64,000 bases of DNA. Source: Limihaloglobus sulfuriphilus (lineage in GTDB: Bacteria; Planctomycetota; Phycisphaerae; Sedimentisphaerales; Sedimentisphaeraceae). Of this stretch, positions 1-64,000 are shown piece after piece. The translations under genes were made by a program, and so were the position numbers. The stretch covers positions 1,984,001 through 2,048,000 of the forward strand of contig NZ_CP019646.1 in NCBI RefSeq assembly GCF_001999965.1, in the 5' to 3' direction. The notes under the pieces were generated by a model that saw nothing but the letters and a program-made list of their open reading frames with translations, was not told the origin of the DNA and did not search any database. Positions within the stretch are counted from its first letter, which is position 1. Each line of letters begins with the position of its first letter.

Positions 1-992
1 GTATCGGCAGCACCATAGTATATCTTTACCAGAGAGTCTTCTGTCAGTACGCCGCAGTTGAACACCACATTGCCGAAAAAGCCGTTTACCTCGTAATCTT
101 CTTCCGGGGCGAGAATTGGGTCTATGGAGCGGGAAATAATTTTCCACGGCTCATTCTTGTCCAGCAGAACAGCGCCCAGGCAGTAGCGGTCATCTTTTGT
201 CGCTCCGTGGTAAATCTCCAGCCAGCCGCGATCCGTGAGGAAAGGAACCGCGCTGCAGCCAACCCTGCCGTCGTCCCAGTAGCCTTCTCTTGAGGACATC
301 AGATATCTGTGGTTGCCCCAGCAGACTAAATCCGGGGATTCTGAAATCCATACGTCCTTGAATTTATATTCTTCTGATATAGGCCTGTTGAGGGCATAAT
401 ATTTGCCGTTGATCTTTTCGGGGAATATTGCCACGTCCTTATTGTCCGGCGTAAATATAACACCGTGGCGTGTAAAACTCTTCCAGTCTTTGGTTGACGC
501 GAGGCATGTTGTCACACCGCCGATTGTAGAGCAGGCGCTGTAATTTATATACCATGTATCTCCAATCAGTGTTATCCTCGGGTCTTCTATGCCGTACATC
601 TCGTAAACGTTCGAGGCCTGCATCGCGGGTTTTTCATCGATTTCAAAATTTATACCGTCTTTACTCCTGGCGATGCGGAAATGCGAGATAGAAGTAAGAT
701 ACTGCCTTCCGGGGGTCTGTATCCGCCTGCTGTCTGAGAAATCACAGGACGGGTCGTTTTTATTAAAGGCCTTTACAACCAGCTCGCCCGCCTCGTGGTC
801 AAAATACGGGACCTTTATTATCTGCGGGTCATTCGATAAAACGTCTTCAGCAACCCTCAAAAGCAGCAGAACTTCATCGCCAATTCGTATTACACCGGTG
901 TTGAAAACACATACAACTTTAAAATCCGGCCGCGAAGGCTTGACGTCTTGAGGTGTTATTATAGGGTTGGAGGGACAGCGTTTAACTTTCAT
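1..992 (-). CDS. GH130 family glycoside phosphorylase (3' end beyond window)
   Basis: Read on the minus strand, an open frame of about 330 codons begins at the ATG at 990-992 and runs off the left edge, so the C-terminus is missing. The start follows a GGAG about 8 nt upstream. The N-terminus 'KRCPSNPIITPQD', the 'VFNTGV' stretch and 'YGIEDPRIT', with its likely catalytic aspartate, are typical of family GH130, which phosphorolyses beta-mannosides such as mannooligosaccharides. It has no signal peptide, so it should act in the cytoplasm on imported oligosaccharides. It is the last visible gene of the minus-strand glycan operon, 33 bp after the sulfatase. The family is seen directly; the exact substrate is unknown. 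Confidence 0.85.
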   Translation of the reverse strand, partial: MKVKRCPSNPIITPQDVKPSRPDFKVVCVFNTGVIRIGDEVLLLLRVAEDVLSNDPQIIKVPYFDHEAGELVVKAFNKNDPSCDFSDSRRIQTPGRQYLTSISHFRIARSKDGINFEIDEKPAMQASNVYEMYGIEDPRITLIGDTWYINYSACSTIGGVTTCLASTKDWKSFTRHGVIFTPDNKDVAIFPEKINGKYYALNRPISEEYKFKDVWISESPDLVCWGNHRYLMSSREGYWDDGRVGCSAVPFLTDRGWLEIYHGATKDDRYCLGAVLLDKNEPWKIISRSIDPILAPEEDYEVNGFFGNVVFNCGVLTEDSLVKIYYGAAD

Positions 993-1025
993 AGGTTCTC
1001 CGGTAAATTATAAATCTAAGAATTA

Positions 1026-2402
1026 TCAATCCATTAAATGCAGATCAGGGTCATCTATCTTCTGCATATATTCACGCATTAGGCTGTTTAAAGCCTCTCT
1101 ATGTTTGATTACCTGCGACTCTGAAACGTCAATGAGGTTATGCCGCTCCGAGGGATCCTCGACAAGATAGTAAAGCTCATCAGGAACAGTTTTCCGCATG
1201 TCGCGAACAAGTTTCCATTGCGGCGTACGCATCATTCTCAGGCTCGCTCCGGTCTGGTTCCAGTCCCAGAAGCGGTACTGGGCAAAAAGCTGCTCGTCCC
1301 ATCGGTTCTGTGAGCCGTCAAACAGGCCGGAAAAATCCCTGCCGCGTATGCCGTACTGCTCAAAACCGTCTAAACCCGCCGCACGGCAGAGGGTGGGAAA
1401 CCAGTCCATGCTTGAAACAACATGTTTTAGATTAGAACCGGCTTTTGTCCTACCCGGCCAGCGGACTATCGCCGGCAGCCGCAGCGAGTTATCGTAGATA
1501 TTCGGGCGGTAGCCGTCATGGTTATTCGTCAAAATCCACCAGCCGTTGCCCTTGTGCCAGATTCCGTTATGGCCGAGATTGTAGCCGTTATCCGAGGTGT
1601 AAACTATTATCGTATTGTCACTTAAACCCTCTGAATCGAGCTTGTCGAGCAGTCTGCCTACATTACGGTCGATGCTGTGAACCGCCGCGAGATATTCCCG
1701 AAGCATCCGCTTGACTCTGGGGATATTCAGATTCGGATAGTCTGCGTGCGGCACAACAGGGTCCAGATCTTTGAACAGATCCCAGTCCTGCGGCGACAGC
1801 GGATGCCATGTCCTGTCACCGTCTTCGGTTGTAACTCCCTGGTTGGCGTGCGGCGCCCAGTAATGCAGAGACACGAGAAACGGCTCTGACTTGTTTCTGT
1901 CAACAAAATCCAAAGCATAATCAGTGATGATATCCGGAGTATAGCCCTCAACCTTCTGGTCGCGGCCGTCGATTTCGACAACCGGATCTTTTGAGATGCC
2001 GGCACCGCCGCGCCAGCCTTTAAACTCATCGTAGCCGTGACGTGTCGGGTGATGCTCGTCGATCTCCCCGACATGCCACTTACCGAAAAGCCCTGTGGTA
2101 TAACCTGACTGGTTCAGCAGCCGCGGCCAAGTCATAAAATCTGTGCTCAGACCTATTTGGGGATCCTTGCCCAGAAAATCTGTTATACCCGTCTCGGTAC
2201 TGTACCTGGACGTGAGCAGGCACGCCCTGGCAGGGCTGCATACAGGCGACATGGCAAAATAATTGTCCATGACACACCCCGTATCAGCAAGCCGGTCAAG
2301 ATTGGGCGTTTTCGCGTCGGGATTGCTGCCGCGGCCGAACGCCCACGGGCCGTGGTCGTCACTCATTATAAAGATAATATTTGGTCTTTTGTTCTCAGTC
2401 AT
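1026..2402 (-). CDS. Sulfatase (type I, formylglycine-dependent)
   Basis: A 458-residue sulfatase that removes sulfate esters, presumably from a sulfated glycan. The N-terminal 'PNIIFIMSDDHG' supplies metal-binding aspartates D15/D16. 'CSPAR' at residues 55-59 is the motif whose Cys is converted to formylglycine, 'GKWHVGE' follows near residue 108, and 'TSDNGYNLGHNG' carries the late metal and catalytic residues. Length is normal. There is no signal peptide, although many family members are exported, so desulfation may occur in the cytoplasm or export is by another route. The start lies 4 bp after the upstream gene's stop with no clear RBS, suggesting translational coupling in the operon. Confidence 0.92.
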   Translation of the reverse strand: MTENKRPNIIFIMSDDHGPWAFGRGSNPDAKTPNLDRLADTGCVMDNYFAMSPVCSPARACLLTSRYSTETGITDFLGKDPQIGLSTDFMTWPRLLNQSGYTTGLFGKWHVGEIDEHHPTRHGYDEFKGWRGGAGISKDPVVEIDGRDQKVEGYTPDIITDYALDFVDRNKSEPFLVSLHYWAPHANQGVTTEDGDRTWHPLSPQDWDLFKDLDPVVPHADYPNLNIPRVKRMLREYLAAVHSIDRNVGRLLDKLDSEGLSDNTIIVYTSDNGYNLGHNGIWHKGNGWWILTNNHDGYRPNIYDNSLRLPAIVRWPGRTKAGSNLKHVVSSMDWFPTLCRAAGLDGFEQYGIRGRDFSGLFDGSQNRWDEQLFAQYRFWDWNQTGASLRMMRTPQWKLVRDMRKTVPDELYYLVEDPSERHNLIDVSESQVIKHREALNSLMREYMQKIDDPDLHLMD

Positions 2403-2406
2403 ATTG

Positions 2407-3720
2407 TTAATATACTAAATCTCTGAAGTTTTCAACTCTGTGAAAGGTTGCGATATTGCCGTTATGGGGATCTTTGGCTTCAATGTCACCCGAACGGCTC
2501 ATAATTAGCAGGTCGTCGTCTTTGATTACCATCTGCACATAATGCCTTGACGCCTGCTCTGCCGGGCCGATAGAGACAACTCCGGCAAAACACCAGTCAA
2601 CCATGTTCTTTGAGAAATGCAGCACCAGCCTGCGTCTCTCATTGTCTGATATCGCAAACCGCTCATCAGGCAGCAGTTCGGCTCTTGTCATACTGTCGGT
2701 TGACTGGGTATTAGCCAGCCAGTAAAGTTTGGTTTTTTCATCATAGACAACGCTGAATTTCATCTGTCCGCCGGGGAATGGCAGATAGAGGTGTTTTTTG
2801 CCCGAAGGTGCTTTCTGGAACATCGTTTTAATTGTGCCGTCATCCTGTTCTACAGCCTTTATCATACAGGCCATGTTTGTTATACCGGTGTTTGCACGCA
2901 TGAAAATATGGAATGTTTTGCCCTCCGGGTCATACCAGAAGTGCTTGGGATCCGTAATCTGAACGACATTGGCCTCAAGCCAGCCGGCGGGCCAAAATGC
3001 CCTCCTGGGAGCAAGCCTGTCTCCTTCGGGATAAAAACCCGAATAAAAGGGAATCCCGAACCAGTCAAGCTCCTTGTCGTTTACTTCATCACAGAAAGTC
3101 ATTTCAGATGCAAAGGTCCAGTTCTCTTTTTTTGTGAGGTCCTTGTTTACATCACCTCTCATAAGAACGGGGGCGATCTCACTTGGCCACCATCCCTTGC
3201 ATTCAAACCTTGTTCTTCTTTCCTTGACAATATAAACAAAATTATCTTTGTACCAGACATTTGTCGAAGAGCCGTGCCATACCTGATCTTCTGAAAGCTC
3301 TGATACTTCTGACCAGGTGCTGCCCCAGTCATCAGACGATATAATCCGCAAATCATTCAAATGGCCGAGTATATACAGCCTCTCGCCTGCGACAAACGGC
3401 GTGGCATGAATTATCGGATAGTTAGTTCTGTACTGCCATGTCTTACCGTCATCGTCTGACGTATATACTCTGCCGTTTCCAGAGCCTTTGCGAACAGGAA
3501 CATCGTTGGCGCCTTTGCCCCCGAGACTGAATGCGCCGATAATACGCCCGTTTGGACAGACAGCCACACCCGGATCGTATATATATACATTCTGCGGGTC
3601 CTCGGTTTTGTATAAGACCTTGAAATCATCGGCCAGCGGTTCTATCTTGCAGTTCTGCCCGCCGCATGCGATATTAAGCAGGGGCAGAAGAACCAATAAT
3701 ATAACATTAAATATCTTCAT
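2407..3720 (-). CDS. Secreted sialidase-like (BNR/Asp-box) protein
   Basis: A 437-residue protein with an N-terminal hydrophobic signal segment (residues 1-18, followed by a Cys in a poor lipobox). Two Asp boxes are visible, 'SDDDGKTW' (88-95) and 'SDDWGSTW' (129-136), the hallmark of six-bladed sialidase-fold propellers. It is a close tandem paralog of the next gene upstream (3751-5070), with nearly identical blocks such as 'DEKTKLYWLANTQ' and 'RHYVQMVIKDDDLLIMSR'. The C-terminus 'HNGNIATFHRVENFRDL' also resembles the two larger LamG proteins of the operon. The fold is clear. Sialic acid specificity is not, and another exo-glycosidase activity is equally possible. Confidence 0.75.
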   Translation of the reverse strand: MKIFNVILLVLLPLLNIACGGQNCKIEPLADDFKVLYKTEDPQNVYIYDPGVAVCPNGRIIGAFSLGGKGANDVPVRKGSGNGRVYTSDDDGKTWQYRTNYPIIHATPFVAGERLYILGHLNDLRIISSDDWGSTWSEVSELSEDQVWHGSSTNVWYKDNFVYIVKERRTRFECKGWWPSEIAPVLMRGDVNKDLTKKENWTFASEMTFCDEVNDKELDWFGIPFYSGFYPEGDRLAPRRAFWPAGWLEANVVQITDPKHFWYDPEGKTFHIFMRANTGITNMACMIKAVEQDDGTIKTMFQKAPSGKKHLYLPFPGGQMKFSVVYDEKTKLYWLANTQSTDSMTRAELLPDERFAISDNERRRLVLHFSKNMVDWCFAGVVSIGPAEQASRHYVQMVIKDDDLLIMSRSGDIEAKDPHNGNIATFHRVENFRDLVY

Positions 3721-3750
3721 AATATATCAATTCCTTGTAGGTTACTGTTT

Positions 3751-5070
3751 TTAATAGACAAGATCCCTGAAATTCTCAACCTTGTGGAAAGTGGCGATAT
3801 TGCCGTTATGGGCATCTTTGGCCTCTTTGTCTCCTGAGCGGCTCATAATCAGCAGGTCGTCGCCCTTAATAACCATCTGGGCATAGTGCCTTGAGGCGTA
3901 TTCTTCGGGCCCGATAGAAACAACACCGGCAAAACACCAGTCAACCATGTTCTTCGAGAAGTGCAGAACCAGTCTGCGCCGCTCGTTGTCTGATAGGGCG
4001 TACCTGTCATCAGGCAGCAGCTCAGGGCGTGTCATACTGTCGGTTGCCTGTGTATTGAGCAGCCAGTAGAGCTTGGTCTGTTCATCATAAACAACAGAGA
4101 ATTTCATCTGTCCGCCGGGGAACGGCATAAACAAATGCGTCTTGCCCGAAGGCGCCTTCTCCAGCATGGTCTTTATCGTGCCGTCTTTCTGCTCTACCGC
4201 CTTTATCATGCAGCCGATATTTGTCAGCCCTGTGTGGGCTCTCATAAAGATATGGAAGGTTTTGCCCTCAGGGTCATACCAGAAGTGCTTGGGATCCTTT
4301 ATCTGGACAACATTGGCCTCAAGCCAGCCCATGGGGTTAAAACTGGTTCTGCCCCTGACGTTCCTTTTGCCGTCCGGGTAATAGCCCTCATAAAACGGCA
4401 CACCGAACCAGTCAAGCTCTTTATCGTTAACAACATCGTGAAAGGCCATCTCAGAAGAAAATGTCCAGTTCTCTCTTTTGGTAAGGTCTTTGTTGACATC
4501 ACCCCTCATCAGGACAGGCGCAAGCTCTGCCACCTTCCAGCCTCGCGTCATATCTCCGCCCATCCTGCGTTCCATTACCAGGTAAACATATTTATCCTTG
4601 TACCAGACATTGGTAGCCGAGCCGTGCCAGGTCTGCCCCTTGGTAAGGTCGGTTACCTCTGACCATGTATCACCCCAGTCGTCCGAAGATATCACCTTTA
4701 AATCAGACTTATGCCCGAGGATATAGAGTTTATCTCCGGCGACAAACGGCCTGAAATGCCACATCGGGAAAGTCCAGCGGTAATCCCAGGTTTCTCCGTC
4801 GTCATCAGAAGTATAGATATACGCATTTCCGTCGCCCTTTGGAGGCTTAACGGTGCCGGCTTTTGAACCGCCGAGGCTGAAACAGCCGATAATACGCCCG
4901 TTGGGGCAGACTGCCACCGCGGGGTCATAGATGTAAATATTTTTAGGATCCGCTGTCCTGTATAGAACCTTGCAGTCATCTGCGAGGGGCTTTATTTTAC
5001 ATTGCTCCGAATATGCATTGAAAACATATAATAGCAATACGGCTGTGATCAGGATTCTGGTTAATTTCAT
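3751..5070 (-). CDS. Secreted sialidase-like (BNR/Asp-box) protein, tandem paralog
   Basis: A 439-residue protein with a signal peptide ('LITAVLLLYVFNAYS'), preceded by a GGAG about 8 nt before the ATG. Asp boxes 'SDDDGETW' and 'SDDWGDTW' mark a sialidase-fold propeller. It is colinear over its full length with the gene at 2407-3720, differing mainly in a short N-terminal loop and around residues 165-175 and 220-230, so the two arose by tandem duplication. It lies 30 bp upstream of that copy and 54 bp downstream of the aldolase gene, in the same minus-strand operon. Both copies keep the same core, so divergence in substrate is plausible but not shown. Confidence 0.75.
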   Translation of the reverse strand: MKLTRILITAVLLLYVFNAYSEQCKIKPLADDCKVLYRTADPKNIYIYDPAVAVCPNGRIIGCFSLGGSKAGTVKPPKGDGNAYIYTSDDDGETWDYRWTFPMWHFRPFVAGDKLYILGHKSDLKVISSDDWGDTWSEVTDLTKGQTWHGSATNVWYKDKYVYLVMERRMGGDMTRGWKVAELAPVLMRGDVNKDLTKRENWTFSSEMAFHDVVNDKELDWFGVPFYEGYYPDGKRNVRGRTSFNPMGWLEANVVQIKDPKHFWYDPEGKTFHIFMRAHTGLTNIGCMIKAVEQKDGTIKTMLEKAPSGKTHLFMPFPGGQMKFSVVYDEQTKLYWLLNTQATDSMTRPELLPDDRYALSDNERRRLVLHFSKNMVDWCFAGVVSIGPEEYASRHYAQMVIKGDDLLIMSRSGDKEAKDAHNGNIATFHKVENFRDLVY

Positions 5071-5124
5071 TGCTAAGCTCCAGTCTAAAGGGTTAAAATT
5101 ATTTAAACGGGTTTTGCCATGTTT

Positions 5125-6060
5125 TTATTTCTGAGCCATGGCTAAAACACGCAGCTTTTTGAAATCTGACATTACAGCAGATAGTATTTTGATATGCTCT
5201 TGCGTTACAGCAGGCACTTTCAATCTGCAAAGAGGCTTCATATGGACACCGCGAAGATTCAGGAAGGCCTTGCTGTTAGCAGGATAATTCTGATCACATG
5301 TATCAAAACGCCGTTCAAAATCTGCAAGGTTTCGCTGTATTTCCTCGGCCATCTCCGGTTCTTGCTCGAAATTTGCGCAAAGCCAACTGTAGAGTTCCGG
5401 CACAAAATTTGCCCCGGTGCCGCAGTAGCCGTTTGCCCCAAGCCTCAAGGCCTCAAGCAGACTCGGCGAATGGGCTGTGAAAACTTTCGGCCCGCCGGAG
5501 GCGGTTATCTCGATCTTTTCACGCAGACTTTTAAGCGAACAGGATGTATCCTTATGAAAGACAAAACGCCCCGAAGAGGCCATCCATTTGAATTCATCGG
5601 TTGATATAAGCCGGTGCCAGGGTGTCGGCAGCTCATAGGTACCCAGAGGTATATCACCGGTATTATCGAGGATACGCTCAAACCTGCTTATCCATGTATC
5701 TGAGGAATCATGTTCAAGCGAAAACTGGTTTGCCGCCAGTATTACGGCATCAACACCGGCATCATAGATACTCTTTACAAGATCAATCTGCCTTGAAATA
5801 TCATCGAAAAGAATCGCCCCGCCTGCCACAGGAACCCTGCCGTTTACGCGGCTTATGGTAAAATCAATTATATCAAGCATCTCGTCGGCAGTGAGCTTCT
5901 CAACCTCACTTGAGCCGCAGCAGGCAAACAGGCCGGAAATTCCGTGCTCAATATAAAACTCAATCAGACTCTCATACGCCTTGTAATTTATAGTTAGATC
6001 ATCATTAAAAGGCGTCAGCATTACCGGCCATACTCCATCTGGTATGTCTTTTTTATTCAT
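5125..6060 (-). CDS. DHDPS / N-acetylneuraminate lyase family aldolase
   Basis: A 311-residue (beta/alpha)8 class I aldolase of the dihydrodipicolinate synthase superfamily. The Schiff-base lysine is K170 in 'FHKDTS' and the proton-relay tyrosine is Y142 in 'TYELP'. The usual 'GTTGE' substrate loop is replaced by 'CGSSEVE' (residues 48-54), so the substrate probably differs from pyruvate/aspartate semialdehyde. In an operon with sialidase-like enzymes, a sulfatase and GH130, a role in cleaving a released keto-acid sugar such as sialic acid or a 2-keto-3-deoxy sugar is inferred. It has no signal peptide, so it acts in the cytoplasm. The ATG follows an AGAG about 8 nt upstream. Confidence 0.85.
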   Translation of the reverse strand: MNKKDIPDGVWPVMLTPFNDDLTINYKAYESLIEFYIEHGISGLFACCGSSEVEKLTADEMLDIIDFTISRVNGRVPVAGGAILFDDISRQIDLVKSIYDAGVDAVILAANQFSLEHDSSDTWISRFERILDNTGDIPLGTYELPTPWHRLISTDEFKWMASSGRFVFHKDTSCSLKSLREKIEITASGGPKVFTAHSPSLLEALRLGANGYCGTGANFVPELYSWLCANFEQEPEMAEEIQRNLADFERRFDTCDQNYPANSKAFLNLRGVHMKPLCRLKVPAVTQEHIKILSAVMSDFKKLRVLAMAQK

Positions 6061-6085
6061 TAGTTCTCTTATCTAAAAATTAAAT

Positions 6086-8095
6086 TTAATTCTCTGCCGC
6101 ACAGCCGTCCGCATAAGGGATGGTACATGTGAGCCACTGCTGAGCAAGCTGCTCAAAATCTTCTACGTTTACTTCACAATCCCTGTTGAAATCAGCTTTC
6201 AGGTATCCCCAGCTTCCGCAGGGAACGACAAAATCAATATAATTTTCTAACCTGTGAAAAGTGATTTTATTCGAATCGTGATAATTGGCCGCACCGTCAT
6301 AAGCGGTTCGGCTGATAAAAATTATATCCTCACCGTCAAACTGCCAGTCAACATACTGAAAACCGGTATTAAGCATAGAATCATACCAGCTCATCGGCGA
6401 ATTGTCCTGAATAACCGTTCGTACAACCTGCCAGTTAATCGTATCATCGGAGGCCGCAAGAGATAGGGTATTTCTTTGTGCCGGCCGTGACGGGTCTGTG
6501 TTGTTGTTAACCAAACTCAGGTACTTGCCGCTAACAGGGTCTCTGCGTATATTGAACTTGTTCCTGCCGCCGGGCATATCAATAAAACCTGTCGCAGGTG
6601 AAAAACTTAAAGTGGCATTATCCCCGCTCAACGGCAATATGGCACCAATATCGGCCAGAGGGTCTGAGTGCACCCTTGTAAGTGCTATAATGCTCCCATC
6701 CGGCTGCTGTACCGCATTTCCCTCAAGCCAGCTGGGATTGCTTGTGCCCCAGTCAGAGGCCCATGCAGGATCAAATGAAACCGCGTTAGTTATTGTCCAG
6801 CTTGAGACATCCAACAGGTCATCTTCGAGATCGGCAGAGATCATAACCGCAGCAAACGAAATCGCCCACCTTGCCGATTTATCCTTGCGGTGGAAGACAC
6901 GATAGATCCGCCCGTCTGCGAATAACACCGGCATCGAGATGCCTTCATAAGCCATGTTAGACGTACTGCCCGCACTGAAAAGCCTACCCGTCGTACTGTC
7001 CAGAGGGCTTGTCCATGTTGCCCCGTAGTTTAGACTCTTTGCAATAGTTATATAACTGCCGCCGGTTCCCAGCAGATACAGGGCACCGTTGTGCTCAAAC
7101 AGATTTGCACCGACAACACCGGGGCAGCTGCCGCGTACCCACCACGTTTTGCCGTTATCGTATGAAATCTTCACCATTGTCGTACCGACAGCCGGATTGT
7201 TAGGTCCAAAATAGCTGTATGAGGCGACAATTGCCCCGTTGTCAAAACGGTAAATAGATGGAGAGCTTAGAAACGGCCCTTCTGCGTCGCCCTCATCAGA
7301 GACAACGCTTGTCCACAAATCCGTCTGCTCTGCCGGATTACCGCTGGTATAGTGCTCAATTATACGATCTTCGCTCAGTGCCTTATTATAAACCGCCGCC
7401 TCGTCAAGCCAGCCGCGGTAAGCCAGTGATTCATCCGGCGCACGGCCGATCTGGTCACGCTGGCTTGGAGTGCCGTAAACATAAACATCACTGGCAAAAT
7501 TCATCGCCTGTGTCGCGGCAAGGCTGCCGTTTATGTATATTTTAATATTATCAGAGGCGTAATTGAATATACATACTATATGAGCCCACTGATTAACACT
7601 CGCCAGAGAAGCAGTTGCTCCGGTGTAGATGTCACCCGGATAAATGCTGCGTCCGTTGGCTTTAATCTGGCTGACACCGTCCGCGGAAGAGAGGTTTATA
7701 TCTACCCCCGCCGTTGCACCAGTTATACGGGTAGAGAAAATACGCTGCGTAGAACCCACCGGTACAATGCTGTTTTTTATCCAGGCCTCAAATGTAACCG
7801 CCGAAGAGCCGTCAATCAGCGGCCCTAACTGATTACCAAGGTCAATGCCGGCGAGGTTGCCGTTAAACCAGCAGGCATTGCCCCCGATACCGGCCTCTAC
7901 CGGCATGGCATCGCCCTGATATGCCGCTGATATATTGCCTGTTTCATCTTCAGCGGGCATTGTGTCGCCGTAAAGATATTCGTTGAATCTCCACCAGCAA
8001 ACTGGCTCATCGCTGAGTATCTCCTGCCCGTAATCTGCATATGCACATGTAATGACGCTTAATACCAGAAGCCATATAGATGTATTTAGTTTCAT
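6086..8095 (-). CDS. Secreted LamG + sialidase-like + dockerin-like protein
   Basis: A 669-residue secreted protein. Residues 1-20 form a signal peptide. About 25-255 form a LamG/concanavalin-like domain ('AVTFEAWIKNS', 'YRGWLDEAAVYNKALSEDRI'). About 260-620 form a sialidase-like propeller with Asp box 'SYDNGKTW' and a degenerate second box. About 628-669 carry a Ca-binding dockerin-like tail ('ADFNRDCEVNVEDF') typical of Phycisphaerae extracellular proteins. The end of the propeller, 'HDSNKITFHRLENYIDF', matches the ends of the smaller paralogs downstream. It lies 33 bp after its larger paralog and 25 bp before the aldolase gene. The domain calls are firm; the enzymatic substrate is unknown. 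Confidence 0.75.
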   Translation of the reverse strand: MKLNTSIWLLVLSVITCAYADYGQEILSDEPVCWWRFNEYLYGDTMPAEDETGNISAAYQGDAMPVEAGIGGNACWFNGNLAGIDLGNQLGPLIDGSSAVTFEAWIKNSIVPVGSTQRIFSTRITGATAGVDINLSSADGVSQIKANGRSIYPGDIYTGATASLASVNQWAHIVCIFNYASDNIKIYINGSLAATQAMNFASDVYVYGTPSQRDQIGRAPDESLAYRGWLDEAAVYNKALSEDRIIEHYTSGNPAEQTDLWTSVVSDEGDAEGPFLSSPSIYRFDNGAIVASYSYFGPNNPAVGTTMVKISYDNGKTWWVRGSCPGVVGANLFEHNGALYLLGTGGSYITIAKSLNYGATWTSPLDSTTGRLFSAGSTSNMAYEGISMPVLFADGRIYRVFHRKDKSARWAISFAAVMISADLEDDLLDVSSWTITNAVSFDPAWASDWGTSNPSWLEGNAVQQPDGSIIALTRVHSDPLADIGAILPLSGDNATLSFSPATGFIDMPGGRNKFNIRRDPVSGKYLSLVNNNTDPSRPAQRNTLSLAASDDTINWQVVRTVIQDNSPMSWYDSMLNTGFQYVDWQFDGEDIIFISRTAYDGAANYHDSNKITFHRLENYIDFVVPCGSWGYLKADFNRDCEVNVEDFEQLAQQWLTCTIPYADGCAAEN

Positions 8096-8128
8096 ATAAA
8101 TAATTGCCTCTTTATAAATACTTCGAAT

Positions 8129-10168
8129 TTAGAAGTTTCCCTCTACGCAACCCTCATAATAAGGACGTGTACAGCCCATCCAATCCGAGAAAAAGAGTGA
8201 AAAATCCATTAAGTCAACGACACAGTCCATGTTCAGATCCATCTGGGAATATCCCCAGTTTCCGCACGCCGCGACAAAATCCATATAATTTTCAATTCTG
8301 TGGAACGTTATTTTGTTGGAATCGTGATAGTTTGCCGCGCCGTCATAAGCCGTTCGGCTGACAAAAATCATATCGTCACCGTCGAAGTCCCATACAACAT
8401 ACTGAAAACCGACATTCAACATCGACTCATACCAGCTCATCGGCGAGTTATCCTGTATTATGGTTCGCACATGCCTCCAGTTATAAACATCATCCGATGC
8501 GATCAAAGACAGTGTGTTCCGCTGAGCCGGCCGTGAAGGGTCGGTATTATTGTTTACCAGGCTCAGATAAACACCCGTCTCGCTGTCTCTGTGTATGTGA
8601 AACTTGTTTCTGCCGCCGGGGAAATCAATAAATCCCGTCTGCGGGTCAAAACTTAAAGTTGTGTTGTCCTCGCTTAGCGTCAATACAGCGGCCTTGTTGA
8701 CCGCGGGGTCAGAATGAAAGCGCATAACGGCATAAATCTGCCCGTCCGGGCCCTGTACCGCGTTTCCTTCTGTCCAGCCGGGGGATTTACAATTCCACGC
8801 CGGATCCGGCCAGGAAGGATCCATCTGCAACGAATTAGTCATTGTCCAGCTCGAGGCATCCAGCAGGTCATCATCAAGGTCTGCCGAGATAATCACTGCC
8901 CAGAAGCAGGCACCAAAGGGCAGATATGAGACCCGCGGCTCAAACACACGGTAAACCCTGCCGTTTGCGAAAAGCACGGTCGTAGCATAGCTGCTGTAGC
9001 CTGTAGTGCCGATTTCTTCGGCTTCAAAGAGCAGGCCGCTGGTGCTGTTTGTTGGAGTTGTCCATGTTGCGCCGTAGTTTGTGCTTTTGGCGATAGTGAT
9101 ATTTGCTATCCCCCCGGAAGCGCCAAGATGATACAACGCTCCGTTATGTTCAAAAAGTGATCCGCCTTTAACCCCGGTAACCTGGCCGCGATGCCACCAG
9201 GTCTTGCCGTTATCGTAGGAAATTTTTATAACAGAACCGCTGCTGAACGGATTATTGGGACCCCAGTAATCATGAGAGGCGACAATTACTCCGCTGCTGA
9301 ATTTATAGACAGAGGGAGACGCAAGATAAGGCCCCTCAGCGGTCCCTTCATCGTTTACTTGGCTGACCCATAAATCCGCCGGCTCAGAGGGAGAGCCGCT
9401 TGTATAATGCTCAACAATTTCATTTTCGCTTAATGCCTTGTTATAAACGGCCGCTTCATCTATAAAGCCGCGATAAAACTTCTCCATGTCCGGCGTTCTG
9501 CCTATCTGGCCATTTTGAGATGAACCGCCGTAAGTATAGCTGTCGCTTGAGAAGTTTACGATTGAGTTTTTCTTCAAAACCCCGTTATAATAAATTTTCA
9601 TATTATCCGCGGCAAAATCTGCCACACATGCAAGATGCGTCCATTGGTTAACCGAGGTAAATGCAGTTACAACATTGGCATATTGATCATTAATATTACT
9701 TCTTGCCCCTACTCTAAGGTAACCTGAAGAGTCATTGTAGGCTCCAATCTCAACGCCAAGCCCGGCAATATCATCATCGATCATTGTGATAAATACCTGC
9801 CGGCCAGACTCGGACGAAGAGAGATAGCTGTTTTTTATCCACGCCTCAAACGTAATCGCCTCCGAGCCGTCAAGCAGCGGGCCAAGTTCACTTCCAAGGT
9901 CTATGCCCGCCGTATGTCCGTTGAACCAGCAACTTTTGACATCTATCCCCGCGGCAGCGGGCATTGCGTCACCCTGGTATGTTGCGCTGCCGATATTTTC
10001 CGCGGCATCCTCCGCCGGCCTGCCGTCACTATAAATGTATTCATCAAACCGCAACCAGACAACCGGCTCATCAGATGCAACAATATCGGCATAAGCGGCA
10101 AAAACACTGCCGCAAAAGGTTAAAACTATAAACACAAAAAATGCGCAAACTCTTACTTTGAATGACAT
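8129..10168 (-). CDS. Secreted LamG + sialidase-like + dockerin-like protein, paralog
   Basis: A 679-residue paralog of the preceding entry with the same architecture: signal peptide (1-24), LamG domain with 'AITFEAWIKNS' and 'YRGFIDEAAVYNKALSE', sialidase-like propeller with Asp box 'SYDNGKTW', and a dockerin-like tail 'MDLNMDCVVDLMDF'. The propeller is the best conserved part; the strings 'NTDPSRPAQRNTLSL' and 'SRTAYDGAANYHDSNKITF' occur in both copies. It is probably the first gene of the glycan operon that runs to the left edge. A strong stem-loop at 10201-10233 lies in its upstream region and separates it from the surface-protein gene. Its likely role is binding and trimming a polysaccharide outside the cell. 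Confidence 0.75.
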   Translation of the reverse strand: MSFKVRVCAFFVFIVLTFCGSVFAAYADIVASDEPVVWLRFDEYIYSDGRPAEDAAENIGSATYQGDAMPAAAGIDVKSCWFNGHTAGIDLGSELGPLLDGSEAITFEAWIKNSYLSSSESGRQVFITMIDDDIAGLGVEIGAYNDSSGYLRVGARSNINDQYANVVTAFTSVNQWTHLACVADFAADNMKIYYNGVLKKNSIVNFSSDSYTYGGSSQNGQIGRTPDMEKFYRGFIDEAAVYNKALSENEIVEHYTSGSPSEPADLWVSQVNDEGTAEGPYLASPSVYKFSSGVIVASHDYWGPNNPFSSGSVIKISYDNGKTWWHRGQVTGVKGGSLFEHNGALYHLGASGGIANITIAKSTNYGATWTTPTNSTSGLLFEAEEIGTTGYSSYATTVLFANGRVYRVFEPRVSYLPFGACFWAVIISADLDDDLLDASSWTMTNSLQMDPSWPDPAWNCKSPGWTEGNAVQGPDGQIYAVMRFHSDPAVNKAAVLTLSEDNTTLSFDPQTGFIDFPGGRNKFHIHRDSETGVYLSLVNNNTDPSRPAQRNTLSLIASDDVYNWRHVRTIIQDNSPMSWYESMLNVGFQYVVWDFDGDDMIFVSRTAYDGAANYHDSNKITFHRIENYMDFVAACGNWGYSQMDLNMDCVVDLMDFSLFFSDWMGCTRPYYEGCVEGNF

Positions 10169-10200
10169 TATATGATTTTTCCTCGACAGGATAAAGGACA

Positions 10201-10233
10201 GCCGGTAGAATAAGTTTTTCTTATTCTACCGGC
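10201..10233 (-). terminator. Strong perfect stem-loop between two operons
   Basis: A perfect 14-bp stem (GCCGGTAGAATAAG and its complement) with a 5-nt loop lies 54 bp beyond the stop of the surface-protein gene and 32 bp before the ATG of the LamG gene, both on the minus strand. There is no good T-run after it on the minus strand, so it may be an imperfect terminator, a processing site or an mRNA-stabilising hairpin rather than a classic intrinsic terminator. Confidence 0.55.
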
Positions 10234-10287
10234 ACATATTCCTTTAATAATTAGTTTCAATTACTGTAAAAAACAGTATTGTTGGTT

Positions 10288-12645
10288 TTATTTAATCTGC
10301 CAGTCACATTCCGGACGATTCGGATCAGGGTCATTACACAGCAGCCACTTGGTTGACATGACTGCAACGTCCTGGAGATTAACTTCACAGTCCTCGTTGA
10401 GGTCTCCGACCAAAGCAAAACCTGTCGCGATAACATCTTCACAGGATTCGGGTGTGAAGAAAGTTACCTGAAGCTCGTTATAATCGCCGGCTTCAACGAC
10501 CTCGTACGATACAAATACATTGTCAATATCCATAGAGTCGCCAACATAAATACTGCCTTCAGCTCTAATGAGCGTATAAACGCCATCAGCAGGACGCTCG
10601 CCGATAAACTCAGGGGTTATTGTCCCCTCTAAGACTGCATTTCCGGAAAGAACGATACCGTTGCCTATACCAAGGGCACTATCAAGCTGGAATGTCATGT
10701 TTGAACCTTCAGCGGCAGTGAGATTTTTCGCATTGACGGCTGTGGTAGTACCAGAGACCATCATATCAGCATTCTCACCAATCGCCAGAAGTCCGTCAAC
10801 ATTCAAATTCGCTGAACCGCTCAGCTCGATATAAGCCTCGCTTGTTTCACCCGAAGCAGCGATAAGGTGTCCGGCTGAAAGTGTCCCGCCGCTCATTGCA
10901 AGAGCCGCGTTACCCTCATCTCCAACAACCATAGTGCTTGCGACATTAACAGAACCGCCGTCCATTGAAACATCTGCAACTGAAGTGCCCTGGGCAGCAA
11001 TCGTTAAGTTAGTGCAAGCCGCGTCAGCGCCGGTTGTTACCGCAAGAGAAGCCGCTGCGTCATCGCCGACAATAGCCGTGTCAACCGTTGCTGAAGAATT
11101 AAGAGTATCCGCTCCGCTGTTCCAAACCTGGCTGGTTCCTGCAACAGGAGATGTGAGGATAATAGCCGTACCTGAGCCGGCACCAACTATCTCTGCGCTC
11201 CATCCGGCGGAAACGGCCGCCGTCGAGAGCATATCGCTGATATCGCCGGTTATCAGGGCAGGATCCTCAAGCTCAGGATCAACCCCCGCGGCGTAATATG
11301 TCATCGGCTCTGATGATGCTGCTGCGAGATACTGACCGGCAGCGTCTGTGCCTGTCATAAAATAAGGATCAAATACAGCGCCTTCGTAAATCAGAGCAAT
11401 TCCTTCGTTGAATCCACATGCCTGAATACCGCTGCCGATTCCCGCTGAACCGTTAAGAGCCATCTCTGTTGTGGACAGAGGCCCGAAGTAGCAGCTTTCG
11501 CTGTTGATACCTGCCGCATCACCGAGGATTGAGAACTTTGCTGTACCGTCACGCCCAACTTCTATATAGGTCTCTATATTGAGCTGGCCTCCGGAAAGGG
11601 CAACTGTTCCGTTTCCGCCCTCATCAACGCCAATATTCAGACGGTTTCCGTTTAAGGCACCACCTGAAATGTCAAGGGTTGCCAGTCCGGAAGAACCTAC
11701 CGTTAAATATCCGCCGAGAATGTTTACTTCTCCGCCGGTGAGGTTGAAAGCGGCGTCTGCGGTAGAGCTCTGAGCTAACATCATTCTGTTGACATTGAGA
11801 ACGCCGTCGCTGACATTGGCTGAAGCTGTACCGCTATTGCCGATGGTAAAAAACTCGGTAACATCAAAGCTGCCTCCGCTGATGTTTATTTCACCCTGAG
11901 ATTCAGGGTTACTCTGCCCTGCGGCAGTTAGCGTATCTGCACTAATAGAACCTCCCGAAAGATCAATAACGCCGTATCCTTCATCACCAACCAGCATACT
12001 GCCGCTGACATTTACTTCGGCTGTTCCGCTGACAGAGAAAGTGCCGTTTGCACCAACATCACCGTCACCGAACGCCATACTTGCGGCTGTTATAGTTCCT
12101 CCGGTAGCGGTAATAGTACCTGTCCCGTCCCATGTCCTGAAGTAGGTTTCACTGGTAAATGATCCGCCGCTTATCAGAAACGAACCTGTTGAACCTGGAT
12201 TCTGGGCGAGCTGTCCACGGTTTATATAAAGAGAACCGCCGGAAATCTCACAATAAGCTTCGCCCTGGTTACCTACTGTGAAATAACCAGATACTGTTAC
12301 ATCGCCTCCGGTGAGAAAAAACTGGGTATCTGAGTCTGCTGCGAAACCGTGCTGGTAAGTCGTAAATGAAGAAACACCGCCGGCAATAGTAAAATCTGCG
12401 GGGACTCCTATTGTCCCGAGTCGGACATCACCGCCGGTCAGGTCACCGTTGAGTATGGGAGAGTCCGGATCTGCTGAATCGATATAAAAATCATCATCAG
12501 CCGTCCATACTACATCTGCAGGGACATCGAGCCAGTTTAACCCATTATTAAAATCCCTGTCTCCGTCTCCGTTTGTCCAGTAATTCACAATCGCCAGACA
12601 CGGAATAGAGACAGCCAACATGATAATCACAAAAAAGTTTTTCAT
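10288..12645 (-). CDS. Secreted repetitive surface protein with dockerin-like tail
   Basis: A 785-residue protein. An in-frame ATG at 12645 is preferred over upstream ATGs at 12651 and 12687 because the AGGAG sits 7 nt before it and the protein then opens with the signal peptide 'MKNFFVIIMLAVSIPCLA'. The body consists of many imperfect repeats of about 20-30 residues built on 'ISGGSF', 'GNSGTA' and 'VGDEGYGVIDLSGGS', resembling the beta-helical autotransporter-associated repeats of planctomycete surface proteins. The C-terminus 'DLNEDCEVNLQDVAVM' is a dockerin-like Ca-binding segment. A structural or adhesive role at the cell surface is inferred. No enzyme motif is seen. Confidence 0.75.
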   Translation of the reverse strand: MKNFFVIIMLAVSIPCLAIVNYWTNGDGDRDFNNGLNWLDVPADVVWTADDDFYIDSADPDSPILNGDLTGGDVRLGTIGVPADFTIAGGVSSFTTYQHGFAADSDTQFFLTGGDVTVSGYFTVGNQGEAYCEISGGSLYINRGQLAQNPGSTGSFLISGGSFTSETYFRTWDGTGTITATGGTITAASMAFGDGDVGANGTFSVSGTAEVNVSGSMLVGDEGYGVIDLSGGSISADTLTAAGQSNPESQGEINISGGSFDVTEFFTIGNSGTASANVSDGVLNVNRMMLAQSSTADAAFNLTGGEVNILGGYLTVGSSGLATLDISGGALNGNRLNIGVDEGGNGTVALSGGQLNIETYIEVGRDGTAKFSILGDAAGINSESCYFGPLSTTEMALNGSAGIGSGIQACGFNEGIALIYEGAVFDPYFMTGTDAAGQYLAAASSEPMTYYAAGVDPELEDPALITGDISDMLSTAAVSAGWSAEIVGAGSGTAIILTSPVAGTSQVWNSGADTLNSSATVDTAIVGDDAAASLAVTTGADAACTNLTIAAQGTSVADVSMDGGSVNVASTMVVGDEGNAALAMSGGTLSAGHLIAASGETSEAYIELSGSANLNVDGLLAIGENADMMVSGTTTAVNAKNLTAAEGSNMTFQLDSALGIGNGIVLSGNAVLEGTITPEFIGERPADGVYTLIRAEGSIYVGDSMDIDNVFVSYEVVEAGDYNELQVTFFTPESCEDVIATGFALVGDLNEDCEVNLQDVAVMSTKWLLCNDPDPNRPECDWQIK

Positions 12646-12697
12646 AATCATTCTCCTGAAAAAATAATAAAAATTTACTACAAACATTACTGCACTT

Positions 12698-13561
12698 TTA
12701 GCGAAGAGGCATCATCTGAGTGCCCCTTCTGTTAGACACATCCGGCGGGTCATAAACATCAATCATAACATCATCGTCGCCGGAATACCAACTCGCCGAG
12801 CCGTCTTTGAAAACATAACAGCCGCTTGACTTTAAACGCGCATCATCTTGCGCCTTTAAACTCCATATTAAACCGTTATAAACACTGTGGGTGAACGCAC
12901 TGCCCGATGGTGCGTCTGGGTCATAAGCCCTGTAGCTGAAACTCAGCTCGCTTATACCCTGACCGTGGTTGAGGCGGTACTGCCGCAACGGTATAGACCT
13001 GTACAGCCTGTCGCCTGAGAGAACGTCTATTTTATTTCCCTCATAAGTCCAGTTTCTGCTGGTCTTTGTCCATCGGTTGTCGCTGTCGGCCCACCTCTTG
13101 TTTTTATCCCTGTCTTTGTAAAATCCAAACATAAAGGAGTAGCTTCCGTAAACCCTGCACATTTGATAGGGGATATGCTCAGGCGTGAGATCAAGCGGTT
13201 TGAGGAATGGACAATTGAAGAAATTCATAGAACCAATGTACGGCTCCCATAATTCCCTGCGGTCAACCATGTTGGAATTGCTGGCCAACTGTTCCTGCCA
13301 GCTTCCGCGAACCGGGTTGGAGGAATTGTCGGGGTCTTCACAGTAGTGCAGCGGCAGCCGGCCGTTGGTACTCTCGTAAGCGAATGCCGCTATTCCTATC
13401 TGGCGGACATTCGATGCGCATACCATACGCTTAGCCTGTTCTCTTGCTTTTTGAAGTGCGGGCATAAGAATCGCCATCAAAAGCGCAATAATCGAAATCA
13501 CAACCAGAAGCTCGATCAGGGTGAAAGCTCTTTTACGGCTTTTAAGAAAACTTCGGTACAT
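12698..13561 (-). CDS. Prepilin-type N-terminal cleavage/methylation protein
   Basis: A 287-residue protein whose N-terminus, '[18 protein letters not shown]' after a short basic leader, is the type II/IV prepilin signal recognised by prepilin peptidase, followed by a long helix with '[21 protein letters not shown]'. This pattern is typical of the large planctomycete families of type II secretion pseudopilin-like proteins (H-x9-DG or DUF1559 type). The C-terminal globular part, containing '[17 protein letters not shown]', would be extracytoplasmic. The ATG has an AAGG about 8 nt upstream. It lies 52 bp before the surface-protein gene and may be co-transcribed with it. Its exact function is unknown. 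Confidence 0.8.
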
Positions 13562-13704
13562 GACAAGCCTTTCTATTGAATAAACACATATTATAGTTTA
13601 ATTTCTGCTGGTAACGGCATCTCAATTTGCCATTTGGCCTTTGGGCTTTTAGCAGATTATATTCTATTGCGTGAATAAAAGTATATTATCACGCAAGCGC
13701 AATT

Positions 13705-13745
13705 CAATCTCACTTATAAACTTTTATATGGCACAAAACAGCACT
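13705..13745 (-). promoter_or_regulatory. 41-bp conserved upstream element, copy 1
   Basis: This 41-bp block, upstream of the minus-strand prepilin-type gene (about 145 bp from its ATG), is identical at 37 of 41 positions to 22880-22920, which lies upstream of the nucleoside hydrolase gene, also on the minus strand. The shared core on the plus strand is CTTTTATAT, one variable base, then GCACAAAACAGCACT. Such distant conservation between otherwise unrelated intergenic regions suggests a common promoter or regulator site. Which protein binds is unknown. Confidence 0.5.
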
Positions 13746-13811
13746 TCACTCAAAGTCTGACACTTCTTACCAATGCCTCAATGAATTTATCTCTATGCTG
13801 CTTTGTGCCAT
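13728..13811. repeat. Interrupted 16-bp inverted repeat
   Basis: ATGGCACAAAACAGCA (13728-13743) is answered by TGCTGCTTTGTGCCAT (13796-13811), complementary at 15 of 16 positions with 52 bp between. The left arm overlaps the 41-bp conserved element. It could be two inverted copies of one protein-binding site or a long stem at the end of the PEP-CTERM transcript. Confidence 0.5.
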
Positions 13812-13827
13812 TGATTGAACAATTTAA

Positions 13828-15231
13828 CTATTCAGTTTTACGTCGTTTCAGAGCGATCATGCCGCCGCCGAGAAGAAGCAGCATAGTTGCCGGCTCAGGT
13901 ATTGTAACCTGCAGCTCTGTGAGAGTATCGCCTGTAACAATATCATAAGTCCAGCCGGCAGCAACCGAATCATCACTGAGCAGACCGCTTGTTGTGAAGT
14001 CATTAAACACATCAGGTGTTGACATAATCGTATAAGTACCGTCAACTGCAGCGCCGATGAATTCAAGGTCTATCTTCACGCCTTCATTGAGTGTTATACC
14101 GGTCTGGGCAAAAATGCCGTCGCCGACACCGTTGGCACCATCAAGCGCGAACTCAAATATATAACTTCCGAAATCCGAGCTGGAGCGGATGTTGCCGCCC
14201 ATTGCGACACTTGCCTGAGAGCCTTCTAATCTGAACAGCAAATCACCGGTATTGCTTGTAAGGTAATCAGCTAATTCAAAACTTCCAGTACCGCTTACAG
14301 TAACCTGACCAAAGCCGCCATTTTGACCTAAAGTCATCCTGTCAGCGCTGAATGAACCGCCGGAAACATTCAAGAATCCCTGGCCGGTATTGCCGAAAGT
14401 GGAATAGGTATCAATAATTACCTGCCCGGTTCCGCTTACATTGATCTCACCGACACTGCCGGCATCGCCTAAACCAACATTCATTCTGTTGGCAGTAAAA
14501 GATCCTCCGGAGGCATTCAAGGTTCCATTGCCGGCATTGTTTCCAAATGTCGCATAGCCTGATAAAGTAAACTGGCCCGAGCCGCTTACATTAGTTTCGC
14601 CTGTACCGGTTGCATATCTGCCCGTAGTCATACTTCTGGCACTGAAGCCGGCATCGTCTGAAACATTCAGATATCCTTCGCCGTTCTGACCAACATAGAT
14701 ATCTGCGGCAAAAGTCATCTGTCCGGTTCCGCTTGCATTAACCTCGCCGCGGCCGCCGGCACCGTTGCCTACACTCATCCTGTCTGAGCTGTAGGTACCG
14801 CCGGATACGTTCAAATAAGCCTGTCCAGAATTTGCGATAGTTGTATAACTGCTGTTGGCGCTTAGTGAACCACCACTCATGTTGATTGTGGCGGTAGTGT
14901 TCGTGCCGAAGCCCAGATATACTGAATCGCTCAGATTCAGGTCGGCACCTGCCGCGATCTCGATTTCGCCGGAAGTATTGTCATTCCAGCCTGCACGAAG
15001 CCATCTTCCTGCTGAAGCCGAATTTAGAACCGCCTTGTCTGCACCTGCAAGCTCGACAAGCAGGTTGTCATCGGCAGTAAACGGCCCTGCGGGAAGGTTG
15101 GTAGTGCCAATTTCGTACCAGTTATTCAAATTCACGAAATCATTGTCTCCGGAATTATTGTTCCACTCGTAATCAACTGCCAGCAACGGTATAGAAACCA
15201 TTAACAGTACCACTAAAATCAACTTCTTCAT
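13828..15231 (-). CDS. PEP-CTERM sorted secreted protein
   Basis: A 467-residue exported protein with signal peptide 'KKLILVVLLMVSIPLLA' and C-terminal sorting signal 'IPEPATMLLLLGGG' followed by a basic 'ALKRRK' end, the PEP-CTERM signal cut by an exosortase. The middle consists of repeats such as 'VSGTGQF' and 'GSFSADRMTLG', similar in style to the surface protein at 10288-12645, suggesting a beta-helical extracellular structure. An AGGAG sits 8 nt before the ATG. No catalytic motif is visible. It probably forms part of an extracellular matrix or cell-surface coat. No exosortase gene lies in this window. Confidence 0.85.
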   Translation of the reverse strand: MKKLILVVLLMVSIPLLAVDYEWNNNSGDNDFVNLNNWYEIGTTNLPAGPFTADDNLLVELAGADKAVLNSASAGRWLRAGWNDNTSGEIEIAAGADLNLSDSVYLGFGTNTTATINMSGGSLSANSSYTTIANSGQAYLNVSGGTYSSDRMSVGNGAGGRGEVNASGTGQMTFAADIYVGQNGEGYLNVSDDAGFSARSMTTGRYATGTGETNVSGSGQFTLSGYATFGNNAGNGTLNASGGSFTANRMNVGLGDAGSVGEINVSGTGQVIIDTYSTFGNTGQGFLNVSGGSFSADRMTLGQNGGFGQVTVSGTGSFELADYLTSNTGDLLFRLEGSQASVAMGGNIRSSSDFGSYIFEFALDGANGVGDGIFAQTGITLNEGVKIDLEFIGAAVDGTYTIMSTPDVFNDFTTSGLLSDDSVAAGWTYDIVTGDTLTELQVTIPEPATMLLLLGGGMIALKRRKTE

Positions 15232-15268
15232 TTTCGTTTCTCCTTTAATTAAACTAACACTTTACCTG

Positions 15269-15285
15269 CCTGACATATTGACAGG
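15269..15285. promoter_or_regulatory. Operator-like inverted repeat upstream of PEP-CTERM gene
   Basis: CCTGACA-TAT-TGACAGG is a near-perfect inverted repeat (one mismatched pair) about 40 bp upstream of the PEP-CTERM start codon, in the region where its leader or promoter should lie. Its position suits a repressor site. The binding protein is unknown. Confidence 0.3.
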
Positions 15286-15488
15286 ATATAACACTTCTTT
15301 ATATAAAGTTGAATTCCTGTTTGAACAACAAAGGCGATTCAACTTCACTCTGCCTAAAGCAATGAGCGGCAAAACTGAAAATAACATCAGTTTCCACTCC
15401 ACCAACCAATTACTAATTCATTATACCAGACAGCACACGTATGTCAACAAGTTTTGTAGAATTTTATGTATTTTCACTTTTGAAATTC

Positions 15489-15503
15489 ATGAAACTGTTT
15501 CAT
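15489..15503. promoter_or_regulatory. Perfect 15-bp palindrome, LacI-type operator candidate
   Basis: ATGAAAC-T-GTTTCAT is a perfect inverted repeat with a 1-nt centre, in the 545-bp intergenic space between the divergently transcribed PEP-CTERM and LacI-type genes. Size and symmetry suit a dimeric repressor. The neighbouring LacI-type protein is an obvious but unproven candidate. Apart from this palindrome, the operator-like repeat at 15269-15285 and the promoter at 15708-15735, I see no other gene or element in 15232-15776. Confidence 0.4.
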
Positions 15504-15707
15504 AGGCCAATAAAACACTTAAAGGTATATATAAATGGATTTTACAACCAAAAGATAAACACAAGAACAAATGAAACACAATGAAAAACCGCTTCACATT
15601 AAACAAAACACGCCCCAACATGGCCCTATGTTATGCAACTTATTTTTTATTTTCTCATTTTTTGCATGACTTTTTTACACAATTACCAGCAACTTTTTAG
15701 TTTATTT

Positions 15708-15735
15708 TTGTAAAACTTCTCGAGTATATTATAAT
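15708..15735 (+). promoter_or_regulatory. Promoter of the LacI-type gene
   Basis: TTGTAA (15708-15713), 16 bp, then TATAAT (15730-15735) form a plausible sigma-70 promoter ending about 40 bp before the ATG at 15777. The -10 box is consensus; the -35 box matches four of six positions. Confidence 0.5.
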
Positions 15736-15776
15736 TTCAGTATCTTATTAAGTTACTAACAGATACAGGAACTATT

Positions 15777-16793
15777 ATGGGTATTCAAAAAATAGCAAAT
15801 TTAGCAGGTGTTTCAAAGGCCACCGTATCAAGAGCCTTAAACAAACCGGATATGGTATCACCGGATACGGTTGAAAAAATAAATAACGCAATGAAACAAA
15901 CCGGATACCTGCCAAAATCCCGAAAAACAAAAAAAAACCAGAAAAATATCGGAATCTTAATTATCGGCAGGGATATGTTTATGGAATATTCGCCCGCGCG
16001 CTGGCGAATGCTGCACGGTATGCAGGATGCTCTCAAGCAAACAGGAGCCAACCTCTTCATCGAGCAGGTACCTTCAAACAAGCCTCTGCCCGAACATGTT
16101 AACAAGTCTGATGTTGACGGCCTTATAGTCCTGGGTAACAGCAGCAACTCTGATATACTTGCCAAGCTCGAGTCTATACCGTCTGTCTGGGTTAATTCCC
16201 AGGGAAGCAACGACAAAGACAATGCGCTGGCACGAAATCAGCTTGTCGGGCAAATGGCTGCCCAGCACCTGGTTTCCCGCGGCCACAAGAATCTGGCATT
16301 CTTTAAGGTATTTACAAAACACACAGCTCTGGAGATGGACGGTGATTTCTTTGAATTTACCGCTATGCGCTCAGGCTGCAATGTAACGGTCTTTCAAGGT
16401 CAGGAGAGCTTTCCCGAAAATGACAGCATACATTCCTGGCAGCAGCTGCAGAAAACCGTTGAAGAGACAATGAGAGATATTTGCGAATTCACGCCGCGTA
16501 TAACAGGTCTTTTTGTACCCGTAGGCCAGGTAGTGGTAATGTGTTACCAGAAACTCCAAAAGCTGGGCGTTAAACCGGGCAAAGACATTGAAATCGTCGG
16601 CTGCGGGTGCGAAAATGCCATGCTTGCATCACTTTCTCCGATGCCGGCAAATATAAGCATTAACACAGAGATAATAGGCAGAAGAGCCGTCGAACAGCTT
16701 CTGTGGAGGATCGCCAACCCAAAAGAGTCCGCTACGGTAAATATAACTGTTATGCCGACAATCAATGAGAATGATTCAAAAAAGCCGATTTGA
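15777..16793 (+). CDS. LacI family transcriptional regulator
   Basis: A 338-residue regulator. Residues 1-50 form the LacI helix-turn-helix plus hinge ('IQKIANLAGVSKATVSRAL', then 'VSPDTVEKINNAMKQTGY'). Residues 60-335 form a periplasmic-binding-protein-like effector domain ending in 'GRRAVEQLLWRI'. Length is normal. An AGGA lies about 8 nt before the ATG. It is followed after 49 bp by an AraC-type gene on the same strand, and it is surrounded by carbohydrate-active genes, so it probably senses a sugar and controls the neighbouring glycan operons. The ligand is not deducible. Confidence 0.9.
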   Translation: MGIQKIANLAGVSKATVSRALNKPDMVSPDTVEKINNAMKQTGYLPKSRKTKKNQKNIGILIIGRDMFMEYSPARWRMLHGMQDALKQTGANLFIEQVPSNKPLPEHVNKSDVDGLIVLGNSSNSDILAKLESIPSVWVNSQGSNDKDNALARNQLVGQMAAQHLVSRGHKNLAFFKVFTKHTALEMDGDFFEFTAMRSGCNVTVFQGQESFPENDSIHSWQQLQKTVEETMRDICEFTPRITGLFVPVGQVVVMCYQKLQKLGVKPGKDIEIVGCGCENAMLASLSPMPANISINTEIIGRRAVEQLLWRIANPKESATVNITVMPTINENDSKKPI

Positions 16794-16842
16794 AGATCCC
16801 AGACAAATATTTATAAAAAATTTAACTGTTGCATAAAAATCA

Positions 16843-17649
16843 ATGAAAAGCAGGGAAAAACATGCTGAATCTCGGTTGCCGATAACTATACCCGCGATGC
16901 TTACAACCACCGGCCATAGACTGGCCAGAAACAATGTCCGCAACCACGCACACGATTACACCGAGCTGATACTGGTCACTCAGGGCACCTGCATTGTAAA
17001 AACGCAAGACAAAACACTCTCAGGCAAAGCCGGCGATCTGTTCATAATCCCGCCGCGACTTTCGCATTTTCAGCCCGAAGAGGACTGGGTCGGCACATCT
17101 TACATTGGCTTCTACTGCCGCAAAGACTATTTCAACTGCTCATTTCGTGTCATTTCGCTGAAAAACGAAATCTATATACCCAGGTGGATTGAAGACCTGA
17201 TAGATATCCATACGCTTATCATGGACAGCTCTCTCTACGAAGAAATTGCCGTAGGAATACTCTGCTCAATCATAGCCAGAATAAAACAGATCGAAATGCA
17301 CATCGAAGAGGCAAAATCCACACCTCCCGCACTGCGTAAAGCCATCGAAAAAATTCAAAAAAACTACACGAAAGTTATCAGTGTAGAAGAAATTGCCGAA
17401 AGTGCCGACATAAGCGCCAGCTACCTCACCAAACTGTTCAAAAGACACCTCGGATGCAGCCCTATACAGTACCAGCAGAAACTGAGAATGCGATTAGCAC
17501 GCAGATATCTGCTCAATCCTTATATGACAGTAAAACAAACAGCACAAAAGTGCGGCTATGAAAGTACCAATCTGTTTATAAGGCAGTTTAAAAAGAATCA
17601 CAAGATATCGCCCGGAAAGTGGCAGCAGCAATTCACTGAGAAGATTTAA
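16843..17649 (+). CDS. AraC family transcriptional regulator
   Basis: A 268-residue regulator with an N-terminal cupin-like sensing domain ('NHAHDYTELILVTQGT', 'AGDLFIIPPRLSHFQP', about residues 25-85) and a C-terminal pair of helix-turn-helices (about 165-265; 'SVEEIAESADISASYLTKLF' and 'YESTNLFIRQFKKNHKISP'). The length is typical for sugar-responsive AraC proteins. It probably forms a two-gene unit with the LacI-type gene. Its stop is only 3 bp from the convergent stop of the aldolase gene, with no terminator visible between them. Confidence 0.9.
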   Translation: MKSREKHAESRLPITIPAMLTTTGHRLARNNVRNHAHDYTELILVTQGTCIVKTQDKTLSGKAGDLFIIPPRLSHFQPEEDWVGTSYIGFYCRKDYFNCSFRVISLKNEIYIPRWIEDLIDIHTLIMDSSLYEEIAVGILCSIIARIKQIEMHIEEAKSTPPALRKAIEKIQKNYTKVISVEEIAESADISASYLTKLFKRHLGCSPIQYQQKLRMRLARRYLLNPYMTVKQTAQKCGYESTNLFIRQFKKNHKISPGKWQQQFTEKI

Positions 17650-17652
17650 CGC

Positions 17653-18576
17653 TTACACATCAATTTTTATTTCACTGAGAAACTTTCGGATTATCTCGCG
17701 TTCAGGGTCTCTGAACCGGTGAAACGGCTCTGATATGAAATCGTTGCATACACCCATAAGGCCAAGTGCGCATTTAATGCCCTTTAAGACACTGGAGCCG
17801 TATCTGCCGGTGCTGTAGATAGTCATGCTGATCTGCACAACCTTTTTGTGAAGCTCTACCACAGTGTCGATATCCTTTTTAACCGCGGCGTTATACAGGG
17901 CGACATAAAGCGATGGGAACATGTTCGCGCCTCCGTTTACGCCTCCATCAGCGCCGAGCAGAACGCTCTCTGCAAGCAATTCCTCGGGGCCGAGAAGAAC
18001 TGCAAATTCTGGATTCTGCTTTAACATCGCCCGGATTTTGTGGAAATACATCATATCACATGAACTGTCCTTTAAGCCGATTATCCGGGGATACTCAGAA
18101 AGAATCATGACTGTCTCGGGATCCATATGTACCTTTGTGCATCCGGGCATGTTGTAGAGAAACAGAGGCAGAGGAAGCTCTTTGGTCACATGGCCGATAT
18201 ACTCTATCAACTCCGGCTGTCCCTGAGAAAAATAATAAGGCGGTGCAAGAACAGCCGCATCCGCCCCCTGCTCGGCTGAAAACCTGGCAAGTTTAATCGA
18301 TTCGGAAAAAGAGGTATCTGTTACTCCCACCAGCAGCGGCACCCGGCCGTTCACCTGTTTGGAGGTACGTTTAATCAGCTCATACCGCAAGTCATAGCTC
18401 AGGCTTGGCGCTTCTCCCGTGGTTCCGAGTATAAATAAGCCGTGAACACCACCGCCAAGAATGTGCTCTATGAGTTTTTCAAGCCCCTCGACATCTAAAG
18501 TATCCCTGTCGAGCAAGGGTGTGATCATCGGGGGTACTATGCCTTTTAAGGGACGCATTAAATTTGATTTACGCAT
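17653..18576 (-). CDS. DHDPS / N-acetylneuraminate lyase family aldolase (canonical motifs)
   Basis: A 307-residue class I aldolase of the dihydrodipicolinate synthase superfamily with all signature elements: 'GTTGE' (51-55), Y141 in 'YNMP', and Schiff-base K169 in 'GLKDSS'. The RBS AAGGA lies 5-6 nt before the ATG. It is downstream of the FG-GAP protein gene (24 bp gap) on the minus strand, not near lysine biosynthesis genes, so a catabolic keto-sugar-acid aldolase such as sialic acid or 2-keto-3-deoxy sugar lyase is as likely as DapA. It is clearly diverged from the other family member at 5125-6060. Confidence 0.85.
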   Translation of the reverse strand: MRKSNLMRPLKGIVPPMITPLLDRDTLDVEGLEKLIEHILGGGVHGLFILGTTGEAPSLSYDLRYELIKRTSKQVNGRVPLLVGVTDTSFSESIKLARFSAEQGADAAVLAPPYYFSQGQPELIEYIGHVTKELPLPLFLYNMPGCTKVHMDPETVMILSEYPRIIGLKDSSCDMMYFHKIRAMLKQNPEFAVLLGPEELLAESVLLGADGGVNGGANMFPSLYVALYNAAVKKDIDTVVELHKKVVQISMTIYSTGRYGSSVLKGIKCALGLMGVCNDFISEPFHRFRDPEREIIRKFLSEIKIDV

Positions 18577-18600
18577 ATTGTTCCTTATAAGTAAAATTGT

Positions 18601-20580
18601 TTATTCAGATGTTTGATATGGATTCCTGCAATAATAAAAACATCCGTCCTCGCCGCCGATGAGCAAATCAGCTTTACCGCTGCCGTTCCAGTTAACCGCC
18701 GTTGGGCAGGTAGTATGCCCGGCAAGAACGTGCTCACCCACCTGGCCTTCGTCCTGGAACATATAGCCATTGGCGGATTTAGAAATATTTTCAAGATAGT
18801 TTACGTTTATGCTGTTTACAAGCAGATCAGGCCTGCCGTCATTATTCCAGTCAGCGAAACAGAATTTACGCCTGCCGCTGCGGCCGGCAACGCCGCTGTT
18901 GAGACGAAGGAGACCATCAGTATCATTGAGAGCCTTGCCTTTGGCATCATATTCAGAGGCGCCTTTAGACGTGAAAACCCTCTGGCCGGGACGCAGTTTG
19001 AGCTCTCCATTTTCGGGAAAACGCTCAAACAAAGAAAGATAACCTTCGTGATCAATCGCTGCCAGGTCATTAAGTCCGTCACCGGTAAAATCCCTGACCG
19101 CTACGCTGGTGCGCCATTGCGTTATAAGCTCGTTGTTCTCCGGCTTTTTCCAGTTCCAGTCGGGTTTTGGCGGCGTCTCTGTTTGCCATTCTACCTTTAT
19201 TTTCTCTGCCGCGGCAAGTTTCGGGCTGACTTTGGTTCCGATATTTTTAAACCAGACAATTTCTCCGAGAATGGAATTGGCAATTATGTCTGCAAGCCCG
19301 TCATGGTCCCAGTCCGCTACAGTTACAACCGTGTATCCCCACTTACGCTCGCACGGCCCCTGTATAGAACCGTTAATACCTGCCATTATCCGTATAACCT
19401 CCCCGTCTGCCTCAAGATAAACCGGCTCTGCCCATACGGGCATACCTTTTTTCATGCCGAGATTTTCTATAAAGCCAATATACCCGGCGGTATTGCCGCA
19501 AACAAGGTCTTCATCGCCGTCGCCGTCCCAGTCATAACTGCACGGCGTAACCAAAGCACCGAATTTCAGGTCAGCCGCTTGCTGTTTAAAGAAAACCGGC
19601 TGCAGAAATTGGGGCAGCCCGTCTTTGGCCTCTCCGGTGTTTTCTATAAAAGCAACCCTGCCGTCTTCCTGTCCGACCACAAGGTCAAAATCGCCGTCCC
19701 TGTCCCAGTCAACCGCAACAGGCACGATCATACACAAATCCATTGTGAGCACATTACCCTGATACTTCAGGTATCGGCCCGCGGCGTATTTGGGATTGTT
19801 TCTTGTACCGATATTTTCAAAATAGGTAAATTTATCGACAAACTCGCCGCACATAATATCTAAATCACCATCTCCATCAAAATCCGCGATATTTGGTGAA
19901 GGCATACCGTAAACATCGATTGGTTTACCGGCTGCGTTTATTTTTCGCGGCTCTTCGTAGTCCGGCTCTTCATTGCTGCCGTTATTTTTTATGAGGTAAA
20001 CATATCCGCGTAAAGGCCCGTTCTGCCACACGCCGTTTTCATCATACGCGTTGTCCCAGCCGTAATCTGCCCAGTCACCGATGCCGACAATAATATCTAA
20101 ACTGCCATCGCCGTCAAAATCGCAATACTTCCACTGATTCGCCCTTATGCGCCCTGATGTGCCGTGAACCTTGGTTGTGCTGAATATTTTAGTTGTTTCT
20201 GATAAGGGTTTCTCTGAAAAGATTTTATGCTCTTTTGCGGGGCTGAGCACTCTCGGTTTACCGTCAATATACGAAATTTGAACATTGCCTATTCCGTCGG
20301 CAATTTTCACCGGCGGTTTGAAAACCGGCATTTTTACATTTCCGCTGGTATTCTCAAAGAAATATGTACCCCTGTAAGGCTTATCCGTGCAGGATACGAC
20401 AAGGTCGTAATCACCGTCATTGTCGTAATCCATAGGCAGCGGCCAGGCCCACAGGCCAACGCCGAGATCAACCTCTAAACCAGGATTGTTGTATTGCAGA
20501 CGTTCGAACACCGCGGCATTAACAGCGACAATCAAACATAAAACATTTAATAACAATATTTTAAATTTTACAGCTTTCAT
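18601..20580 (-). CDS. Secreted FG-GAP/VCBS repeat protein
   Basis: A 659-residue exported protein: signal peptide in the first 22 residues ('KILLLNVLCLIVAVNA'), then at least seven Ca-binding FG-GAP/VCBS-type blades with 'DYDNDGDYDLVV', 'DFDGDGSLDIIVG', 'DWDRDGDFDLVVG', 'DWDGDGDEDLVCG' and 'DWNNDGRPDLLV'. Such integrin-like beta-propellers bind ligands or polysaccharides in planctomycetes. GGGAG lies about 9 nt before the ATG. It forms an operon with the aldolase gene that follows. No enzyme motif was found; a carbohydrate-binding or lyase-associated role is only inferred. Confidence 0.8.
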   Translation of the reverse strand: MKAVKFKILLLNVLCLIVAVNAAVFERLQYNNPGLEVDLGVGLWAWPLPMDYDNDGDYDLVVSCTDKPYRGTYFFENTSGNVKMPVFKPPVKIADGIGNVQISYIDGKPRVLSPAKEHKIFSEKPLSETTKIFSTTKVHGTSGRIRANQWKYCDFDGDGSLDIIVGIGDWADYGWDNAYDENGVWQNGPLRGYVYLIKNNGSNEEPDYEEPRKINAAGKPIDVYGMPSPNIADFDGDGDLDIMCGEFVDKFTYFENIGTRNNPKYAAGRYLKYQGNVLTMDLCMIVPVAVDWDRDGDFDLVVGQEDGRVAFIENTGEAKDGLPQFLQPVFFKQQAADLKFGALVTPCSYDWDGDGDEDLVCGNTAGYIGFIENLGMKKGMPVWAEPVYLEADGEVIRIMAGINGSIQGPCERKWGYTVVTVADWDHDGLADIIANSILGEIVWFKNIGTKVSPKLAAAEKIKVEWQTETPPKPDWNWKKPENNELITQWRTSVAVRDFTGDGLNDLAAIDHEGYLSLFERFPENGELKLRPGQRVFTSKGASEYDAKGKALNDTDGLLRLNSGVAGRSGRRKFCFADWNNDGRPDLLVNSINVNYLENISKSANGYMFQDEGQVGEHVLAGHTTCPTAVNWNGSGKADLLIGGEDGCFYYCRNPYQTSE

Positions 20581-20736
20581 AAATCAATCTCCCGAATTAA
20601 CAGCATTTTTTCTCATTATCAGCAATAACATGCACTTAGTCAACAATTATGCAAAATTCAAGCTGTGTACCAAAAGAGATAAAACTCAAATCATCAGTCA
20701 TTTTCACATTAAATAACATTACCCTGTCCAATTATT

Positions 20737-21666
20737 TCACGAACTCTCATTCATAATCGCGGCAACTTCCATCTGTGTTGGCAGAGAAGTCTGGGCCCCC
20801 TGCCTGGTAACGCTTACCGCGGCAACATAATTGGCATAAACCGCCGCGTCTTTGAGCGGTTTGCCGGCGGCGATTCCAAATGCCAGCCCGCCGACAAAGG
20901 CATCACCGGCCGCAGTGGTGTCAACCACCTTAACATTATGATTTGCAATGATTTCCTTGCTTCTACCTCTCGCCAGCATAAACCCCCTGCCGCCAAGTGT
21001 GATAATAACTGTTTTGACTCCCTTATCAAGCAGCACATCTGCCGCTTTTGCCGCACTGGCCCTGTCGGAGACCTTTATACCGGTAATTGCCTCGGCCTCT
21101 GTTTCATTCGGCTTGATAATATCCACCATCGACAAAAGCTCATCACTCAACTCCCCGGCAGGGGCAGGATCGAGAATAAACGCCGCACCCACGGCCTGTG
21201 CGGCTTTTGCTGTTTCTAAAACCGTCTCCATCGGTATCTCAAGCTGCGCTACGACAACCGTCGCCGCGGCAATATCATCTTTGGCCGCTGTTACATCTGC
21301 CGGGCCAAGCTTTGCATTGGCTCCGGGCACCACTATAATGGAATTGTTGCCGCTCTCCTCTACAGCAATCATAGCAATGCCGGACGGGACGCCTTCTATC
21401 TGCTCAATGCGGCTTATATCAATTCCCGCATTTCTATAATTATCGATTGAGCGTGAGGCGAAAACATCTTTGCCAAGTTTAGCCACAAATACCACATCAG
21501 CGCCGAGCCTGGCGGCGGCAACCGCCTGATTTGCACCTTTACCGCCGGGTACCATAAAAAAATCCGTGCCGCTCAAGGTCTCTCCGGCAACAGGAATCCT
21601 GGGAGTTTTTGCCACCAGATCCATATTGCTGCTTCCCACGACAACAACTTTATTTTTTCCAGACAT
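20737..21666 (-). CDS. rbsK: Ribokinase
   Basis: A 309-residue PfkB-family kinase that phosphorylates D-ribose to ribose 5-phosphate. The N-terminal substrate motif 'GGKGANQAVAAARLG' and C-terminal 'DTTAAGDAFVGGLAFG' with the catalytic Asp are diagnostic; 'NMDLV' near residue 15 contacts the sugar. Length is standard. A GAGG lies about 9 nt before the ATG. It sits 125 bp downstream of the nucleoside hydrolase gene on the same strand, so the two fit ribonucleoside salvage: hydrolysis to base plus ribose, then phosphorylation. Confidence 0.92.
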   Translation of the reverse strand: MSGKNKVVVVGSSNMDLVAKTPRIPVAGETLSGTDFFMVPGGKGANQAVAAARLGADVVFVAKLGKDVFASRSIDNYRNAGIDISRIEQIEGVPSGIAMIAVEESGNNSIIVVPGANAKLGPADVTAAKDDIAAATVVVAQLEIPMETVLETAKAAQAVGAAFILDPAPAGELSDELLSMVDIIKPNETEAEAITGIKVSDRASAAKAADVLLDKGVKTVIITLGGRGFMLARGRSKEIIANHNVKVVDTTAAGDAFVGGLAFGIAAGKPLKDAAVYANYVAAVSVTRQGAQTSLPTQMEVAAIMNESS

Positions 21667-21791
21667 TCAGCTTATACCTCTTGTATTTAACTTTTATTCT
21701 TTTCAGCTATTGTACATACCCGGCTGTATATAATCAATATTATAATAGCCTGTCTGTTCCATGATGCCAATCTGAACATTACGGATTTAAG

Positions 21792-22793
21792 TTATAAGCA
21801 AACCTGTGCTGTTTCAGGATTCCTGGAACAGAGACGAACCAATAAAGTCTTTACATCATTGATTTTATCAGGATTAACAATCAAATATTTGTGCGTACCG
21901 TGCGGTTTTTCCTTGAAATGCGTAATGCCCGCATCGTCCACCTCAACGCGGCCGGGCCTGGAAATATCAAAATAACCGTCACCCGGCCTGACTGCGTAAA
22001 GGACACTCGTCAAATCCCACGTCGGCCTGTCATAGGGCATCTTCTTAAAGAGATTATAACCATCCACAACCGGATGATGCTCCGCCCAGCTAAAATCATC
22101 CTCAATGCTTCTGGCCGGATATAGTATCTGTTTTCCAACCTCTACTCCGCTGAATACAGTCTCACCGGGCCAGTGCCTGCAGACGGTTTGTGCCGCGGGT
22201 ATATCATACCTGATGTTGTATTCGGCACCTGCATTGCCGCACTCATCTTTGGCAACGTCCGAAAAATTGCCTGCCATCACAGAGAGCAAACTCACCTTCT
22301 TTGCAGCTAATTCCGCCCCGCTGAGCTCAGAATAACTGTCCGGCCCGGATTCAAGCAGCGCGGCAAGATTAGTCAAAAAGCCGATGCTGACTATAACTAC
22401 AGAATCATCCGCGGCATTTGCCAGCAGTTTCCTGTACATATCAACAGCCGGCATCTCAAAAACTGTGCGGCTGCGGGGATATTTATATTCACCGTCAACC
22501 TTCGATTCTGCAACTGCTCTTGCGAACGGCCCGTCATTTGGAGTCTTTCCATCTCTTGCAATACCGATCTCAAGCTCACTCCGTCCGTAAAAGGTGTTCA
22601 AGATGTCGGCATAAAGGGCGGTATAATAATTGCCCTTGTTTACCGCCACACCGAGGATATTGCATTCTCCGGCACTTTCCAGAGAATAAGCCACAAGCAT
22701 CGCCAGAGAATCATCTATATCATTGCCAAGGTCCGTATCTATTATCAAACCTTTAACCTGTGAATAATTTTCGTTGTTAGCCTTTGTTATCAT
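21792..22793 (-). CDS. Inosine-uridine-type nucleoside hydrolase family protein
   Basis: A 333-residue protein with the Ca-binding aspartate cluster near the N-terminus ('IIDTDLGNDIDDSLAM', residues 17-32) and 'VSIGFLTNLAALL', the equivalent of the family's 'GPLTN' motif. These enzymes cleave the N-glycosidic bond of ribonucleosides. The cluster has extra residues compared with the usual DTDxGxDD, so it may belong to a divergent subgroup. No clear RBS precedes the ATG. The downstream ribokinase supports ribose salvage. The 41-bp conserved element lies about 85 bp upstream. Confidence 0.85.
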   Translation of the reverse strand: MITKANNENYSQVKGLIIDTDLGNDIDDSLAMLVAYSLESAGECNILGVAVNKGNYYTALYADILNTFYGRSELEIGIARDGKTPNDGPFARAVAESKVDGEYKYPRSRTVFEMPAVDMYRKLLANAADDSVVIVSIGFLTNLAALLESGPDSYSELSGAELAAKKVSLLSVMAGNFSDVAKDECGNAGAEYNIRYDIPAAQTVCRHWPGETVFSGVEVGKQILYPARSIEDDFSWAEHHPVVDGYNLFKKMPYDRPTWDLTSVLYAVRPGDGYFDISRPGRVEVDDAGITHFKEKPHGTHKYLIVNPDKINDVKTLLVRLCSRNPETAQVCL

Positions 22794-22879
22794 TGTATTT
22801 AACTGTATTTGAACAATATTATCATTACTTGACCTGTTGTTTAAAACAAAGACATTTTACACTAACGGCAATTACAACG

Positions 22880-22920
22880 CAATATCACTTAAATACTTTT
22901 ATATAGCACAAAACAGCACT
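22880..22920 (-). promoter_or_regulatory. 41-bp conserved upstream element, copy 2
   Basis: The second copy of the block at 13705-13745 (37 of 41 identical), upstream of the nucleoside hydrolase gene on the minus strand, 87 bp from its start codon. On the minus strand it reads AGTGCTGTTTTGTGC followed by TATATAAAAG, so it might contain promoter boxes as well as an operator. Confidence 0.5.
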
Positions 22921-22943
22921 AATAGTTTTCATCTGATAAAAAC

Positions 22944-22972
22944 TTGAAATTTTTAGGTTAGTTTCTTACAAT
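22944..22972 (+). promoter_or_regulatory. Promoter of the MscS gene
   Basis: TTGAAA (22944-22949), 17 bp, TACAAT (22967-22972): a good sigma-70 promoter with predicted start near 22979, leaving a short leader before the RBS (GAGGAAG) and the ATG at 23016. Confidence 0.6.
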
Positions 22973-23015
22973 GTTTTCTTCACGTTAAATGGAATTATAG
23001 CAAAGAGGAAGAAAA

Positions 23016-24101
23016 ATGACTTATCTGGCAGTAATAGACCAATTCACCCAATGGCTCGACAGCATAAAATACTACGCTGTTTTCTTCATAGCCTTAATGC
23101 TCGCGGCGTTTATCATCAATTTTATCCTCTTCAAAGTGATGCAGCGTATGGGAGATAGAATCAGATATCTCCCCTGCAATTCATTCACAAAACACTGTTC
23201 AAAGCCGCTCAAATGGGTGCTTATCCTCACGGCGTTGAGTATCTTTATTAAATTCACTCCCATGAAATCCGGCACGGCAGATATTGTCAGCCATTTTATG
23301 ACACTTGCCATAATCGCCGTCGGAGCGTGGCTTATAATAAAACTCACATACGTTCTTGACGATTTTGTAACAGCCCGCTTCAGTGTTGACAAAAAAGACA
23401 ATCTCAGGGCCCGAAAGGTTCAAACCCAGCTGCATGTCACAAAACGCATTATTATTGTAATCGTCAGCACAATCGCCATAGGAGCAATGCTGATGACATT
23501 TGAAAACATACGCCAGATAGGCACTGCCATACTGGCATCTGCAGGAATCATAGGTATCATAGTCGGCATGGCCGCGCAGCGTACATTGGGCAATTTTATC
23601 GCGGGCCTGCAGATTGCCTTCACCCAGCCGATCCGAATCGACGATGTCGTCATTGTTGAAAACGAATGGGGCAGAATCGAGGAGATCAACCTCACCTACG
23701 TTGTAGTAAAAATATGGGACCAGCGGCGTCTGATCGTTCCTATAAATTACTTCATAGAAAACAGCTTTCAGAACTGGACACGAACGTCTTCTGATATCCT
23801 CGGCACGGTATATATCTATACAGATTACAGGGTGCCTGTCGAAGCCATCCGCAAACAGCTCCAGTCAATCCTCGAAGAATCAGAGCACTGGGACAAAAAG
23901 GTATGCGTACTTCAGGTTACAAACGCTACTGAAAGCTCCGTTGAGCTTAGAGCACTGATGAGCGCCCAGGACGCATCTACCGCCTGGACACTTCGCTGCC
24001 AGGTACGTGAAAAGCTCATAGAGTTTATCAGAGACGAATACAGCCAGAGCCTGCCCAGAACGCGTATCGAGATGGAAAAGCCCGAACAGCCCAAAGCCTG
24101 A
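23016..24101 (+). CDS. MscS family mechanosensitive channel
   Basis: A 361-residue inner-membrane channel that releases solutes during osmotic downshock. Transmembrane segments are visible at about 18-40, 67-85 and 92-112, with two more from about 142 to 188. The last is the pore helix ('ASAGIIGIIVGMAAQRTLGNFI'), followed by the beta domain ('IRIDDVVIVENEWGRIEEI') and a cytoplasmic alpha/beta domain. Length suits the MscS/YnaI-like class. The C-terminal 'EKPEQPKA' is encoded by the first copy of a 25-bp tandem duplication that also supplies the stop. It converges with the oxidoreductase gene. Confidence 0.92.
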   Translation: MTYLAVIDQFTQWLDSIKYYAVFFIALMLAAFIINFILFKVMQRMGDRIRYLPCNSFTKHCSKPLKWVLILTALSIFIKFTPMKSGTADIVSHFMTLAIIAVGAWLIIKLTYVLDDFVTARFSVDKKDNLRARKVQTQLHVTKRIIIVIVSTIAIGAMLMTFENIRQIGTAILASAGIIGIIVGMAAQRTLGNFIAGLQIAFTQPIRIDDVVIVENEWGRIEEINLTYVVVKIWDQRRLIVPINYFIENSFQNWTRTSSDILGTVYIYTDYRVPVEAIRKQLQSILEESEHWDKKVCVLQVTNATESSVELRALMSAQDASTAWTLRCQVREKLIEFIRDEYSQSLPRTRIEMEKPEQPKA

Positions 24102-24125
24102 AAAGCCCGAACAGCCCAAAGCCTG
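24076..24125. repeat. 25-bp tandem duplication at the MscS stop codon
   Basis: Two exact 25-bp copies (24076-24100 and 24101-24125; unit begins AAAAGCCCGAACAGCCC) followed by a third partial copy. The unit length is not a multiple of three. The TGA stop spans the junction of copies 1 and 2, so the duplication lies partly in the coding end and partly in the convergent intergenic space. Confidence 0.85.
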
Positions 24126-24157
24126 AAAAGCCCTGCCCTGCCTCGCCGGCCGGATAT

Positions 24158-25585
24158 TCAGCACAGAGGTTTTTCAGGACAAGAGCCGCATAAACCTAAA
24201 TTGAGTTTTTTGCCCTTGTCAGGCAGTTTACCCGCCGCGTCAAGCAGAGCCGCTCTGAGTGACTCGGCTAATGTCGGATGATAAAAAGGCATCCTGAGCA
24301 TATCGTAAACGCTCTTTCTCTCATTTATCGCCAGCGCCAGTACATGCGCCAGATGCTCCCCGTCCGGGCATACAAGCTCGGCACCAATAAGGCGGGCTGT
24401 TTCACTTTCGGCGTATATGTTCATCTGTCCGTGAGCTTCCATTTCAAGCCGTGCGCGGGCCTGATCCGCAAAATCCTCATTTCCCACTACAAACGAAATC
24501 CCCCTGCTCTTTATCTCCTTGAAAGACAAACCCGCTTTTGCTATCTGCGGATGTGTAAATATTACGCTAAGGCCGACGCGTCTGCAAAACTTCTCAGGGC
24601 TCTCGGCGACGGCGTTATGTCCGGCAATAGATCCCTCATCTACCGCCTCGTGGAGTATAGGCCTGGAACCGTTGGCATCGCCGGCAATATATACCGGCAA
24701 ATCAGCTACCTGCATTGTCCTGAAATCAAACGAGGGCATACCGCGGCTGTCTAAATCCACACCGAGGTTTTCGAGACCGAGATCTTTGATATCCGGCTCT
24801 ACCCCCATCGCCGCTATCACAGCATCTACAGTTGACTCTGTATCGGCATTTCTGACTTTCACCTCATCGCCGTCGCAATCAAAACTCACATCACTTCCTA
24901 TATTGACGTTTAATTCACGTCCTAAAATTTCAAACGCGGCGGCTTTAATCTCCGGGTCGCTTATCTGTCCAAAGCTCTTTCTGGCGAACAGTGATATTTC
25001 TATGCCAAGCCTGCTAAGTGCCTGGCCAAGCTCAAGACCGATTGTGCCCATACCGATAACCGCGATTCTTGGCGGCAGATTTTCAGCTTCAAATATGTTA
25101 TCGCTCGTAAAAAGCCTGCTGCCTAACTTCTCCCAGCCGTGCGGAAGCCGCGGCCTTGATCCGGTTGCAATTACTATAGAATCCGTCTTAAAAGTCAAAT
25201 CACCTGCACTTACCGTATCCGGCGACACAATCCCGGCTTTGGCCCGAATGAGTTTTTCGCCCGCAAGCTCTTTTGTCACCTCTATCATCCTGTTTGTAAA
25301 GCCGTCTCTAAGCCTGCGTACATGCGCGAGCACCTGAGGTATATTCGCGGCGGCCTTATCAGCGCCGGTTATGCCGGCCTCTGCGAGGATATCTCTTTTA
25401 TGAAAACCGTTCGCGACTGAAATAAGGGCTTTAGAAGGCATACAGCCATTGCGGGCACATTTTGTCCCGAGTTTGCCGTTGTCTATTATTACATACTCAT
25501 CAGTATATTTTCTTATCTGACGCATTGCAGAGAGCCCCGCACTGCCGGCGCCGATGATAACTGCCTTAACGCGTTTAGATTCCAT
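24158..25585 (-). CDS. Pyridine nucleotide-disulfide oxidoreductase (dihydrolipoyl dehydrogenase-like)
   Basis: A 475-residue class I flavoprotein disulfide reductase. The ATG at 25585 is preferred over the far upstream ATG at 25654 because the FAD-binding 'AVIIGAGSAGLSAM' then begins at the usual position. The redox pair is in 'GTKCARNGCMPSKAL'; an NAD(P)-binding 'IAVIGMGTIGLELGQAL' and the dimerisation domain with 'FYHPTLAESLRAAL' (catalytic His) follow. The C-terminus ends with extra cysteines, 'CGSCPEKPLC', unusual for Lpd. No lipoyl complex genes are nearby, so the substrate could be lipoamide, another disulfide or a quinone-like acceptor. Confidence 0.85.
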   Translation of the reverse strand: MESKRVKAVIIGAGSAGLSAMRQIRKYTDEYVIIDNGKLGTKCARNGCMPSKALISVANGFHKRDILAEAGITGADKAAANIPQVLAHVRRLRDGFTNRMIEVTKELAGEKLIRAKAGIVSPDTVSAGDLTFKTDSIVIATGSRPRLPHGWEKLGSRLFTSDNIFEAENLPPRIAVIGMGTIGLELGQALSRLGIEISLFARKSFGQISDPEIKAAAFEILGRELNVNIGSDVSFDCDGDEVKVRNADTESTVDAVIAAMGVEPDIKDLGLENLGVDLDSRGMPSFDFRTMQVADLPVYIAGDANGSRPILHEAVDEGSIAGHNAVAESPEKFCRRVGLSVIFTHPQIAKAGLSFKEIKSRGISFVVGNEDFADQARARLEMEAHGQMNIYAESETARLIGAELVCPDGEHLAHVLALAINERKSVYDMLRMPFYHPTLAESLRAALLDAAGKLPDKGKKLNLGLCGSCPEKPLC

Positions 25586-25702
25586 ATTTACATTCCGCCT
25601 TTCAGCTATATTCCTGTAAACACTAATAATATAATGGTTTATTTTATAGAACAATGAATAAAAAACAAGCTGTTTTTCAGCTTCAGCCCGCTTAGAATTG
25701 AC

Positions 25703-27055
25703 TTATCCTTTGCCGGTAAAACGTTTTGAGCGGAGAATATGATGGTAATGCTGGGCGAACCGGTGTGCCTCGTCCCGAACATACTGCAGCAATTTACGAG
25801 CCGGCGAATTGGCCTTGAGCCGCACGGGATTATCATCTCTGCCGCTGATATACACCAGCTCCTCCTTTTTTGCAAGCGAAAGCAGGTGCGGCTTGGGCCC
25901 GTCAAACATAGAGAACACCTCTTCTATGGCGTGGAGCTGGCCAAGCCCGCCGTCAATGAGCACAACATCCGGCCAGAGCTCATCACCCTGAGCGGCGTGG
26001 CGGTAGCGGCGGCGGAGCACCTCCCTGAGACTCTCATAATCATCAATACCACGCACTGTTTTGATCTTAAACCTGCGGTAACCGCTCTTGAAAGGCCGCC
26101 CGTCTATGAACTTAACCAGCGAACCGACCGTATCCTGGCCGGAAATATGAGCGATATCAAAACCCTCGATAGTACGTATCGCGGTTTCCGAGCCAAGCAG
26201 CTTCTGCATGGCAACATTCGCCGCGGCGGGATCCTGCACAAACACCTCCGGCTGGACATTGCTTTCAACAGTGCCGCGAAGCTCAAGCCGCTTTATTGCT
26301 TTAATCCTGTCGCGAAGAACAGCCGCCCTCTCGTAATTCAGCTCCGAAGCCGCAGACTGCATCTCGTTTTCAACCTTGCGGATGTAGCCGCTGCGTTTGG
26401 CCCGCATGAACCGGGTCAAATCCCGGATTATTTTGCGGTAATCCTCGCGGCTAATCCTGTCTCCGCACGGAGCAGTACACTGCTTAATGCTGTGCAGAAT
26501 ACACGGGCGAAAAAACCGCCGTTTGTCATCTTTGGCCAAAATCTCAAGCCGGCACGTTCGAAAACGGAAAATTTTCTGCAAAGCGACGATAACATTCTGG
26601 AGGCTGCCGGCACCCGCGAAAGGCCCGAAAAGAATACTGCCCTTAGAACGCGGCTGACGGGTAACATACACACCCGGGAAGTCATTACTGCTTGTTATCT
26701 CTATATAAGGAAACGTCTTGTCGTCTTTGAGGTTTGTGTTGTACGGAGGCCTGATATCCTTAATCAGGCGGGCCTCCTGCAGAATCGCCTCTACTTCGTT
26801 GGCAGTCTCAAGACAGGTAACCCTGGCGGTTTTGGCGACCATCTCAACGATTTTAGGACCTCGCGAGCTCATAAGGTCTGCCGATGCCTGAAAATAGCTC
26901 GATGCCCGGCTGCGGATATTCGCCGCTTTGCCTATATAAAGGACTGTATCTCTGGAATCACGGAAAAAATACAGGCCGGGCCCCGCAGGCAGCCCCTTAA
27001 GCTGCTCGCGAATTGCCGCAAAACGATCTTTGTCTGTAAGTTTTTCACTGCTCAT
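25703..27055 (-). CDS. uvrC: UvrC-type excinuclease subunit lacking the HhH tail
   Basis: A 450-residue protein with GIY-YIG nuclease domain ('GPGLYFFRDSRDTVLYIG', about 25-45), a UVR helical hairpin ('NYERAAVLRDRIKAIKRL', about 235-255) and the RNase H-like second nuclease domain ('VVLIDGGLGQLHA', 'DEAHRFAQHYH'). With UvrAB it makes the dual incision in nucleotide excision repair. It stops straight after 'LRSKRFTGKG', where the tandem helix-hairpin-helix of ordinary UvrC (about 600 residues) would start, and no HhH motif is found in other frames downstream. It is therefore either a naturally short UvrC or a Cho-like relative. Confidence 0.88.
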   Translation of the reverse strand: MSSEKLTDKDRFAAIREQLKGLPAGPGLYFFRDSRDTVLYIGKAANIRSRASSYFQASADLMSSRGPKIVEMVAKTARVTCLETANEVEAILQEARLIKDIRPPYNTNLKDDKTFPYIEITSSNDFPGVYVTRQPRSKGSILFGPFAGAGSLQNVIVALQKIFRFRTCRLEILAKDDKRRFFRPCILHSIKQCTAPCGDRISREDYRKIIRDLTRFMRAKRSGYIRKVENEMQSAASELNYERAAVLRDRIKAIKRLELRGTVESNVQPEVFVQDPAAANVAMQKLLGSETAIRTIEGFDIAHISGQDTVGSLVKFIDGRPFKSGYRRFKIKTVRGIDDYESLREVLRRRYRHAAQGDELWPDVVLIDGGLGQLHAIEEVFSMFDGPKPHLLSLAKKEELVYISGRDDNPVRLKANSPARKLLQYVRDEAHRFAQHYHHILRSKRFTGKG

Positions 27056-27132
27056 AATAAATATATGACAGGTATTTTATAAGCAGAAAACCCTAATCAC
27101 TAACCATTTTTTAAAAAAACTGTAATTATTTC

Positions 27133-27160
27133 TTGAACTTACTTTTCAAAATCTTATACT
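27133..27160 (+). promoter_or_regulatory. Promoter of tRNA-Lys
   Basis: TTGAAC (27133-27138), 16 bp, TATACT (27155-27160): near-consensus sigma-70 promoter, predicted start about 27167, 70 nt before the mature tRNA. Confidence 0.65.
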
Positions 27161-27236
27161 TTCGGTTCTCTTTTGTTTCAAAGTGGATTCACAGGAAGCA
27201 AAAGTTATACATACAGGGGCACTTAAGCCCCGCGCT

Positions 27237-27309
27237 GAGGGTGTAGCTCAGTTGGTAGAGCAACGGCCTTTTAAGCCGTGGGTCCTGGGTTCGAGTCCCA
27301 GCACCCTCA
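27237..27309 (+). tRNA. tRNA-Lys (anticodon TTT)
   Basis: A complete 73-nt cloverleaf: acceptor GAGGGTG/CACCCTC with discriminator A, D arm GCTC/GAGC with loop AGTTGGTA, anticodon stem ACGGC/GCCGT with loop CTTTTAA (anticodon TTT), and T arm CTGGG/CCCAG with TTCGAGT. CCA is not encoded. It is the last host-like feature before the AT-rich island and is the presumed integration site, because an excisionase-like gene and a tyrosine recombinase follow directly. Confidence 0.97.
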
Positions 27310-27321
27310 CTCAGCATAAAG

Positions 27322-27352
27322 CCTTGTAAGATAGTGTCTTATGAGGTTTTTT
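27322..27352 (+). terminator. Intrinsic terminator after tRNA-Lys
   Basis: A 10-bp stem CCTTGTAAGA/TCTTATGAGG (two G-T wobbles), loop TAGTG, followed by TTTTTTC. It terminates the tRNA transcript 13 nt after the tRNA. Confidence 0.75.
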
Positions 27353-27401
27353 CTTTTATTCTCTATCTTTTATAAGTGTCTATTTTCCGTCCAATTCGCA
27401 A

Positions 27402-27423
27402 AATCACGTACCAATCACGTACC
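27402..27423. repeat. Tandem 11-bp direct repeat near the left end of the island
   Basis: AATCACGTACC occurs twice head to tail (27402-27412, 27413-27423), about 95 bp inside the island and 140 bp before the excisionase-like gene. Position and form fit recombinase arm-type or excisionase binding sites, which is inference. Confidence 0.45.
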
Positions 27424-27562
27424 ACATTATTTATTTTTGAGTTTGGAGTTAGTGTGTAGTTATTCTCTTTTTTTAAGATTTTCATTTTTTTGCTGAATAG
27501 TGAAAAGACATTCATTATAGTGTGAGGAGATTATAAAATTTTTATTAAGGTAAAACTATAAT

Positions 27563-27832
27563 ATGAAAGGAATTAGAGAAGAAAAGAGTTGTTGTTTTAG
27601 CTATTTTTCAGATGGAACCCCTGTTCCAGACGTTTTAACCGAGAAAGAGGCTGTAAAATTCTTGAGATTGGATGATGGAGAGACAAAATATCCATCAAAA
27701 AGTCTTGAATATTATCGCAATCAAGGAATTTTGAGAGGAACCAGGGTTGGCAAGAGATTAAGGTATTTAAAGTCTGAGCTGCTCAATTTTCTTGAGAATC
27801 AAACCCGGATAACAAATGGAGAAATGTCATGA
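27563..27832 (+). CDS. Excisionase-like helix-turn-helix protein
   Basis: An 89-residue protein with a MerR/excisionase-type winged helix: 'LTEKEAVKFLRLDDG' (helix-turn), 'SKSLEYYRNQGILRGTRVGKR' and 'LRYLKSELLNFLE', the pattern of HTH_17 proteins that select the binding site on DNA in many integrative elements. It lies 65 bp before the tyrosine recombinase gene on the same strand, the usual xis-int order. It probably directs excision and may control int expression. It could instead be a plain regulator. Confidence 0.7.
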   Translation: MKGIREEKSCCFSYFSDGTPVPDVLTEKEAVKFLRLDDGETKYPSKSLEYYRNQGILRGTRVGKRLRYLKSELLNFLENQTRITNGEMS

Positions 27833-27897
27833 AAAGCAGCTTGCAAGAAAGCGTGCTTAGCGGTAGTGTGTGCACCAAAAAATAGGAGATATAAGAT

Positions 27898-29145
27898 ATG
27901 CGAATACGAAATGAAGTAACAATTACCAGAGACAAACGGTCCCCCAAGCCCTGGAAGGTCAGGTGGTGGGGCAAGTATGATATTACTTCTGAAAAACAGC
28001 AAAGATATAGCAGGAGTTTCAAGACCAAAAAAGAGGCTGAGAAGTTTGCTCAAAGTTTAAAAGAGGATATTGAAGATGGGATTTCAGTTGAACCCAAAGT
28101 GGTTACTCTTGGGAATCTCTGTGACCAGGTTTTTGAGGCAAAGAAAATGGAGGTCGCTCCAACTACCTTAAGACTTTTAAACGAAACGATTCTGAGACTT
28201 AAGAGTTATTTCGGAAACCATCGTAATATAAAGACTCTAAGACGGATTGAGGCTGAGGGTTTTATTCGAAAACTGAAACGGCTCGATGCCCGTGATGGTG
28301 ATGTATCAGATTCTACGAAGCATAGGCATCTCAGGATGTCCAAGACTATATTTAACAAGGCACTTGATTGGGACTATATAAAGAAAAACCCTTTTAAAGG
28401 CATTACATTAGGAAAAATAAAGACTCAGAGACACTATTATATCAGACCTCAAGAGTTCAATGCTCTGATGCAGGCGATTGATAAAAAGGTCATCAGGAAG
28501 GACAAAAAGAGCAATATCAGGGAGAAACAGGATAATTACAACAAAGCGTTTATGAAGGCATTTTATTCTGTTATGTATGGCTGTGGATTCAGGTTTGGCG
28601 AGGTAGCAAATCTGATGTGGGATGATGGGAATATTGACTTCAAGAATTCAATAATTACTACCTTTAACAGGGAATCCAGGGACGGGCTTCCCCCCTTCAG
28701 AGTCAAGGATTTTGAAGCTCGTTCTGTTGAGGCTCCTTCCTGGGTCATGAATCCGTTAACGCAGATGAGGCAGTTTAGAACTCCTGATAATCCTTATGTA
28801 TTCCTGTCCCATGAGAGGTATCTCAAGGTCAAAGATACTTGGGCTCGATTGGTGGCAGAGGGTAAAGAAGGTAAGTGGCTCAACTCTATGCTTATCAATA
28901 ACACAAACAGACAGTTGAAATTCTACTGCAAAAAAGCGGGTATCATTACATCTGACAGGTTGAGCATCCATTGTTTACGAAAGGCATACGGGACTAACCT
29001 GGCCAACTTAAATACGCCTATACATACGTTAAAATCACTTATGGGACACGGCTCAGTTTCGACCACGATGAAATACTACATTCTGAGCTCTGATGAAAAT
29101 AAACTAAAGGCTGTCGAGAAACTGGAAAGACTGATAGGAGCGTAA
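27898..29145 (+). CDS. Tyrosine recombinase / integrase
   Basis: A 415-residue site-specific recombinase. The N-terminal arm- and core-binding part spans about 1-175. The catalytic domain shows R232 in 'CGFRFGEVANLMW', 'HCLR' (H358, R361), H384 in 'LMGHGSVSTT' and the nucleophile Y393 or Y394 in 'MKYY'. GGAG lies about 9 nt before the ATG. It presumably integrated the island at tRNA-Lys, 590 bp upstream. All key residues are present, so it may be active. Confidence 0.93.
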   Translation: MRIRNEVTITRDKRSPKPWKVRWWGKYDITSEKQQRYSRSFKTKKEAEKFAQSLKEDIEDGISVEPKVVTLGNLCDQVFEAKKMEVAPTTLRLLNETILRLKSYFGNHRNIKTLRRIEAEGFIRKLKRLDARDGDVSDSTKHRHLRMSKTIFNKALDWDYIKKNPFKGITLGKIKTQRHYYIRPQEFNALMQAIDKKVIRKDKKSNIREKQDNYNKAFMKAFYSVMYGCGFRFGEVANLMWDDGNIDFKNSIITTFNRESRDGLPPFRVKDFEARSVEAPSWVMNPLTQMRQFRTPDNPYVFLSHERYLKVKDTWARLVAEGKEGKWLNSMLINNTNRQLKFYCKKAGIITSDRLSIHCLRKAYGTNLANLNTPIHTLKSLMGHGSVSTTMKYYILSSDENKLKAVEKLERLIGA

Positions 29146-29304
29146 TAAAGGGGTATTTGGGGAATAGAAATCCCCCAAATTGGAAGATTTGAGGTTTTTT
29201 GGGAAGGTTGGTTTGATAAGATATCTATTGCCCTTATTTGATGATTTTATATAATTCCAGAACACAGCACAACAGCCTATGCAATGTAGGCTGGAACAAC
29301 TACT

Positions 29305-29334
29305 GAACTCCCCATTGCCCTTATTGGGGAGTTC
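29305..29334. terminator. Stem-loop between convergent int and zinc-ribbon genes
   Basis: A perfect 10-bp stem GAACTCCCCA/TGGGGAGTTC with a 10-nt loop in the 275-bp convergent gap. T-runs are weak on both sides, so it may be a bidirectional but inefficient terminator. Confidence 0.5.
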
Positions 29335-29420
29335 TCTGTATATATTAGGGCGGTGGAACTGGAGAAATGAGTATGATTTATCCTTGAATTGTTCAGAAAA
29401 TGAACAACTTCAGCAGGTGG

Positions 29421-29942
29421 TTAGCCCCATGCAATCATATCGCCATCAATTTTCTTTCCGCAATTATCGCAGGTTGGGTTGTCGATAGAAACTTTTCCTT
29501 CCTGACACCAGGGGCAGGTGTTGTCATCCAGTAGGTATTTGATTTCTTTACCAAGCCTGTAATCGCAGTAAGGACAGGTTGGGTTCATGAATTTTAAATC
29601 CCATTCTTCCCAGCAGTGAGGGCAATAATCGTCTGGAATAATGCACATTTCACCATCTACAAGATACTTTTGGGTGGCAGTGTCCCCATAGTGCCTGTAG
29701 AGTTCAATGCCCTTGCCAGCAACAAAGCCTGTCTGGAGCAATGGGACAGAGGTTTCCTTATTGGAGTCACAGACGTTCAATTGAAAATCGATGCTGACTG
29801 AATAGGATTCCGGGAGCTGGTTCGTGACGCTTTTCAGCTCATTAAGCAGAGCATCCAGTGCCCCTGATTTATGTAGGTCATCGATAAAGGAGTTTGTCTT
29901 ATCAGTCAGAGGGCCAAGTTTCTTAAATTCATTATCTTTCAT
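29421..29942 (-). CDS. Double zinc-ribbon protein, function unknown
   Basis: A 173-residue protein not recognised beyond its C-terminal half, which holds four CxxC pairs ('CPHC', 'CPYC', 'CPWC', 'CDNC' between about residues 107 and 162) able to form two zinc ribbons. The N-terminal half is predicted helical and strand-rich without motifs. It is monocistronic, on the minus strand between int and the restriction locus, with convergent int on one side and the hsdM leader on the other. A nucleic-acid or protein-binding adaptor is possible; no function is claimed. Confidence 0.6.
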   Translation of the reverse strand: MKDNEFKKLGPLTDKTNSFIDDLHKSGALDALLNELKSVTNQLPESYSVSIDFQLNVCDSNKETSVPLLQTGFVAGKGIELYRHYGDTATQKYLVDGEMCIIPDDYCPHCWEEWDLKFMNPTCPYCDYRLGKEIKYLLDDNTCPWCQEGKVSIDNPTCDNCGKKIDGDMIAWG

Positions 29943-30115
29943 ATTTTGCGGCTCCGTATTTGAGTTTTTTAATCTTTTATGATAAATGATTATATCTTAT
30001 TAAGATGTATTCCACAAGCATGAATATTTTGAGAATACAGGGCTTGTTAGATTGATTTTTCCCGCGAAAAAAAGGTTGTATGAACTCATTTGAGCTCGTA
30101 TAGAAGAGTTTTAAC

Positions 30116-30143
30116 TGGACAAATATCAAATTTCTGCTATGAT
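30116..30143 (+). promoter_or_regulatory. Promoter upstream of hsdM
   Basis: TGGACA (30116-30121), 16 bp, TATGAT (30138-30143): five of six matches in each box. The predicted start near 30150 leaves a leader of about 230 nt before hsdM. The 438 bp between the zinc-ribbon gene and hsdM contain this promoter and the stem at 30156-30200, and no convincing gene. Confidence 0.55.
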
Positions 30144-30155
30144 GTTAGCTAGTAC

Positions 30156-30200
30156 AAGGGTGGAACCGACCTCTGGTTCTCATGTCCCTCCTAAGCCCTT
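30156..30200 (+). other. Folded 5' leader of the hsdM transcript (candidate)
   Basis: At the predicted RNA start, AAGGG (30156-30160) can pair with CCCTT (30196-30200), enclosing GAACC/GGTTC (30163-30167, 30175-30179) with a 7-nt loop. It may be a stabilising or regulatory leader. No known family is recognised. Confidence 0.25.
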
Positions 30201-30380
30201 CTTGATAGAATATTTAAGAATATTTTTGAGAGGTTTCAAATATGATATACAGACCTTGCTGGAGCAGTGAAAAATATGAGGGGTAAATATCTATTGATTA
30301 TTGATTTAGGTATGTTTATCTGTTAAAATCCCCTTTCATATGGTCATAATTTAATATATTTATGGAGTCTAATAAGGGAC

Positions 30381-32108
30381 ATGGTAAATTTTCAGGATAA
30401 AGCCAATTTTATCTGGCAGGTTGCGGATGACATCCTCCGCGGGGCGTTCAAGCAGCATGAATACGGCGAAGTAATCCTGCCATTTGTGGTTCTGCGTCGT
30501 TTAGACTGCGTTCTCGAAGAGAGAAAAGACGCGGTTATCGCTACTTATGACAAATACAAGGACGTTCTCGACGATACTGCCCAGGTCTGCAAAGAGGCCA
30601 CAAAGAGGGATAAGAGCGACAAGGGGCTAAACTTCTATAACACATCCTTTTACGACCTCCGCCGCTTAGCCCAGGATGCCAACAACATAGAGGTCAACTT
30701 CAACAACTACATCAACGGCTACAGCAGAAATGTCCGTGATATCATCGAGAATTTCCAAATCGATAAAATCGTCGCCAAGCTGGTCAAGAACGGCTATCTC
30801 TTCCAGCTCATAGACAAATTTACCGAGGTCGAGCTGCATCCAGACCAGGTATCCAACCATCAGATGGGCTATATCTTCGAGGAGCTGCTGCGGCGGTTCT
30901 CTGAGATGAGCAACGAGACTGCCGGTGAGCACTATACCCCTCGTGAGGTCATCCGGCTGATGGTCAATATCATGTTTGCCGAGCATAAAAAAGAACTCAA
31001 GGGCGAGGGCATCATAAGAACCGTATTTGACCCCGCCTGCGGCACGGGCGGTATGCTGGTAACCGCCAAGGAGCATATAAAAGAGCATATAAACGAAAAG
31101 GTAGAGGTTCATATGTTCGGCCAGGAGCTCAACGAGCAGACCTACGCCATCGCCAAGAGTGATGTGCTTATCATGGGCGAGAACGAGGGCAATATCCGCC
31201 AGGGGACGAGCTTTTCTGATGATAAGTTCGCCGATATGCGGTTTAACTATATGCTTACCAACCCTCCGTTTGGCGTGTCCTGGAAGAAGGAAAAGGCGTT
31301 TATTGAGAACGAGGCGAAGAACCCATACGGCAGGTTTTCTGCCGGCACGCCGCGTATATCTGACGGGGCATTGCTGTTTTTGCAGCATATGATATCCAAG
31401 ATGGAGGTTAACGGCTCCCGTATCGCCATCATCTTTAACGGCTCACCCCTGTTTACCGGTGATGCAGGTTCTGGCGAATCCAATATCCGAAAGTGGATTA
31501 TAGAAAATGACTGGCTTGAAGCCGTTATCGCTCTGCCGACAGAGCTGTTCTACAATACCGGCATAGCAACCTATATCTGGGTTGTTACAAACCGCAAGCC
31601 CGAGAAACGCCGCGGCAGGGTCCAGCTTGTAAACGCTTCAGGTTTCTCTGCCAAGATGCGAAAGAGCCTTGGCAGTAAGCGAAACTTTATAACTGATGAG
31701 CAGATAAGCCAGATTACTGGTATTTATGAATCGTTTGAGGAAGGTGAATACTGCAAGATATTCGATAATGAGGATTTTGGATATACCAAGGTAACCGTAG
31801 AGCGGCCTTTGATGAAAAACGGCAAGGTCCTCAAGGATAAGCAGGGCAGGCCCAAGCCTGACGGCAAGCTCCGGGACTTTGAAAAGATACCGCTCAAGCA
31901 GGATATAGATGAGTATTTTGAAAAAGAGGTTAAACCCCATGTCCCTGATGCCTGGATGGACAGAAGCAAGGACAGGGTGGGATATGAAGTCAACTTTACC
32001 AAGTATTTCTATAAGTATAAGCCTCTTCGCCCATTAGAAGAGATTAAGGCGGATATACTGGCTCTTGAGAATGAGACTGAAGGACTGCTTAAGGAGATAT
32101 TGGAATGA
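30381..32108 (+). CDS. hsdM: Type I restriction-modification methyltransferase subunit HsdM
   Basis: A 575-residue adenine-N6 methyltransferase. The N-terminal helical HsdM_N region (5-150) opens with 'FIWQVADDILRGAF'. SAM motif I is 'DPACGTGGM' (217-225), catalytic motif IV is 'NPPF' (294-297), and 'AGEHYTPREVIRLM' precedes them. The C-terminal region binds the specificity subunit. With HsdS it methylates the host site; with HsdR it forms the restriction complex. The subunit genes are not contiguous: four genes lie before hsdS and three more before hsdR. GC and codon use look closer to the host than those of the inserted genes. Confidence 0.95.
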   Translation: MVNFQDKANFIWQVADDILRGAFKQHEYGEVILPFVVLRRLDCVLEERKDAVIATYDKYKDVLDDTAQVCKEATKRDKSDKGLNFYNTSFYDLRRLAQDANNIEVNFNNYINGYSRNVRDIIENFQIDKIVAKLVKNGYLFQLIDKFTEVELHPDQVSNHQMGYIFEELLRRFSEMSNETAGEHYTPREVIRLMVNIMFAEHKKELKGEGIIRTVFDPACGTGGMLVTAKEHIKEHINEKVEVHMFGQELNEQTYAIAKSDVLIMGENEGNIRQGTSFSDDKFADMRFNYMLTNPPFGVSWKKEKAFIENEAKNPYGRFSAGTPRISDGALLFLQHMISKMEVNGSRIAIIFNGSPLFTGDAGSGESNIRKWIIENDWLEAVIALPTELFYNTGIATYIWVVTNRKPEKRRGRVQLVNASGFSAKMRKSLGSKRNFITDEQISQITGIYESFEEGEYCKIFDNEDFGYTKVTVERPLMKNGKVLKDKQGRPKPDGKLRDFEKIPLKQDIDEYFEKEVKPHVPDAWMDRSKDRVGYEVNFTKYFYKYKPLRPLEEIKADILALENETEGLLKEILE

Positions 32109-32146
32109 GTGATATACAGAAATTCGGAAATTCCGAATTTGTGTGA
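32105..32146 (+). CDS. 13-residue ORF overlapping the hsdM stop
   Basis: An ATG overlaps the hsdM stop (ATGA) and encodes 'MSDIQKFGNSEFV' before TGA. The ATGA overlap is the usual coupling seen between hsdM and a downstream gene, so this may be the stump of a lost gene or a translational leader. Its second half coincides with the palindrome at 32120-32140. Confidence 0.3.
   Translation: MSDIQKFGNSEFV
32120..32140. promoter_or_regulatory. Perfect 21-bp palindrome between hsdM and immA-like gene
   Basis: AAATTCGGAA-A-TTCCGAATTT, a perfect inverted repeat 12 bp after the hsdM stop and about 100 bp before the XRE/ImmA-like gene. It is a candidate operator for autoregulation by the XRE domain, or a small hairpin ending the hsdM mRNA; no T-run follows. 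Confidence 0.45.
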
Positions 32147-32241
32147 TTAGCAGTTGAAGCATCTTTAATGAACCTTGAGATATAAATAAGAGTAATGACC
32201 ATAAGAATAAAAATAGACTCTGAAATCAGTGGAGAACAATA

Positions 32242-33405
32242 ATGGCTACTGCATTAATAAATGAGAAAATACTTACCTGGGCAAGGGTGAGAGCTGGTTT
32301 CTCTATTAGTGAATTGGTAGAGAAAATAAATAAAAAGTATGAGCTCTGGGAGAAAGGCGAAGCAAAACCAACTTTTAATCAAGCTCAAGAGGTTGCCAAA
32401 AAATTACATATACCATTTGGATATCTATATTTGAATCAACCCCCTTATATTCAAAAAATGACGGCTGACTTACGTACCTTTAAAGACCACGAAAAACATG
32501 AGTACAGTCTGGAGTTGCAAGACGTAATGTCCGATGCCATACGTAAACAGGACTGGTACAAAGAATTTCTGGTTCAGAGAGGAGCAGAACATTTAGAGTT
32601 TGTAGGTAAATTCAGCATTAAAAGCCCTATTCAAGATGTTGCAGATGATATTATCAGAACTTTGAACTTAGATGTAGAATCCCGAAAAACAATAAACAAA
32701 GATTATTTCCTGAGCAGAATGACAGAACGTGCCGAGGATGCTGGTATTATTGTCATACGAAACAGCAAAGTCGGACTAAACACGCACCGTCCATTAGATG
32801 TTGAGGAATTTCGAGGCTTTGTTTTGACAGACCCGATAGTTCCACTGGTATTTGTAAATGCCAACGATTTTGTAGCAGGACAAATTTTCACTCTGTTTCA
32901 TGAATTAGCTCACATCTGGATAGGAGAAGCCGGGGTGTCTAATGCGGGAATGTTGAATAAGTCTGAATATTCTAAAACCGAGCAGTTTTGCAACAGTGTG
33001 GCAGCTGAAGTATTGGTTCCTCACAGAGAATTTGCGGAGTGCTGGAGGCAAACAGACGGTGACTTCGAAAATCATGTTGAAGAGCTTACAAAAATTTTCA
33101 AGGTTAGTTCTGTTGTAATTGCCCGGAGAGCTTTAGATTACAAATTTGTCAGAAGGGAAGAATTCTTTAATTATTACAGAAAATTACAGGAAATCTGGCG
33201 AAAGACCAAGAAAAAACAAAAAGAAAAAGAAGGCGGCCCCAGCTTCCGCAATACTTTTCCTATATATAACAGCAAAACTTTTACTGATACAGTTTGCAGG
33301 GCTGTTTATTCCGGTGAACTGCTTATGAGGGACGGTATGAGCCTGCTTGGAGTCGCTAAATCCAAAGCTATTGAGAATTATGCAACTGAAAGCGGCTTGA
33401 TATGA
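32242..33405 (+). CDS. XRE-type HTH + ImmA/IrrE metallopeptidase
   Basis: A 387-residue protein: an N-terminal XRE-like helix-turn-helix (about 8-65; 'ARVRAGFSISELVEKI', 'KPTFNQAQEVAKKLHIP'), then a zinc metallopeptidase domain with 'HELAH' (220-224) and a downstream glutamate region 'EQFCNSVAAEVLVP' typical of ImmA/IrrE. The family cleaves repressors in phage and ICE induction, or acts as the regulator/antitoxin part of two-gene modules. Its stop overlaps the start of the DUF4411 gene by 4 bp (ATGA), a pairing known from toxin-antitoxin-like modules. Confidence 0.85.
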   Translation: MATALINEKILTWARVRAGFSISELVEKINKKYELWEKGEAKPTFNQAQEVAKKLHIPFGYLYLNQPPYIQKMTADLRTFKDHEKHEYSLELQDVMSDAIRKQDWYKEFLVQRGAEHLEFVGKFSIKSPIQDVADDIIRTLNLDVESRKTINKDYFLSRMTERAEDAGIIVIRNSKVGLNTHRPLDVEEFRGFVLTDPIVPLVFVNANDFVAGQIFTLFHELAHIWIGEAGVSNAGMLNKSEYSKTEQFCNSVAAEVLVPHREFAECWRQTDGDFENHVEELTKIFKVSSVVIARRALDYKFVRREEFFNYYRKLQEIWRKTKKKQKEKEGGPSFRNTFPIYNSKTFTDTVCRAVYSGELLMRDGMSLLGVAKSKAIENYATESGLI

Positions 33406-33884
33406 TTTATCTCCTTGACGCAAATATTTTTATTCAGGCACATCGAGTTTATTATCCTTTTGATGTTTTTCCCGTGTTCTGGGATTGGCTTAAAGGAGAG
33501 TTTCAAAAAGGTTCAATAAAATCAATAGATTTGGTTTATAAAGAAATAATGAGACAGGAAGACAAACTATCTGTCTGGTGCAGGGACTTAGATGGTGAAT
33601 CATGGTTATCTGTGCAGGATGAGCAAACGCAGAAAACATATGCTGATATCGTCAACTGGATAGCAGGCCAGGATTTTAAACAAACAGCAAAGGACAAGTT
33701 TTTAAATGATGCAGACCCATGGCTTATATCTAAGGCTAAGGTGACGCAATTTACTGTTGTTACACAGGAAACTTCCGACCCCAAAAGTAAAAAGAAAATA
33801 TTTATTCCTGATGTGTGTAATGTTTTTTCAGTTCCGTATATCAATACAATCCAGCTTACACGAAAATTAGGGGCGAGATTCTAA
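33402..33884 (+). CDS. DUF4411 PIN-like protein (putative toxin partner)
   Basis: A 160-residue protein beginning 'MIYLLDANIFIQAHR', the first PIN-domain aspartate strand, with further acidic residues ('DLVYKEIMRQED', 'NDADPWLISKAK') and 'IPDVCNVF' near the end, matching DUF4411. PIN-like proteins are metal-dependent RNases. It overlaps the XRE/ImmA-like gene by 4 bp, so the two are translationally coupled and likely form a toxin-antitoxin-like module inside the type I locus. RNase activity is inference. Confidence 0.75.
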   Translation: MIYLLDANIFIQAHRVYYPFDVFPVFWDWLKGEFQKGSIKSIDLVYKEIMRQEDKLSVWCRDLDGESWLSVQDEQTQKTYADIVNWIAGQDFKQTAKDKFLNDADPWLISKAKVTQFTVVTQETSDPKSKKKIFIPDVCNVFSVPYINTIQLTRKLGARF

Positions 33885-33885
33885 T

Positions 33886-34593
33886 ATGGCGAGCGAGCTG
33901 ACAAAATCAGAAAAATTGTTTGAAGAGCTATGTTGTTCGAATGATATTAAATTCAAGCGTTTACCAGAAGGTGAAAATCAACAGCCGGATTATCTTTTGG
34001 ATTTAAATGGTACTAAAGTAATATTTGAAATTAAACAGATTGAACCAAATGACTATGATAAAAAATTCAACAGGGAATTATCCGAGAAAGGAACCGCAAC
34101 AGAAACACGTAATACAGACAAAGTGGCAAAGAGAGTCCGCAATGCTATTGACAGTGCAAGCAAACAAATAAAGTCTTATATTAATGAGAATGGGCAAGTA
34201 CCCGCAGTTGTAGTAATATTTGATAATGCTAAAAATGGATACACTGATTCATATACTATTCAAACAGCTTTGTATGGATGGGAGAGGTTTTTGATTAGTA
34301 CAGGCAGAGACTATAAAGTTGTAGATAGAGGGTTTGGAGATAGAAATAATAAAATGTTAGGAAATGAGCGTAAGACTCATATAAGTGCCGTAGCCTCGAT
34401 GCATGAATATTGGGAAATAGAAGAGCCCCATGAGAGGAGGCTTTCTTTATGTTTTTACCACAATCAATATGCTCAAAATTTTTTTGATTGGCATCTGTGG
34501 GACTCAGAGTTTATAAGCCATCTTACACTTGAAGACAAAAGCCCTGGCAACTTTCAAAATTGGGTAAGCTTGAGAGGTTTGGAAAATGCTTAA
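33886..34593 (+). CDS. Putative PD-(D/E)XK nuclease-like protein
   Basis: A 235-residue protein of unknown family. 'QQPDYLLDLNGTKVIFEIKQ' (about 28-47) has the spacing of a PD-(D/E)XK nuclease core: PD, a strand pair, then E-x-K. The remainder is mixed alpha/beta with many charged residues. It begins 1 bp after the DUF4411 stop and its last codons overlap the start of hsdS by 8 bp, so it is co-translated within the operon. It may be an added endonuclease of the defence locus; no activity can be claimed from sequence alone. Confidence 0.6.
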   Translation: MASELTKSEKLFEELCCSNDIKFKRLPEGENQQPDYLLDLNGTKVIFEIKQIEPNDYDKKFNRELSEKGTATETRNTDKVAKRVRNAIDSASKQIKSYINENGQVPAVVVIFDNAKNGYTDSYTIQTALYGWERFLISTGRDYKVVDRGFGDRNNKMLGNERKTHISAVASMHEYWEIEEPHERRLSLCFYHNQYAQNFFDWHLWDSEFISHLTLEDKSPGNFQNWVSLRGLENA

Positions 34594-35848
34594 ATATCCA
34601 GAATATAAAGACTCCGGTGTTGAATGGATTGGTGATATTCCGAGCCATTGGAGTGCATGGCGTTTAAAATACATCTTTGATGAAGTGGATATCAGAAAAG
34701 GTGATAAACAACTGCCATTATTAGGTATAACAAAAGCCAAAGGAATTGTTCTACGGGGGGAAATTGAGAGTAGGGCATCAGTTTCAGATTCCTATGAGAA
34801 ATATAAAGTTTGTAACACAAATGATATTGTAATGAACAAGATGCAGGCTTGGAATGGTATATTTGGCATTAGCCAATATCATGGAATAGTAAGCCCTGAT
34901 TACGCTGTTTTTAAAAAAATCATTGATATTAACGTAAGATATTTTCATTATTTATTGAGAACAGACTTATATGCTTCATTGTTTCGTTTGAAATGTAGAG
35001 GAATGGGAACGGCTTTTTTGAGATTAAACAGTCCAGATTTTTTCGATTGTATCGGACTGTTACCTCCTCTCCCCGAACAGCAGGCGATTGCGGATTTTCT
35101 GGATGATAAGACGGGGAAGATTGACATGCTTATTTCTACTAAGCGTAGGCAGATTGAGCTGCTTAAGGAACAGCGGACGGCGGTTATAAACCAGGCTGTT
35201 ACCAGGGGGCTTGACCCGGATGTGGAATTAAAAGATTCCGGTATTGAATGGCTCGGCCAGATTCCAAAGCATTGGGGAATTAAAAGATTAAAGTTTCTTA
35301 CAACAATAAATACCGGCGATAAAGATACTGTTAATAATATTGAAAATGGGGAATACCCTTTTTTCGTTAGGTCTCAAACTATTGAGAGAATTAATTCTTA
35401 TACTTATGATGGAGAAGCTGTTCTAACTGCTGGCGATGGGGTAGGAGTGGCGAAAGTTTTTCATTATATAAATGGAAAGTTTGACTATCATCAAAGAGTT
35501 TATAAGTTCAGCGATTTTAAAGATATTGTAGGTAAGTTTTTCTTTCATTATATGAAGGCTAATCTCTATAAAGAGGTGATAAAGATATCGGCTAAGTCAA
35601 CTGTTGATTCTTTGCGTATGCCAATGCTTCAGAACTTTGTATTTGCATTACCTCCTATTGAAGAACAAAATTGTATTTGTGCATATATTGAAGAAACAAC
35701 TCAAGAAATAGATAAAACAATCACCAAAGCCCAAAAGCAGATAGAACTACTGACCGAATACCGAACCGGATTGATATCGGAGGCGGTGACGGGGAAGATT
35801 TGTGTCAGTGAACAGTTAGCAGTGAACAGTGGGAAGGGAGAAATGTAG
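34586..35848 (+). CDS. hsdS: Type I restriction-modification specificity subunit HsdS
   Basis: A 420-residue specificity subunit with two target-recognition domains, each opened by a related start ('KDSGVEWIGDIPSHW' and 'KDSGIEWLGQIPKHW') and each followed by a conserved coiled-coil spacer ('EQQAIADFLDDKTGKIDML', 'YIEETTQEIDKTITKAQKQ'). It reads the split DNA site and holds HsdM and HsdR. It overlaps the preceding gene by 8 bp. The C-terminus runs through a duplicated CAGTGAACAGT (35806-35816, 35820-35830). Both domains look intact. Confidence 0.93.
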   Translation: MLKYPEYKDSGVEWIGDIPSHWSAWRLKYIFDEVDIRKGDKQLPLLGITKAKGIVLRGEIESRASVSDSYEKYKVCNTNDIVMNKMQAWNGIFGISQYHGIVSPDYAVFKKIIDINVRYFHYLLRTDLYASLFRLKCRGMGTAFLRLNSPDFFDCIGLLPPLPEQQAIADFLDDKTGKIDMLISTKRRQIELLKEQRTAVINQAVTRGLDPDVELKDSGIEWLGQIPKHWGIKRLKFLTTINTGDKDTVNNIENGEYPFFVRSQTIERINSYTYDGEAVLTAGDGVGVAKVFHYINGKFDYHQRVYKFSDFKDIVGKFFFHYMKANLYKEVIKISAKSTVDSLRMPMLQNFVFALPPIEEQNCICAYIEETTQEIDKTITKAQKQIELLTEYRTGLISEAVTGKICVSEQLAVNSGKGEM

Positions 35849-37048
35849 ATGTTTCTCTTTTGGAATATTCGTTATTTTGATTCTCGGGATAAAAAATATA
35901 AGGACCGAGGATTGTCCCTTGATACGGGAACTCTTGATTTACCTACTCGACTCGCAATTGAAGCAGTTTATGAGACAAAAGAAAGTTCCTATAATCGAGA
36001 ATTTCTCCGTTGGCGACAATTATTTTCTGAATGCAATTTAGAAGATATCAGTTCTTCACACGGACATTATAACAACATTGGTAGTATCTTTATCATAGAT
36101 TATTTTGAAGATGAAAATGGTAATGAAATAACTCTTAGTGAAATTAGCAGGATTACCTCAGGTGATGCCAATTCTATAATATTTCCAGCTGGAACACCTC
36201 CACATTATGTCGAATATGCTCTTAGCCCAGATAAAAAACTAAATATTAGTGATTTGTCATTTAATCAAGAAGAGATAAAAGCTTTGGCTTATTTCAAACG
36301 AGATTTGGATAATCTTATTCAGACAGCGTTTTTTAAGGAACGTTCACCGGCTACATTAAGTTCAACAAGCAATCAATTCAAATTAACAACTTCTGTGACA
36401 GAGGAAGAAATCAAGTCCTTTATATTGGTATACAGGCGATTTTACATGGTAAGTGAACCTTACAACTTCAATAAAACAGTTGAACTTTTTTGTGAAAAGT
36501 TACCTTCCCACCCTTTAATAAAGTGGATACGAGCTACAGAGCAGGAATATCTTCATCATTTGGATAATATTCCTTCATTTACGCCCCAGACAAATAACAG
36601 TCAGATTAGTTTTAAGGTTAAACGCTTGATTGATGTTTTTCTTTATACTCAGTATGTGCATCAACCAGATGAAAGACGTGCAAGGCAATATGCTGAATGC
36701 CTTGCTGTGCTAAATCGAAATGAAGATTATCTGTTATGGCTATTTCTGTCTGAAATAAAAATAAGTGCAATCCATATCTACAATGCTGGGAAATGTATTG
36801 TAGGAGTTTTCAATCGTTATTGTAAGGAGAATGTTATCTCTAATGCTATTGTGGATATCGTATCCAGTGGCAGTGGTATTGGTTCGCAGGAAAAGCAAGC
36901 TCATAAAGAACAGCGAATATTCACGGCAAAGGTTGAAGAACTTGCAGAGCATTTGTGGAGGGAAGATGGGTGTCCTGAAGTTGGAACTAGATTTTACAGA
37001 AAACAGGCAGAAGAACAGTTGCGTAAGTTACTAAAGGAGCATAAGTAA
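35849..37048 (+). CDS. Unrecognised protein between hsdS and AbiJ-like gene
   Basis: A 399-residue soluble protein of no family I recognise, beginning 'MFLFWNIRYFDSRDKKYKDR' directly after the hsdS stop (ATG TAG ATG arrangement, GGGAGA upstream). It appears mixed alpha/beta in the first 130 residues and mainly helical afterwards ('RRARQYAECLAVLNRNEDYL', 'EKQAHKEQRIFTAKVEELAEHL'). No transmembrane segment or nuclease motif is obvious. It sits 4 bp before the AbiJ-NTD4-type gene, suggesting they act together. A sensor or effector role in anti-phage defence is only guilt by association. Confidence 0.6.
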   Translation: MFLFWNIRYFDSRDKKYKDRGLSLDTGTLDLPTRLAIEAVYETKESSYNREFLRWRQLFSECNLEDISSSHGHYNNIGSIFIIDYFEDENGNEITLSEISRITSGDANSIIFPAGTPPHYVEYALSPDKKLNISDLSFNQEEIKALAYFKRDLDNLIQTAFFKERSPATLSSTSNQFKLTTSVTEEEIKSFILVYRRFYMVSEPYNFNKTVELFCEKLPSHPLIKWIRATEQEYLHHLDNIPSFTPQTNNSQISFKVKRLIDVFLYTQYVHQPDERRARQYAECLAVLNRNEDYLLWLFLSEIKISAIHIYNAGKCIVGVFNRYCKENVISNAIVDIVSSGSGIGSQEKQAHKEQRIFTAKVEELAEHLWREDGCPEVGTRFYRKQAEEQLRKLLKEHK

Positions 37049-37052
37049 TAAA

Positions 37053-37883
37053 ATGAGCAGTTTTTCAGAACGTATGGGATATGTTAGACCTCCAGAGTTT
37101 TTACAGCTTGACAGTATGACGGATGAATTAAGTAATCAGTTGTATAATTTTTGTTCAACATATATCAATCAAATAATGTCAGAGATAAATTCAAGGGGCG
37201 GAAGAGCCAGTTTTATTGAAGACAGAGTAAATAGTGCTTTAAAAAAACAATTTGGGACTTTTAAGATTCTCCCTTTTTCAAGTCCAAATGATTTTTCAGC
37301 TGAAAAATTTAAAGTGTCATGGTCTGTAATAAACTGGCATGAAAAATACACTATTGTGGAATTTACAATTGACCATTATGCGAAATATATAAATGACTAT
37401 AGATTTAAGGATATTGTAATTGAGTTAAATTCAATCCTTGAACGTGAAAATTCCGGCTATCGCATGAATTCAGACCTTGAACTAGTCCCCATTACAGATG
37501 AAACTGAACTCGCAGAAGTTGAGCAGGCTCAGAATTGTGAAATAAATTCAGTTGCTACCCACATGAATAATGCTGTAAGCCTTTTCTCTGACCGGGAAAG
37601 TCCAAACTACGGCAAGGCAATACATGAGGCAATATCAGCTCTTGAGGCTTTGGCAAGGGAGCATACAGACAGCAAGAAGGATTTAAGTAAGCTGATAAAT
37701 CAGACTGACTGGCATCCAGCTCTAAAGCAAGGCATTAGTAAATTATACGCATATACAAGCGATGAAGGCGGAATCCGTCACTCCCATTCAGGTGAACTAG
37801 TAGAAATTAAACCCTATACAGCGAAATATATTATTGTTATAACATCTGCACTGATAAATTATATTCAGGCGAAACAAGGTTAA
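37053..37883 (+). CDS. AbiJ N-terminal domain 4 / HEPN-like protein
   Basis: A 276-residue protein. Its start, 'FSERMGYVRPPEFLQLDSMT' then 'LSNQLYNFC', matches the AbiJ_NTD4 domain found at the N-terminus of abortive-infection proteins. The C-terminal third is helical, with 'AIHEAISALEALAREH' and a conserved 'GGIRHSHSG' reminiscent of the R-x(4-6)-H motif of HEPN RNases. It lies between an unknown gene and the AlbA_2/ATPase gene with gaps of 4 bp on each side. A suicide RNase role on phage infection is inferred from the family. Confidence 0.7.
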   Translation: MSSFSERMGYVRPPEFLQLDSMTDELSNQLYNFCSTYINQIMSEINSRGGRASFIEDRVNSALKKQFGTFKILPFSSPNDFSAEKFKVSWSVINWHEKYTIVEFTIDHYAKYINDYRFKDIVIELNSILERENSGYRMNSDLELVPITDETELAEVEQAQNCEINSVATHMNNAVSLFSDRESPNYGKAIHEAISALEALAREHTDSKKDLSKLINQTDWHPALKQGISKLYAYTSDEGGIRHSHSGELVEIKPYTAKYIIVITSALINYIQAKQG

Positions 37884-37887
37884 TGCT

Positions 37888-39567
37888 ATGTTGACAGAAC
37901 AGGAACTAAAAAAGGAATTAGCCAGATTGCTTTCTTTGCCAAAAGAGACAGAATGGGCTGAATTCAAGGAAGCAAAGACCGGCTATGATTTTAATAAGCT
38001 GGGTAAATATTTTTCGGCATTAAGTAATGAAGCGAACTTAAAAAATCTTCATTGTGGATGGTTAGTGTTTGGAGTTAATGATAAACGGCAGATAGTTGGC
38101 AGTCAATTTAGACCAGAGCGTGGAAAACTTGATTCTCTTAAGCATGAAGTGTCTCAACATACAACAAATAATATCAGCTTTATTGAGATTTATGAATTAA
38201 TGATGCCTGAAGGTCGGGTCATTATGTTTCAGGTTCCGGCAGCTCCAAAGGGGATACCTACTGCATGGAAGAGGTATTATTCTGGTAGAAATGGTGAATC
38301 CCTTGGGGGACTTAATTTACAGGAAATTCTTGCAATAAGAAGCCAAAATATTCAGGAAGACTGGTCGGCCAAAATATGTGAAGATGCGACAATCAGCGAC
38401 CTTTCTGAAGGAGCAATAGATAAGGCTCGCAGTGAGTATAAGAAAAAGAATCCCGGTCTTTCAGAGGAAGTTGATAGTTGGGAAGATACGACCTTTCTCA
38501 ACAAAGCAAAAATTACGATTCAAGGTAAGGTTACTAATTCTGCTATTATACTTTTGGGGAAATCTGAATCCGAACACTTCCTTTCTCCGTCAATTGCTCA
38601 GATGACATGGATTTTAAAGTCAGAAAGCGGCATCGAAAAAGATTATGAGCATTTTCGCCCGCCTTTCCTTATAAACGTTGAACGGTTATTCAACAAAATC
38701 CGTAATTTAACTTATCGCTATCTCGATAATACATCATTGTTTCCCACAGAAATCACACAATATGAGCCGTGGGTAATACGTGAGGCGTTACATAACTGCA
38801 TAGCTCATCAGGATTACTCAAAATGTGGCCGTATAAATATTGTGGAAAACCCCGATGAGTTGATTTTTACAAATCTGGGGAATTTTATACCAGGGGATAT
38901 TGAAACTGTAATTCATCAAGATGCTCCTCAAGAATTATACAGAAATCCATTTTTAGCTCAGGCAATGGTCAATCTTAATATGATTGATACGATAGGTAGC
39001 GGCATTAGAAAAATGTATTTAACCCAGAAGAACAGATATTTCCCCCTGCCAGATTATGATTTAACCAGTCATGACAAGATAGTATTAAAAATACAAGGTA
39101 AAGTACTTGACGAAAACTACACCCGTATTTTGCTGAAGAATACAGATATTGATTTAGATACCGTTATTTTGCTAGATAAGATTCAAAAGCGAAAGCAGAT
39201 ACCTAAAGATTGTGCTAAGTATTTGAGAAGAAAGGGCTTAATTGAGGGTAGGTATCCAAATTTGTATATTTCATCTAAAATAGCCGCAGCTGCAGGGAAA
39301 AAAGCTCAATATATAAAAAATCGGGCATTTGATGATGAGCACTACAAGAAACTGATTATAAAATACATTAGAAGATATGGTTCTGCTACGCGTAAAGATA
39401 TTGATATCTTAATTTTAGATAAGCTGTCTGATGCTCTGAGTTTAGACCAGAAAAAGGATAAAATTAAAAATATCATTTACGGAATGCATAAGAGGGATGG
39501 CACTATTGTAAATAAGGAAAAACCCCCAAAATCCAAGTGGGTTCTTTCCGAAAAGGAATTAGACTGA
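37888..39567 (+). CDS. AlbA_2 (Schlafen-like) + HATPase_c_4 protein
   Basis: A 559-residue protein. Residues about 10-140 form an AlbA_2 nucleic-acid-binding domain ('ETEWAEFKEAKTGYDFNKLG', 'GWLVFGVND'). About 290-400 form a GHKL-type ATPase ('EALHNCIAHQDYSKCGRI', 'DELIFTNLGNF', 'DTIGSGIRKM'). The C-terminus has winged-helix-like segments. Such proteins were long labelled RecG-like transcriptional regulators and are frequent passengers in type I restriction loci. It ends 152 bp before hsdR, a gap that contains a palindromic repeat cluster. Its biochemical role is unknown. Confidence 0.8.
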   Translation: MLTEQELKKELARLLSLPKETEWAEFKEAKTGYDFNKLGKYFSALSNEANLKNLHCGWLVFGVNDKRQIVGSQFRPERGKLDSLKHEVSQHTTNNISFIEIYELMMPEGRVIMFQVPAAPKGIPTAWKRYYSGRNGESLGGLNLQEILAIRSQNIQEDWSAKICEDATISDLSEGAIDKARSEYKKKNPGLSEEVDSWEDTTFLNKAKITIQGKVTNSAIILLGKSESEHFLSPSIAQMTWILKSESGIEKDYEHFRPPFLINVERLFNKIRNLTYRYLDNTSLFPTEITQYEPWVIREALHNCIAHQDYSKCGRINIVENPDELIFTNLGNFIPGDIETVIHQDAPQELYRNPFLAQAMVNLNMIDTIGSGIRKMYLTQKNRYFPLPDYDLTSHDKIVLKIQGKVLDENYTRILLKNTDIDLDTVILLDKIQKRKQIPKDCAKYLRRKGLIEGRYPNLYISSKIAAAAGKKAQYIKNRAFDDEHYKKLIIKYIRRYGSATRKDIDILILDKLSDALSLDQKKDKIKNIIYGMHKRDGTIVNKEKPPKSKWVLSEKELD

Positions 39568-39614
39568 TTAAATATTATGGAAAAACTCAGAATTGCCAAG
39601 ATTTAGATGTCTAA

Positions 39615-39650
39615 ACTTAGATATCCTTAGAAATACTTAGATATCTAAGT
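39615..39650. promoter_or_regulatory. Repeated palindromic operator candidate upstream of hsdR
   Basis: ACTTAGATATC occurs at 39615-39625 and again at 39635-39645, exactly 20 bp apart. The second copy is completed to a perfect 16-bp palindrome, ACTTAGATATCTAAGT (39635-39650). It lies 70-105 bp before hsdR, the only long gap in the locus besides that after hsdM, so it may set hsdR expression separately from hsdM/hsdS. Confidence 0.5.
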
Positions 39651-39719
39651 GCAAGACGTTTTTTGGCGTAAGTCGTTTGATTTAAATGGGTTGGTATTTC
39701 TAAAATAAAAAGAGTTAAA

Positions 39720-42671
39720 ATGGCTAAAACATATTTAGAACAGGATTTTGAACAGCATATCGAGGATTATCTGCTTTCCAGCGGATATATTAAGCGTAGT
39801 CCCGTAGATTATGACAGGGACCTGTGCCTGATACCTGATGAGGTTATTGCCTTTATCAGGGATACTCAGCCTCAGGAGTATGAGAAGCTCGAGATGCAGT
39901 ATGGCAGCAATACGGATAAAAAGCTGGTTTCAAGGCTATCAGCGGAGATATCAAAGCGTGGGAGCCTGGATATATTACGCAGGGGGTTTAAGGACAGGGG
40001 TTCAAGGTTCTCGCTTGCGTATTTCAAGCCGACAAGCGGTATGAACCCTGAGCATCTTGAACTGTATAAGAAGAACCGTTTTTCGGTTGTCCGCCAGCTT
40101 AGATACAGCAAACGGAATGAAAACAGCCTCGATATGGCGATTTTCATCAATGGTGTGCCGGTAATCACGGCAGAGCTGAAGAACTCGCTTACGGGTCAGT
40201 TTGTTAGCGAGGCGGTAAAACAGTATAGGAACGACAGAGACCCCCGTGAGCCGCTGTTTGCGTTTAAACGCTGTCTGGTTCATTTTGCCGTTGGTAACGA
40301 GAAGGTGTATATGACTACCAGGCTCAGCGGGCATAAGACGCGGTTTCTGCCGTTCAACAGGGATACGGAGAATCCGGTCAACCCTGACGGGCATAAGACG
40401 GCGTATCTGTGGGAGGATATCTGGCAGAAGGATACGCTGCTGGATTTAATAGACGGGTATCTCTGTATTCAGACGAGCACGGAAAAGTATTTCGATAAGA
40501 GCAAAGGGCTTACGGAGAAACGCTCCGAAGCGATGATTTTTCCAAGGTTCCATCAGCTTGACTGTGTCCGCAGTATCATAAATGCTGTCGGCGATGAGGG
40601 GGTTGGCCATAACTACCTTGTGCAGCATTCCGCCGGTTCGGGCAAGAGTAACTCAATCGCCTGGCTCGCCCATAAGCTGGCGAGTTTCTACCAGAAAGAC
40701 AGCGATAAGGACAGGCTTTTTGACAGTATTATCGTGCTGACGGACAGGTGTATTCTGGATAAGCAGCTCCAGGATACGATAAAGCAGTTCGAGAAGACTG
40801 CCGGTGTGGTCTGTGAAATCGATATTAACTCGGCTCAGCTCCAAAATGCCCTTGAGAAGGGCAAGAGCATCATTATCTCTACCATCCAGAAGTTCGGGGT
40901 TATAGCAGAGACTATAAACAGGCTTGGCGGCAGCAGGTTCGCCGTTATCGTTGATGAGGCACATACGAGCCAGTCTGGTGAGTCGGCAAAGCAGGTCAAG
41001 CAGGTTCTCAGCGTTAACCTTGAGGAGGCAGAGGCAAAGGACAGCGATGAGTTTGATGTTGAGGATGAGATTATAAAGGAGATACGCAGCCGTGGCAGAC
41101 AGAAGCATATATCGTATTTTGCCTTCACGGCGACGCCGAAGAACAAGACGCTTGAGCTTTTCGGCCGCAAAGATGACCAGGGCAGGTTCGTGGCGTTCCA
41201 TAACTACTGGATGCGTCAGGCTATAGAGGAGGGATTTATACTCGATGTGCTTGAGAACTATACAACATATAAACGGTGTTTCAAACTGGCAAAGAGTGTT
41301 GAGAATGATGAGAAATATGAGAAAAAGAAGGCATTTCGGCTGCTGACATCGTATGTTGACCTTCAGCCGCACGCCATCGAGACCAAGATACGGATTATGC
41401 TCGACCATTTCCTCTCGCATACGGTTAATGCGATTCAGGGCAAGGGCAGGGCGATGATAACTACACGCTCAAGGCTCCATGCGGTGAAGTATTACCTGAT
41501 GCTGTGCAAGGTTATGCGTGAGAAGCATCTGCCGTTCGGTGCGTTGGTGGCGTTTTCGGGGACGGTTGTCGATAAGGACAGCGGCGAGGAATATACCGAA
41601 AAGGGCCTTAACCGGCTTGAGGCAAAGGTAAGCATACAGGATGCGTTCAAAACGCCGGAGTTTCGGATTCTGGTGGTGGCGAATAAGTTTCAGACGGGCT
41701 TTGATGAGCCGCTGCTGCATACGATGTATGTGGATAAGAAACTTGGAGGAGTAAACGCTGTGCAGACGCTGAGCAGGCTTAATCGGACGGCTTCGGGCAA
41801 GGATAGCTGCGTGGTGCTTGATTTTGTCAATGAGGCTGAGGATATACAGGATTCGTTCCAGCCGTATTACCAGACGACTTTGCTCAGTGAGGAGAGCGAC
41901 CCGAATAAGCTGTATGATATCGAGACAGAACTTCGCAGATATGAGATATTCAACCAGAGTGACCTTGATGAGTTTGCCGCGGTGTTCTTTAATCCATCAG
42001 AGCCGCAGGAGAGATTGCAGCCGATACTCGACAGGGCGATTGAACTGTGGACTCACAGGGATGAGCAGGAGCGTGAGGATTTCCGGTCTCTGCTTCAGAG
42101 CTTTAGCCGCCTGTATTCGTTTATCAGCCAGTTGGTGACTTTTGAGGATGTCGATTTGGAGAAGCTGTTTGTGTATGCGAAGAACCTGAACAGGAAATTG
42201 CCCAGGAGGGAGAATCCGCTGCCGTATGATGTGCTTGATGCGGTTGATTTGGATTCGTTCAGGATACAGAGGACGTATAAGGGCTCGATTGGACTCTCAG
42301 AAGAAGACGGTAAAACGGTTCCGATTACCTCGGGCAAGCCAGGACTTACCGAAGAGGAGAAGGATTTTCTTTCAGCGATTGTAGAAGCCTTGAATGAGAC
42401 GTATGGAATGAACCTGACCGAGGATGACAAGGTTGATTTGGTGCGTATACAAGAGAAACTCGAAGCCGATGCCGAGCTGAAAAGCGTTATGAATCCCAAT
42501 AACAGCCTCGATAATATACGTATAAAATTTAATGATACGGTTGACGCTCTGGTGCTTGAGTTCGTGAATACAAAACTTGGCCTGTATAAGAAACTCACAG
42601 AGCCAAAGGCTAATGCGATGCTCAAGGCGAAGTGGTTTGAGGGGTATCAGCAACAGCATATGAATCTGTAG
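39720..42671 (+). CDS. hsdR: Type I restriction endonuclease subunit HsdR
   Basis: A 983-residue motor and nuclease. The N-terminal nuclease core has D138 and E152-x-K154 ('LDMAIFINGVPVITAELKNS'). The helicase has Walker A 'AGSGKS' (305-310), 'DEAHTSQSG' and later motifs including 'VANKFQTGFDEP' and 'QTLSRLNR'. The C-terminal helical region binds HsdM. It translocates DNA with ATP and cuts unmodified DNA. All motifs are intact. It is downstream of, but separated by seven genes from, hsdM, and is followed at 15 bp by the NucS-like gene, so it may be the first gene of a second transcriptional unit. Confidence 0.95.
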   Translation: MAKTYLEQDFEQHIEDYLLSSGYIKRSPVDYDRDLCLIPDEVIAFIRDTQPQEYEKLEMQYGSNTDKKLVSRLSAEISKRGSLDILRRGFKDRGSRFSLAYFKPTSGMNPEHLELYKKNRFSVVRQLRYSKRNENSLDMAIFINGVPVITAELKNSLTGQFVSEAVKQYRNDRDPREPLFAFKRCLVHFAVGNEKVYMTTRLSGHKTRFLPFNRDTENPVNPDGHKTAYLWEDIWQKDTLLDLIDGYLCIQTSTEKYFDKSKGLTEKRSEAMIFPRFHQLDCVRSIINAVGDEGVGHNYLVQHSAGSGKSNSIAWLAHKLASFYQKDSDKDRLFDSIIVLTDRCILDKQLQDTIKQFEKTAGVVCEIDINSAQLQNALEKGKSIIISTIQKFGVIAETINRLGGSRFAVIVDEAHTSQSGESAKQVKQVLSVNLEEAEAKDSDEFDVEDEIIKEIRSRGRQKHISYFAFTATPKNKTLELFGRKDDQGRFVAFHNYWMRQAIEEGFILDVLENYTTYKRCFKLAKSVENDEKYEKKKAFRLLTSYVDLQPHAIETKIRIMLDHFLSHTVNAIQGKGRAMITTRSRLHAVKYYLMLCKVMREKHLPFGALVAFSGTVVDKDSGEEYTEKGLNRLEAKVSIQDAFKTPEFRILVVANKFQTGFDEPLLHTMYVDKKLGGVNAVQTLSRLNRTASGKDSCVVLDFVNEAEDIQDSFQPYYQTTLLSEESDPNKLYDIETELRRYEIFNQSDLDEFAAVFFNPSEPQERLQPILDRAIELWTHRDEQEREDFRSLLQSFSRLYSFISQLVTFEDVDLEKLFVYAKNLNRKLPRRENPLPYDVLDAVDLDSFRIQRTYKGSIGLSEEDGKTVPITSGKPGLTEEEKDFLSAIVEALNETYGMNLTEDDKVDLVRIQEKLEADAELKSVMNPNNSLDNIRIKFNDTVDALVLEFVNTKLGLYKKLTEPKANAMLKAKWFEGYQQQHMNL

Positions 42672-42686
42672 AATCAGGAGATTAAA

Positions 42687-43787
42687 ATGCCAATCGAACA
42701 TGGAATATGGAGAATAGACAAGGGTCTTGAGAAGATTGATGTTCATTCACTTGATAAGGAACAGCGACTTGAGGAAATCCTTGACAATGATATATCTATA
42801 GCTGCTCCGAACTGGATGATTATTGGAAGACAGGTCTATACAGAATACGGCAGTTATATCGACCTGCTCGCGATTGACAGGGACGGCAACATCGTTGTCT
42901 TGGAGCTTAAAAGAAATCAGACTCCAAGAGAGGTGGTGGCTCAGTTGCTTGATTACGCTTCATGGGTCAAAAATCTTACTGATGATGAGATAGCCTCTAT
43001 ATTTGATACTTATATCAATAAGTTTCATCCTGAGAGGAATGGTATTTCCCTTGATGATGCTTTTATGAGTTATTTCAATGTCAATTCAATGCCGGATGAA
43101 CTTAACGAAACTCATCAACTCGTTATTGTGGCATCTTCGTTAGATAACAGCACAGAGAGGATTTTGAACTATCTTTCAGAAGGCCATAATGTTCCTATTA
43201 ATGCTATCTTCTTCAGGGTATTTAAAGATGAAGACAGAGAGTATTTAAGTCGAATGTGGTTTATAGAACCAACTCTTTCTCCACCTTCTCCGAGTGGAAA
43301 TGGAGGTGATAAAGAGCCATGGAACGGAGAGTTCTATGCTTCTTTCGGTGGAAAAAGGAGTTGGGAAGATGCCAGGCGAATTGGGTATATTTGCGGTGGC
43401 GGGGGTTCCTGGTATAGTAATTCCTTGAATCTGCTTGAGATTGGCAAGAGGGTCTGGGTAAATGCTCCAGGACATGGATATGTTGGAGTAGGCATAGTTG
43501 CCGGTCCGGTTACAAAACTGACAGAGTTCGAAATCGAAGATAAAGGCACTAAAAGGTTGATTACAGAGGACGACTTGATAGATAGTTATATCTTCTCTTA
43601 TAGTCGCAATGATGAAGAGAAAGCAGAGTATCTCGTAAAGGTTGACTGGATTAAGACTCTTAGCCTTGATGAAGCAATAAAAGAAAAAGGTTTATTCGGG
43701 AATCAGAATACCGTATGCAAGCCTGTAGCAAAGAAATGGCAACATACCGTAGAACGGCTGAAAAAGAGGTTCGATATAAATAAGTAA
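42687..43787 (+). CDS. NucS/DUF91-like PD-(D/E)XK protein
   Basis: A 366-residue protein whose N-terminal region (about 20-115) resembles endonuclease NucS: 'GRQVYTEYGSYIDLLAIDRD', then 'IVVLELKRNQTPREVV' and 'AQLLDYASWV', giving the D and E-x-K of a PD-(D/E)XK site. The C-terminal part (about 200-366) has a 'ARRIGYICGGGGSWYSNSL' segment and a beta-rich 'GKRVWVNAPGHGYVGVGIV' stretch common in such fusions. It is 15 bp after hsdR and 13 bp before the next gene. Nuclease activity is likely; the DNA structure recognised is unknown. Confidence 0.75.
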   Translation: MPIEHGIWRIDKGLEKIDVHSLDKEQRLEEILDNDISIAAPNWMIIGRQVYTEYGSYIDLLAIDRDGNIVVLELKRNQTPREVVAQLLDYASWVKNLTDDEIASIFDTYINKFHPERNGISLDDAFMSYFNVNSMPDELNETHQLVIVASSLDNSTERILNYLSEGHNVPINAIFFRVFKDEDREYLSRMWFIEPTLSPPSPSGNGGDKEPWNGEFYASFGGKRSWEDARRIGYICGGGGSWYSNSLNLLEIGKRVWVNAPGHGYVGVGIVAGPVTKLTEFEIEDKGTKRLITEDDLIDSYIFSYSRNDEEKAEYLVKVDWIKTLSLDEAIKEKGLFGNQNTVCKPVAKKWQHTVERLKKRFDINK

Positions 43788-43800
43788 AAAGAAGAAATAG

Positions 43801-44508
43801 ATGGGGCTTTATATGTCGTCAAAAACATTCTTTTCCGCAAAAGAAATTGAGTTGCTCAGAGAGAGAGCAAAGCCTGAATTTATTCATCCAGGAGAATATT
43901 CAGGTGGGTGGAGCAAGAGCAAATACGAACCTATGAAAGTTCTTGAGGCATTTCCTTCTCTTTCTATAAAGAGTGGATTTGTTCTCAGAGCTTATCAGTT
44001 TGTGGAAGGAGGGAATGGAAACGGGGTTGTATGGGCAATGCCTGAAGACTGCTCATTTCCTGAGCCGAATGAATGCGATAAATTAAAAGATACATTTTTA
44101 GAATGCCCTCGTCCAGAAGGTGCTATAGACGTTATGGATGTCATTTCTGGTGACGGCTCAGAGTTATCCTATATTTCCGCTTCCATATTTTGCCGTGAAA
44201 TATCTGAACTTGGGGCTTACTGGCATGGAAGCAGCTGGTCTTCCCATACTATTATAGACGAAGATACAAAAACAGAGGAGTTTGATTTTGAGAAGATTAA
44301 GGATTGGGAGTGGTTGGAAGAAAAACCAGTTAATTTTGGCCCTTCAGTTAAAAAGTCGGAAGATAAAACTTTTGTCGTTTTTTATACCCATTCTGGTCTC
44401 ATGCCAGGAGGATTATATAAGCATATAGATATTTATGATAATAATTCATATCGCCCAAAATTGAATTCTGAACGGATAGCAAAAGGTGGTAATCAGTATC
44501 TTTATTAG
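43801..44508 (+). CDS. Unrecognised 235-residue protein
   Basis: No family is recognised. The protein is globular and mixed alpha/beta, acidic, with a Trp/Gly-rich 'HPGEYSGGWSKSKYEP' near the start and 'ELGAYWHGSSWSSHTII' in the middle. An in-frame ATG at 43813 ('MSSKTFFSAKEIE') is an alternative start with GGGG upstream. It belongs to a chain of genes separated by 10-25 bp from hsdR to 48094, so it is probably co-expressed with the NucS-like gene before it and the small Cys protein after it. Confidence 0.55.
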   Translation: MGLYMSSKTFFSAKEIELLRERAKPEFIHPGEYSGGWSKSKYEPMKVLEAFPSLSIKSGFVLRAYQFVEGGNGNGVVWAMPEDCSFPEPNECDKLKDTFLECPRPEGAIDVMDVISGDGSELSYISASIFCREISELGAYWHGSSWSSHTIIDEDTKTEEFDFEKIKDWEWLEEKPVNFGPSVKKSEDKTFVVFYTHSGLMPGGLYKHIDIYDNNSYRPKLNSERIAKGGNQYLY

Positions 44509-44519
44509 GAGAAATAACC

Positions 44520-44717
44520 ATGAACGAGAACCAACCCAAATTTTATGATGACGACGGAACAGAAATTAACCCTGACCTAATCCCCAAACCTGCTCTTTGT
44601 GTTGCCTGTAAAAAAGATGGTATTTCAGGCAAAGAAGAGATACTCTGTGCTCTTACCAGAGCTGACCAGCAGGGAGAGGATGAGTTTAGATGCGATGCTT
44701 ATGAGGCGATGGAGTGA
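44520..44717 (+). CDS. Small cysteine-containing protein
   Basis: A 65-residue acidic protein with a good AGGAGA RBS. Four cysteines ('CVACKKDG', 'ILCALTR', 'FRCDAYE') have a spacing that could bind one zinc ion. The family is not named here, but the pattern of a short Cys protein before a membrane protein suggests a cognate pair: its TGA overlaps the GTG start of the next gene by 4 bp. Role unknown. Confidence 0.55.
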   Translation: MNENQPKFYDDDGTEINPDLIPKPALCVACKKDGISGKEEILCALTRADQQGEDEFRCDAYEAME

Positions 44718-45121
44718 ACCTTTTCGAAGCAGGAATTATACCTTCTATCCCATTCGGTGCTATTATCGGATGGATGATATGTAAGCCTTTTGGCTTCGTA
44801 GCTGCCATAGCAGGAATGGCGGGAGGTGCAATTGCAGGTTTATTTCTTGGCTGGTTATATGGTTTCGTTATTATATTGTTAATGGCATCCTTTACAATTC
44901 CATGGAAGTATATAAGAAAGAAAGCAGAGCCAATGCGGATAAGTGATAAAGAACATGAAATATTGACTAAATGCTCCGCATTGGGTATTTTCATTGGGAT
45001 TTTATGCTCAGGAATTATTGGATTATTCTGCAATTGGATTCTTGGGTTAGTTTTGCTCTTTATATCAGCAGTCATTACATCATTCATATCAGTTGTTTAT
45101 GCTCAAATTAAGATAAGATGA
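44714..45121 (+). CDS. Integral membrane protein with GTG start
   Basis: A 135-residue membrane protein with about four hydrophobic segments (roughly 10-27, 31-59, 87-105, 108-128) and a glycine-rich pair 'GFVAAIAGMAGGAIAGLFLG'. The start is GTG, overlapping the preceding stop (GTGA), which implies coupled translation. A membrane partner in a multi-gene defence cluster often acts as a pore-forming effector, but nothing in the sequence proves this. The following gene starts 10 bp later. Confidence 0.6.
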   Translation: MNLFEAGIIPSIPFGAIIGWMICKPFGFVAAIAGMAGGAIAGLFLGWLYGFVIILLMASFTIPWKYIRKKAEPMRISDKEHEILTKCSALGIFIGILCSGIIGLFCNWILGLVLLFISAVITSFISVVYAQIKIR

Positions 45122-45131
45122 GTTAAAACTT

Positions 45132-46352
45132 ATGGCAGATAAATATAAATGGAACTTTAAAAAATACTTTCGCAGTTCAGCCTACGGCTGGAACGGAACG
45201 GCTAAAGCATCCAAAAGGATGAGAGAGGCTGTCTCTGAGATAAAGAAAGTTGCCAAAAAGGACTCTGCCCTTGCTGGAGAAGGGGCAGTTGAACTCTGTT
45301 CCCGCTTATATCCAGCTCTTATGTATATTGACAGTTCATCAGGAGCCTTGGGGACTGCTTTAAATAGAACAATGGATGCTCTTACTCCTATTCTTATCAG
45401 TGCTGAATGGGATATGAATACAAGAGGCAAGTGGCTTAAAAAACTCTTTGATGCCATACAGGATGAGGGTTGGGGGATTTTTGATGACCTAAGAGACCGT
45501 TGGGGAGAAATATGCGTATATCCTGGGCTTGCCAATCTGTGGGCTGACAGTTTGATTCCACAAGTCAAAGAGTGCTGGCTGAGTGAGAAGTGGTATTTCT
45601 TTGTGGGTTCAGATATGTGTCTTTCCTGTCTTTTATTTACTGAGCGTTATGATGAAATTGAGGAGTTACTGAAATTAAGGAGAAAAACGTTCTGGCCATA
45701 CAACAAGTATCAGGCAATGGCGTTGGCTAAGCAGGGCAAACAGGAAGAAGCCCTTGCATATGCTGAGAAAATGAAGTTGGATGACAGTTCGGGGAACAGT
45801 GATTATTCTATCAACAATTATTGTGAATCATTGCTGATAGATATGGGCAGAACAGAAGAGGCTTATGAAAAGTATGGTCTGAATTTCCCTTATAGTGGCA
45901 CAAAGATTAACATCTATCGCTCTATCTGTAAAAGATACCCTGATATTGATAAAAAGAAAATATTAATTGATTGTATTGAGAAGAAAGGAGAACCGGGAAA
46001 ATGGTTTGCGGCGGCAAAAGATGCCGGTTTTTATGATATAGCAATGAAGTGTGCCAAGTCGTCTAGTTCCGACCCATTTACTCTTTTAAGAGCATCGAGG
46101 GATTTTGCTGATAAAAATACCGATTTTGCTCTTTTTGTCGGCATAAAAGCTATTGTCAAGATGCTTAGGGAAGATTTTTATGAAGAAATATCTACATTTG
46201 ATATAATCTCTGCATACAGGCAAATAGAACAAACTGCCCAGAACCATGGCAGATTGGCTGAACTTAAAAATTCTTTAAACAGAGAAATTAATGAAAAAAA
46301 ATGCAAACCAGTTTTTAGAAACGTTTTATTAAGAATTCTGAAAAATGAATAA
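45132..46352 (+). CDS. Helical TPR-like repeat protein, function unknown
   Basis: A 406-residue, mainly helical protein. The middle contains TPR-like helices ('YQAMALAKQGKQEEALAYAE', 'INNYCESLLIDMGRTEEAYE'), while the N-terminus is well structured ('ELCSRLYPALMYIDSSSGAL', 'LRDRWGEICVYP'). No catalytic motif is seen. It lies 10 bp after the membrane protein gene and 23 bp before the last gene of the chain. A scaffold or sensor role is possible. I believe related hypothetical proteins exist in other bacteria but cannot name the family. Confidence 0.6.
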   Translation: MADKYKWNFKKYFRSSAYGWNGTAKASKRMREAVSEIKKVAKKDSALAGEGAVELCSRLYPALMYIDSSSGALGTALNRTMDALTPILISAEWDMNTRGKWLKKLFDAIQDEGWGIFDDLRDRWGEICVYPGLANLWADSLIPQVKECWLSEKWYFFVGSDMCLSCLLFTERYDEIEELLKLRRKTFWPYNKYQAMALAKQGKQEEALAYAEKMKLDDSSGNSDYSINNYCESLLIDMGRTEEAYEKYGLNFPYSGTKINIYRSICKRYPDIDKKKILIDCIEKKGEPGKWFAAAKDAGFYDIAMKCAKSSSSDPFTLLRASRDFADKNTDFALFVGIKAIVKMLREDFYEEISTFDIISAYRQIEQTAQNHGRLAELKNSLNREINEKKCKPVFRNVLLRILKNE

Positions 46353-46375
46353 CAGTAATGTTGAGAGGTGCTTAA

Positions 46376-48094
46376 ATGGGCAGAAAACGGGTAGATATTG
46401 AGTATAAAGGAGTAGTTCTACGCTATGAAGATGGTAGGAAAGTTATCCGGGTGAGAAGAGATGTAAAAAAAAATCAGAACCTAACAAACTATAAATTAGA
46501 AGAATCAGATTTTAGAAATAAAACAAATAGATTGATTTACCAATCCACTAATCTCGGCATTATAGCGAGTGAATTCTTCAAATATATATTATTGTATCAA
46601 AAACGAAATAGCATAGAAATTTCACCATTAGCATTGTCTAATTCTGAAGAAACAGAAATAGAAATTACTTGGTTTGACATCAAAGAACGCTCTTCTGATG
46701 AGTCAACTATCAAATATATAGCTTATTTCTTAGATGGATTAGATGATTCATATTTTGATAATCTGAAAAATATGTACAGTGATTTCAGGTTTGATTACAA
46801 ATACATATATTCAAATGAATTAATTCCATATTCGAGCAGGAGTTATAAGGTATTTGCGGAAGTATCTGAATACCTTGAAGATTATCCTAATTGTAATCAG
46901 GCTATTTTGCCGGCAATTGCAAGGGTCAGTGGTGATAAATGTTTTGCTTTTTATGCATTTGATGATGAAGAAGCCAGACTAGAGATTAAAAAGGACATTG
47001 TTCGTTTATGTAATAAGCGTACAGACCTTGAAAATGTTTGGCAAACTGAAGGTCTCAGGGCTGCTTTTGAAGAGCAGGCTGTTGAAATGAAAGCTAATAT
47101 TGAAAATAATTTCGCAACATGTAGGACTCAAATGAAATTGTCTTTGAATGAAAAAAAGAAGGAGTATCTCGCAACGATACCACCAGGGAAAATTATAAGC
47201 TTAGAAAATCATGAGAATAAAGAGGTTGAAACTCACGAAGAATTTGTCGAATATATTGATTCGCTTGTATCTAAATATGGCGAAGGGGTTGATTGTTTTA
47301 GATACAAAATTGGAGAAGATTTAAAGAAGCATTATCTTGAAGGAAAATCGTTAAATGATAAATTGAGGATAACTGTTGAAGATTTCTATGAACAAACTAA
47401 TCAATACTATATTAATCGTGCTGTTGAATGTTTAATTAAAAAAGAAAAACAACAATTACTAGAATTGGAAGAGTTGTTATCGCATCGAGCCAAGTTTGAA
47501 AAATATACTGAACGGTATTATTCAAATGTCAGATTCAAACTTTTGAAGAACGGGTCAATCATCAAGTTTAATCAACATATAACTAAAGATTTTATAGTAA
47601 GACATTTTATAAATATCTTGAAAGAAGATTCTGAGTTTGTCGTTACTTTAACAGGTGTTGATGAGTTTAAGCAATTAAGTGATAGTCTGAATCGCAAGAT
47701 TCTGACATTAGATATTCTATGGGAATATTACCGGGACCGCGATAAATATACAATGCAGAACAAACTATCCAGCAACTGGATTAAACGTATACATGCCTGG
47801 TTTATTGAATTTAAGAAAATAGTTGATGTTTCTGATATCGATGACCTTGGACTTCCCGCTATACAAAGTTATTGTACAGAGCTAAACAGAGTTTTAAGTG
47901 GGAATTACTACCCAAAGTGGATTTCAGAAGCGTCAGAGCAAGCTTTGAGAAAGAAAAAAGCAACGAAAAAATGGGCTATACACAGACTGAAATTTATTAG
48001 TAGTATGTTCAAGAACGCACAGAAAGTCAATCCTGACCTTCAACTTGAACATTTGGTTGAGTATATTGAGATGCAGAGAGACATTCTCAAATAA
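46376..48094 (+). CDS. Unrecognised 572-residue protein
   Basis: A large, charged protein with no family recognised. It opens with a basic strand-rich segment ('VDIEYKGVVLRYEDGRKVIR'), has a central helical region rich in Lys/Glu ('LIKKEKQQLLELEELLSHRA', probable coiled coil) and a helical C-terminus ending 'HLVEYIEMQRDILK'. It has the lowest GC of the cluster. It is the last gene of the hsdR-linked chain; the IS1634-like element is inserted 65 bp beyond its stop. A link to the preceding genes is inferred from spacing only. Confidence 0.55.
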   Translation: MGRKRVDIEYKGVVLRYEDGRKVIRVRRDVKKNQNLTNYKLEESDFRNKTNRLIYQSTNLGIIASEFFKYILLYQKRNSIEISPLALSNSEETEIEITWFDIKERSSDESTIKYIAYFLDGLDDSYFDNLKNMYSDFRFDYKYIYSNELIPYSSRSYKVFAEVSEYLEDYPNCNQAILPAIARVSGDKCFAFYAFDDEEARLEIKKDIVRLCNKRTDLENVWQTEGLRAAFEEQAVEMKANIENNFATCRTQMKLSLNEKKKEYLATIPPGKIISLENHENKEVETHEEFVEYIDSLVSKYGEGVDCFRYKIGEDLKKHYLEGKSLNDKLRITVEDFYEQTNQYYINRAVECLIKKEKQQLLELEELLSHRAKFEKYTERYYSNVRFKLLKNGSIIKFNQHITKDFIVRHFINILKEDSEFVVTLTGVDEFKQLSDSLNRKILTLDILWEYYRDRDKYTMQNKLSSNWIKRIHAWFIEFKKIVDVSDIDDLGLPAIQSYCTELNRVLSGNYYPKWISEASEQALRKKKATKKWAIHRLKFISSMFKNAQKVNPDLQLEHLVEYIEMQRDILK

Positions 48095-48159
48095 AATAAT
48101 TATAATCCGACACATTATTCTTTGTGTATATCAACGAAAAATGGCTGGCTTGGTTTTAG

Positions 48160-50144
48160 CCCCAATTTCTCACTTAGGTCTCGAAACCGGTAAAAATAAA
48201 AATATTTTCGATGTTTCTGGCCTTTGAGGGGTGTTTCGATTCTGGATTTGGCTTTGGTACAGACCTGCCCTATTGCATAGGTGAATTTCTATGCGATAAT
48301 TTGGGTATGTATTTGAAAAAGCACAGGCGTAAAAAGAACGGTAAATGCAACACCTATTACAGTATTGCTGAGAAGCGGAAGGTCTCCGGTAATCGGCATG
48401 TGGAGAAGGTGGTTCTTTACCTTGGTGAGATCAGCGACTCTCAAAAGAAGGCCTGGCAGAGATCAATTGAGATAATCAACGAAGATAACAAACCTGTACA
48501 CAAAACCCTTTTTGCTTTTGATCAGGACAACCAGAGCTGTCACGATGTTGATACGATACCGGTTAACATCTCAAAGATGAGACTGGAACGACCGCGTAGG
48601 TTTGGCGATTGCTGGCTGGCTTCTGAGATGTGGGATCAGCTTGGTTTTGACCGCTTCTGGTCAGAGCGGATTGATACAGACAGATCGCCGGTCGCATTCT
48701 CAAAAGTCCTCAAGTTGCTTACGGTGAGCAGGCTGATAAAACCTTCTGCCGAATACTTTGTCCATCAGCACTGGTTCAGCCAGAGTGCTATGGACGCCAT
48801 CCTTGATTGTGATTTTGAGATTGCCGAGAAAAACAGGCTCTACCGTTGTCTTGACCGTATCCTTCCATACAAAGACGAACTTTGCAAATACCTTAAAGAC
48901 ACCTGGCAAGGAATGTTCAACCTTGAGTACGACATCCTGCTCTATGATATCACCAGCACGTATTTCGAGGGGCTATGCAAGCAGAATCCCAAGGCAGAAT
49001 TCGGCCACAGCAAAGACAGACGCAGTGATTGCAGACAGGTGCTGATAGCCCTTGTTGTTACGCCGGAGGGCTTTCCTCTTGACTATGAAGTACTTCAGGG
49101 AAATACATCTGAAAAGACGACATTAAGACCCCTGCTCAACAAGATAGAAACAATGTACGGCAAGGCCAACAGGGTCTGGCTGATGGACAGGGGCATACCA
49201 ACGGAAGCTACGCTCAAGTTCATGCGTAAGAACAATATAAGCTATCTTGTTGGCACACCCCGCAGACAGCTCGATGATTATAGCAGTGAACTTTCTCAAA
49301 AGGACTGGGAGCAGGTAAACAGCAGTGTTCATGTGAAATACATCGAAAAAGAGGGCGAATGCTATGTCCTTGCCAGGAGCAGGGATCGTATGCAAAAGGA
49401 GAGGGCCATGCGTAAAAGAAAACTGCGTAAATATCTTGACGGACTTGAAAAACTCAAGGGATATCGCAATTATGAACGTTTTTATAAACGCCTTGGGGCT
49501 TTGCAATCGCAGGCCGGTAAAGCTTATAGATGTGTGGAGCTCAATATTCCGGGGCAAAAGGAGCGGATTGAAGCCGGCGAATTCAGGTATCACATAAACC
49601 GGCAGAAATACCGTGATATGATCTATCGTGACGGCAAGTACTTTTTGCGGACCAATCAGAAGGGCAAGGATGGTAAGGCACTCTGGAATGAGTATATGCT
49701 GCAGTGCAACGTTGAGCAGTCTTTCAGAGAACTCAAGAGTGATCTTGGCATTCGCCCTGTATATCACCATAAAGAAGAGCGTGTTGATGCCCATATCTTT
49801 GTGGCGTTTATAAGTTATTGCCTGCAGGTGACATTGCGGCATAAGCTGCGGGTGAGTGCCTGCGGCCTGACCGCACAGGCTGCCCTGGAAACGATGAGCC
49901 GTATCCAGATGCTTGATGTGACATTTGAAACACTTGACGGTCGGTACCTCTTGATGGAGAGGTACACCGAGCCCGAGGCAGATCAGCGTCTGATACTGCA
50001 CCACCTGAACATGGATCTGCCGCTGCAGAAGCCACCCAAAATATACAGCAGCCAGGTCAAAGATTAAGACCCCCTTTGGCGACACACCAACACCGCGGGC
50101 GCTACCATAAACCCTGTTTTACACCCCTAAGTGAGAAATTGGGG
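48160..50144 (+). mobile_element. IS1634-like insertion sequence, complete
   Basis: A 1,985-bp element bounded by perfect 19-bp terminal inverted repeats, CCCCAATTTCTCACTTAGG at 48160-48178 and its complement at 50126-50144. It is flanked by TTAG on both sides (48156-48159 and 50145-50148), a probable 4-bp target duplication. It contains a single DDE transposase gene. Insertion is intergenic, between the end of the hsdR-linked gene chain and the methyltransferase region. IS1634 assignment rests on the transposase. Confidence 0.85.
48307..50067 (+). CDS. IS1634-type DDE transposase
   Basis: A 586-residue transposase when started at the ATG at 48307 ('MYLKKHRRKKNGKCNTYY'). An upstream in-frame ATG at 48211 would add 32 unlikely residues. 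The DDE residues are visible in 'LLYDITSTYFEG', 'VWLMDRGIPTEA' and 'CNVEQSFRELKSDLGIRPVY' with the family's Y-(2)-R-(3)-E-(6)-K-like region. The gene fills the element between the inverted repeats and appears intact, so the element may be mobile. Confidence 0.88.
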   Translation: MYLKKHRRKKNGKCNTYYSIAEKRKVSGNRHVEKVVLYLGEISDSQKKAWQRSIEIINEDNKPVHKTLFAFDQDNQSCHDVDTIPVNISKMRLERPRRFGDCWLASEMWDQLGFDRFWSERIDTDRSPVAFSKVLKLLTVSRLIKPSAEYFVHQHWFSQSAMDAILDCDFEIAEKNRLYRCLDRILPYKDELCKYLKDTWQGMFNLEYDILLYDITSTYFEGLCKQNPKAEFGHSKDRRSDCRQVLIALVVTPEGFPLDYEVLQGNTSEKTTLRPLLNKIETMYGKANRVWLMDRGIPTEATLKFMRKNNISYLVGTPRRQLDDYSSELSQKDWEQVNSSVHVKYIEKEGECYVLARSRDRMQKERAMRKRKLRKYLDGLEKLKGYRNYERFYKRLGALQSQAGKAYRCVELNIPGQKERIEAGEFRYHINRQKYRDMIYRDGKYFLRTNQKGKDGKALWNEYMLQCNVEQSFRELKSDLGIRPVYHHKEERVDAHIFVAFISYCLQVTLRHKLRVSACGLTAQAALETMSRIQMLDVTFETLDGRYLLMERYTEPEADQRLILHHLNMDLPLQKPPKIYSSQVKD

Positions 50145-50532
50145 TTAGTCACATTTTATAATACGCATTTGTGTTTCGCCATGCTATGGCATAATTGTAT
50201 ACAGTAAATACAGGCGTAAATTAAACCGGTTCTCAATTAGATTTTTTGGAACTGGCCAATTCTTCTCTTTTATTTTTCCAAAAAAAGAAAGATATTTCTA
50301 AAAATATTCAATTTTTTTTTGTCAACTAAAATAGACTTCCCTGCTCTTCTGGTGCATTAAAAGGGGCTATTGCTGCAAATTTGTTTGATTAAATAATTTT
50401 TGTCCGTTTATATTTCTAATCTCCTCCAACTGAATCTTATTTTTAACTTAATAAACAAAGATTAACTTCTAATCTGACAAAGACATTGAAGCGTAAGTCA
50501 TTGATATGAATGGAATTACAAGAATATTCTTG

Positions 50533-50560
50533 TTGACTTTGCATGGTTTTTTTATATAAT
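50533..50560 (+). promoter_or_regulatory. Promoter upstream of the methyltransferase
   Basis: TTGACT (50533-50538), 16 bp, TATAAT (50555-50560): near-consensus sigma-70 promoter in the 525-bp gap after the IS. Apart from this promoter, the palindrome at 50599 and the short ORF at 50670, I see only AT-rich sequence in 50149-50722. Confidence 0.65.
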
Positions 50561-50598
50561 TCATGAAGTATTTAAATGCTACTTTAAAAGTAAATACA

Positions 50599-50617
50599 AA
50601 CAGTAATGGTTACTGTT
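50599..50617. promoter_or_regulatory. Perfect inverted repeat in the methyltransferase leader
   Basis: AACAGTAA-TGG-TTACTGTT, arms of 8 bp, located about 32 bp after the predicted transcription start. Suits a repressor operator or a small leader hairpin. Confidence 0.4.
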
Positions 50618-50669
50618 ATTGAACGAACGGCAAAGTTGCCATTAATGTTTTTATACAGGAGAAATAAAT

Positions 50670-50726
50670 ATGTTTAATTATAAGAAACTAGCAATGGAGC
50701 TAGTAAAGAATGAGGTCAGAAAATGA
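50670..50726 (+). CDS. 18-residue leader ORF upstream of the methyltransferase
   Basis: ATG at 50670 with an AGGAG 9 nt upstream encodes 'MFNYKKLAMELVKNEVRK' and its TGA overlaps the methyltransferase ATG (ATGA). The strong RBS belongs to this short ORF, and the methyltransferase start has no RBS of its own, so translation is probably coupled. Confidence 0.5.
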   Translation: MFNYKKLAMELVKNEVRK

Positions 50727-51434
50727 CGAATATTGCTGAAGAAATTAACAATTTGCACAAAGCACTAATAAAGATGTCAGCAGGAACTGCCTATAAGATA
50801 GGTAAGTTGCTTATTGAGCAGAGAGCAGCATGTAAGCATGGAACCTGGGAAAACTGGATAGAGGAGAACCTGGAATTCTCAAAATCTACGGCTCGCAGAT
50901 ATATTGATGTATATGAAAAATGTGGGCCTAAAAACCCCAATTTGGAAGATTTGAATAATGTAAAATTATCTCACCTTTATAGGGAAATTGAGAACAACAG
51001 GAAAAAGAAACGCCCGATTCAAGAGTTTAGAGACAGTGATAAGGCCAGGACAGTTATAAGAGAGCTTTTCGCAAATCGTGAACATAACTTTGAAAATCCA
51101 GCAGATGGCAAGACTGTAAATCAGATTATTAACGGCGATACGCTTGAAGTAATGGCGAAGATGGAGCCGCATACCGTGCATCTTATTTGCACATCTGTGC
51201 CTTATAATAACAATCTCGATTATGGAATAGGTCTTGATGGGAAGATAATCAATGATAACAAACCCTACCAAGAATATCTTGATTGGTTGGGGCAATTTGT
51301 AACTCAGTGTTATAGGGTTTTGGTGCCAGGCGGCAGGCTTATAATCAACTGCGACAATCTCACTAACAAGCAGAGGGATGAAGATGGTGAGTTTACATAT
51401 CGCCATGCCCTTGATTGTGATTTGCGTTATAAGG
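50723..51434 (+). pseudogene. DNA methyltransferase, 5' part (split by IS21-family element)
   Basis: The first 237 codons of a site-specific DNA methyltransferase. An N-terminal helical region ('GKLLIEQRAACKHGTWENWI', 'SKSTARRYIDVYEKCG', resembling DUF3102-type phage proteins) is followed by 'NGDTLEVMAKMEPHTVHLIC' and motif IV-like 'TSVPYNNNLDYG'. After 51434 the frame enters the IS and ends at 51457 ('SIGALN'). Removing the IS and one copy of ATAAGG joins this to 54115 in frame, giving about 455 residues. The order motif IV before motif I indicates a circularly permuted class. Intact before insertion; now probably inactive. Confidence 0.85.
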
Positions 51435-51685
51435 TGTCAATCGGCGCTTTAAATTAGGTCACTATGAGCGCGTTCAAAATGGGTCAGTTAAACCAGTTGT
51501 TATTTACTATTTTTAGTTTCATTTGTCAAGTTGGATTTGGATAAAACGATTATTTTCGACGTTATTGGGCAGATACGCCAGGCCTGTTTCGCCCGGACCG
51601 GCGGCCGGGTGAGAATGGGCCACCCAAAAAGCTCGTCGGAACCTGGCCGCCGCAAGCCGGGCGGGACAGGCCGGTTAAGACTGAG

Positions 51686-52453
51686 TCAGCCTTCATGGCC
51701 GGCTCTTTTCTCACAGGCACCATGCTCGGCACGGTCCTTGAGACGGTAGCTGCGGCCTGTGATGTTGATGATCTCAGCATGATGCAAAAACCTGTCCAGG
51801 ATTGCGGTTGCCGATGGTACATCGCCAATTAGCTTGCCCCAGTCTTCCAGCGGCCTGTTGGAGGTCATCATCGTGGATTTGTTTTCATATCGCCGCATAA
51901 TGATCTCCAGCAGATACTCGCCGCAGCGTTTTGGCAGATGCTTGATGCCCATATCATCGATTATCAGCAGCTCCGGCTTGAGATATCTGTTCATTACCTT
52001 ATCCTGACAGGCAAAGGCATCTTCGTGCAGAAAATCCCTGGCAACATCAAATATCGAGCGGTACCGCACAGCCATGCCTGCCTTGACTGCCTGATAGCCT
52101 ATCGCCTGACACAAATGACTCTTGCCCACACCCGGCGGGCCAAGCAGCAAAACATCAATGCCCTCACTGATAAAGCGGCATGTGGCCATATCAAATATCC
52201 GGCTTCTTTTAATCGAAGTGTTGAACTGCCAGTCAAACTCCTCCAGTGTCTTGAGTTCTCTAAACCCGGCAGCCTTAATACCCCTTTGGATCTGGCGATG
52301 CTTTCTGACCAGCATCTCATCCTGCAGGATCAGTTCTAAAAACTCAGCATGAGTGAGGCTGTTGCCGGCTGCCTCCTGCAATCGAACTTCAAGTATCTCA
52401 AGCATACCTGACAACCTTAGTGATTTTAATGTGTTGTGCAGTGAATTGTTCAT
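51686..52453 (-). CDS. istB: IstB ATP-binding transposition helper
   Basis: A 255-residue AAA+ protein with Walker A 'LLLGPPGVGKSHLCQAI' (about residue 103-119) and Walker B 'ELLIIDDMG', the IS21 IstB/DnaC-like helper that selects targets for IstA. AGGAG precedes the ATG. It lies 34 bp downstream of istA in the usual order. Intact. Confidence 0.93.
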   Translation of the reverse strand: MNNSLHNTLKSLRLSGMLEILEVRLQEAAGNSLTHAEFLELILQDEMLVRKHRQIQRGIKAAGFRELKTLEEFDWQFNTSIKRSRIFDMATCRFISEGIDVLLLGPPGVGKSHLCQAIGYQAVKAGMAVRYRSIFDVARDFLHEDAFACQDKVMNRYLKPELLIIDDMGIKHLPKRCGEYLLEIIMRRYENKSTMMTSNRPLEDWGKLIGDVPSATAILDRFLHHAEIINITGRSYRLKDRAEHGACEKRAGHEG

Positions 52454-52487
52454 AATAATCTGCTCCTGAATAAGTTATGATTATTGT

Positions 52488-53987
52488 TCAGCCCAGAACC
52501 TCTCTTACGAATTCTCCGTAACTGGAGATATCTCTGATAATAGGGTGCTCATCTATAAATTCCATCTGGAGCTGCCTGTCACCGCCGTGTTTAATAATAC
52601 TCCTGATGGTCTTCAATCGAAAAGCATTGTGGCTTAACGCTATTTTACATGCATTATCGATTTTGTTACCGTTATAGGTATTGGTCATATTCAGCAAGCC
52701 CAGAAGTACGCGGATACCAGGTATTCCTCTGGCCTCAAGCATCTGCCGGGCCCATCTCTGGGCATTCTCACCTATCAGACTGACTCGTTCAAGCATCCAT
52801 ACAACGCCGTTTTCTATCTTTGTTCTTTTCTCTGAATGAATATGTCCGTCCTGAGTCTGGAATCTGCCCGGCTCAACTTTAGCGTGAACAACAATCTGCT
52901 CCATGCTGCGGTTAAATACTCTTACCATATGGCCGTCCCATCTTGCCCATACCTTGCGGCCGGTATATTCCGGAGGCACCGAGTAATAGGTCCTCTCTAC
53001 CTCTATATGGCCGTCCCTGTGAACGGACCGCTGAGCTTCTGTAAATGAAGGAAACCTTCCAACCGGAAGCCTCAATAAAGCAGGCTTTTCCTGTTCTGTG
53101 AACAATTTGCCTACCTGCTTGCGGGTAGTGCCGTGAATACGGGTATCGGCAATACGGCTCTCCCAGCTGAGAAGAAACTGATTCTGCTCTGAGAGGCTCT
53201 TAAAGCTGCGGCCCTTGAGGGCGTTATTTTTGACATATGCTACTGCTTTTTCAACCTTACCCTTGTGTCTTGGGGTATACGGCTTACAGGGTAAAATGGC
53301 GGTACCGTAATGACGGCAGAATGACACTATTTTTGGGTGTATCTCAGGATCATACCAGTCAGCTTTGTTTACAGCAGCTTTAAGATTATCTATTATCAGT
53401 GTTTGCGGAACACCGCCAAAGTGGTGAAAAGCGTTTTCCAGGCAATTTATAAAGTTATCGCCGGTCTGCCTGAAAACTGCCTCGCTGTAGGATTTACGGG
53501 AGAAGCTAAGCACTACCCGTATTACATGAGTTCTTTTTCGTCTGCCATCTTTCGTTATTACCGGTGCACCCGTACCAAAATCTATCTGAGCCTCTTCACC
53601 GGGCCTGCATTCAAGACGCCTGAACGGAACAGGCGAATTTTTACTGAGGCGGTTGACAAACCTGCGAACGCTGTGGTAGCTGACATCAGAGCCGTGGTCG
53701 TCACGAAGATCCTGCCATATACGCCGGCGGCTGAGCCCCATATCCAGCTTGTTCTTAATTATTTCACGGTAAGGCTCACAATTGCTTACCGGACCGGTTG
53801 AGCTTTGGGCCACCGACCCGGGAGGCGCGTTAGTGACCTGTTTTGAATTATCATTGTCTGATTTTGCATACTTACGCACCGTATCCAGGTGGATGCCAAG
53901 CTCTCTGGATATACGCCTGCAAGACCAGTTACGCTCTCTTAATGTCTGTATTACACTTCTTTTAGTCATTTTTAGATAGTTCGCCAT
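52488..53987 (-). CDS. istA: IstA transposase
   Basis: A 499-residue transposase: N-terminal helix-turn-helix ('RISRELGIHLDTVRKYAKSD'), integrase core with 'EEAQIDFGTG', 'TLIIDNLKAAV' and the glutamate in 'RHKGKVEKAVAYVKNN' (DDE), and a C-terminal beta domain. Length and order match IS21. Its probable promoter lies in the AT-rich palindromic stretch near 54000-54030. Confidence 0.93.
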   Translation of the reverse strand: MANYLKMTKRSVIQTLRERNWSCRRISRELGIHLDTVRKYAKSDNDNSKQVTNAPPGSVAQSSTGPVSNCEPYREIIKNKLDMGLSRRRIWQDLRDDHGSDVSYHSVRRFVNRLSKNSPVPFRRLECRPGEEAQIDFGTGAPVITKDGRRKRTHVIRVVLSFSRKSYSEAVFRQTGDNFINCLENAFHHFGGVPQTLIIDNLKAAVNKADWYDPEIHPKIVSFCRHYGTAILPCKPYTPRHKGKVEKAVAYVKNNALKGRSFKSLSEQNQFLLSWESRIADTRIHGTTRKQVGKLFTEQEKPALLRLPVGRFPSFTEAQRSVHRDGHIEVERTYYSVPPEYTGRKVWARWDGHMVRVFNRSMEQIVVHAKVEPGRFQTQDGHIHSEKRTKIENGVVWMLERVSLIGENAQRWARQMLEARGIPGIRVLLGLLNMTNTYNGNKIDNACKIALSHNAFRLKTIRSIIKHGGDRQLQMEFIDEHPIIRDISSYGEFVREVLG

Positions 53988-54114
53988 AAAGACCTCCGTT
54001 ATATTTTCGATAATATCGATAATATAACGACTCTAAGGCAAAAACTTCCTTTCAAAATGACCTATTTTGACCCGCTCATTACTGACCTGTTTTCAGCGCC
54101 GCTTAACAATAAGG

Positions 54115-54770
54115 TAAGAGAGCTTGATTTGGGCTTATTAGAATACCAGGACATTATATGGTATAAGTATAATAATGGTTCTGCGAAAATTCGTTCTCAA
54201 GGTAAAAAAGTCTCTCCTTCTAAGCCCAATTTGAGGAACTGCAAAGAGCATATTATTATATGGTCAAAAGATAAATTTGAGTTGCCTCAGCCTAGGGGAG
54301 TTAAGCCTGATATTACTCCAGAGGAGTTTGAGGAATGGACTTACAATGTATGGAAGGTTCACCCTAATACAAACAAGAACTGTCCTCATCCTTGCACCTG
54401 GCCAGAAAAGTTATGTGAAAGGCTTATCAAGCTCTTCAGTTTTCCGACTCAAGTTGTTTTAGACCCGTTTTGTGGGAGTGGGACAACTTGTCTCTCGGCT
54501 AAGAATCTAAATCGCTCCTATACAGGAATTGAGCAGAATCCTAATTATTGTCAGTGGGCAAAGGATAGGGTTGAAGGTAAAGATATGGATATGGAGCTTG
54601 CTAAGTTTCTGTTGAGCGTTAAATCTGAATTGGAGGCAAAGCTCGGGATTGAGTTGGTAGATAAAAAATATGGCCGCTATTTCAAGATGGCTAAGCCGAC
54701 TGATAGTATAATTGCTTTTAGTAAATCATCAGTTGAAAAATCTATTATAAAGAAAAGAAAAATAGCGTAA
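54115..54770 (+). pseudogene. DNA methyltransferase, 3' part (split by IS21-family element)
   Basis: The last 218 codons of the interrupted methyltransferase. 'YQDIIWYKYNNG' and 'CKEHIIIWSKD' precede 'FSFPTQVVLDPFCGSGTTCL', SAM motif I, and 'YTGIEQNPNYCQWAKDR'. An open frame extends back to an ATG in the IS end at 54057, but that sequence is IS-derived. With only this half, the SAM-binding motif I is present but the catalytic motif IV is in the other half, so neither fragment should methylate DNA alone. Confidence 0.85.
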
Positions 54771-54983
54771 AAAAAATTATTTTTGAGCAGAAAAGTGAAA
54801 GTAACTTTGTTAAAAAATAAAAATACAGAATGCTTTTACAAGCCCCCATAGAAGCATTTTGAAGCAGTATCAAGAATTTCAAATTCTTTAGTTTTTGAAA
54901 TTCAAGAATAATTTGTGTCCCAAAGACTCGTTGTCGAGGGGTAGAAATACAGTAAATAATTTTTTAATAATAAAGGAAATAAA

Positions 54984-55382
54984 ATGAAAAATCCATCTGA
55001 AAAAACCGTAAATACAGTTGTAACTACAGTATTTGATTGCAGAGATGATGATGAACCCATGTTTTATGGGATGTTTAAATCTATTGAACAATTGGTAAAA
55101 ATGTTTGATGGTGATGCTTTAGTTGCAATATTACCTGTAGATGATAATGACTATGAAGCCTGCTACTATGATAATTCAACTAATGGAAGTAAATATCAAA
55201 TGTTGGAACAGGATGACAAATACGTTATACCCGTTGTTGATGATGATGATGTGATTTTTGATGTATACGAAATTGATTGTCCATTCACTAATGAAGAAGA
55301 GTGGTTTGCTGTCTTCGTTGCAAGAAAGTATGAATTGGATTTTATGCTCTTTGGATTTGGAGTCACATCATGCGTCTTGTAA
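54984..55382 (+). CDS. Unrecognised acidic protein (132 aa)
   Basis: No family recognised. The protein is strongly acidic ('DCRDDDEP', 'LPVDDNDYEACYYDN', 'VVDDDDVIFDVYEID') and ends hydrophobically ('LDFMLFGFGVTSCVL'). The ATG has AAGG-type upstream sequence (AAAGGAAATAAA). It is the first of a series of single small genes with long leaders, like cargo genes of plasmids or ICEs. The 213-bp gap before it has only a small CTCG/CGAG hairpin. Confidence 0.5.
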   Translation: MKNPSEKTVNTVVTTVFDCRDDDEPMFYGMFKSIEQLVKMFDGDALVAILPVDDNDYEACYYDNSTNGSKYQMLEQDDKYVIPVVDDDDVIFDVYEIDCPFTNEEEWFAVFVARKYELDFMLFGFGVTSCVL

Positions 55383-55451
55383 GTATTAAGAGGAAATTGA
55401 GAGATGTGGCTTCCCTATGCCTCTCAACTTATTAATAACAGACAAATAACT

Positions 55452-55557
55452 GAACCCTCGTTGGGTTCGACTCAAGTTTTTGCTTGTAGCGAAAATGAGA
55501 CGCTGAAAGGTCGCAGCGAGTCCAGAAAATGGACTAAAGGGGCCATGAAACTGCAAA
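55452..55557 (+). ncRNA. Candidate structured RNA or 5' leader
   Basis: This 106-nt stretch, in an otherwise AT-rich gap, is GC-richer and folds on paper into GAACCC/GGGTTC (55452-55457, 55463-55468), CGCTG/CAGCG (55501-55505, 55514-55518) and AGTCCA-GAAAA-TGGACT (55519-55535), closed by TTTGC/GCAAA (about 55479-55483, 55553-55557). Purine-rich 'GAAA' loops are typical of structured RNAs. It ends about 40 nt before the next gene, so it may be a leader. No known family is recognised. Confidence 0.35.
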
Positions 55558-55596
55558 TTGTAGTATAATTTTAACCTTTTTAAATAGGAGAAACAA

Positions 55597-55905
55597 ATGA
55601 AAAATATTATTAATGGCAAGGTATATGATACCGAAACAGCAGAATTAATTTGTAGCTATAAATATGGCTATGAAGGAGACTTTAGATATGTCTATGAGGC
55701 CTTATACAAGAGTTACAATGGACAATTCTTCATCGAGTATAAAGGTGGAGCAATGTCTAAGTATTCAGAAATTACAGGTCCGAATGAGGCGTTTGGCGGT
55801 TCTGGAATTCGTCTAATTGATGAAGATGAAGCCAGAGATTTTATAGAGTCTAATGGTTCTACTGAAGATTATGTAAAAGCCTTTGGTGAGCCAGAAGAAG
55901 GCTGA
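55597..55905 (+). CDS. Small mobile-element-type protein (102 aa)
   Basis: A 102-residue acidic protein beginning 'MKNIINGKVYDTETAELICS', with 'FFIEYKGGAMSKYSEITG' and a C-terminal 'DEDEARDFIE' segment. Proteins with this opening and layout are, to my knowledge, common on Gram-positive and gut conjugative elements, but no function is known. An AGGAGA RBS lies 8 nt before the ATG. It follows the structured region at 55452-55557 and is monocistronic. Confidence 0.6.
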   Translation: MKNIINGKVYDTETAELICSYKYGYEGDFRYVYEALYKSYNGQFFIEYKGGAMSKYSEITGPNEAFGGSGIRLIDEDEARDFIESNGSTEDYVKAFGEPEEG

Positions 55906-56068
55906 TATTAAAGTTTGTTGATATAATAAGAGACAAATTCTAGATAAGTCTCTTATCATTGATACATTCTCTCTTGAGTAGTGATTTTAAATTTGATATT
56001 GTTTAATCAAAGATGTGGCAAATTAAATTATTGCTGATATTAATAATAATAAATTAGGAATAAATATA

Positions 56069-56317
56069 ATGAAGAAAAAAATAAAAAAAGATGAATGGAT
56101 GTCGTTTGCATCCTGGCTAAGGGAATACTATCCCCGCACCCTTTACAGTAAATTTAGGTTGAAATATATGGGAGAATTGGGTTGCCTTACTCATGAACAA
56201 ACAGCGAGAGCTGTTTACTATACCTATCCGTCTGCTTATAAGGATTACTTGTTTTATAAAAAATATGGTGCCTTAAAAGCGACTGCTGTTCCAGATTCTC
56301 AATCAATATTTGATTAG
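56069..56317 (+). CDS. Unrecognised small basic protein (82 aa)
   Basis: An 82-residue protein, Lys-rich at the start ('MKKKIKKDEWMSFASWLREY') and Tyr-rich later ('ARAVYYTYPSAYKDYLFYKK'). No family recognised. The RBS is weak (AGGAATAAATATA). A strong stem-loop follows 26 bp after the stop. Probable island cargo. Confidence 0.5.
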   Translation: MKKKIKKDEWMSFASWLREYYPRTLYSKFRLKYMGELGCLTHEQTARAVYYTYPSAYKDYLFYKKYGALKATAVPDSQSIFD

Positions 56318-56343
56318 TGATTTGAATATGTTTATAGTTGTTG

Positions 56344-56380
56344 TTAAGTTAGCGGCGAATCTTTTTTGCCGCTAACTTAA
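56344..56380. terminator. Strong stem-loop after the 82-aa gene
   Basis: A perfect 13-bp stem TTAAGTTAGCGGC/GCCGCTAACTTAA with an 11-nt loop. No T-run follows on the plus strand, so termination efficiency is uncertain. Confidence 0.55.
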
Positions 56381-56450
56381 AAAGGATTTCATTTATCATC
56401 AGCAGTAGGTGAAGTCTGTGTTTATTATATGCTGAAAGAAGGAGAAAAAG

Positions 56451-56831
56451 ATGGAGAAAAATATTCATCAAAGAATTTTTATATGCCCCAAATGCGGGTC
56501 AAACAAATTGGGATATCAAAATTATGTTAAGAGCGTAATGCCTATTATTATTGATGACGCTGGCCAGGTTAGTTATGAACAGCCTGTAGTTGACCATGAT
56601 GACCATGTGCCAGCCGAGTTTGGTTATATCTGTCAGAAATGCGGGAATAAGATATCTCACGCTGGAGAATGGCTTGAGACTGAGTCTGAATTGATACACT
56701 ACTTAAACTTATCCCAAGAACAGTTAGACAGGGAACAAAAGCAGTTCGAGGTATATATCGAAGAACAAGCCCAGGAACAGAAAGATAGAGACGAGGAGAG
56801 GCATCTGTGTTATGAGGAGTGCTGCTCCTGA
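56451..56831 (+). CDS. Zinc-ribbon protein (126 aa)
   Basis: A 126-residue protein with a split zinc ribbon: 'FICPKCGSNKLG' (about 10-21) and 'YICQKCGNKISH' (about 61-72), separated by a 40-residue strand region. The C-terminal helix is rich in Gln/Glu ('LDREQKQFEVYIEEQAQEQK') and ends with Cys pairs. GGAG lies 7-9 nt before the ATG. Function unknown; such proteins are common cargo of mobile elements. Confidence 0.6.
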   Translation: MEKNIHQRIFICPKCGSNKLGYQNYVKSVMPIIIDDAGQVSYEQPVVDHDDHVPAEFGYICQKCGNKISHAGEWLETESELIHYLNLSQEQLDREQKQFEVYIEEQAQEQKDRDEERHLCYEECCS

Positions 56832-56919
56832 TATGGTGTTGAGCTGGAATGGGAGTATATTTCTCATTTTGAGTAATCTGAACTTTTTAAAGCAAGTTCT
56901 TTAGTAAGATTACCAACCG

Positions 56920-56954
56920 CTGGAAAAATATTCTTCGTTCCAGCTCTTTTTTTG
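56920..56954 (+). terminator. Intrinsic terminator after the zinc-ribbon gene
   Basis: Stem GCTGGAA/TTCCAGC with a 12-nt loop, followed by TCTTTTTTT. It lies 89 bp after the gene. Confidence 0.8.
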
Positions 56955-57071
56955 CAAAGAATCTCAATCTATAGGAAAGTGAAAAGGTATTTGATAAAAT
57001 TTCAAAATAGTAAGGAATTCTTTACTTAAAAAAAAAGGATTCTACGGCATTTTGCCGAATATATATATAAG

Positions 57072-57216
57072 GGGACGGCTCTTATAGTTATAGAGCAGGA
57101 TAAAAAATGAATAAAAAAGAAATCATATATTGAAGTTTTACACTACGTAGTATAGACGTATTAAACAATCCTGCTCTGAGCCTGGTACGCCGTCCCGTAT
57201 CGGGCTCATTTTTTTA
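57072..57216 (+). ncRNA. Pseudoknotted leader RNA with embedded leader peptide and terminator
   Basis: Three mutually consistent elements are seen. (1) An intrinsic terminator: 11-bp stem GAGCCTGGTAC/GTATCGGGCTC (57178-57188, 57197-57207) followed by ATTTTTTT. (2) Its 8-nt loop GCCGTCCC (57189-57196) is exactly complementary to GGGACGGC at the presumed RNA 5' end (57072-57079), which makes a pseudoknot or, alternatively, an antiterminator helix. (3) AGAGCAGGAT (57092-57101) pairs with ATCCTGCTCT (57168-57177), hiding the AGGA RBS of a short leader ORF. A TATATA -10-like box at 57060 precedes it. It is the leader of the truncated gene at 57235. Confidence 0.6.
57107..57133 (+). CDS. 8-residue leader peptide inside the pseudoknotted leader
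   Basis: ATG at 57107 encodes 'MNKKEIIY' then TGA. An AGGA (57097-57100) lies 6 nt upstream but is inside the 57092-57101/57168-57177 stem. Translation here could open or be blocked by that stem and thereby influence the terminator. Its small size makes it tentative by itself; the structure around it is the argument. Confidence 0.4.
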   Translation: MNKKEIIY

Positions 57217-57234
57217 ATATAGGAGTAGGAAACT

Positions 57235-57675
57235 ATGAAAAAACGGATAACGTTGAAAAACTTTAAAAGACCTAAAAAATGGTCAGATTATAATTACAAA
57301 CAGTGGTTGAACAACTTTATGGACCTGAACAATTGGTCTCAGAACAAAGGGCGTCCTTTTGATAAGGATAAGAAGATAGGCAGAAGGCGTATAAAATATA
57401 TTAATTCCTGTCTTAGTTGCAAGGTTCCTAATTACAAAAATGCAGAGCCAGAATCCATACAAAAAGCTGCGATGAGAAGGAATTCAGTAAAACTGAATAA
57501 AAAAACAGTAGAAACGCATCTTCATACCTCTGAAAAAGAATTATACTTGTATTATTGCAATTCACCTTTTACTGATTTACCTCTTTTTTGCATTGATATT
57601 GATATTCTGGTTGATGAAGAATCAGGTGAAATAGTTACGAGCAGTCAAGACCTCAAAGAAGCAGAAGAGTATATA
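57235..57675 (+). pseudogene. Truncated plasmid/ICE-type gene (3' end lost)
   Basis: With a strong AGGAGTAGGA RBS, about 147 codons of a basic protein remain ('MKKRITLKNFKRPKKWSDY', 'FTDLPLFCIDIDILVDEESG', 'DLKEAEEYI'). Beyond about 57675 the frame runs into host-type DNA antisense to the beta-helix gene and yields an artefactual tail to 57822. The 'FCIDIDI' strand after a long basic N-terminus recalls replication or primase-like proteins of mobile elements, but the diagnostic part is missing, so this is only a guess. Its complex leader would fit a copy-number-controlled rep gene. Confidence 0.6.
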
Positions 57676-57679
57676 TCTA

Positions 57680-58923
57680 CGTGCCGCATCGTCCGACTGC
57701 TCCATCACAGGTGCAGACCAGTTGCTAAGCGTGATCCCGTTGACGCCCATCTGCTCGATCCAGCAGCCGGAAACCAGGTGATGCGAGTTCTGACCCACAA
57801 TCATTATACCGTTGCGGCCTGAGTTCTTGAGATGACAATTGCGAAGCGTAATCCGCTCGGCGTTGTTCATCCAGACCAGGGCATGGTCGGTGTAGCCCCA
57901 TTCCTGTGCCCACCAGAAACGCGTCGGCGAGATTGCCTTTGAGTATTCGAACGCGAGGCCATCGATCTCGATGTCGTGGACAAGGCTGGTCATGGACGAG
58001 CCTTCGAAGCGGATGATGTCATCCAGGACGGGAAGCACGATGCTGAGCTTGTCGGGGTGAGCTTTTGATTGCGGGATCAGGTAGAGAACCTTTTCGGTGG
58101 TATCGAAATAGAACTCGCCGGGGGCATCGAGAAACGCGCGGTGTTCCTCAAGGAAGTATCGGGCCCTGGCCCTGTCCCCTTTCGGTTCACCGTAGGAGGG
58201 AACCATCGGTGTATCGTCCCGGTCATTGTTAAAGGTTATCTTTGCGGTTGACCGGTCGATTGCGGTGACCGAGCAGATCCAGCGGTGCCAGTCACATTTA
58301 CCCCAGGGAAAGATGTTGATCTTCATGGTTCCAAAATCATCGGGCACCTTGTCGAGATCCTCCTGCACAGCAATGATCCAGCTCTCGGTCGGGGTGGCTT
58401 GCTGCTTGGTGGAGCCGGTTACGGACTTAAGGTATACGCCGGCAGCCGTGGGGAAATCAGGTTCAAATTCGTAGTTGGGGTAACGGGCCTTGCGGATGCG
58501 CTTGCCGTTTTCATAAAGCGTGTGGCAGCTCTGGATATCGGGCAGGTTTATCTTCCAGATATTGTCATCGACTTTTGACCAGCCGGTCAGGCGTCTTCCG
58601 CCGAGCAGTCTCGCCTTGCCTGGGCCGCCGCTGCTGCGGTAATATACTTTATATCCGTTATTACCCGAGTCCCGGTCAGTGAAAACTATTGCCTCATCCA
58701 GGATATAGTCACCGGCTGCCGCATGGACGGTTATATCCTGATCCATCTGGGGTATCAGCTCACGCACAGCATCGCGGGCACGGGCTATAGTCAGAAAAGG
58801 TTTTTCGCGGCTGCCGGGGTTCTCGTCAGATCCGGATGTACTTACATAAAAGTCCTGCCCGAAGCACGCAGCGGCGGAAATTAGAATTGCGGTTATTTGT
58901 GCAATAGATTTTAAACTCATCAT
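57680..58923 (-). pseudogene. Truncated secreted right-handed beta-helix protein
   Basis: About 414 codons from an ATG at 58923 (AAGGTG upstream; alternatives at 58920 and GTG 58929). Signal peptide 'QITAILISAAACFG', then 'FYVSTSGSDENPGSREKPF' and 'LTIARARDAVREL', typical of planctomycete beta-helix glycan lyases or glycosidases, an insert, and the first helix coils ('RITLRNCHLKNSGRNGIMIV', 'HHLVSGCWIEQMGVNGITLS'). After 'EQSDDAAR' the sequence turns into island DNA read backwards and stops at 57622. Family members are usually much longer, so the C-terminal part is lost. Confidence 0.75.
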
Positions 58924-59177
58924 AAACACCTTTCTGCAAATTAAGAATATAGATCTAATAGTTGTTTATTAGCGGTCTTTCCAGTAAACACTGACCCTGC
59001 ACCAGCCATTATAACCTGTATGCCGGCGTTTTACAACATATTTCAGCTCGCGAAGACACCAAAAACGATCAATTACGATTCGCGGCGGTTCAAACACCTG
59101 ATCTTGCCGCGAGATAAAAAAAGTGCAAACTGCTTTTGTTTATAAGGTCTTTATTAACAGGTATATATAAAACTGAG

Positions 59178-59234
59178 GGCGAAATAAAGAGGCGAAATAA
59201 AGGGGTTAAAACGGCGAAATAAAGGGGTTAAGAC
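59178..59234. repeat. Short tandem repeat, unit about 22 bp
   Basis: GGCGAAATAAAGGGGTTAAAAC (with one base changed in the second copy) at 59191-59212 and 59213-59234, preceded by a partial unit at 59178-59190. It lies in the 414-bp gap between the beta-helix remnant and the transposase remnant. Apart from a 7-bp TCGCGGC/GCCGCGA stem at 59080-59112, nothing else is seen in that gap. Confidence 0.6.
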
Positions 59235-59337
59235 TCTTTGTTTTATAAGTTGATGTTTTACAGTTGCTTATATTTTATTTTTGAGGTTATTATTGACGAT
59301 TGACGTAACTATTATAAGCTCGGATAATCACAATATT

Positions 59338-59463
59338 ATGCCGCGTCCAAAGCGTAAATTCAAAGGCGGTTACTGTTAGCATGTACTCAACCGTTCCAAC
59401 GAAAGACTGCGTATATTCAGGAAACGCGGCGACTTTCTTGCGTTAGAACAGATTATCGGGTGA
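59338..59463 (+). pseudogene. Remnant of a REP-associated tyrosine transposase (RAYT)
   Basis: Translated from ATG 59338 this reads 'MPRPKRKFKGGYC', an in-frame TAG (59377-59379), then 'HVLNRSNERLRIFRKRGDF' and 'LALEQIIG' to TGA at 59461. This is the conserved N-terminus of Y1_Tnp/RAYT transposases ('GGYCYHVLNR', 'IFxKxGDFxAFEQ'). It is both interrupted by the stop (replacing a Tyr) and cut off before the catalytic tyrosine. Too short for ordinary ORF calling. Old mobile-element debris. Confidence 0.75.
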
Positions 59464-59482
59464 ATAAAGGTCGCAAATTTTT

Positions 59483-60484
59483 CTACCACGCAAACGCCCC
59501 TGGTGCCGGACCGGGCTTGAACGGTCTGCCCTTGTTTATATCGAATATTTCGTTGAGTTTTGCCAGTGTCTCCGGGGCAAGCTCGATCTCTGCCGCCCTC
59601 TCGAGGCCTTCGAGGTGTTCAACCTTGCGGACTCCCACTATTGGAGACGCCACAGCCGGATGAGAAAGCACCCAGGCTATCGCCACTGCATGCGCCGGCT
59701 CGCCCAGATCGCTGCATATCTTGTGGAAAGCCCCAATCTGGCTGCTGCCTTCGATACTTATGCCGTATTCATTTTCAACGTTGGCAGTACGGGTGTTGGG
59801 CTGTGATTTTGTCTTGCCGGTGAGAATTCCGCCGGCCAGCGGCATATATGGTATCGCACCGATGCCCAGCTCAAGGCACGCCGGCAGAACTTCCATTTCC
59901 GGGCCGCGGCTTAGCAGGTTGTATTGAGTCTGCTCAGAGATGATGCCAAGCCTGCCGCGGGCTGCCGCCATATTCTGGAACTTCATCAGCCCCCAGCCGG
60001 GGAAATTGCTCGTACCCATATACAGCACATCGCCGTCATCAACGAGCTTATCGAAACAGCCCCAGTACTCCTCGCCGGTGATATGCGTGTCGATGTGATG
60101 CACCTGATACAGGTCAATATGGTCGGTCTGGAGCCTGCGGAGTGAACCGGCGGCGTGTTTTCTGACCTTGTACGCGGATATGCCCGGCTCCTCGTTGGGC
60201 AGATCCCCGCCGGCCATATTGCCGAACACTTTTGTCGCCAGCACTATCCTGTCGCGCCGGCCGCCGCCCTGTGCAAGCCAGTTTCCGATTATCGTCTCAC
60301 TGCCGCCGCGGTTATCCGGCCCGCCGTACATGTTGGCGGTATCAAAAAAGTTGATGCCCATCTCGAGGGCCTTGTCCATGATGGCGAAGGCCTCTTTTTC
60401 GCCGGTCGCGCTGCCGAAGTGCATCGTCCCCAGGCAAACCCGGCTGACGGTCAGATTTGAACGTCCCAGTTTTGTGTATTTCAT
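59483..60484 (-). CDS. Aldo/keto reductase
   Basis: A 333-residue NADPH-dependent oxidoreductase of the aldo/keto reductase superfamily. 'FDTANMYGG' (catalytic Asp and Tyr, about 48-56), Lys in 'VLATKVFG', His in 'LYQVHHIDTH', and the NADPH-binding 'SPIVGVRKVEHLEG' near the C-terminus are all present. Length and order match the YajO/YccK-like group. GAGGAG lies about 8 nt before the ATG. Substrate unknown; it may process sugars or aldehydes from glycan breakdown. Confidence 0.92.
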   Translation of the reverse strand: MKYTKLGRSNLTVSRVCLGTMHFGSATGEKEAFAIMDKALEMGINFFDTANMYGGPDNRGGSETIIGNWLAQGGGRRDRIVLATKVFGNMAGGDLPNEEPGISAYKVRKHAAGSLRRLQTDHIDLYQVHHIDTHITGEEYWGCFDKLVDDGDVLYMGTSNFPGWGLMKFQNMAAARGRLGIISEQTQYNLLSRGPEMEVLPACLELGIGAIPYMPLAGGILTGKTKSQPNTRTANVENEYGISIEGSSQIGAFHKICSDLGEPAHAVAIAWVLSHPAVASPIVGVRKVEHLEGLERAAEIELAPETLAKLNEIFDINKGRPFKPGPAPGAFAW

Positions 60485-60542
60485 TTTATCTCCTCTTTAA
60501 ATTACTTCAATATCGCAGAGCGAAGTTTCCCCGCGGGTTATA

Positions 60543-60803
60543 TCAATGCCCAAGCAATTGTCTGGTAATGGAATTTTTATCCTTGAGTATTTTCGAGCCG
60601 CGAGTGATTTTACAAAGGCTGATTCGCATTTTTTTTGCTATCTCACGCTGCGGCATACCCTGGTCAATCAGCTTTATGAGCTTCCAGCGTTTTTTGAATT
60701 TTTCGATTTCAGATTTGGTAAAAAGCTCCTGGAAAAATTTACCAAGCTCAGCGGGATCATCCATTTCTGCAATGATTTCCAATAAATCTTTATCATCTGA
60801 CAT
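60543..60803 (-). CDS. TrpR-like (YerC/YecD-type) regulator
   Basis: An 86-residue protein, started at the ATG at 60803 rather than the in-frame TTG at 60809. 'LFTKSEIEKFKKRWKLIKLI' and 'MPQREIAKKMRISLCKITRG' with 'SKILK' match the Trp-repressor superfamily helix-turn-helix; the spacing resembles the stand-alone YerC/YecD group rather than E. coli TrpR. It lies between the aldo/keto reductase and ribH, convergent with neither. DNA targets unknown. Confidence 0.8.
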   Translation of the reverse strand: MSDDKDLLEIIAEMDDPAELGKFFQELFTKSEIEKFKKRWKLIKLIDQGMPQREIAKKMRISLCKITRGSKILKDKNSITRQLLGH

Positions 60804-60937
60804 GATCAAAACCTGTTCTAAATATGATATAAGTATAATGTCATAACTATTCTACAAATATTCAGACGTTTTAAAAGAAAATTTCGAAAAATACTCCATA
60901 ATCCCTCAACAGCATCTTTCGCTAGTCAAAATAACTC

Positions 60938-60966
60938 TTTACAAACACTGCATGAGATATTATAAT
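60938..60966 (+). promoter_or_regulatory. Promoter of ribH
   Basis: TTTACA (60938-60943), 17 bp, TATAAT (60961-60966): strong sigma-70 promoter. The predicted start near 60973 lies beyond the upstream ATG at 60968 and therefore supports the ribH start at 61007. Confidence 0.7.
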
Positions 60967-61006
60967 TTTGAAAAGTTTGATATATCTCTATATTGGAGAA
61001 AATGAT

Positions 61007-61483
61007 ATGATAACAGAAATTAATGGACAATTAAGTGCCGGCGATGCCAGGTTTGCTGTCGTAGTAAGCCGGTTCAACGAGCTGATAACCAGCAAGCTGC
61101 TTGGCGGCGCGATCGATTCACTCACCCGTCACGGTGCCGGCGAGGATCAGATAACCGTTATCTGGGTTCCCGGAGCGATCGAGATACCCATCACGGCTAA
61201 GCGGCTCTGCCAGAGCGGCAAGTTTGACGCGGTAATCTGTTTAGGTGCCGTAATTCGCGGCTCTACAAGCCATTATGACTATGTCTGCCAGCAGGTATCA
61301 CGCGGCGTAGCACAGATAAACTACGATACCGGAGTACCGGCGGTCTTCGGCGTGCTTACATGTGAGACCATTGAGCAGGCTATTGAACGTGCCGGAACAA
61401 AAGCCGGTAACGCCGGCGCAAATGCCGCTGTCGGCGCGATAGAAATGGTAAACGTTCTTCGTGAGATAGATGAGACTCTGTAA
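61007..61483 (+). CDS. ribH: 6,7-dimethyl-8-ribityllumazine synthase
   Basis: A 158-residue lumazine synthase, the penultimate step of riboflavin synthesis (condenses ribitylaminouracil with dihydroxybutanone phosphate). '[18 protein letters not shown]', '[14 protein letters not shown]', '[20 protein letters not shown]' (with the catalytic His) and '[13 protein letters not shown]' are diagnostic. The start at 61007 has GGAG 9 nt upstream and fits the family N-terminus; the upstream ATG at 60968 precedes the predicted transcription start. nusB follows after 69 bp, a common ribH-nusB pairing. Confidence 0.95.
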
Positions 61484-61552
61484 ATAATCGCGGCCGACGC
61501 AGGCCGGTTAGCTGTTTATGCTCTTTTTAAATATCAAAAGGATGGAAATATA

Positions 61553-62023
61553 GTGGACAAAAGGACCAAGGCCAGAGAAATAGCCATGCAGGCTTTGTTT
61601 CAGCTTGATGTGCAGGGAGACCGCGTTCTTGACTGTATTGACGGTTTTATAAAAGAAAACTGCCAGGAAGAGCTTTCCGAACAGCTCGCCCGGGAGTGGT
61701 GTATGGGAACCAGGCAGCACATCGCAGAATGTGACCGGATTATCGAAAAAGCCGCCCCGAGATGGCGAATCCAGAGAATCGAACTTCTGGAGAGAAACAT
61801 ACTTCGGCTGAGCTGTTATCAGCTGCTCAAATGCAGTGAGATACCCTCCAAGGTAGTGATCAACGAGGCTATAGAGATGGCCAAGAGATACGGCTCCGCG
61901 CGTTCACCGGCATTTGTAAACGGCGTTATGGACGCGGTACACCGAATAATAAACGAAGAGAAGAGAGACGCAAAAACACCGGATATACAATCCGTTTCGG
62001 CAGGCGCGGAGATAGCACAGTGA
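61553..62023 (+). CDS. nusB: Transcription antitermination factor NusB
   Basis: A 156-residue NusB with 'AREIAMQALFQLDVQG' at the start, 'PRWRIQRIELLERNILRLSC' and 'EIPSKVVINEAIEMAKRYGS' at the conserved RNA/S10-binding helices. It promotes antitermination on rRNA operons with NusE. The start codon is GTG, with AGGATGG about 8 nt upstream. Its TGA overlaps the GTG start of parA by 4 bp. Confidence 0.94.
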   Translation: MDKRTKAREIAMQALFQLDVQGDRVLDCIDGFIKENCQEELSEQLAREWCMGTRQHIAECDRIIEKAAPRWRIQRIELLERNILRLSCYQLLKCSEIPSKVVINEAIEMAKRYGSARSPAFVNGVMDAVHRIINEEKRDAKTPDIQSVSAGAEIAQ

Positions 62024-62943
62024 GAAAAATCGCAGTCCTAAACCAGAAAGGCGGTGTCGGCAAGACCACAACCGTCGTCAACGTTGCCGCCGCACTGGCA
62101 GACCGCAGAAAACGCGTACTGGTGATAGATCTCGACCCGCAGGCCCACCTTACAATACACCTTGGCGTTGACCCGGAGAATATCGAATACGGGCTTTACG
62201 AGCTGCTCATTGGCCATTGCGAGCCGCACCAGGCGGTTGTCGAAGTCCGCGAAAACATCAGCCTTATCGGGGCGCATATCGACCTGGTAGGCACAGAAAG
62301 TGAGCTTGGCGGCGTTGACAACCGGGAGCAGAGACTCAAAAACGCCCTTGAGCCGCTGGAAAACGATTTTGATTATCTTCTCATCGACTGCCCTCCCTCA
62401 CTGGGGCTGCTCAGTTTAAACGCGCTGGCGGCGGTTACTGAGATAATCATACCTCTCGTGCCGCATTTTCTCGCCCTGCAGGGACTTGGAAAACTCTTCG
62501 AGACGGTAATGCTGATAAATCAGCGGATAAATCCCCGGCTCAAAGTCAGCGGCATCCTGCTCTGTATGTTCGACTCGAGGACTTCGCTCAGCGGCGAGGT
62601 AAAAAACGATATCGACCAGTTCCTCGACGCGGCACGCGGCACAGATGCCCCTTGGGCCGATGCCCAGATAATGCCGATTGAGATACGAAGAAACATAAAG
62701 CTCGCAGAAGCACCGAGTTACGGCCAGACAATCTTTGAGTATGAGCCAAACTGCAACGGGGCTGTGGACTATATGCAGATCGCGGCGTTTATTCTCGGCA
62801 CCCAAAAGCCGCAAAGGCAACCCCGGCAGCCGGCAAACGACCGGATAAACCCGCTTATAAGAGCCCTCTCAAAAGCGTCAGAGGCACATCAGAAAGCAGA
62901 AACAGACAGCCGGGATATAGATGAAAACAAGTCTCAAATTTAA
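62020..62943 (+). CDS. ParA/Soj family ATPase
   Basis: A 307-residue deviant-Walker ATPase. 'NQKGGVGKTTTVVNVAAALA' (about 8-27) holds the P-loop with signature lysine, 'VIDLDPQAHLT' is A', and 'DYLLIDCPPSLGLLSLNAL' is Walker B. It starts with GTG overlapping the nusB stop (GTGA), so it is translationally coupled to nusB. The C-terminal 40 residues are basic and proline/Gln-rich, beyond the core domain. No parB follows in the visible sequence; chromosome segregation or positioning of another cargo are both possible. Confidence 0.88.
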   Translation: MRKIAVLNQKGGVGKTTTVVNVAAALADRRKRVLVIDLDPQAHLTIHLGVDPENIEYGLYELLIGHCEPHQAVVEVRENISLIGAHIDLVGTESELGGVDNREQRLKNALEPLENDFDYLLIDCPPSLGLLSLNALAAVTEIIIPLVPHFLALQGLGKLFETVMLINQRINPRLKVSGILLCMFDSRTSLSGEVKNDIDQFLDAARGTDAPWADAQIMPIEIRRNIKLAEAPSYGQTIFEYEPNCNGAVDYMQIAAFILGTQKPQRQPRQPANDRINPLIRALSKASEAHQKAETDSRDIDENKSQI

Positions 62944-62995
62944 AAGTCTAATGTTATTTTTGCTGAATATTTTGTAATAACCTCTATAAGGTAAA

Positions 62996-63241
62996 TTGGT
63001 GTGGAATTTTAATGAAATTAAAGAAATAAAATATAAAGGCGGATATATTTATCACATAGAGTTTGATGATTCTATCAAAGGTGACATTGATTTCTCATCT
63101 TACCTTGATAAAGGACCTGTATTTAAGCCCTTGGCTGACATTGATTTCTTTAAAAGTGCAAGGATAGATGGCGGTACAATAGTTTGGCCAAATGGTGTAG
63201 ATATAGCTCCAGAAACGCTGTACGAAAAATTACAGAATTAA
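62996..63241 (+). CDS. DUF2442 domain protein
   Basis: An 81-residue protein matching the DUF2442 layout: '[20 protein letters not shown]', then '[19 protein letters not shown]' and '[17 protein letters not shown]'. The start is TTG at 62996 or the adjacent GTG at 62999; AAGG lies upstream. DUF2442 genes are often next to DUF4160 genes and have been linked to toxin-antitoxin-like pairs. No DUF4160 partner is visible here. AT-rich compared with parA. Confidence 0.8.
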
Positions 63242-63274
63242 ACCGAAGTCACCGGACAACCAGAGGATTCAGTA

Positions 63275-63553
63275 ATGCCAACCATAAAAGATGTTATAGT
63301 TAGAAAACCCAGTGAGCAGGAAAAACAGGAATGTCTTCAGTGGCCGACATGGTCAAGCGGTGTAAGTAAGTTTGACTGGGAATACACCCAGAGAGAAACC
63401 TGCCTGGTCATGGAGGGCAGGGTTACCGTTTACAGCCCTGACCAGAGAGAATCTGTGTCATTCGGCGCCGGAGATATGGTTATTTTCCCCAATGACCTTG
63501 CCTGTATATGGGATGTAAAAGAGCCGGTGCTCAAACATTATAACTTCAGTTAA
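63275..63553 (+). CDS. Small cupin (DUF861-like) protein
   Basis: A 92-residue single cupin domain: 'WPTWSSGVSKFDWEYTQRET', 'LVMEGRVTVY', 'FGAGDMVIFPNDLACIWDV'. This matches the small cupin group related to ureidoglycine aminohydrolase (DUF861). The enzymatic role of the stand-alone short form is unknown. No clear RBS was found; it begins 33 bp after the DUF2442 gene. Confidence 0.85.
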   Translation: MPTIKDVIVRKPSEQEKQECLQWPTWSSGVSKFDWEYTQRETCLVMEGRVTVYSPDQRESVSFGAGDMVIFPNDLACIWDVKEPVLKHYNFS

Positions 63554-63595
63554 AGCATCCGGCATATAAGAAAACTATCATCGCGGAGCAGAATA

Positions 63596-64000
63596 ATGAA
63601 TGATATCCGCTTGAAACGGCGATTCATTAATTACAAAAAGGCATTTGCCGGACTTGCTGACGCGGTCGCGCTCGCCGAAAAGCGGGAACTTTCCGACCTG
63701 GAAAAACAGGGAATTATACAGAGCTTTGAGTTTGCACACGAACTGGCCTGGAATGTACTTAAGGATTATCTTGAGCACAAGGGCTACACCAACATTATCG
63801 GCTCACGGGATGCAAGCCGCACAGCTTTTAAGAACAGTCTCATACAGGATGGAGACGCCTGAATGAAAATGATCATGGATCGAAACAAAACATCCCACAC
63901 CTATGATATGAATACAGCCGACGATGTAGTGAAAATATCATAAAGGCGTTTTATCCGACGTTCAAAAAACTGCTTGATAATTTCAACGCCCTATACACAG
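63596..64000 (+). pseudogene. Broken HI0074-type nucleotidyltransferase-partner (HEPN) gene
   Basis: The first 88 codons ('RFINYKKAFAGLADAVALAE', 'QSFEFAHELAWNVLKDYLEH') match the nucleotidyltransferase substrate-binding/HEPN family of MNT-HEPN modules. TGA at 63860-63862 replaces the expected Trp of 'GDAW'. The same frame continues 'MKMIMDRNKTSHTYDM' (the conserved R-x4-H region) and then needs a one-base frame change near 63932 to read 'NIIKAFYPTFKKLLDNFNAL'. So the gene carries a nonsense and a frameshift lesion. It continues past the window edge; the partner nucleotidyltransferase is not visible. Confidence 0.75.

Follow-up and report, generated by a model that had tools for sequence, protein, structure and literature searches.

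The window considered here, a stretch of 64,000 nucleotides from Limihaloglobus sulfuriphilus that belongs to a single 3.87-Mb contig, contains, just upstream of a truncated replication gene, a leader in which the 5' end is complementary to the loop of a terminator-like hairpin, raising the question of what such an RNA might control. The original prediction was of a regulatory leader RNA that acts on transcription and resembles the rep leaders of IncI/IncB-type plasmids, an interpretation that we found to be partly supported. In our view, the region is probably a translational switch in a rep-gene leader, carried by integrated elements of Planctomycetota, with a pseudoknot favoring the ON state; we infer that the leader is transcribed, as well as the direction of the switch and its input.

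All three pairings were found where they had been predicted. The anti-loop sequence, GGGACGGC (57072 to 57079, plus strand), which forms the 5' arm of the pseudoknot, is the exact complement of the 8-nt loop of the PT hairpin, GCCGTCCC (57189 to 57196, plus strand; the 3' arm), with both arms identified by descriptor and covariation. Stem P2 joins GAGCAGGAT (57093 to 57101, plus strand) and ATCCTGCTC (57168 to 57176, plus strand) over 9 bp, or over the 10 bp originally counted if A57092-T57177 is added, provided that the PT hairpin leaves T57177 unused. P2 directly abuts the PT hairpin (57177 to 57188/57197 to 57208, plus strand), which was recognized as terminator-like by folding, descriptor, and a consensus terminator scan; its stem, predicted to be 11 bp long, is in fact slightly longer (12 bp, or 13 bp with the inner G-C pair), and the predicted T-run follows directly as seven thymines (57209 to 57215, plus strand). 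At the other end, a perfect palindrome, CGGCATTTTGCCG (57045 to 57057), lies immediately 5' of the leader and is followed by a putative -10 region of the leader promoter, TATATATATAA (57060 to 57070, plus strand), while a consensus scan for sigma-70 promoters called none for the window leader. Part of the anti-loop sequence is displayed in the loop of a further hairpin, P1 (57060 to 57092, plus strand). The predicted 8-codon open reading frame (ORF), encoding MNKKEIIY (57107 to 57133, plus strand), exists as well and is preceded by AGCAGGA, such that its SD lies inside the P2 5' strand, as proposed. With the pseudoknot not counted, the minimum free energy (MFE) of the window leader is -49.4 kcal/mol, corresponding to a folding z of -4.5 relative to 200 dinucleotide shuffles.

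Such a joint anatomy had been argued to be unlikely by chance, and this was borne out. A descriptor of it (an anti-loop of at least 7 nt, an abutting stem of at least 8 bp, and a hairpin of at least 9 bp) matched the 64-kb window once, at the site from 57072 to 57208, and matched dinucleotide-shuffled sequence once in 227 shuffles (29 Mb, both strands), so that approximately 0.004 matches are expected per window. Using Rep and the Zn-ribbon gene found upstream of the leader as queries, we obtained five further leaders in the same bacterial order: G025a (L021), G025b (L041), G152a (L036), G152b (L040), and G008 (L037). In all six leaders, the parts follow each other alike (anti-loop, P2 5' strand, linker, P2 3' strand, PT) while the letters differ; the linker between the P2 strands measures 51 to 72 nt, the gap between the P2 3' strand and the PT hairpin is 0 to 1 nt, and the PT loop of 8 nt is complementary to the anti-loop over 7 to 8 nt. 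In other words, at least six copies from mobile elements have kept the pairings while their letters changed. When a covariance model (R1) was trained on G152a, G152b, and G008 only, with the pseudoknot left out, it recovered G025b (E = 2e-6), the window (blind, at 57069 to 57215; E = 3.4e-4), and G025a (E = 0.014) in the 157 kb searched, where it gave no matches beyond these three and its own sources. The covariance-model check proposed with the original prediction thus both recovered the window from other genomes and brought relatives to light; the negative outcome of an order-wide search with R1 is weak, since the same search missed the window itself.

A second model (R2) was built from all six leaders, which makes the window's own R2 score circular. 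Its best new match, a site in G052 with an E value of 0.004 per genome (124 genomes), was not significant by itself. A 711-aa AEP-like Rep gene begins 29 nt downstream of this site, which combines an 8-bp P2 with a 13-bp helix between the P2 3' strand and the SD and contains a pseudoknot of at most approximately 5 bp, absent or weak. We accepted this site as a seventh, divergent member, and the family sample comprises seven copies, two of them close to each other, from one bacterial order. The contig carrying the G008 leader (L099, CAMDDF010000006.1) bears the title of a Candidatus Kuenenia metagenome-assembled genome, which may disagree with its placement in the window's order. Several other candidates were dismissed. 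The R2 matches L209 to L212 were without the anatomy and were treated as chance, the DNA matches L004/L012 and L005/L013 represented local resemblance only, and the pattern GTTCAGG...GCCTGAAC produced mostly chance matches, with only known members fitting the descriptor at the site of the pattern among the matches listed. A terminator loop in G152 C19 (L008; CCCATA, 6 nt) has an upstream complement but no P2, and the same is true of a hairpin ahead of the start of the Rep gene in G224 (L015:2475-2610, minus strand), whose loop CTGGTCC matches an upstream GGACCAG over 7 nt; both were left uncounted, since each can be explained by chance. No such leader was present at the G140 Rep gene or at the G012 Zn-ribbon locus, plasmid and phage collections contained no match to the window leader or Rep by DNA or protein search, and protein and pattern searches of viral contigs gave no further member. 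Similarly, Rfam 15 yielded no family match, with the whole window searched at the gathering threshold and the leaders at a permissive one, and no description of this leader was found in the literature, a search that was small and limited to open-access papers and is hence weak evidence of novelty.

Compensatory changes, which had been suggested as a check, were present in all three helices, pseudoknot included, as fits the predicted class of structured regulatory leaders. Because MAFFT misaligns whole leaders, core and covariance model alignments were used, with the covariation alignment consisting of the cores of five distinct leaders. In this alignment, 96% of cells pair, a value inflated by the fact that the registers were set by hand from the pairing, compared to 35 to 46% with partners slid by 1 to 3 columns. 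Both sides have changed in 19 of 27 pairs (5 of 8 in the pseudoknot, 4 of 9 in P2, and 10 of 10 in PT), and the covariation values were reached by none of 500 shuffles. Cognate anti-loops and loops form 7 or 8 of 8 pairs, compared to 3 to 5 of 8 between different sequence classes.

A fourth helix had been overlooked: within the P2 3' strand, TCCTGCTC (57169 to 57176) can also pair with the SD region of the rep gene, GAGTAGGA (57223 to 57230, plus strand). The complementarity extends over 8 bp in the window, 12 bp in G025a, 10 bp in G025b, 13 bp in G052, and 6 bp in G008 and over 8 to 9 bp around a bulge in the G152 copies; it was equaled by 9 of 2,000 shuffles for the window and for G025b, by 18 of 2,000 for G152b, and by 0 of 2,000 for G025a and G052. 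With the register set by hand and the G152 bulge removed, 92% of cells pair and two-sided changes occur in 5 of 9 pairs. Since the P2 3' strand complements both, the P2 5' strand is a near-copy of the SD region. Some complementarity to any SD is to be expected of a strand rich in pyrimidines, and in G152a and G008 the pairing with the SD is weak. When folded without the pseudoknot, three of the six leaders (G025a, G152a, and G152b) predominantly adopt the fold in which the SD is hidden, and a fourth does so as a minority state. G025b folds as a mixture, its MFE structure hiding the SD when longer flanks are included, and the window and G008 fold in the P2 state. For the window leader on its own, P2 is thermodynamically favored (P = 0.99) and the SD-hidden fold is a minority state, so that its OFF state would need help or kinetics.

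The gene that follows the leader was predicted to be a truncated mobile-element gene, and so it is. It encodes the N-terminal 149 codons of an AEP-primase-like replication protein (57235 to 57681, plus strand), retaining the DxD motif and ending shortly after it, before the S/T-x-G-x-x-H-type motif; the relatives in G152, G025a, and G052 show both. The G152 relative, a 650-aa ORF, is 28% identical over 108 aa (E = 1e-6 for the pair), and its Pfam AEP-TOTE match is weak and below the cutoff (E = 0.0044), while RepB_primase and CHC2 in G025b are above the cutoff. Replication genes follow the leader in four of seven loci, either AEP-like Rep genes (window, G025a, and G052) or RepB_primase and CHC2 (G025b), and full-length ones, which the original prediction had suggested looking for, indeed stand behind leaders in relatives. 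The ORF that comes next is short in G152, where a larger gene lies beyond it, and in G008 approximately 370 nt separate the leader from the next long gene. At 57681, the rep fragment meets a beta-helix-like gene (57622 to 58929, minus strand), and both are truncated there, the latter having a 447-aa frame versus 712 to 1,189 aa in paralogues from the same genome; the window copy is therefore a remnant.

Upstream of the window leader are small mobile-element ORFs and a Zn-ribbon protein gene (56451 to 56831, plus strand), homologues of which precede six of seven leaders, a linkage that is partly due to ascertainment because four leaders were found through this gene. The Zn-ribbon gene and the region upstream of the leader have a paralogue in the same genome (L010:10320-11025; G000:C1 about 1428300-1429000), which is 91% identical to the window up to 57083 and divergent after that. 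It has kept the promoter-like stretch and, with one loop change, the palindrome; its anti-loop has changed to GGAGTGGAGGCTC, and a transposase gene (L010:9268-10314) occupies the position where rep would be. Some further observations concern the surroundings of these elements. Between their leader and the larger gene that comes next, the G152 copies contain iteron-like direct repeats, ATGGACACT and GTGCCTAC (L046:5340-5440; L040:2180-2295), which suggests an origin of replication at this place. In G008 (L045:1077-5775), a beta-sliding-clamp-like gene is located ahead of the Zn-ribbon gene and leader, and genes for a sigma-70 region-4 protein and a DnaB-type helicase are located after the leader. 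An uncharacterized ORF family, MKNIINGKVYDTETAE..., is common to the window (55597 to 55905) and G025b (L043:2534-2842), upstream of the Zn-ribbon gene, and 499-aa and 255-aa ORFs in the window (51686 to 53987, minus strand) look like a candidate IS21-type istA/istB pair.

We propose that the P2 3' strand chooses between two mutually exclusive partners. In the ON state, it would pair with the P2 5' strand, an imitation of the rep ribosome-binding site (RBS), leaving the rep SD free; in the OFF state, it would pair with the rep SD across the PT hairpin and hide it. Pairing of anti-loop and PT loop would attach the 5' end to the P2-PT stack, which should reinforce the ON state, since P2 places the anti-loop close to the loop of PT. 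Whatever occupies the anti-loop, the PT loop, or the P2 5' strand would then favor OFF, be it an antisense RNA, a ribosome on the leader ORF, or a protein, such as the neighboring Zn-ribbon protein. Where the U-tract is good, PT may terminate transcription as well. More tentatively, and with prospects that we would place just short of even, these leaders may constitute an undescribed rep-leader RNA family of Planctomycetota, a strand-choice switch that trades an anti-SD between an RBS imitation and the real RBS and is gated by a terminator-loop pseudoknot. The letters of the pseudoknot drift between elements, which would make it a candidate for element-specific (incompatibility-like) recognition, perhaps by the neighboring Zn-ribbon protein.

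The step from a terminator to transcriptional control, made in the original prediction, did not hold up as well as the structure itself. An attenuator, in which a short leader RNA would end at PT, with read-through modulated by the pseudoknot or by P2 and a pT181/pIP501-like outcome, would suit the window, where the U-tract is strong and a 13-bp stem followed by T7 is terminator-like by consensus scan, and fair U-tracts are present in G025b, G008, and G052. However, the U-tract is poor in G152a, G152b, and G025a, no separate antiterminator strand pairing with an arm of PT was noticed, and the SD pairing, which recurs and covaries, points to translation, leaving attenuation an unlikely general explanation; what is conserved across the family is the PT hairpin, with a variable U-tract. 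The proposed leader peptide fared in a similar way, with the short ORF of the window confirmed but its peptide not conserved across copies: ORFs of 8 to 14 codons are found in the window, G025b, and G052, an AUG-stop is found in G025a, G152a, and G152b, and none is convincing in G008. This pattern, together with the result that a scan of the minus strand inside the leader for consensus promoters found none for an antisense RNA, argues against control exactly as in IncI, IncB, and IncL/M plasmids, where the leader ORF must be translated for the pseudoknot to form and repression comes from an antisense RNA directed at the 5' hairpin. We rate such control as quite improbable, despite the SD of the 8-codon ORF inside P2, the short ORFs of G025b and G052, and a pseudoknot arm situated in the P1 loop in five of six leaders. 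Given the varying U-tract and the nonconserved leader ORF, attenuation and leader-peptide control may be extras in some copies and not part of the shared core.

It could also be argued that the RNA acts in trans, as a small or copy-number RNA that merely happens to be located before rep, an idea with which the promoter-like region, the compact structure, the possible terminator, and the distant next long ORF of G008 are consistent. In six of seven loci, however, PT ends approximately 20 to 45 nt ahead of a start codon whose SD complements the P2 3' strand, and we give this idea very little credence. Even less can be said for chance inverted repeats in AT-rich remnant DNA: although the element in the window has decayed and its gene is truncated, this explanation is excluded for practical purposes by the descriptor statistics, the covariation, and the blind detection of the window by a model from other genomes, the last of which refutes it by itself. 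The translational switch remains the reading that we prefer.

Control of plasmid copy number by leader pseudoknots is known from enterobacterial plasmids. The repY-repZ leader of ColIb-P9 reportedly uses a long-range loop pseudoknot as a molecular switch, with SD sequestration as the alternative, and the window leader shares with it the position ahead of rep, the long-range loop pseudoknot, and the alternative sequestration of the SD. Unlike in ColIb-P9, a single strand here can pair either with an SD imitation further upstream or with the genuine SD, the anti-loop finds its pseudoknot partner in the apical loop of a hairpin resembling a terminator, the consensus promoter scan gave no sign of an antisense RNA, the leader peptide is not conserved, and the host belongs to another phylum. 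In rep leaders of the IncI-alpha, IncB, and IncL/M types, a pseudoknot allows rep to be translated and an antisense RNA prevents it (PMC10724649, PMC8125031, PMC10286972), the IncI-alpha ColIb-P9 repY-repZ leader being attributed to Asano and Mizobuchi 1998 (cited in PMC10724649); the repBA leader of the IncL/M plasmids pMU604 and pCTX-M3 has a pseudoknot required for rep translation, a short leader ORF, and an RNA I that sequesters pseudoknot bases (PMC8125031). With IncL/M, our family shares the pseudoknot in the rep leader and, in some copies, a short leader ORF, and it differs in the choice of strand, the terminator-like loop partner, the nonconserved peptide, the phylum, and the lack of kinship in sequence or Rep. 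The original likeness to IncI/IncB-type control was therefore upheld for the long-range loop pseudoknot (an 8-pair helix with two-sided changes in 5 pairs) and for the sequestration of the rep SD in an alternative fold (a minority state in the window leader alone) and did not extend to a conserved, translated leader peptide of the repY/repB kind; no plasmid was matched by DNA, by the Rep fragment, or by its full-length relative.

The antisense-driven attenuators of pT181 and pIP501 likewise have a terminator-like hairpin in a rep leader, but here the U-tract is not conserved, the state-changing helix hides the SD, and no antisense promoter was seen. Translational riboswitches and other anti-SD-switch leaders share the mutually exclusive anti-SD pairing; our leaders differ in that they have no conserved sequence resembling a ligand pocket and that loop letters vary as long as pairing is kept. 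The best reading is that the family follows the logic of the IncI, IncB, and IncL/M leaders with no kinship detected. If this is true, the same pseudoknot logic would recur in another phylum, with a different Rep family and in sequences that are unrelated, which would suggest that it evolved more than once, and the Planctomycetota, where we know of few replication-control systems, would gain a testable replicon control element.

Follow-up and report, generated by a model that had tools for sequence, protein, structure and literature searches.

The window analysed here is a stretch of 64,000 nucleotides from the chromosome of Limihaloglobus sulfuriphilus. Within it, the remnant of a genomic island meets chromosomal DNA at a point where two genes that face each other are both broken. 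Positions are counted from the first base of the window unless they are given as positions in the chromosome. The main features, from left to right, are listed here.

27237-27310, plus strand: tRNA-Lys (TTT) gene, found with ARAGORN; the presumed integration target, whose 3' end is attL, the sole att copy
27311-57679: island remnant of about 30 kb, recognized by composition, its right limit taken from a change-point scan
27898-29145, plus strand: tyrosine integrase of the island (Pfam PF00589, E 5.5e-18; SAM-like and Arm domains)
57066-57217, plus strand: leader of the broken plus-strand gene, with a terminator-like hairpin at 57177-57208 and an 8-codon open reading frame at 57107-57133
57235-57679, plus strand: 5' remnant of an island gene of putative primase type; open frame, weak homology to a 650-aa protein, shared DxD
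57668-57685: junction, with a best estimate of 57679/57680 from the change-point scan and a right-hand homology limit of 57715
57680-58923, minus strand: 5' remnant of a chromosomal beta-helix gene; its 3' part is lost and its frame enters the island to 57622
59483-60484, minus strand: intact aldo-keto reductase gene (Pfam PF00248, E 3.1e-65), the first whole chromosomal gene to the right of the scar

The segment from 27311 to 57679 has the marks of an integrated island. A tRNA gene stands at one end with a tyrosine integrase adjoining it, mobile cargo is present, and the composition deviates from that of the surroundings (GC 0.40, versus 0.47-0.49 in the flanks). Type I restriction-modification genes lie inside it.

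Some smaller elements were seen in and beside the island. An IS21-type element (51458-54056) splits a DNA methyltransferase gene, of which the two N6_N4_Mtase halves lie at 50723-51457 and 54057-54770; DNA identical to 52363-54108 occurs at about 1.4085 Mb of the same chromosome. To the right of the junction, intergenic repeats at 59195-59457, with units like GGCGAAATAAAGGGGTTAA, recur elsewhere in the chromosome, for instance at 2353390 and 1603689.

The genome also holds a sister island at about 1.428-1.446 Mb. It shares with the window the stretches 30107-30368 (98%), 44508-46216 (89%) and 56469-57083 (91%), and a fourth match between the two is the IS21-type element. The sister island (L048/L049) carries related accessory genes together with a type I restriction-modification set of its own. 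The homology stops just past a zinc-ribbon-like gene, which in the window (56451-56831) precedes the broken plus-strand gene. About 65 bases beyond this point begins an insertion sequence that encodes a 348-aa transposase, and the sister island therefore does not show an intact element end.

At the right limit of the island, two reading frames run toward and past each other. The plus-strand frame starts at ATG 57235 and is open through 57822 (195 aa), where it reads antisense into the beta-helix gene. The minus-strand frame starts at ATG 58923 (the open reading frame is listed from GTG 58929) and is open to 57622 (435 aa), reading antisense into the island. The antisense overlap of the two is about 200 bases.

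The position of the join was estimated with a two-model change-point scan, which contrasts a Markov model of the island with Markov models of the beta-helix gene or the chromosome. The last island-like base was 57679 in all three models, and the bases within 2 log units were 57668-57684, 57671-57685 and 57636-57685. Measured over 40 nt, GC goes from 0.38 (57640-57679) to 0.65 (57680-57719). No insertion sequence and no notable repeat was seen at the join. The DNA there is unique genome-wide, and none of its 78 14-mers is repeated within the window. An 8-nt inverted repeat (57639-57646 and 57695-57702) sits astride the join, at about the level estimated for chance in 251 bases.

The chromosomal gene at the junction retains about 415 codons. 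Its product matches Pfam family PF13229 with 25.8 bits, against a cut-off of 25.9. The best relative is a 1045-aa protein from a Lentisphaerae MAG, which is 48% identical over 403 residues without a frameshift. The match runs up to residue 405, at window position 57715, and the relative extends about 600 residues beyond the matched part.

Loci of 31 beta-helix homologs were fetched (L011-L040 and L044), and 25 of them were aligned. Outside the alignment are L017, L018 and L020, which are further matches in genes already represented, and L029, L038 and L040. All 25 aligned homologs run on beyond the matched part, by about 260 residues or more. Judged by these homologs, the gene in the window is truncated, because their frames all continue past the break.

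The same comparison bears on whether anything is broken at all. Two convergent genes might overlap naturally, each of them whole, and both frames do reach stop codons; against this stand the 25 homologs that continue and the sharp change of composition at the junction, which leave the idea with practically no credence. Neither a natural overlap nor a natural gene end fits the junction. The preliminary description had claimed that both genes lose their 3' parts at about 57675-57685, and the open frames, the change point at 57679 and the continuing homologs bear this out. Homologs that end naturally at the break were looked for on both sides. None of the aligned beta-helix homologs does so, and the sole full-length homolog of the plus-strand gene, which is weakly similar, continues as well.

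The missing half of the beta-helix gene was sought with the 606-aa tail of the 48% relative as query against the same chromosome (one contig of 3,868,357 bases, 99.97% complete). Two weak matches were returned, with E values of 1.4e-6 and 3.7e-4, to query residues 443-602 and 507-600 in the last third of the tail. The 440 residues directly past the break had no match in the closed 3.87-Mb chromosome. Eight other genes of this genome are distant beta-helix paralogs with 25-42% identity in the first half, and the tail search does not reveal the matching parts of these. An ortholog half at about 48% identity should have shown up in it.

A chimeric assembly would likewise give two broken genes at one point. 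In that case both genes would be whole in the living cell, and the junction is known from the assembly alone. However, the assembly is a single contig of near-full completeness, and since the DNA at the join occurs only once, no repeat was there to mislead the assembler. In addition, the stretch past the beta-helix break is found nowhere else in the assembly, where it would be expected on another piece unless it had been dropped. A chimera is therefore disfavoured, and we regard it as quite improbable.

A rearrangement by inversion or translocation, one of its breakpoints being 57679, is improbable too. It would break two genes in one step, and the missing halves would then lie together elsewhere in the genome. 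Gene order in this region is not conserved, since tRNA-Lys and ribH are apart in the relatives' loci that were read, a point in its favour. The beta-helix 3' half, however, was not found in the closed chromosome. The GC skew is without a clear flip, at -0.08 and -0.12 in the left flank versus -0.05 at 2048-2060 kb of the chromosome, this skew being weak and following gene direction.

The island gene on the other side of the junction has no stop codon before the join, and its frame goes on antisense. Its native end is therefore gone, whatever its length. Searches of 59 and then 397 genomes gave a single full-length relative, a protein of 650 aa with 28-30% identity over the N-terminal part (E 4.2e-4), which extends about 470 residues further than the remnant. 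The fragment matches one other genome among the 397; the searches also gave a weak match of 38 residues in genome G017 (E 0.0046). With the 650-aa relative as query, two more weak relatives were found (E 2.4e-4 and 5.2e-4).

Profile searches say little about the fragment, which has no match in Pfam, PHROGs or NCBIfam. Searches with it and with the 650-aa relative gave no relatives among viral contigs, plasmids and phages, and no solved structure was found. The 3' halves of both genes had been expected to be missing from the rest of the genome if a deletion had occurred. This stood for the beta-helix half, which was not found, while the corresponding search for the plus-strand gene was insensitive, its query being a distant relative.

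Archaeo-eukaryotic primases carry an hhhDhD motif followed by an sxH motif. The hhhDhD motif is common to all four aligned members of the family, and the window copy breaks off after the DxD. An STxxxGxH motif is present in all three whole relatives, and the window copy is cut between the two motifs. The 650-aa relative reaches 17.1 bits against the archaeo-eukaryotic primase profile PF22548, for which the cut-off is 27, and it has a weak match to the phage DNA polymerase/primase family phrog_8643 (E 0.0066). Its gene sits between a tRNA-Asn gene and a short open reading frame that by eye resembles a tyrosine recombinase. Taken together, these motifs and surroundings make it probable that the plus-strand gene, of putative primase type, once served the replication of an integrative element. 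Upstream of a distant relative there is a small Cys-rich open reading frame (L095, 2720-3166), zinc-finger-like by eye, as there is in the window.

An island that has entered a tRNA gene is expected to be flanked by two att copies, and here there is one. With up to one mismatch allowed, the last 20 bases of tRNA-Lys occur only once in the chromosome, and the surroundings of 57.6 kb contain no exact match to 27237-27360 that is 11 bases or longer. The possibility that attR is hidden nearby or elsewhere was thus considered and dropped. attR is absent, which a deletion of the right end of the island would explain, and the element is treated here as a truncated island and not as an intact one. With one att copy, tRNA-Lys is the presumed integration target.

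This single copy also leaves room for another reading. A mobile element might have inserted into the beta-helix gene and end naturally at 57679, the remaining half of that gene having been lost later. The tRNA target is unproven when only one att copy is present, and the break in the chromosomal gene coincides exactly with the start of island DNA. On the other hand, a gene of the island is cut open at that same base, and elements do not usually cut their own genes where they end. The integrase and the tRNA gene are at the opposite end, which is the usual arrangement, and a beta-helix 3' half was found neither at the island's left end nor anywhere else. A natural end at this position is highly improbable.

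Related genomes were also compared. For 11 relatives the loci of tRNA-Lys and ribH were located, and none of the 10 loci read has a beta-helix gene beside tRNA-Lys. tRNA-Lys and ribH are not neighbours in the relatives' loci read, and neither an undeleted form nor an empty site was found among them. The tRNA-Lys gene may be a recurrent integration target: in G002, a relative from the same family, the same tRNA gene is abutted by a truncated open reading frame (L052, 1516-2073) whose C-terminus looks integrase-like by eye.

Very probably, the island entered at tRNA-Lys and a single deletion then removed its right end, attR included, and cut off the 3' part of the beta-helix gene. In the first step, an integrative island would have entered the 3' end of tRNA-Lys by means of its tyrosine integrase. 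Later, one deletion would have joined the plus-strand gene of the island, at 57679, to the neighbouring beta-helix gene, which was oriented with its 3' end toward the island. This deletion would have taken the rest of the plus-strand gene and the right end of the island, including attR. From the beta-helix gene it would have removed about 0.8 kb or more, to judge by the shortest homolog tails. On the side of the plus-strand gene the loss amounts to about 1.4 kb, judged from the single 650-aa relative.

Deletion of the right end would explain both the missing att repeat at the right border and the two broken genes that face each other. A deletion or illegitimate joining with these losses was already proposed in the preliminary description, and the proposal is upheld by the failure to find the beta-helix half and by the single att copy. 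We infer the tRNA as target, one event as opposed to several, the joining route and the loss of mobility; several successive events would look the same as one deletion. The 400-odd codons retained by the beta-helix gene contain no stop or frameshift, which suggests that the event was recent.

The ends were likely joined by a RecA-independent illegitimate route, either replication slippage or end joining without Ku, because no insertion sequence, repeat or Ku protein marks the join. Ku is absent from the genome; in the control, the same search gave a match in one of 14 genomes, that of Bacillus subtilis. Ku-dependent end joining is accordingly unlikely. A deletion adjacent to an insertion sequence was also considered and rejected, as there is no such sequence at the join and the nearest one, the IS21-type element, lies to the left, its end about 3.6 kb away.

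This type of deletion is ordinary and has already been described in other bacteria. The High-Pathogenicity Island (HPI) of E. coli at asnT has lost its right border along with adjacent chromosome, its direct repeat is gone, and the island is fixed (PMC2606025). The present island resembles the HPI in being presumably tRNA-borne and in the probable loss of the right border, adjacent chromosome and the repeat. As expected of a border deletion of this type, a chromosomal gene is truncated at the junction and the lost sequence was not found elsewhere, the latter on the beta-helix side only. The two differ in tRNA, cargo and lineage. Moreover, the HPI deletion occurs in many strains and its undeleted form is known, whereas here the deletion is seen in one genome.

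A second example is the GI-pheV islands of E. coli. Flanking repeats are present in 27 of 41, and its authors ascribe a missing attR to ancestral stabilising deletions (PMC11537424). That missing attR, attributed to deletion, is the likeness to the present island; the tRNA and the cargo are different, and for GI-pheV the backbone is known from K-12. The window thus adds one more island, probably fixed by loss of the right attachment site, from a lineage distant from that of E. coli. Such an island would no longer be able to leave by attL x attR recombination, and it should be unable to excise cleanly.

The sole part of the locus that might interest a specialist is a candidate attenuator in front of the broken plus-strand gene. 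The leader at 57066-57217 has a fold z of -4.8, and a longer stretch gives -4.4. In a terminator scan, its hairpin resembles an intrinsic terminator and ends 26 nt ahead of the start codon. Because the space between the T-run and the start codon is so small, there is little room for another promoter, and transcription probably has to read through. This leader may be an attenuator. A search of 54000-64000 against Rfam gave one match, far below the gathering score, and a limited literature search found no related report of such a leader or attenuator.

The layout is partly shared by the relatives. The gene of the 650-aa relative is preceded by a hairpin whose T-run ends 35 nt short of the start, and by an 8-codon open reading frame that follows AAAGGAG. 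In a third member the hairpin has 17 pairs and a poorer T-tail, its end lies 37 nt from the start codon, and there is no leader reading frame; a fourth member has neither hairpin nor leader frame. Under one fixed rule, a terminator-like hairpin lies within 90 nt upstream in three of the four family members versus 2 of 230 other gene starts, a comparison with controls from this one genome and with a small family, and one that was prompted by the window copy itself. The controls were 231 starts of open reading frames, from the window and from sampled stretches of the same genome, with three positives, one being the plus-strand gene itself.

A broader idea is that the broken gene comes from a sparsely distributed family in which integrative elements keep a primase-type replication gene behind a transcription attenuator, made up of the terminator-like hairpin 26-37 nt ahead of the start and, for two of the members, an 8-codon leader frame preceded by a sequence resembling a ribosome-binding site. 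This is tentative, a possibility more than an expectation. If true, the attenuator would make expression of this gene depend on the cell's state of translation or on an antisense RNA. The leader also contains a long stem, and by eye, pairing looks possible between bases 57072-57079 and bases 57189-57196, the latter within the terminator.
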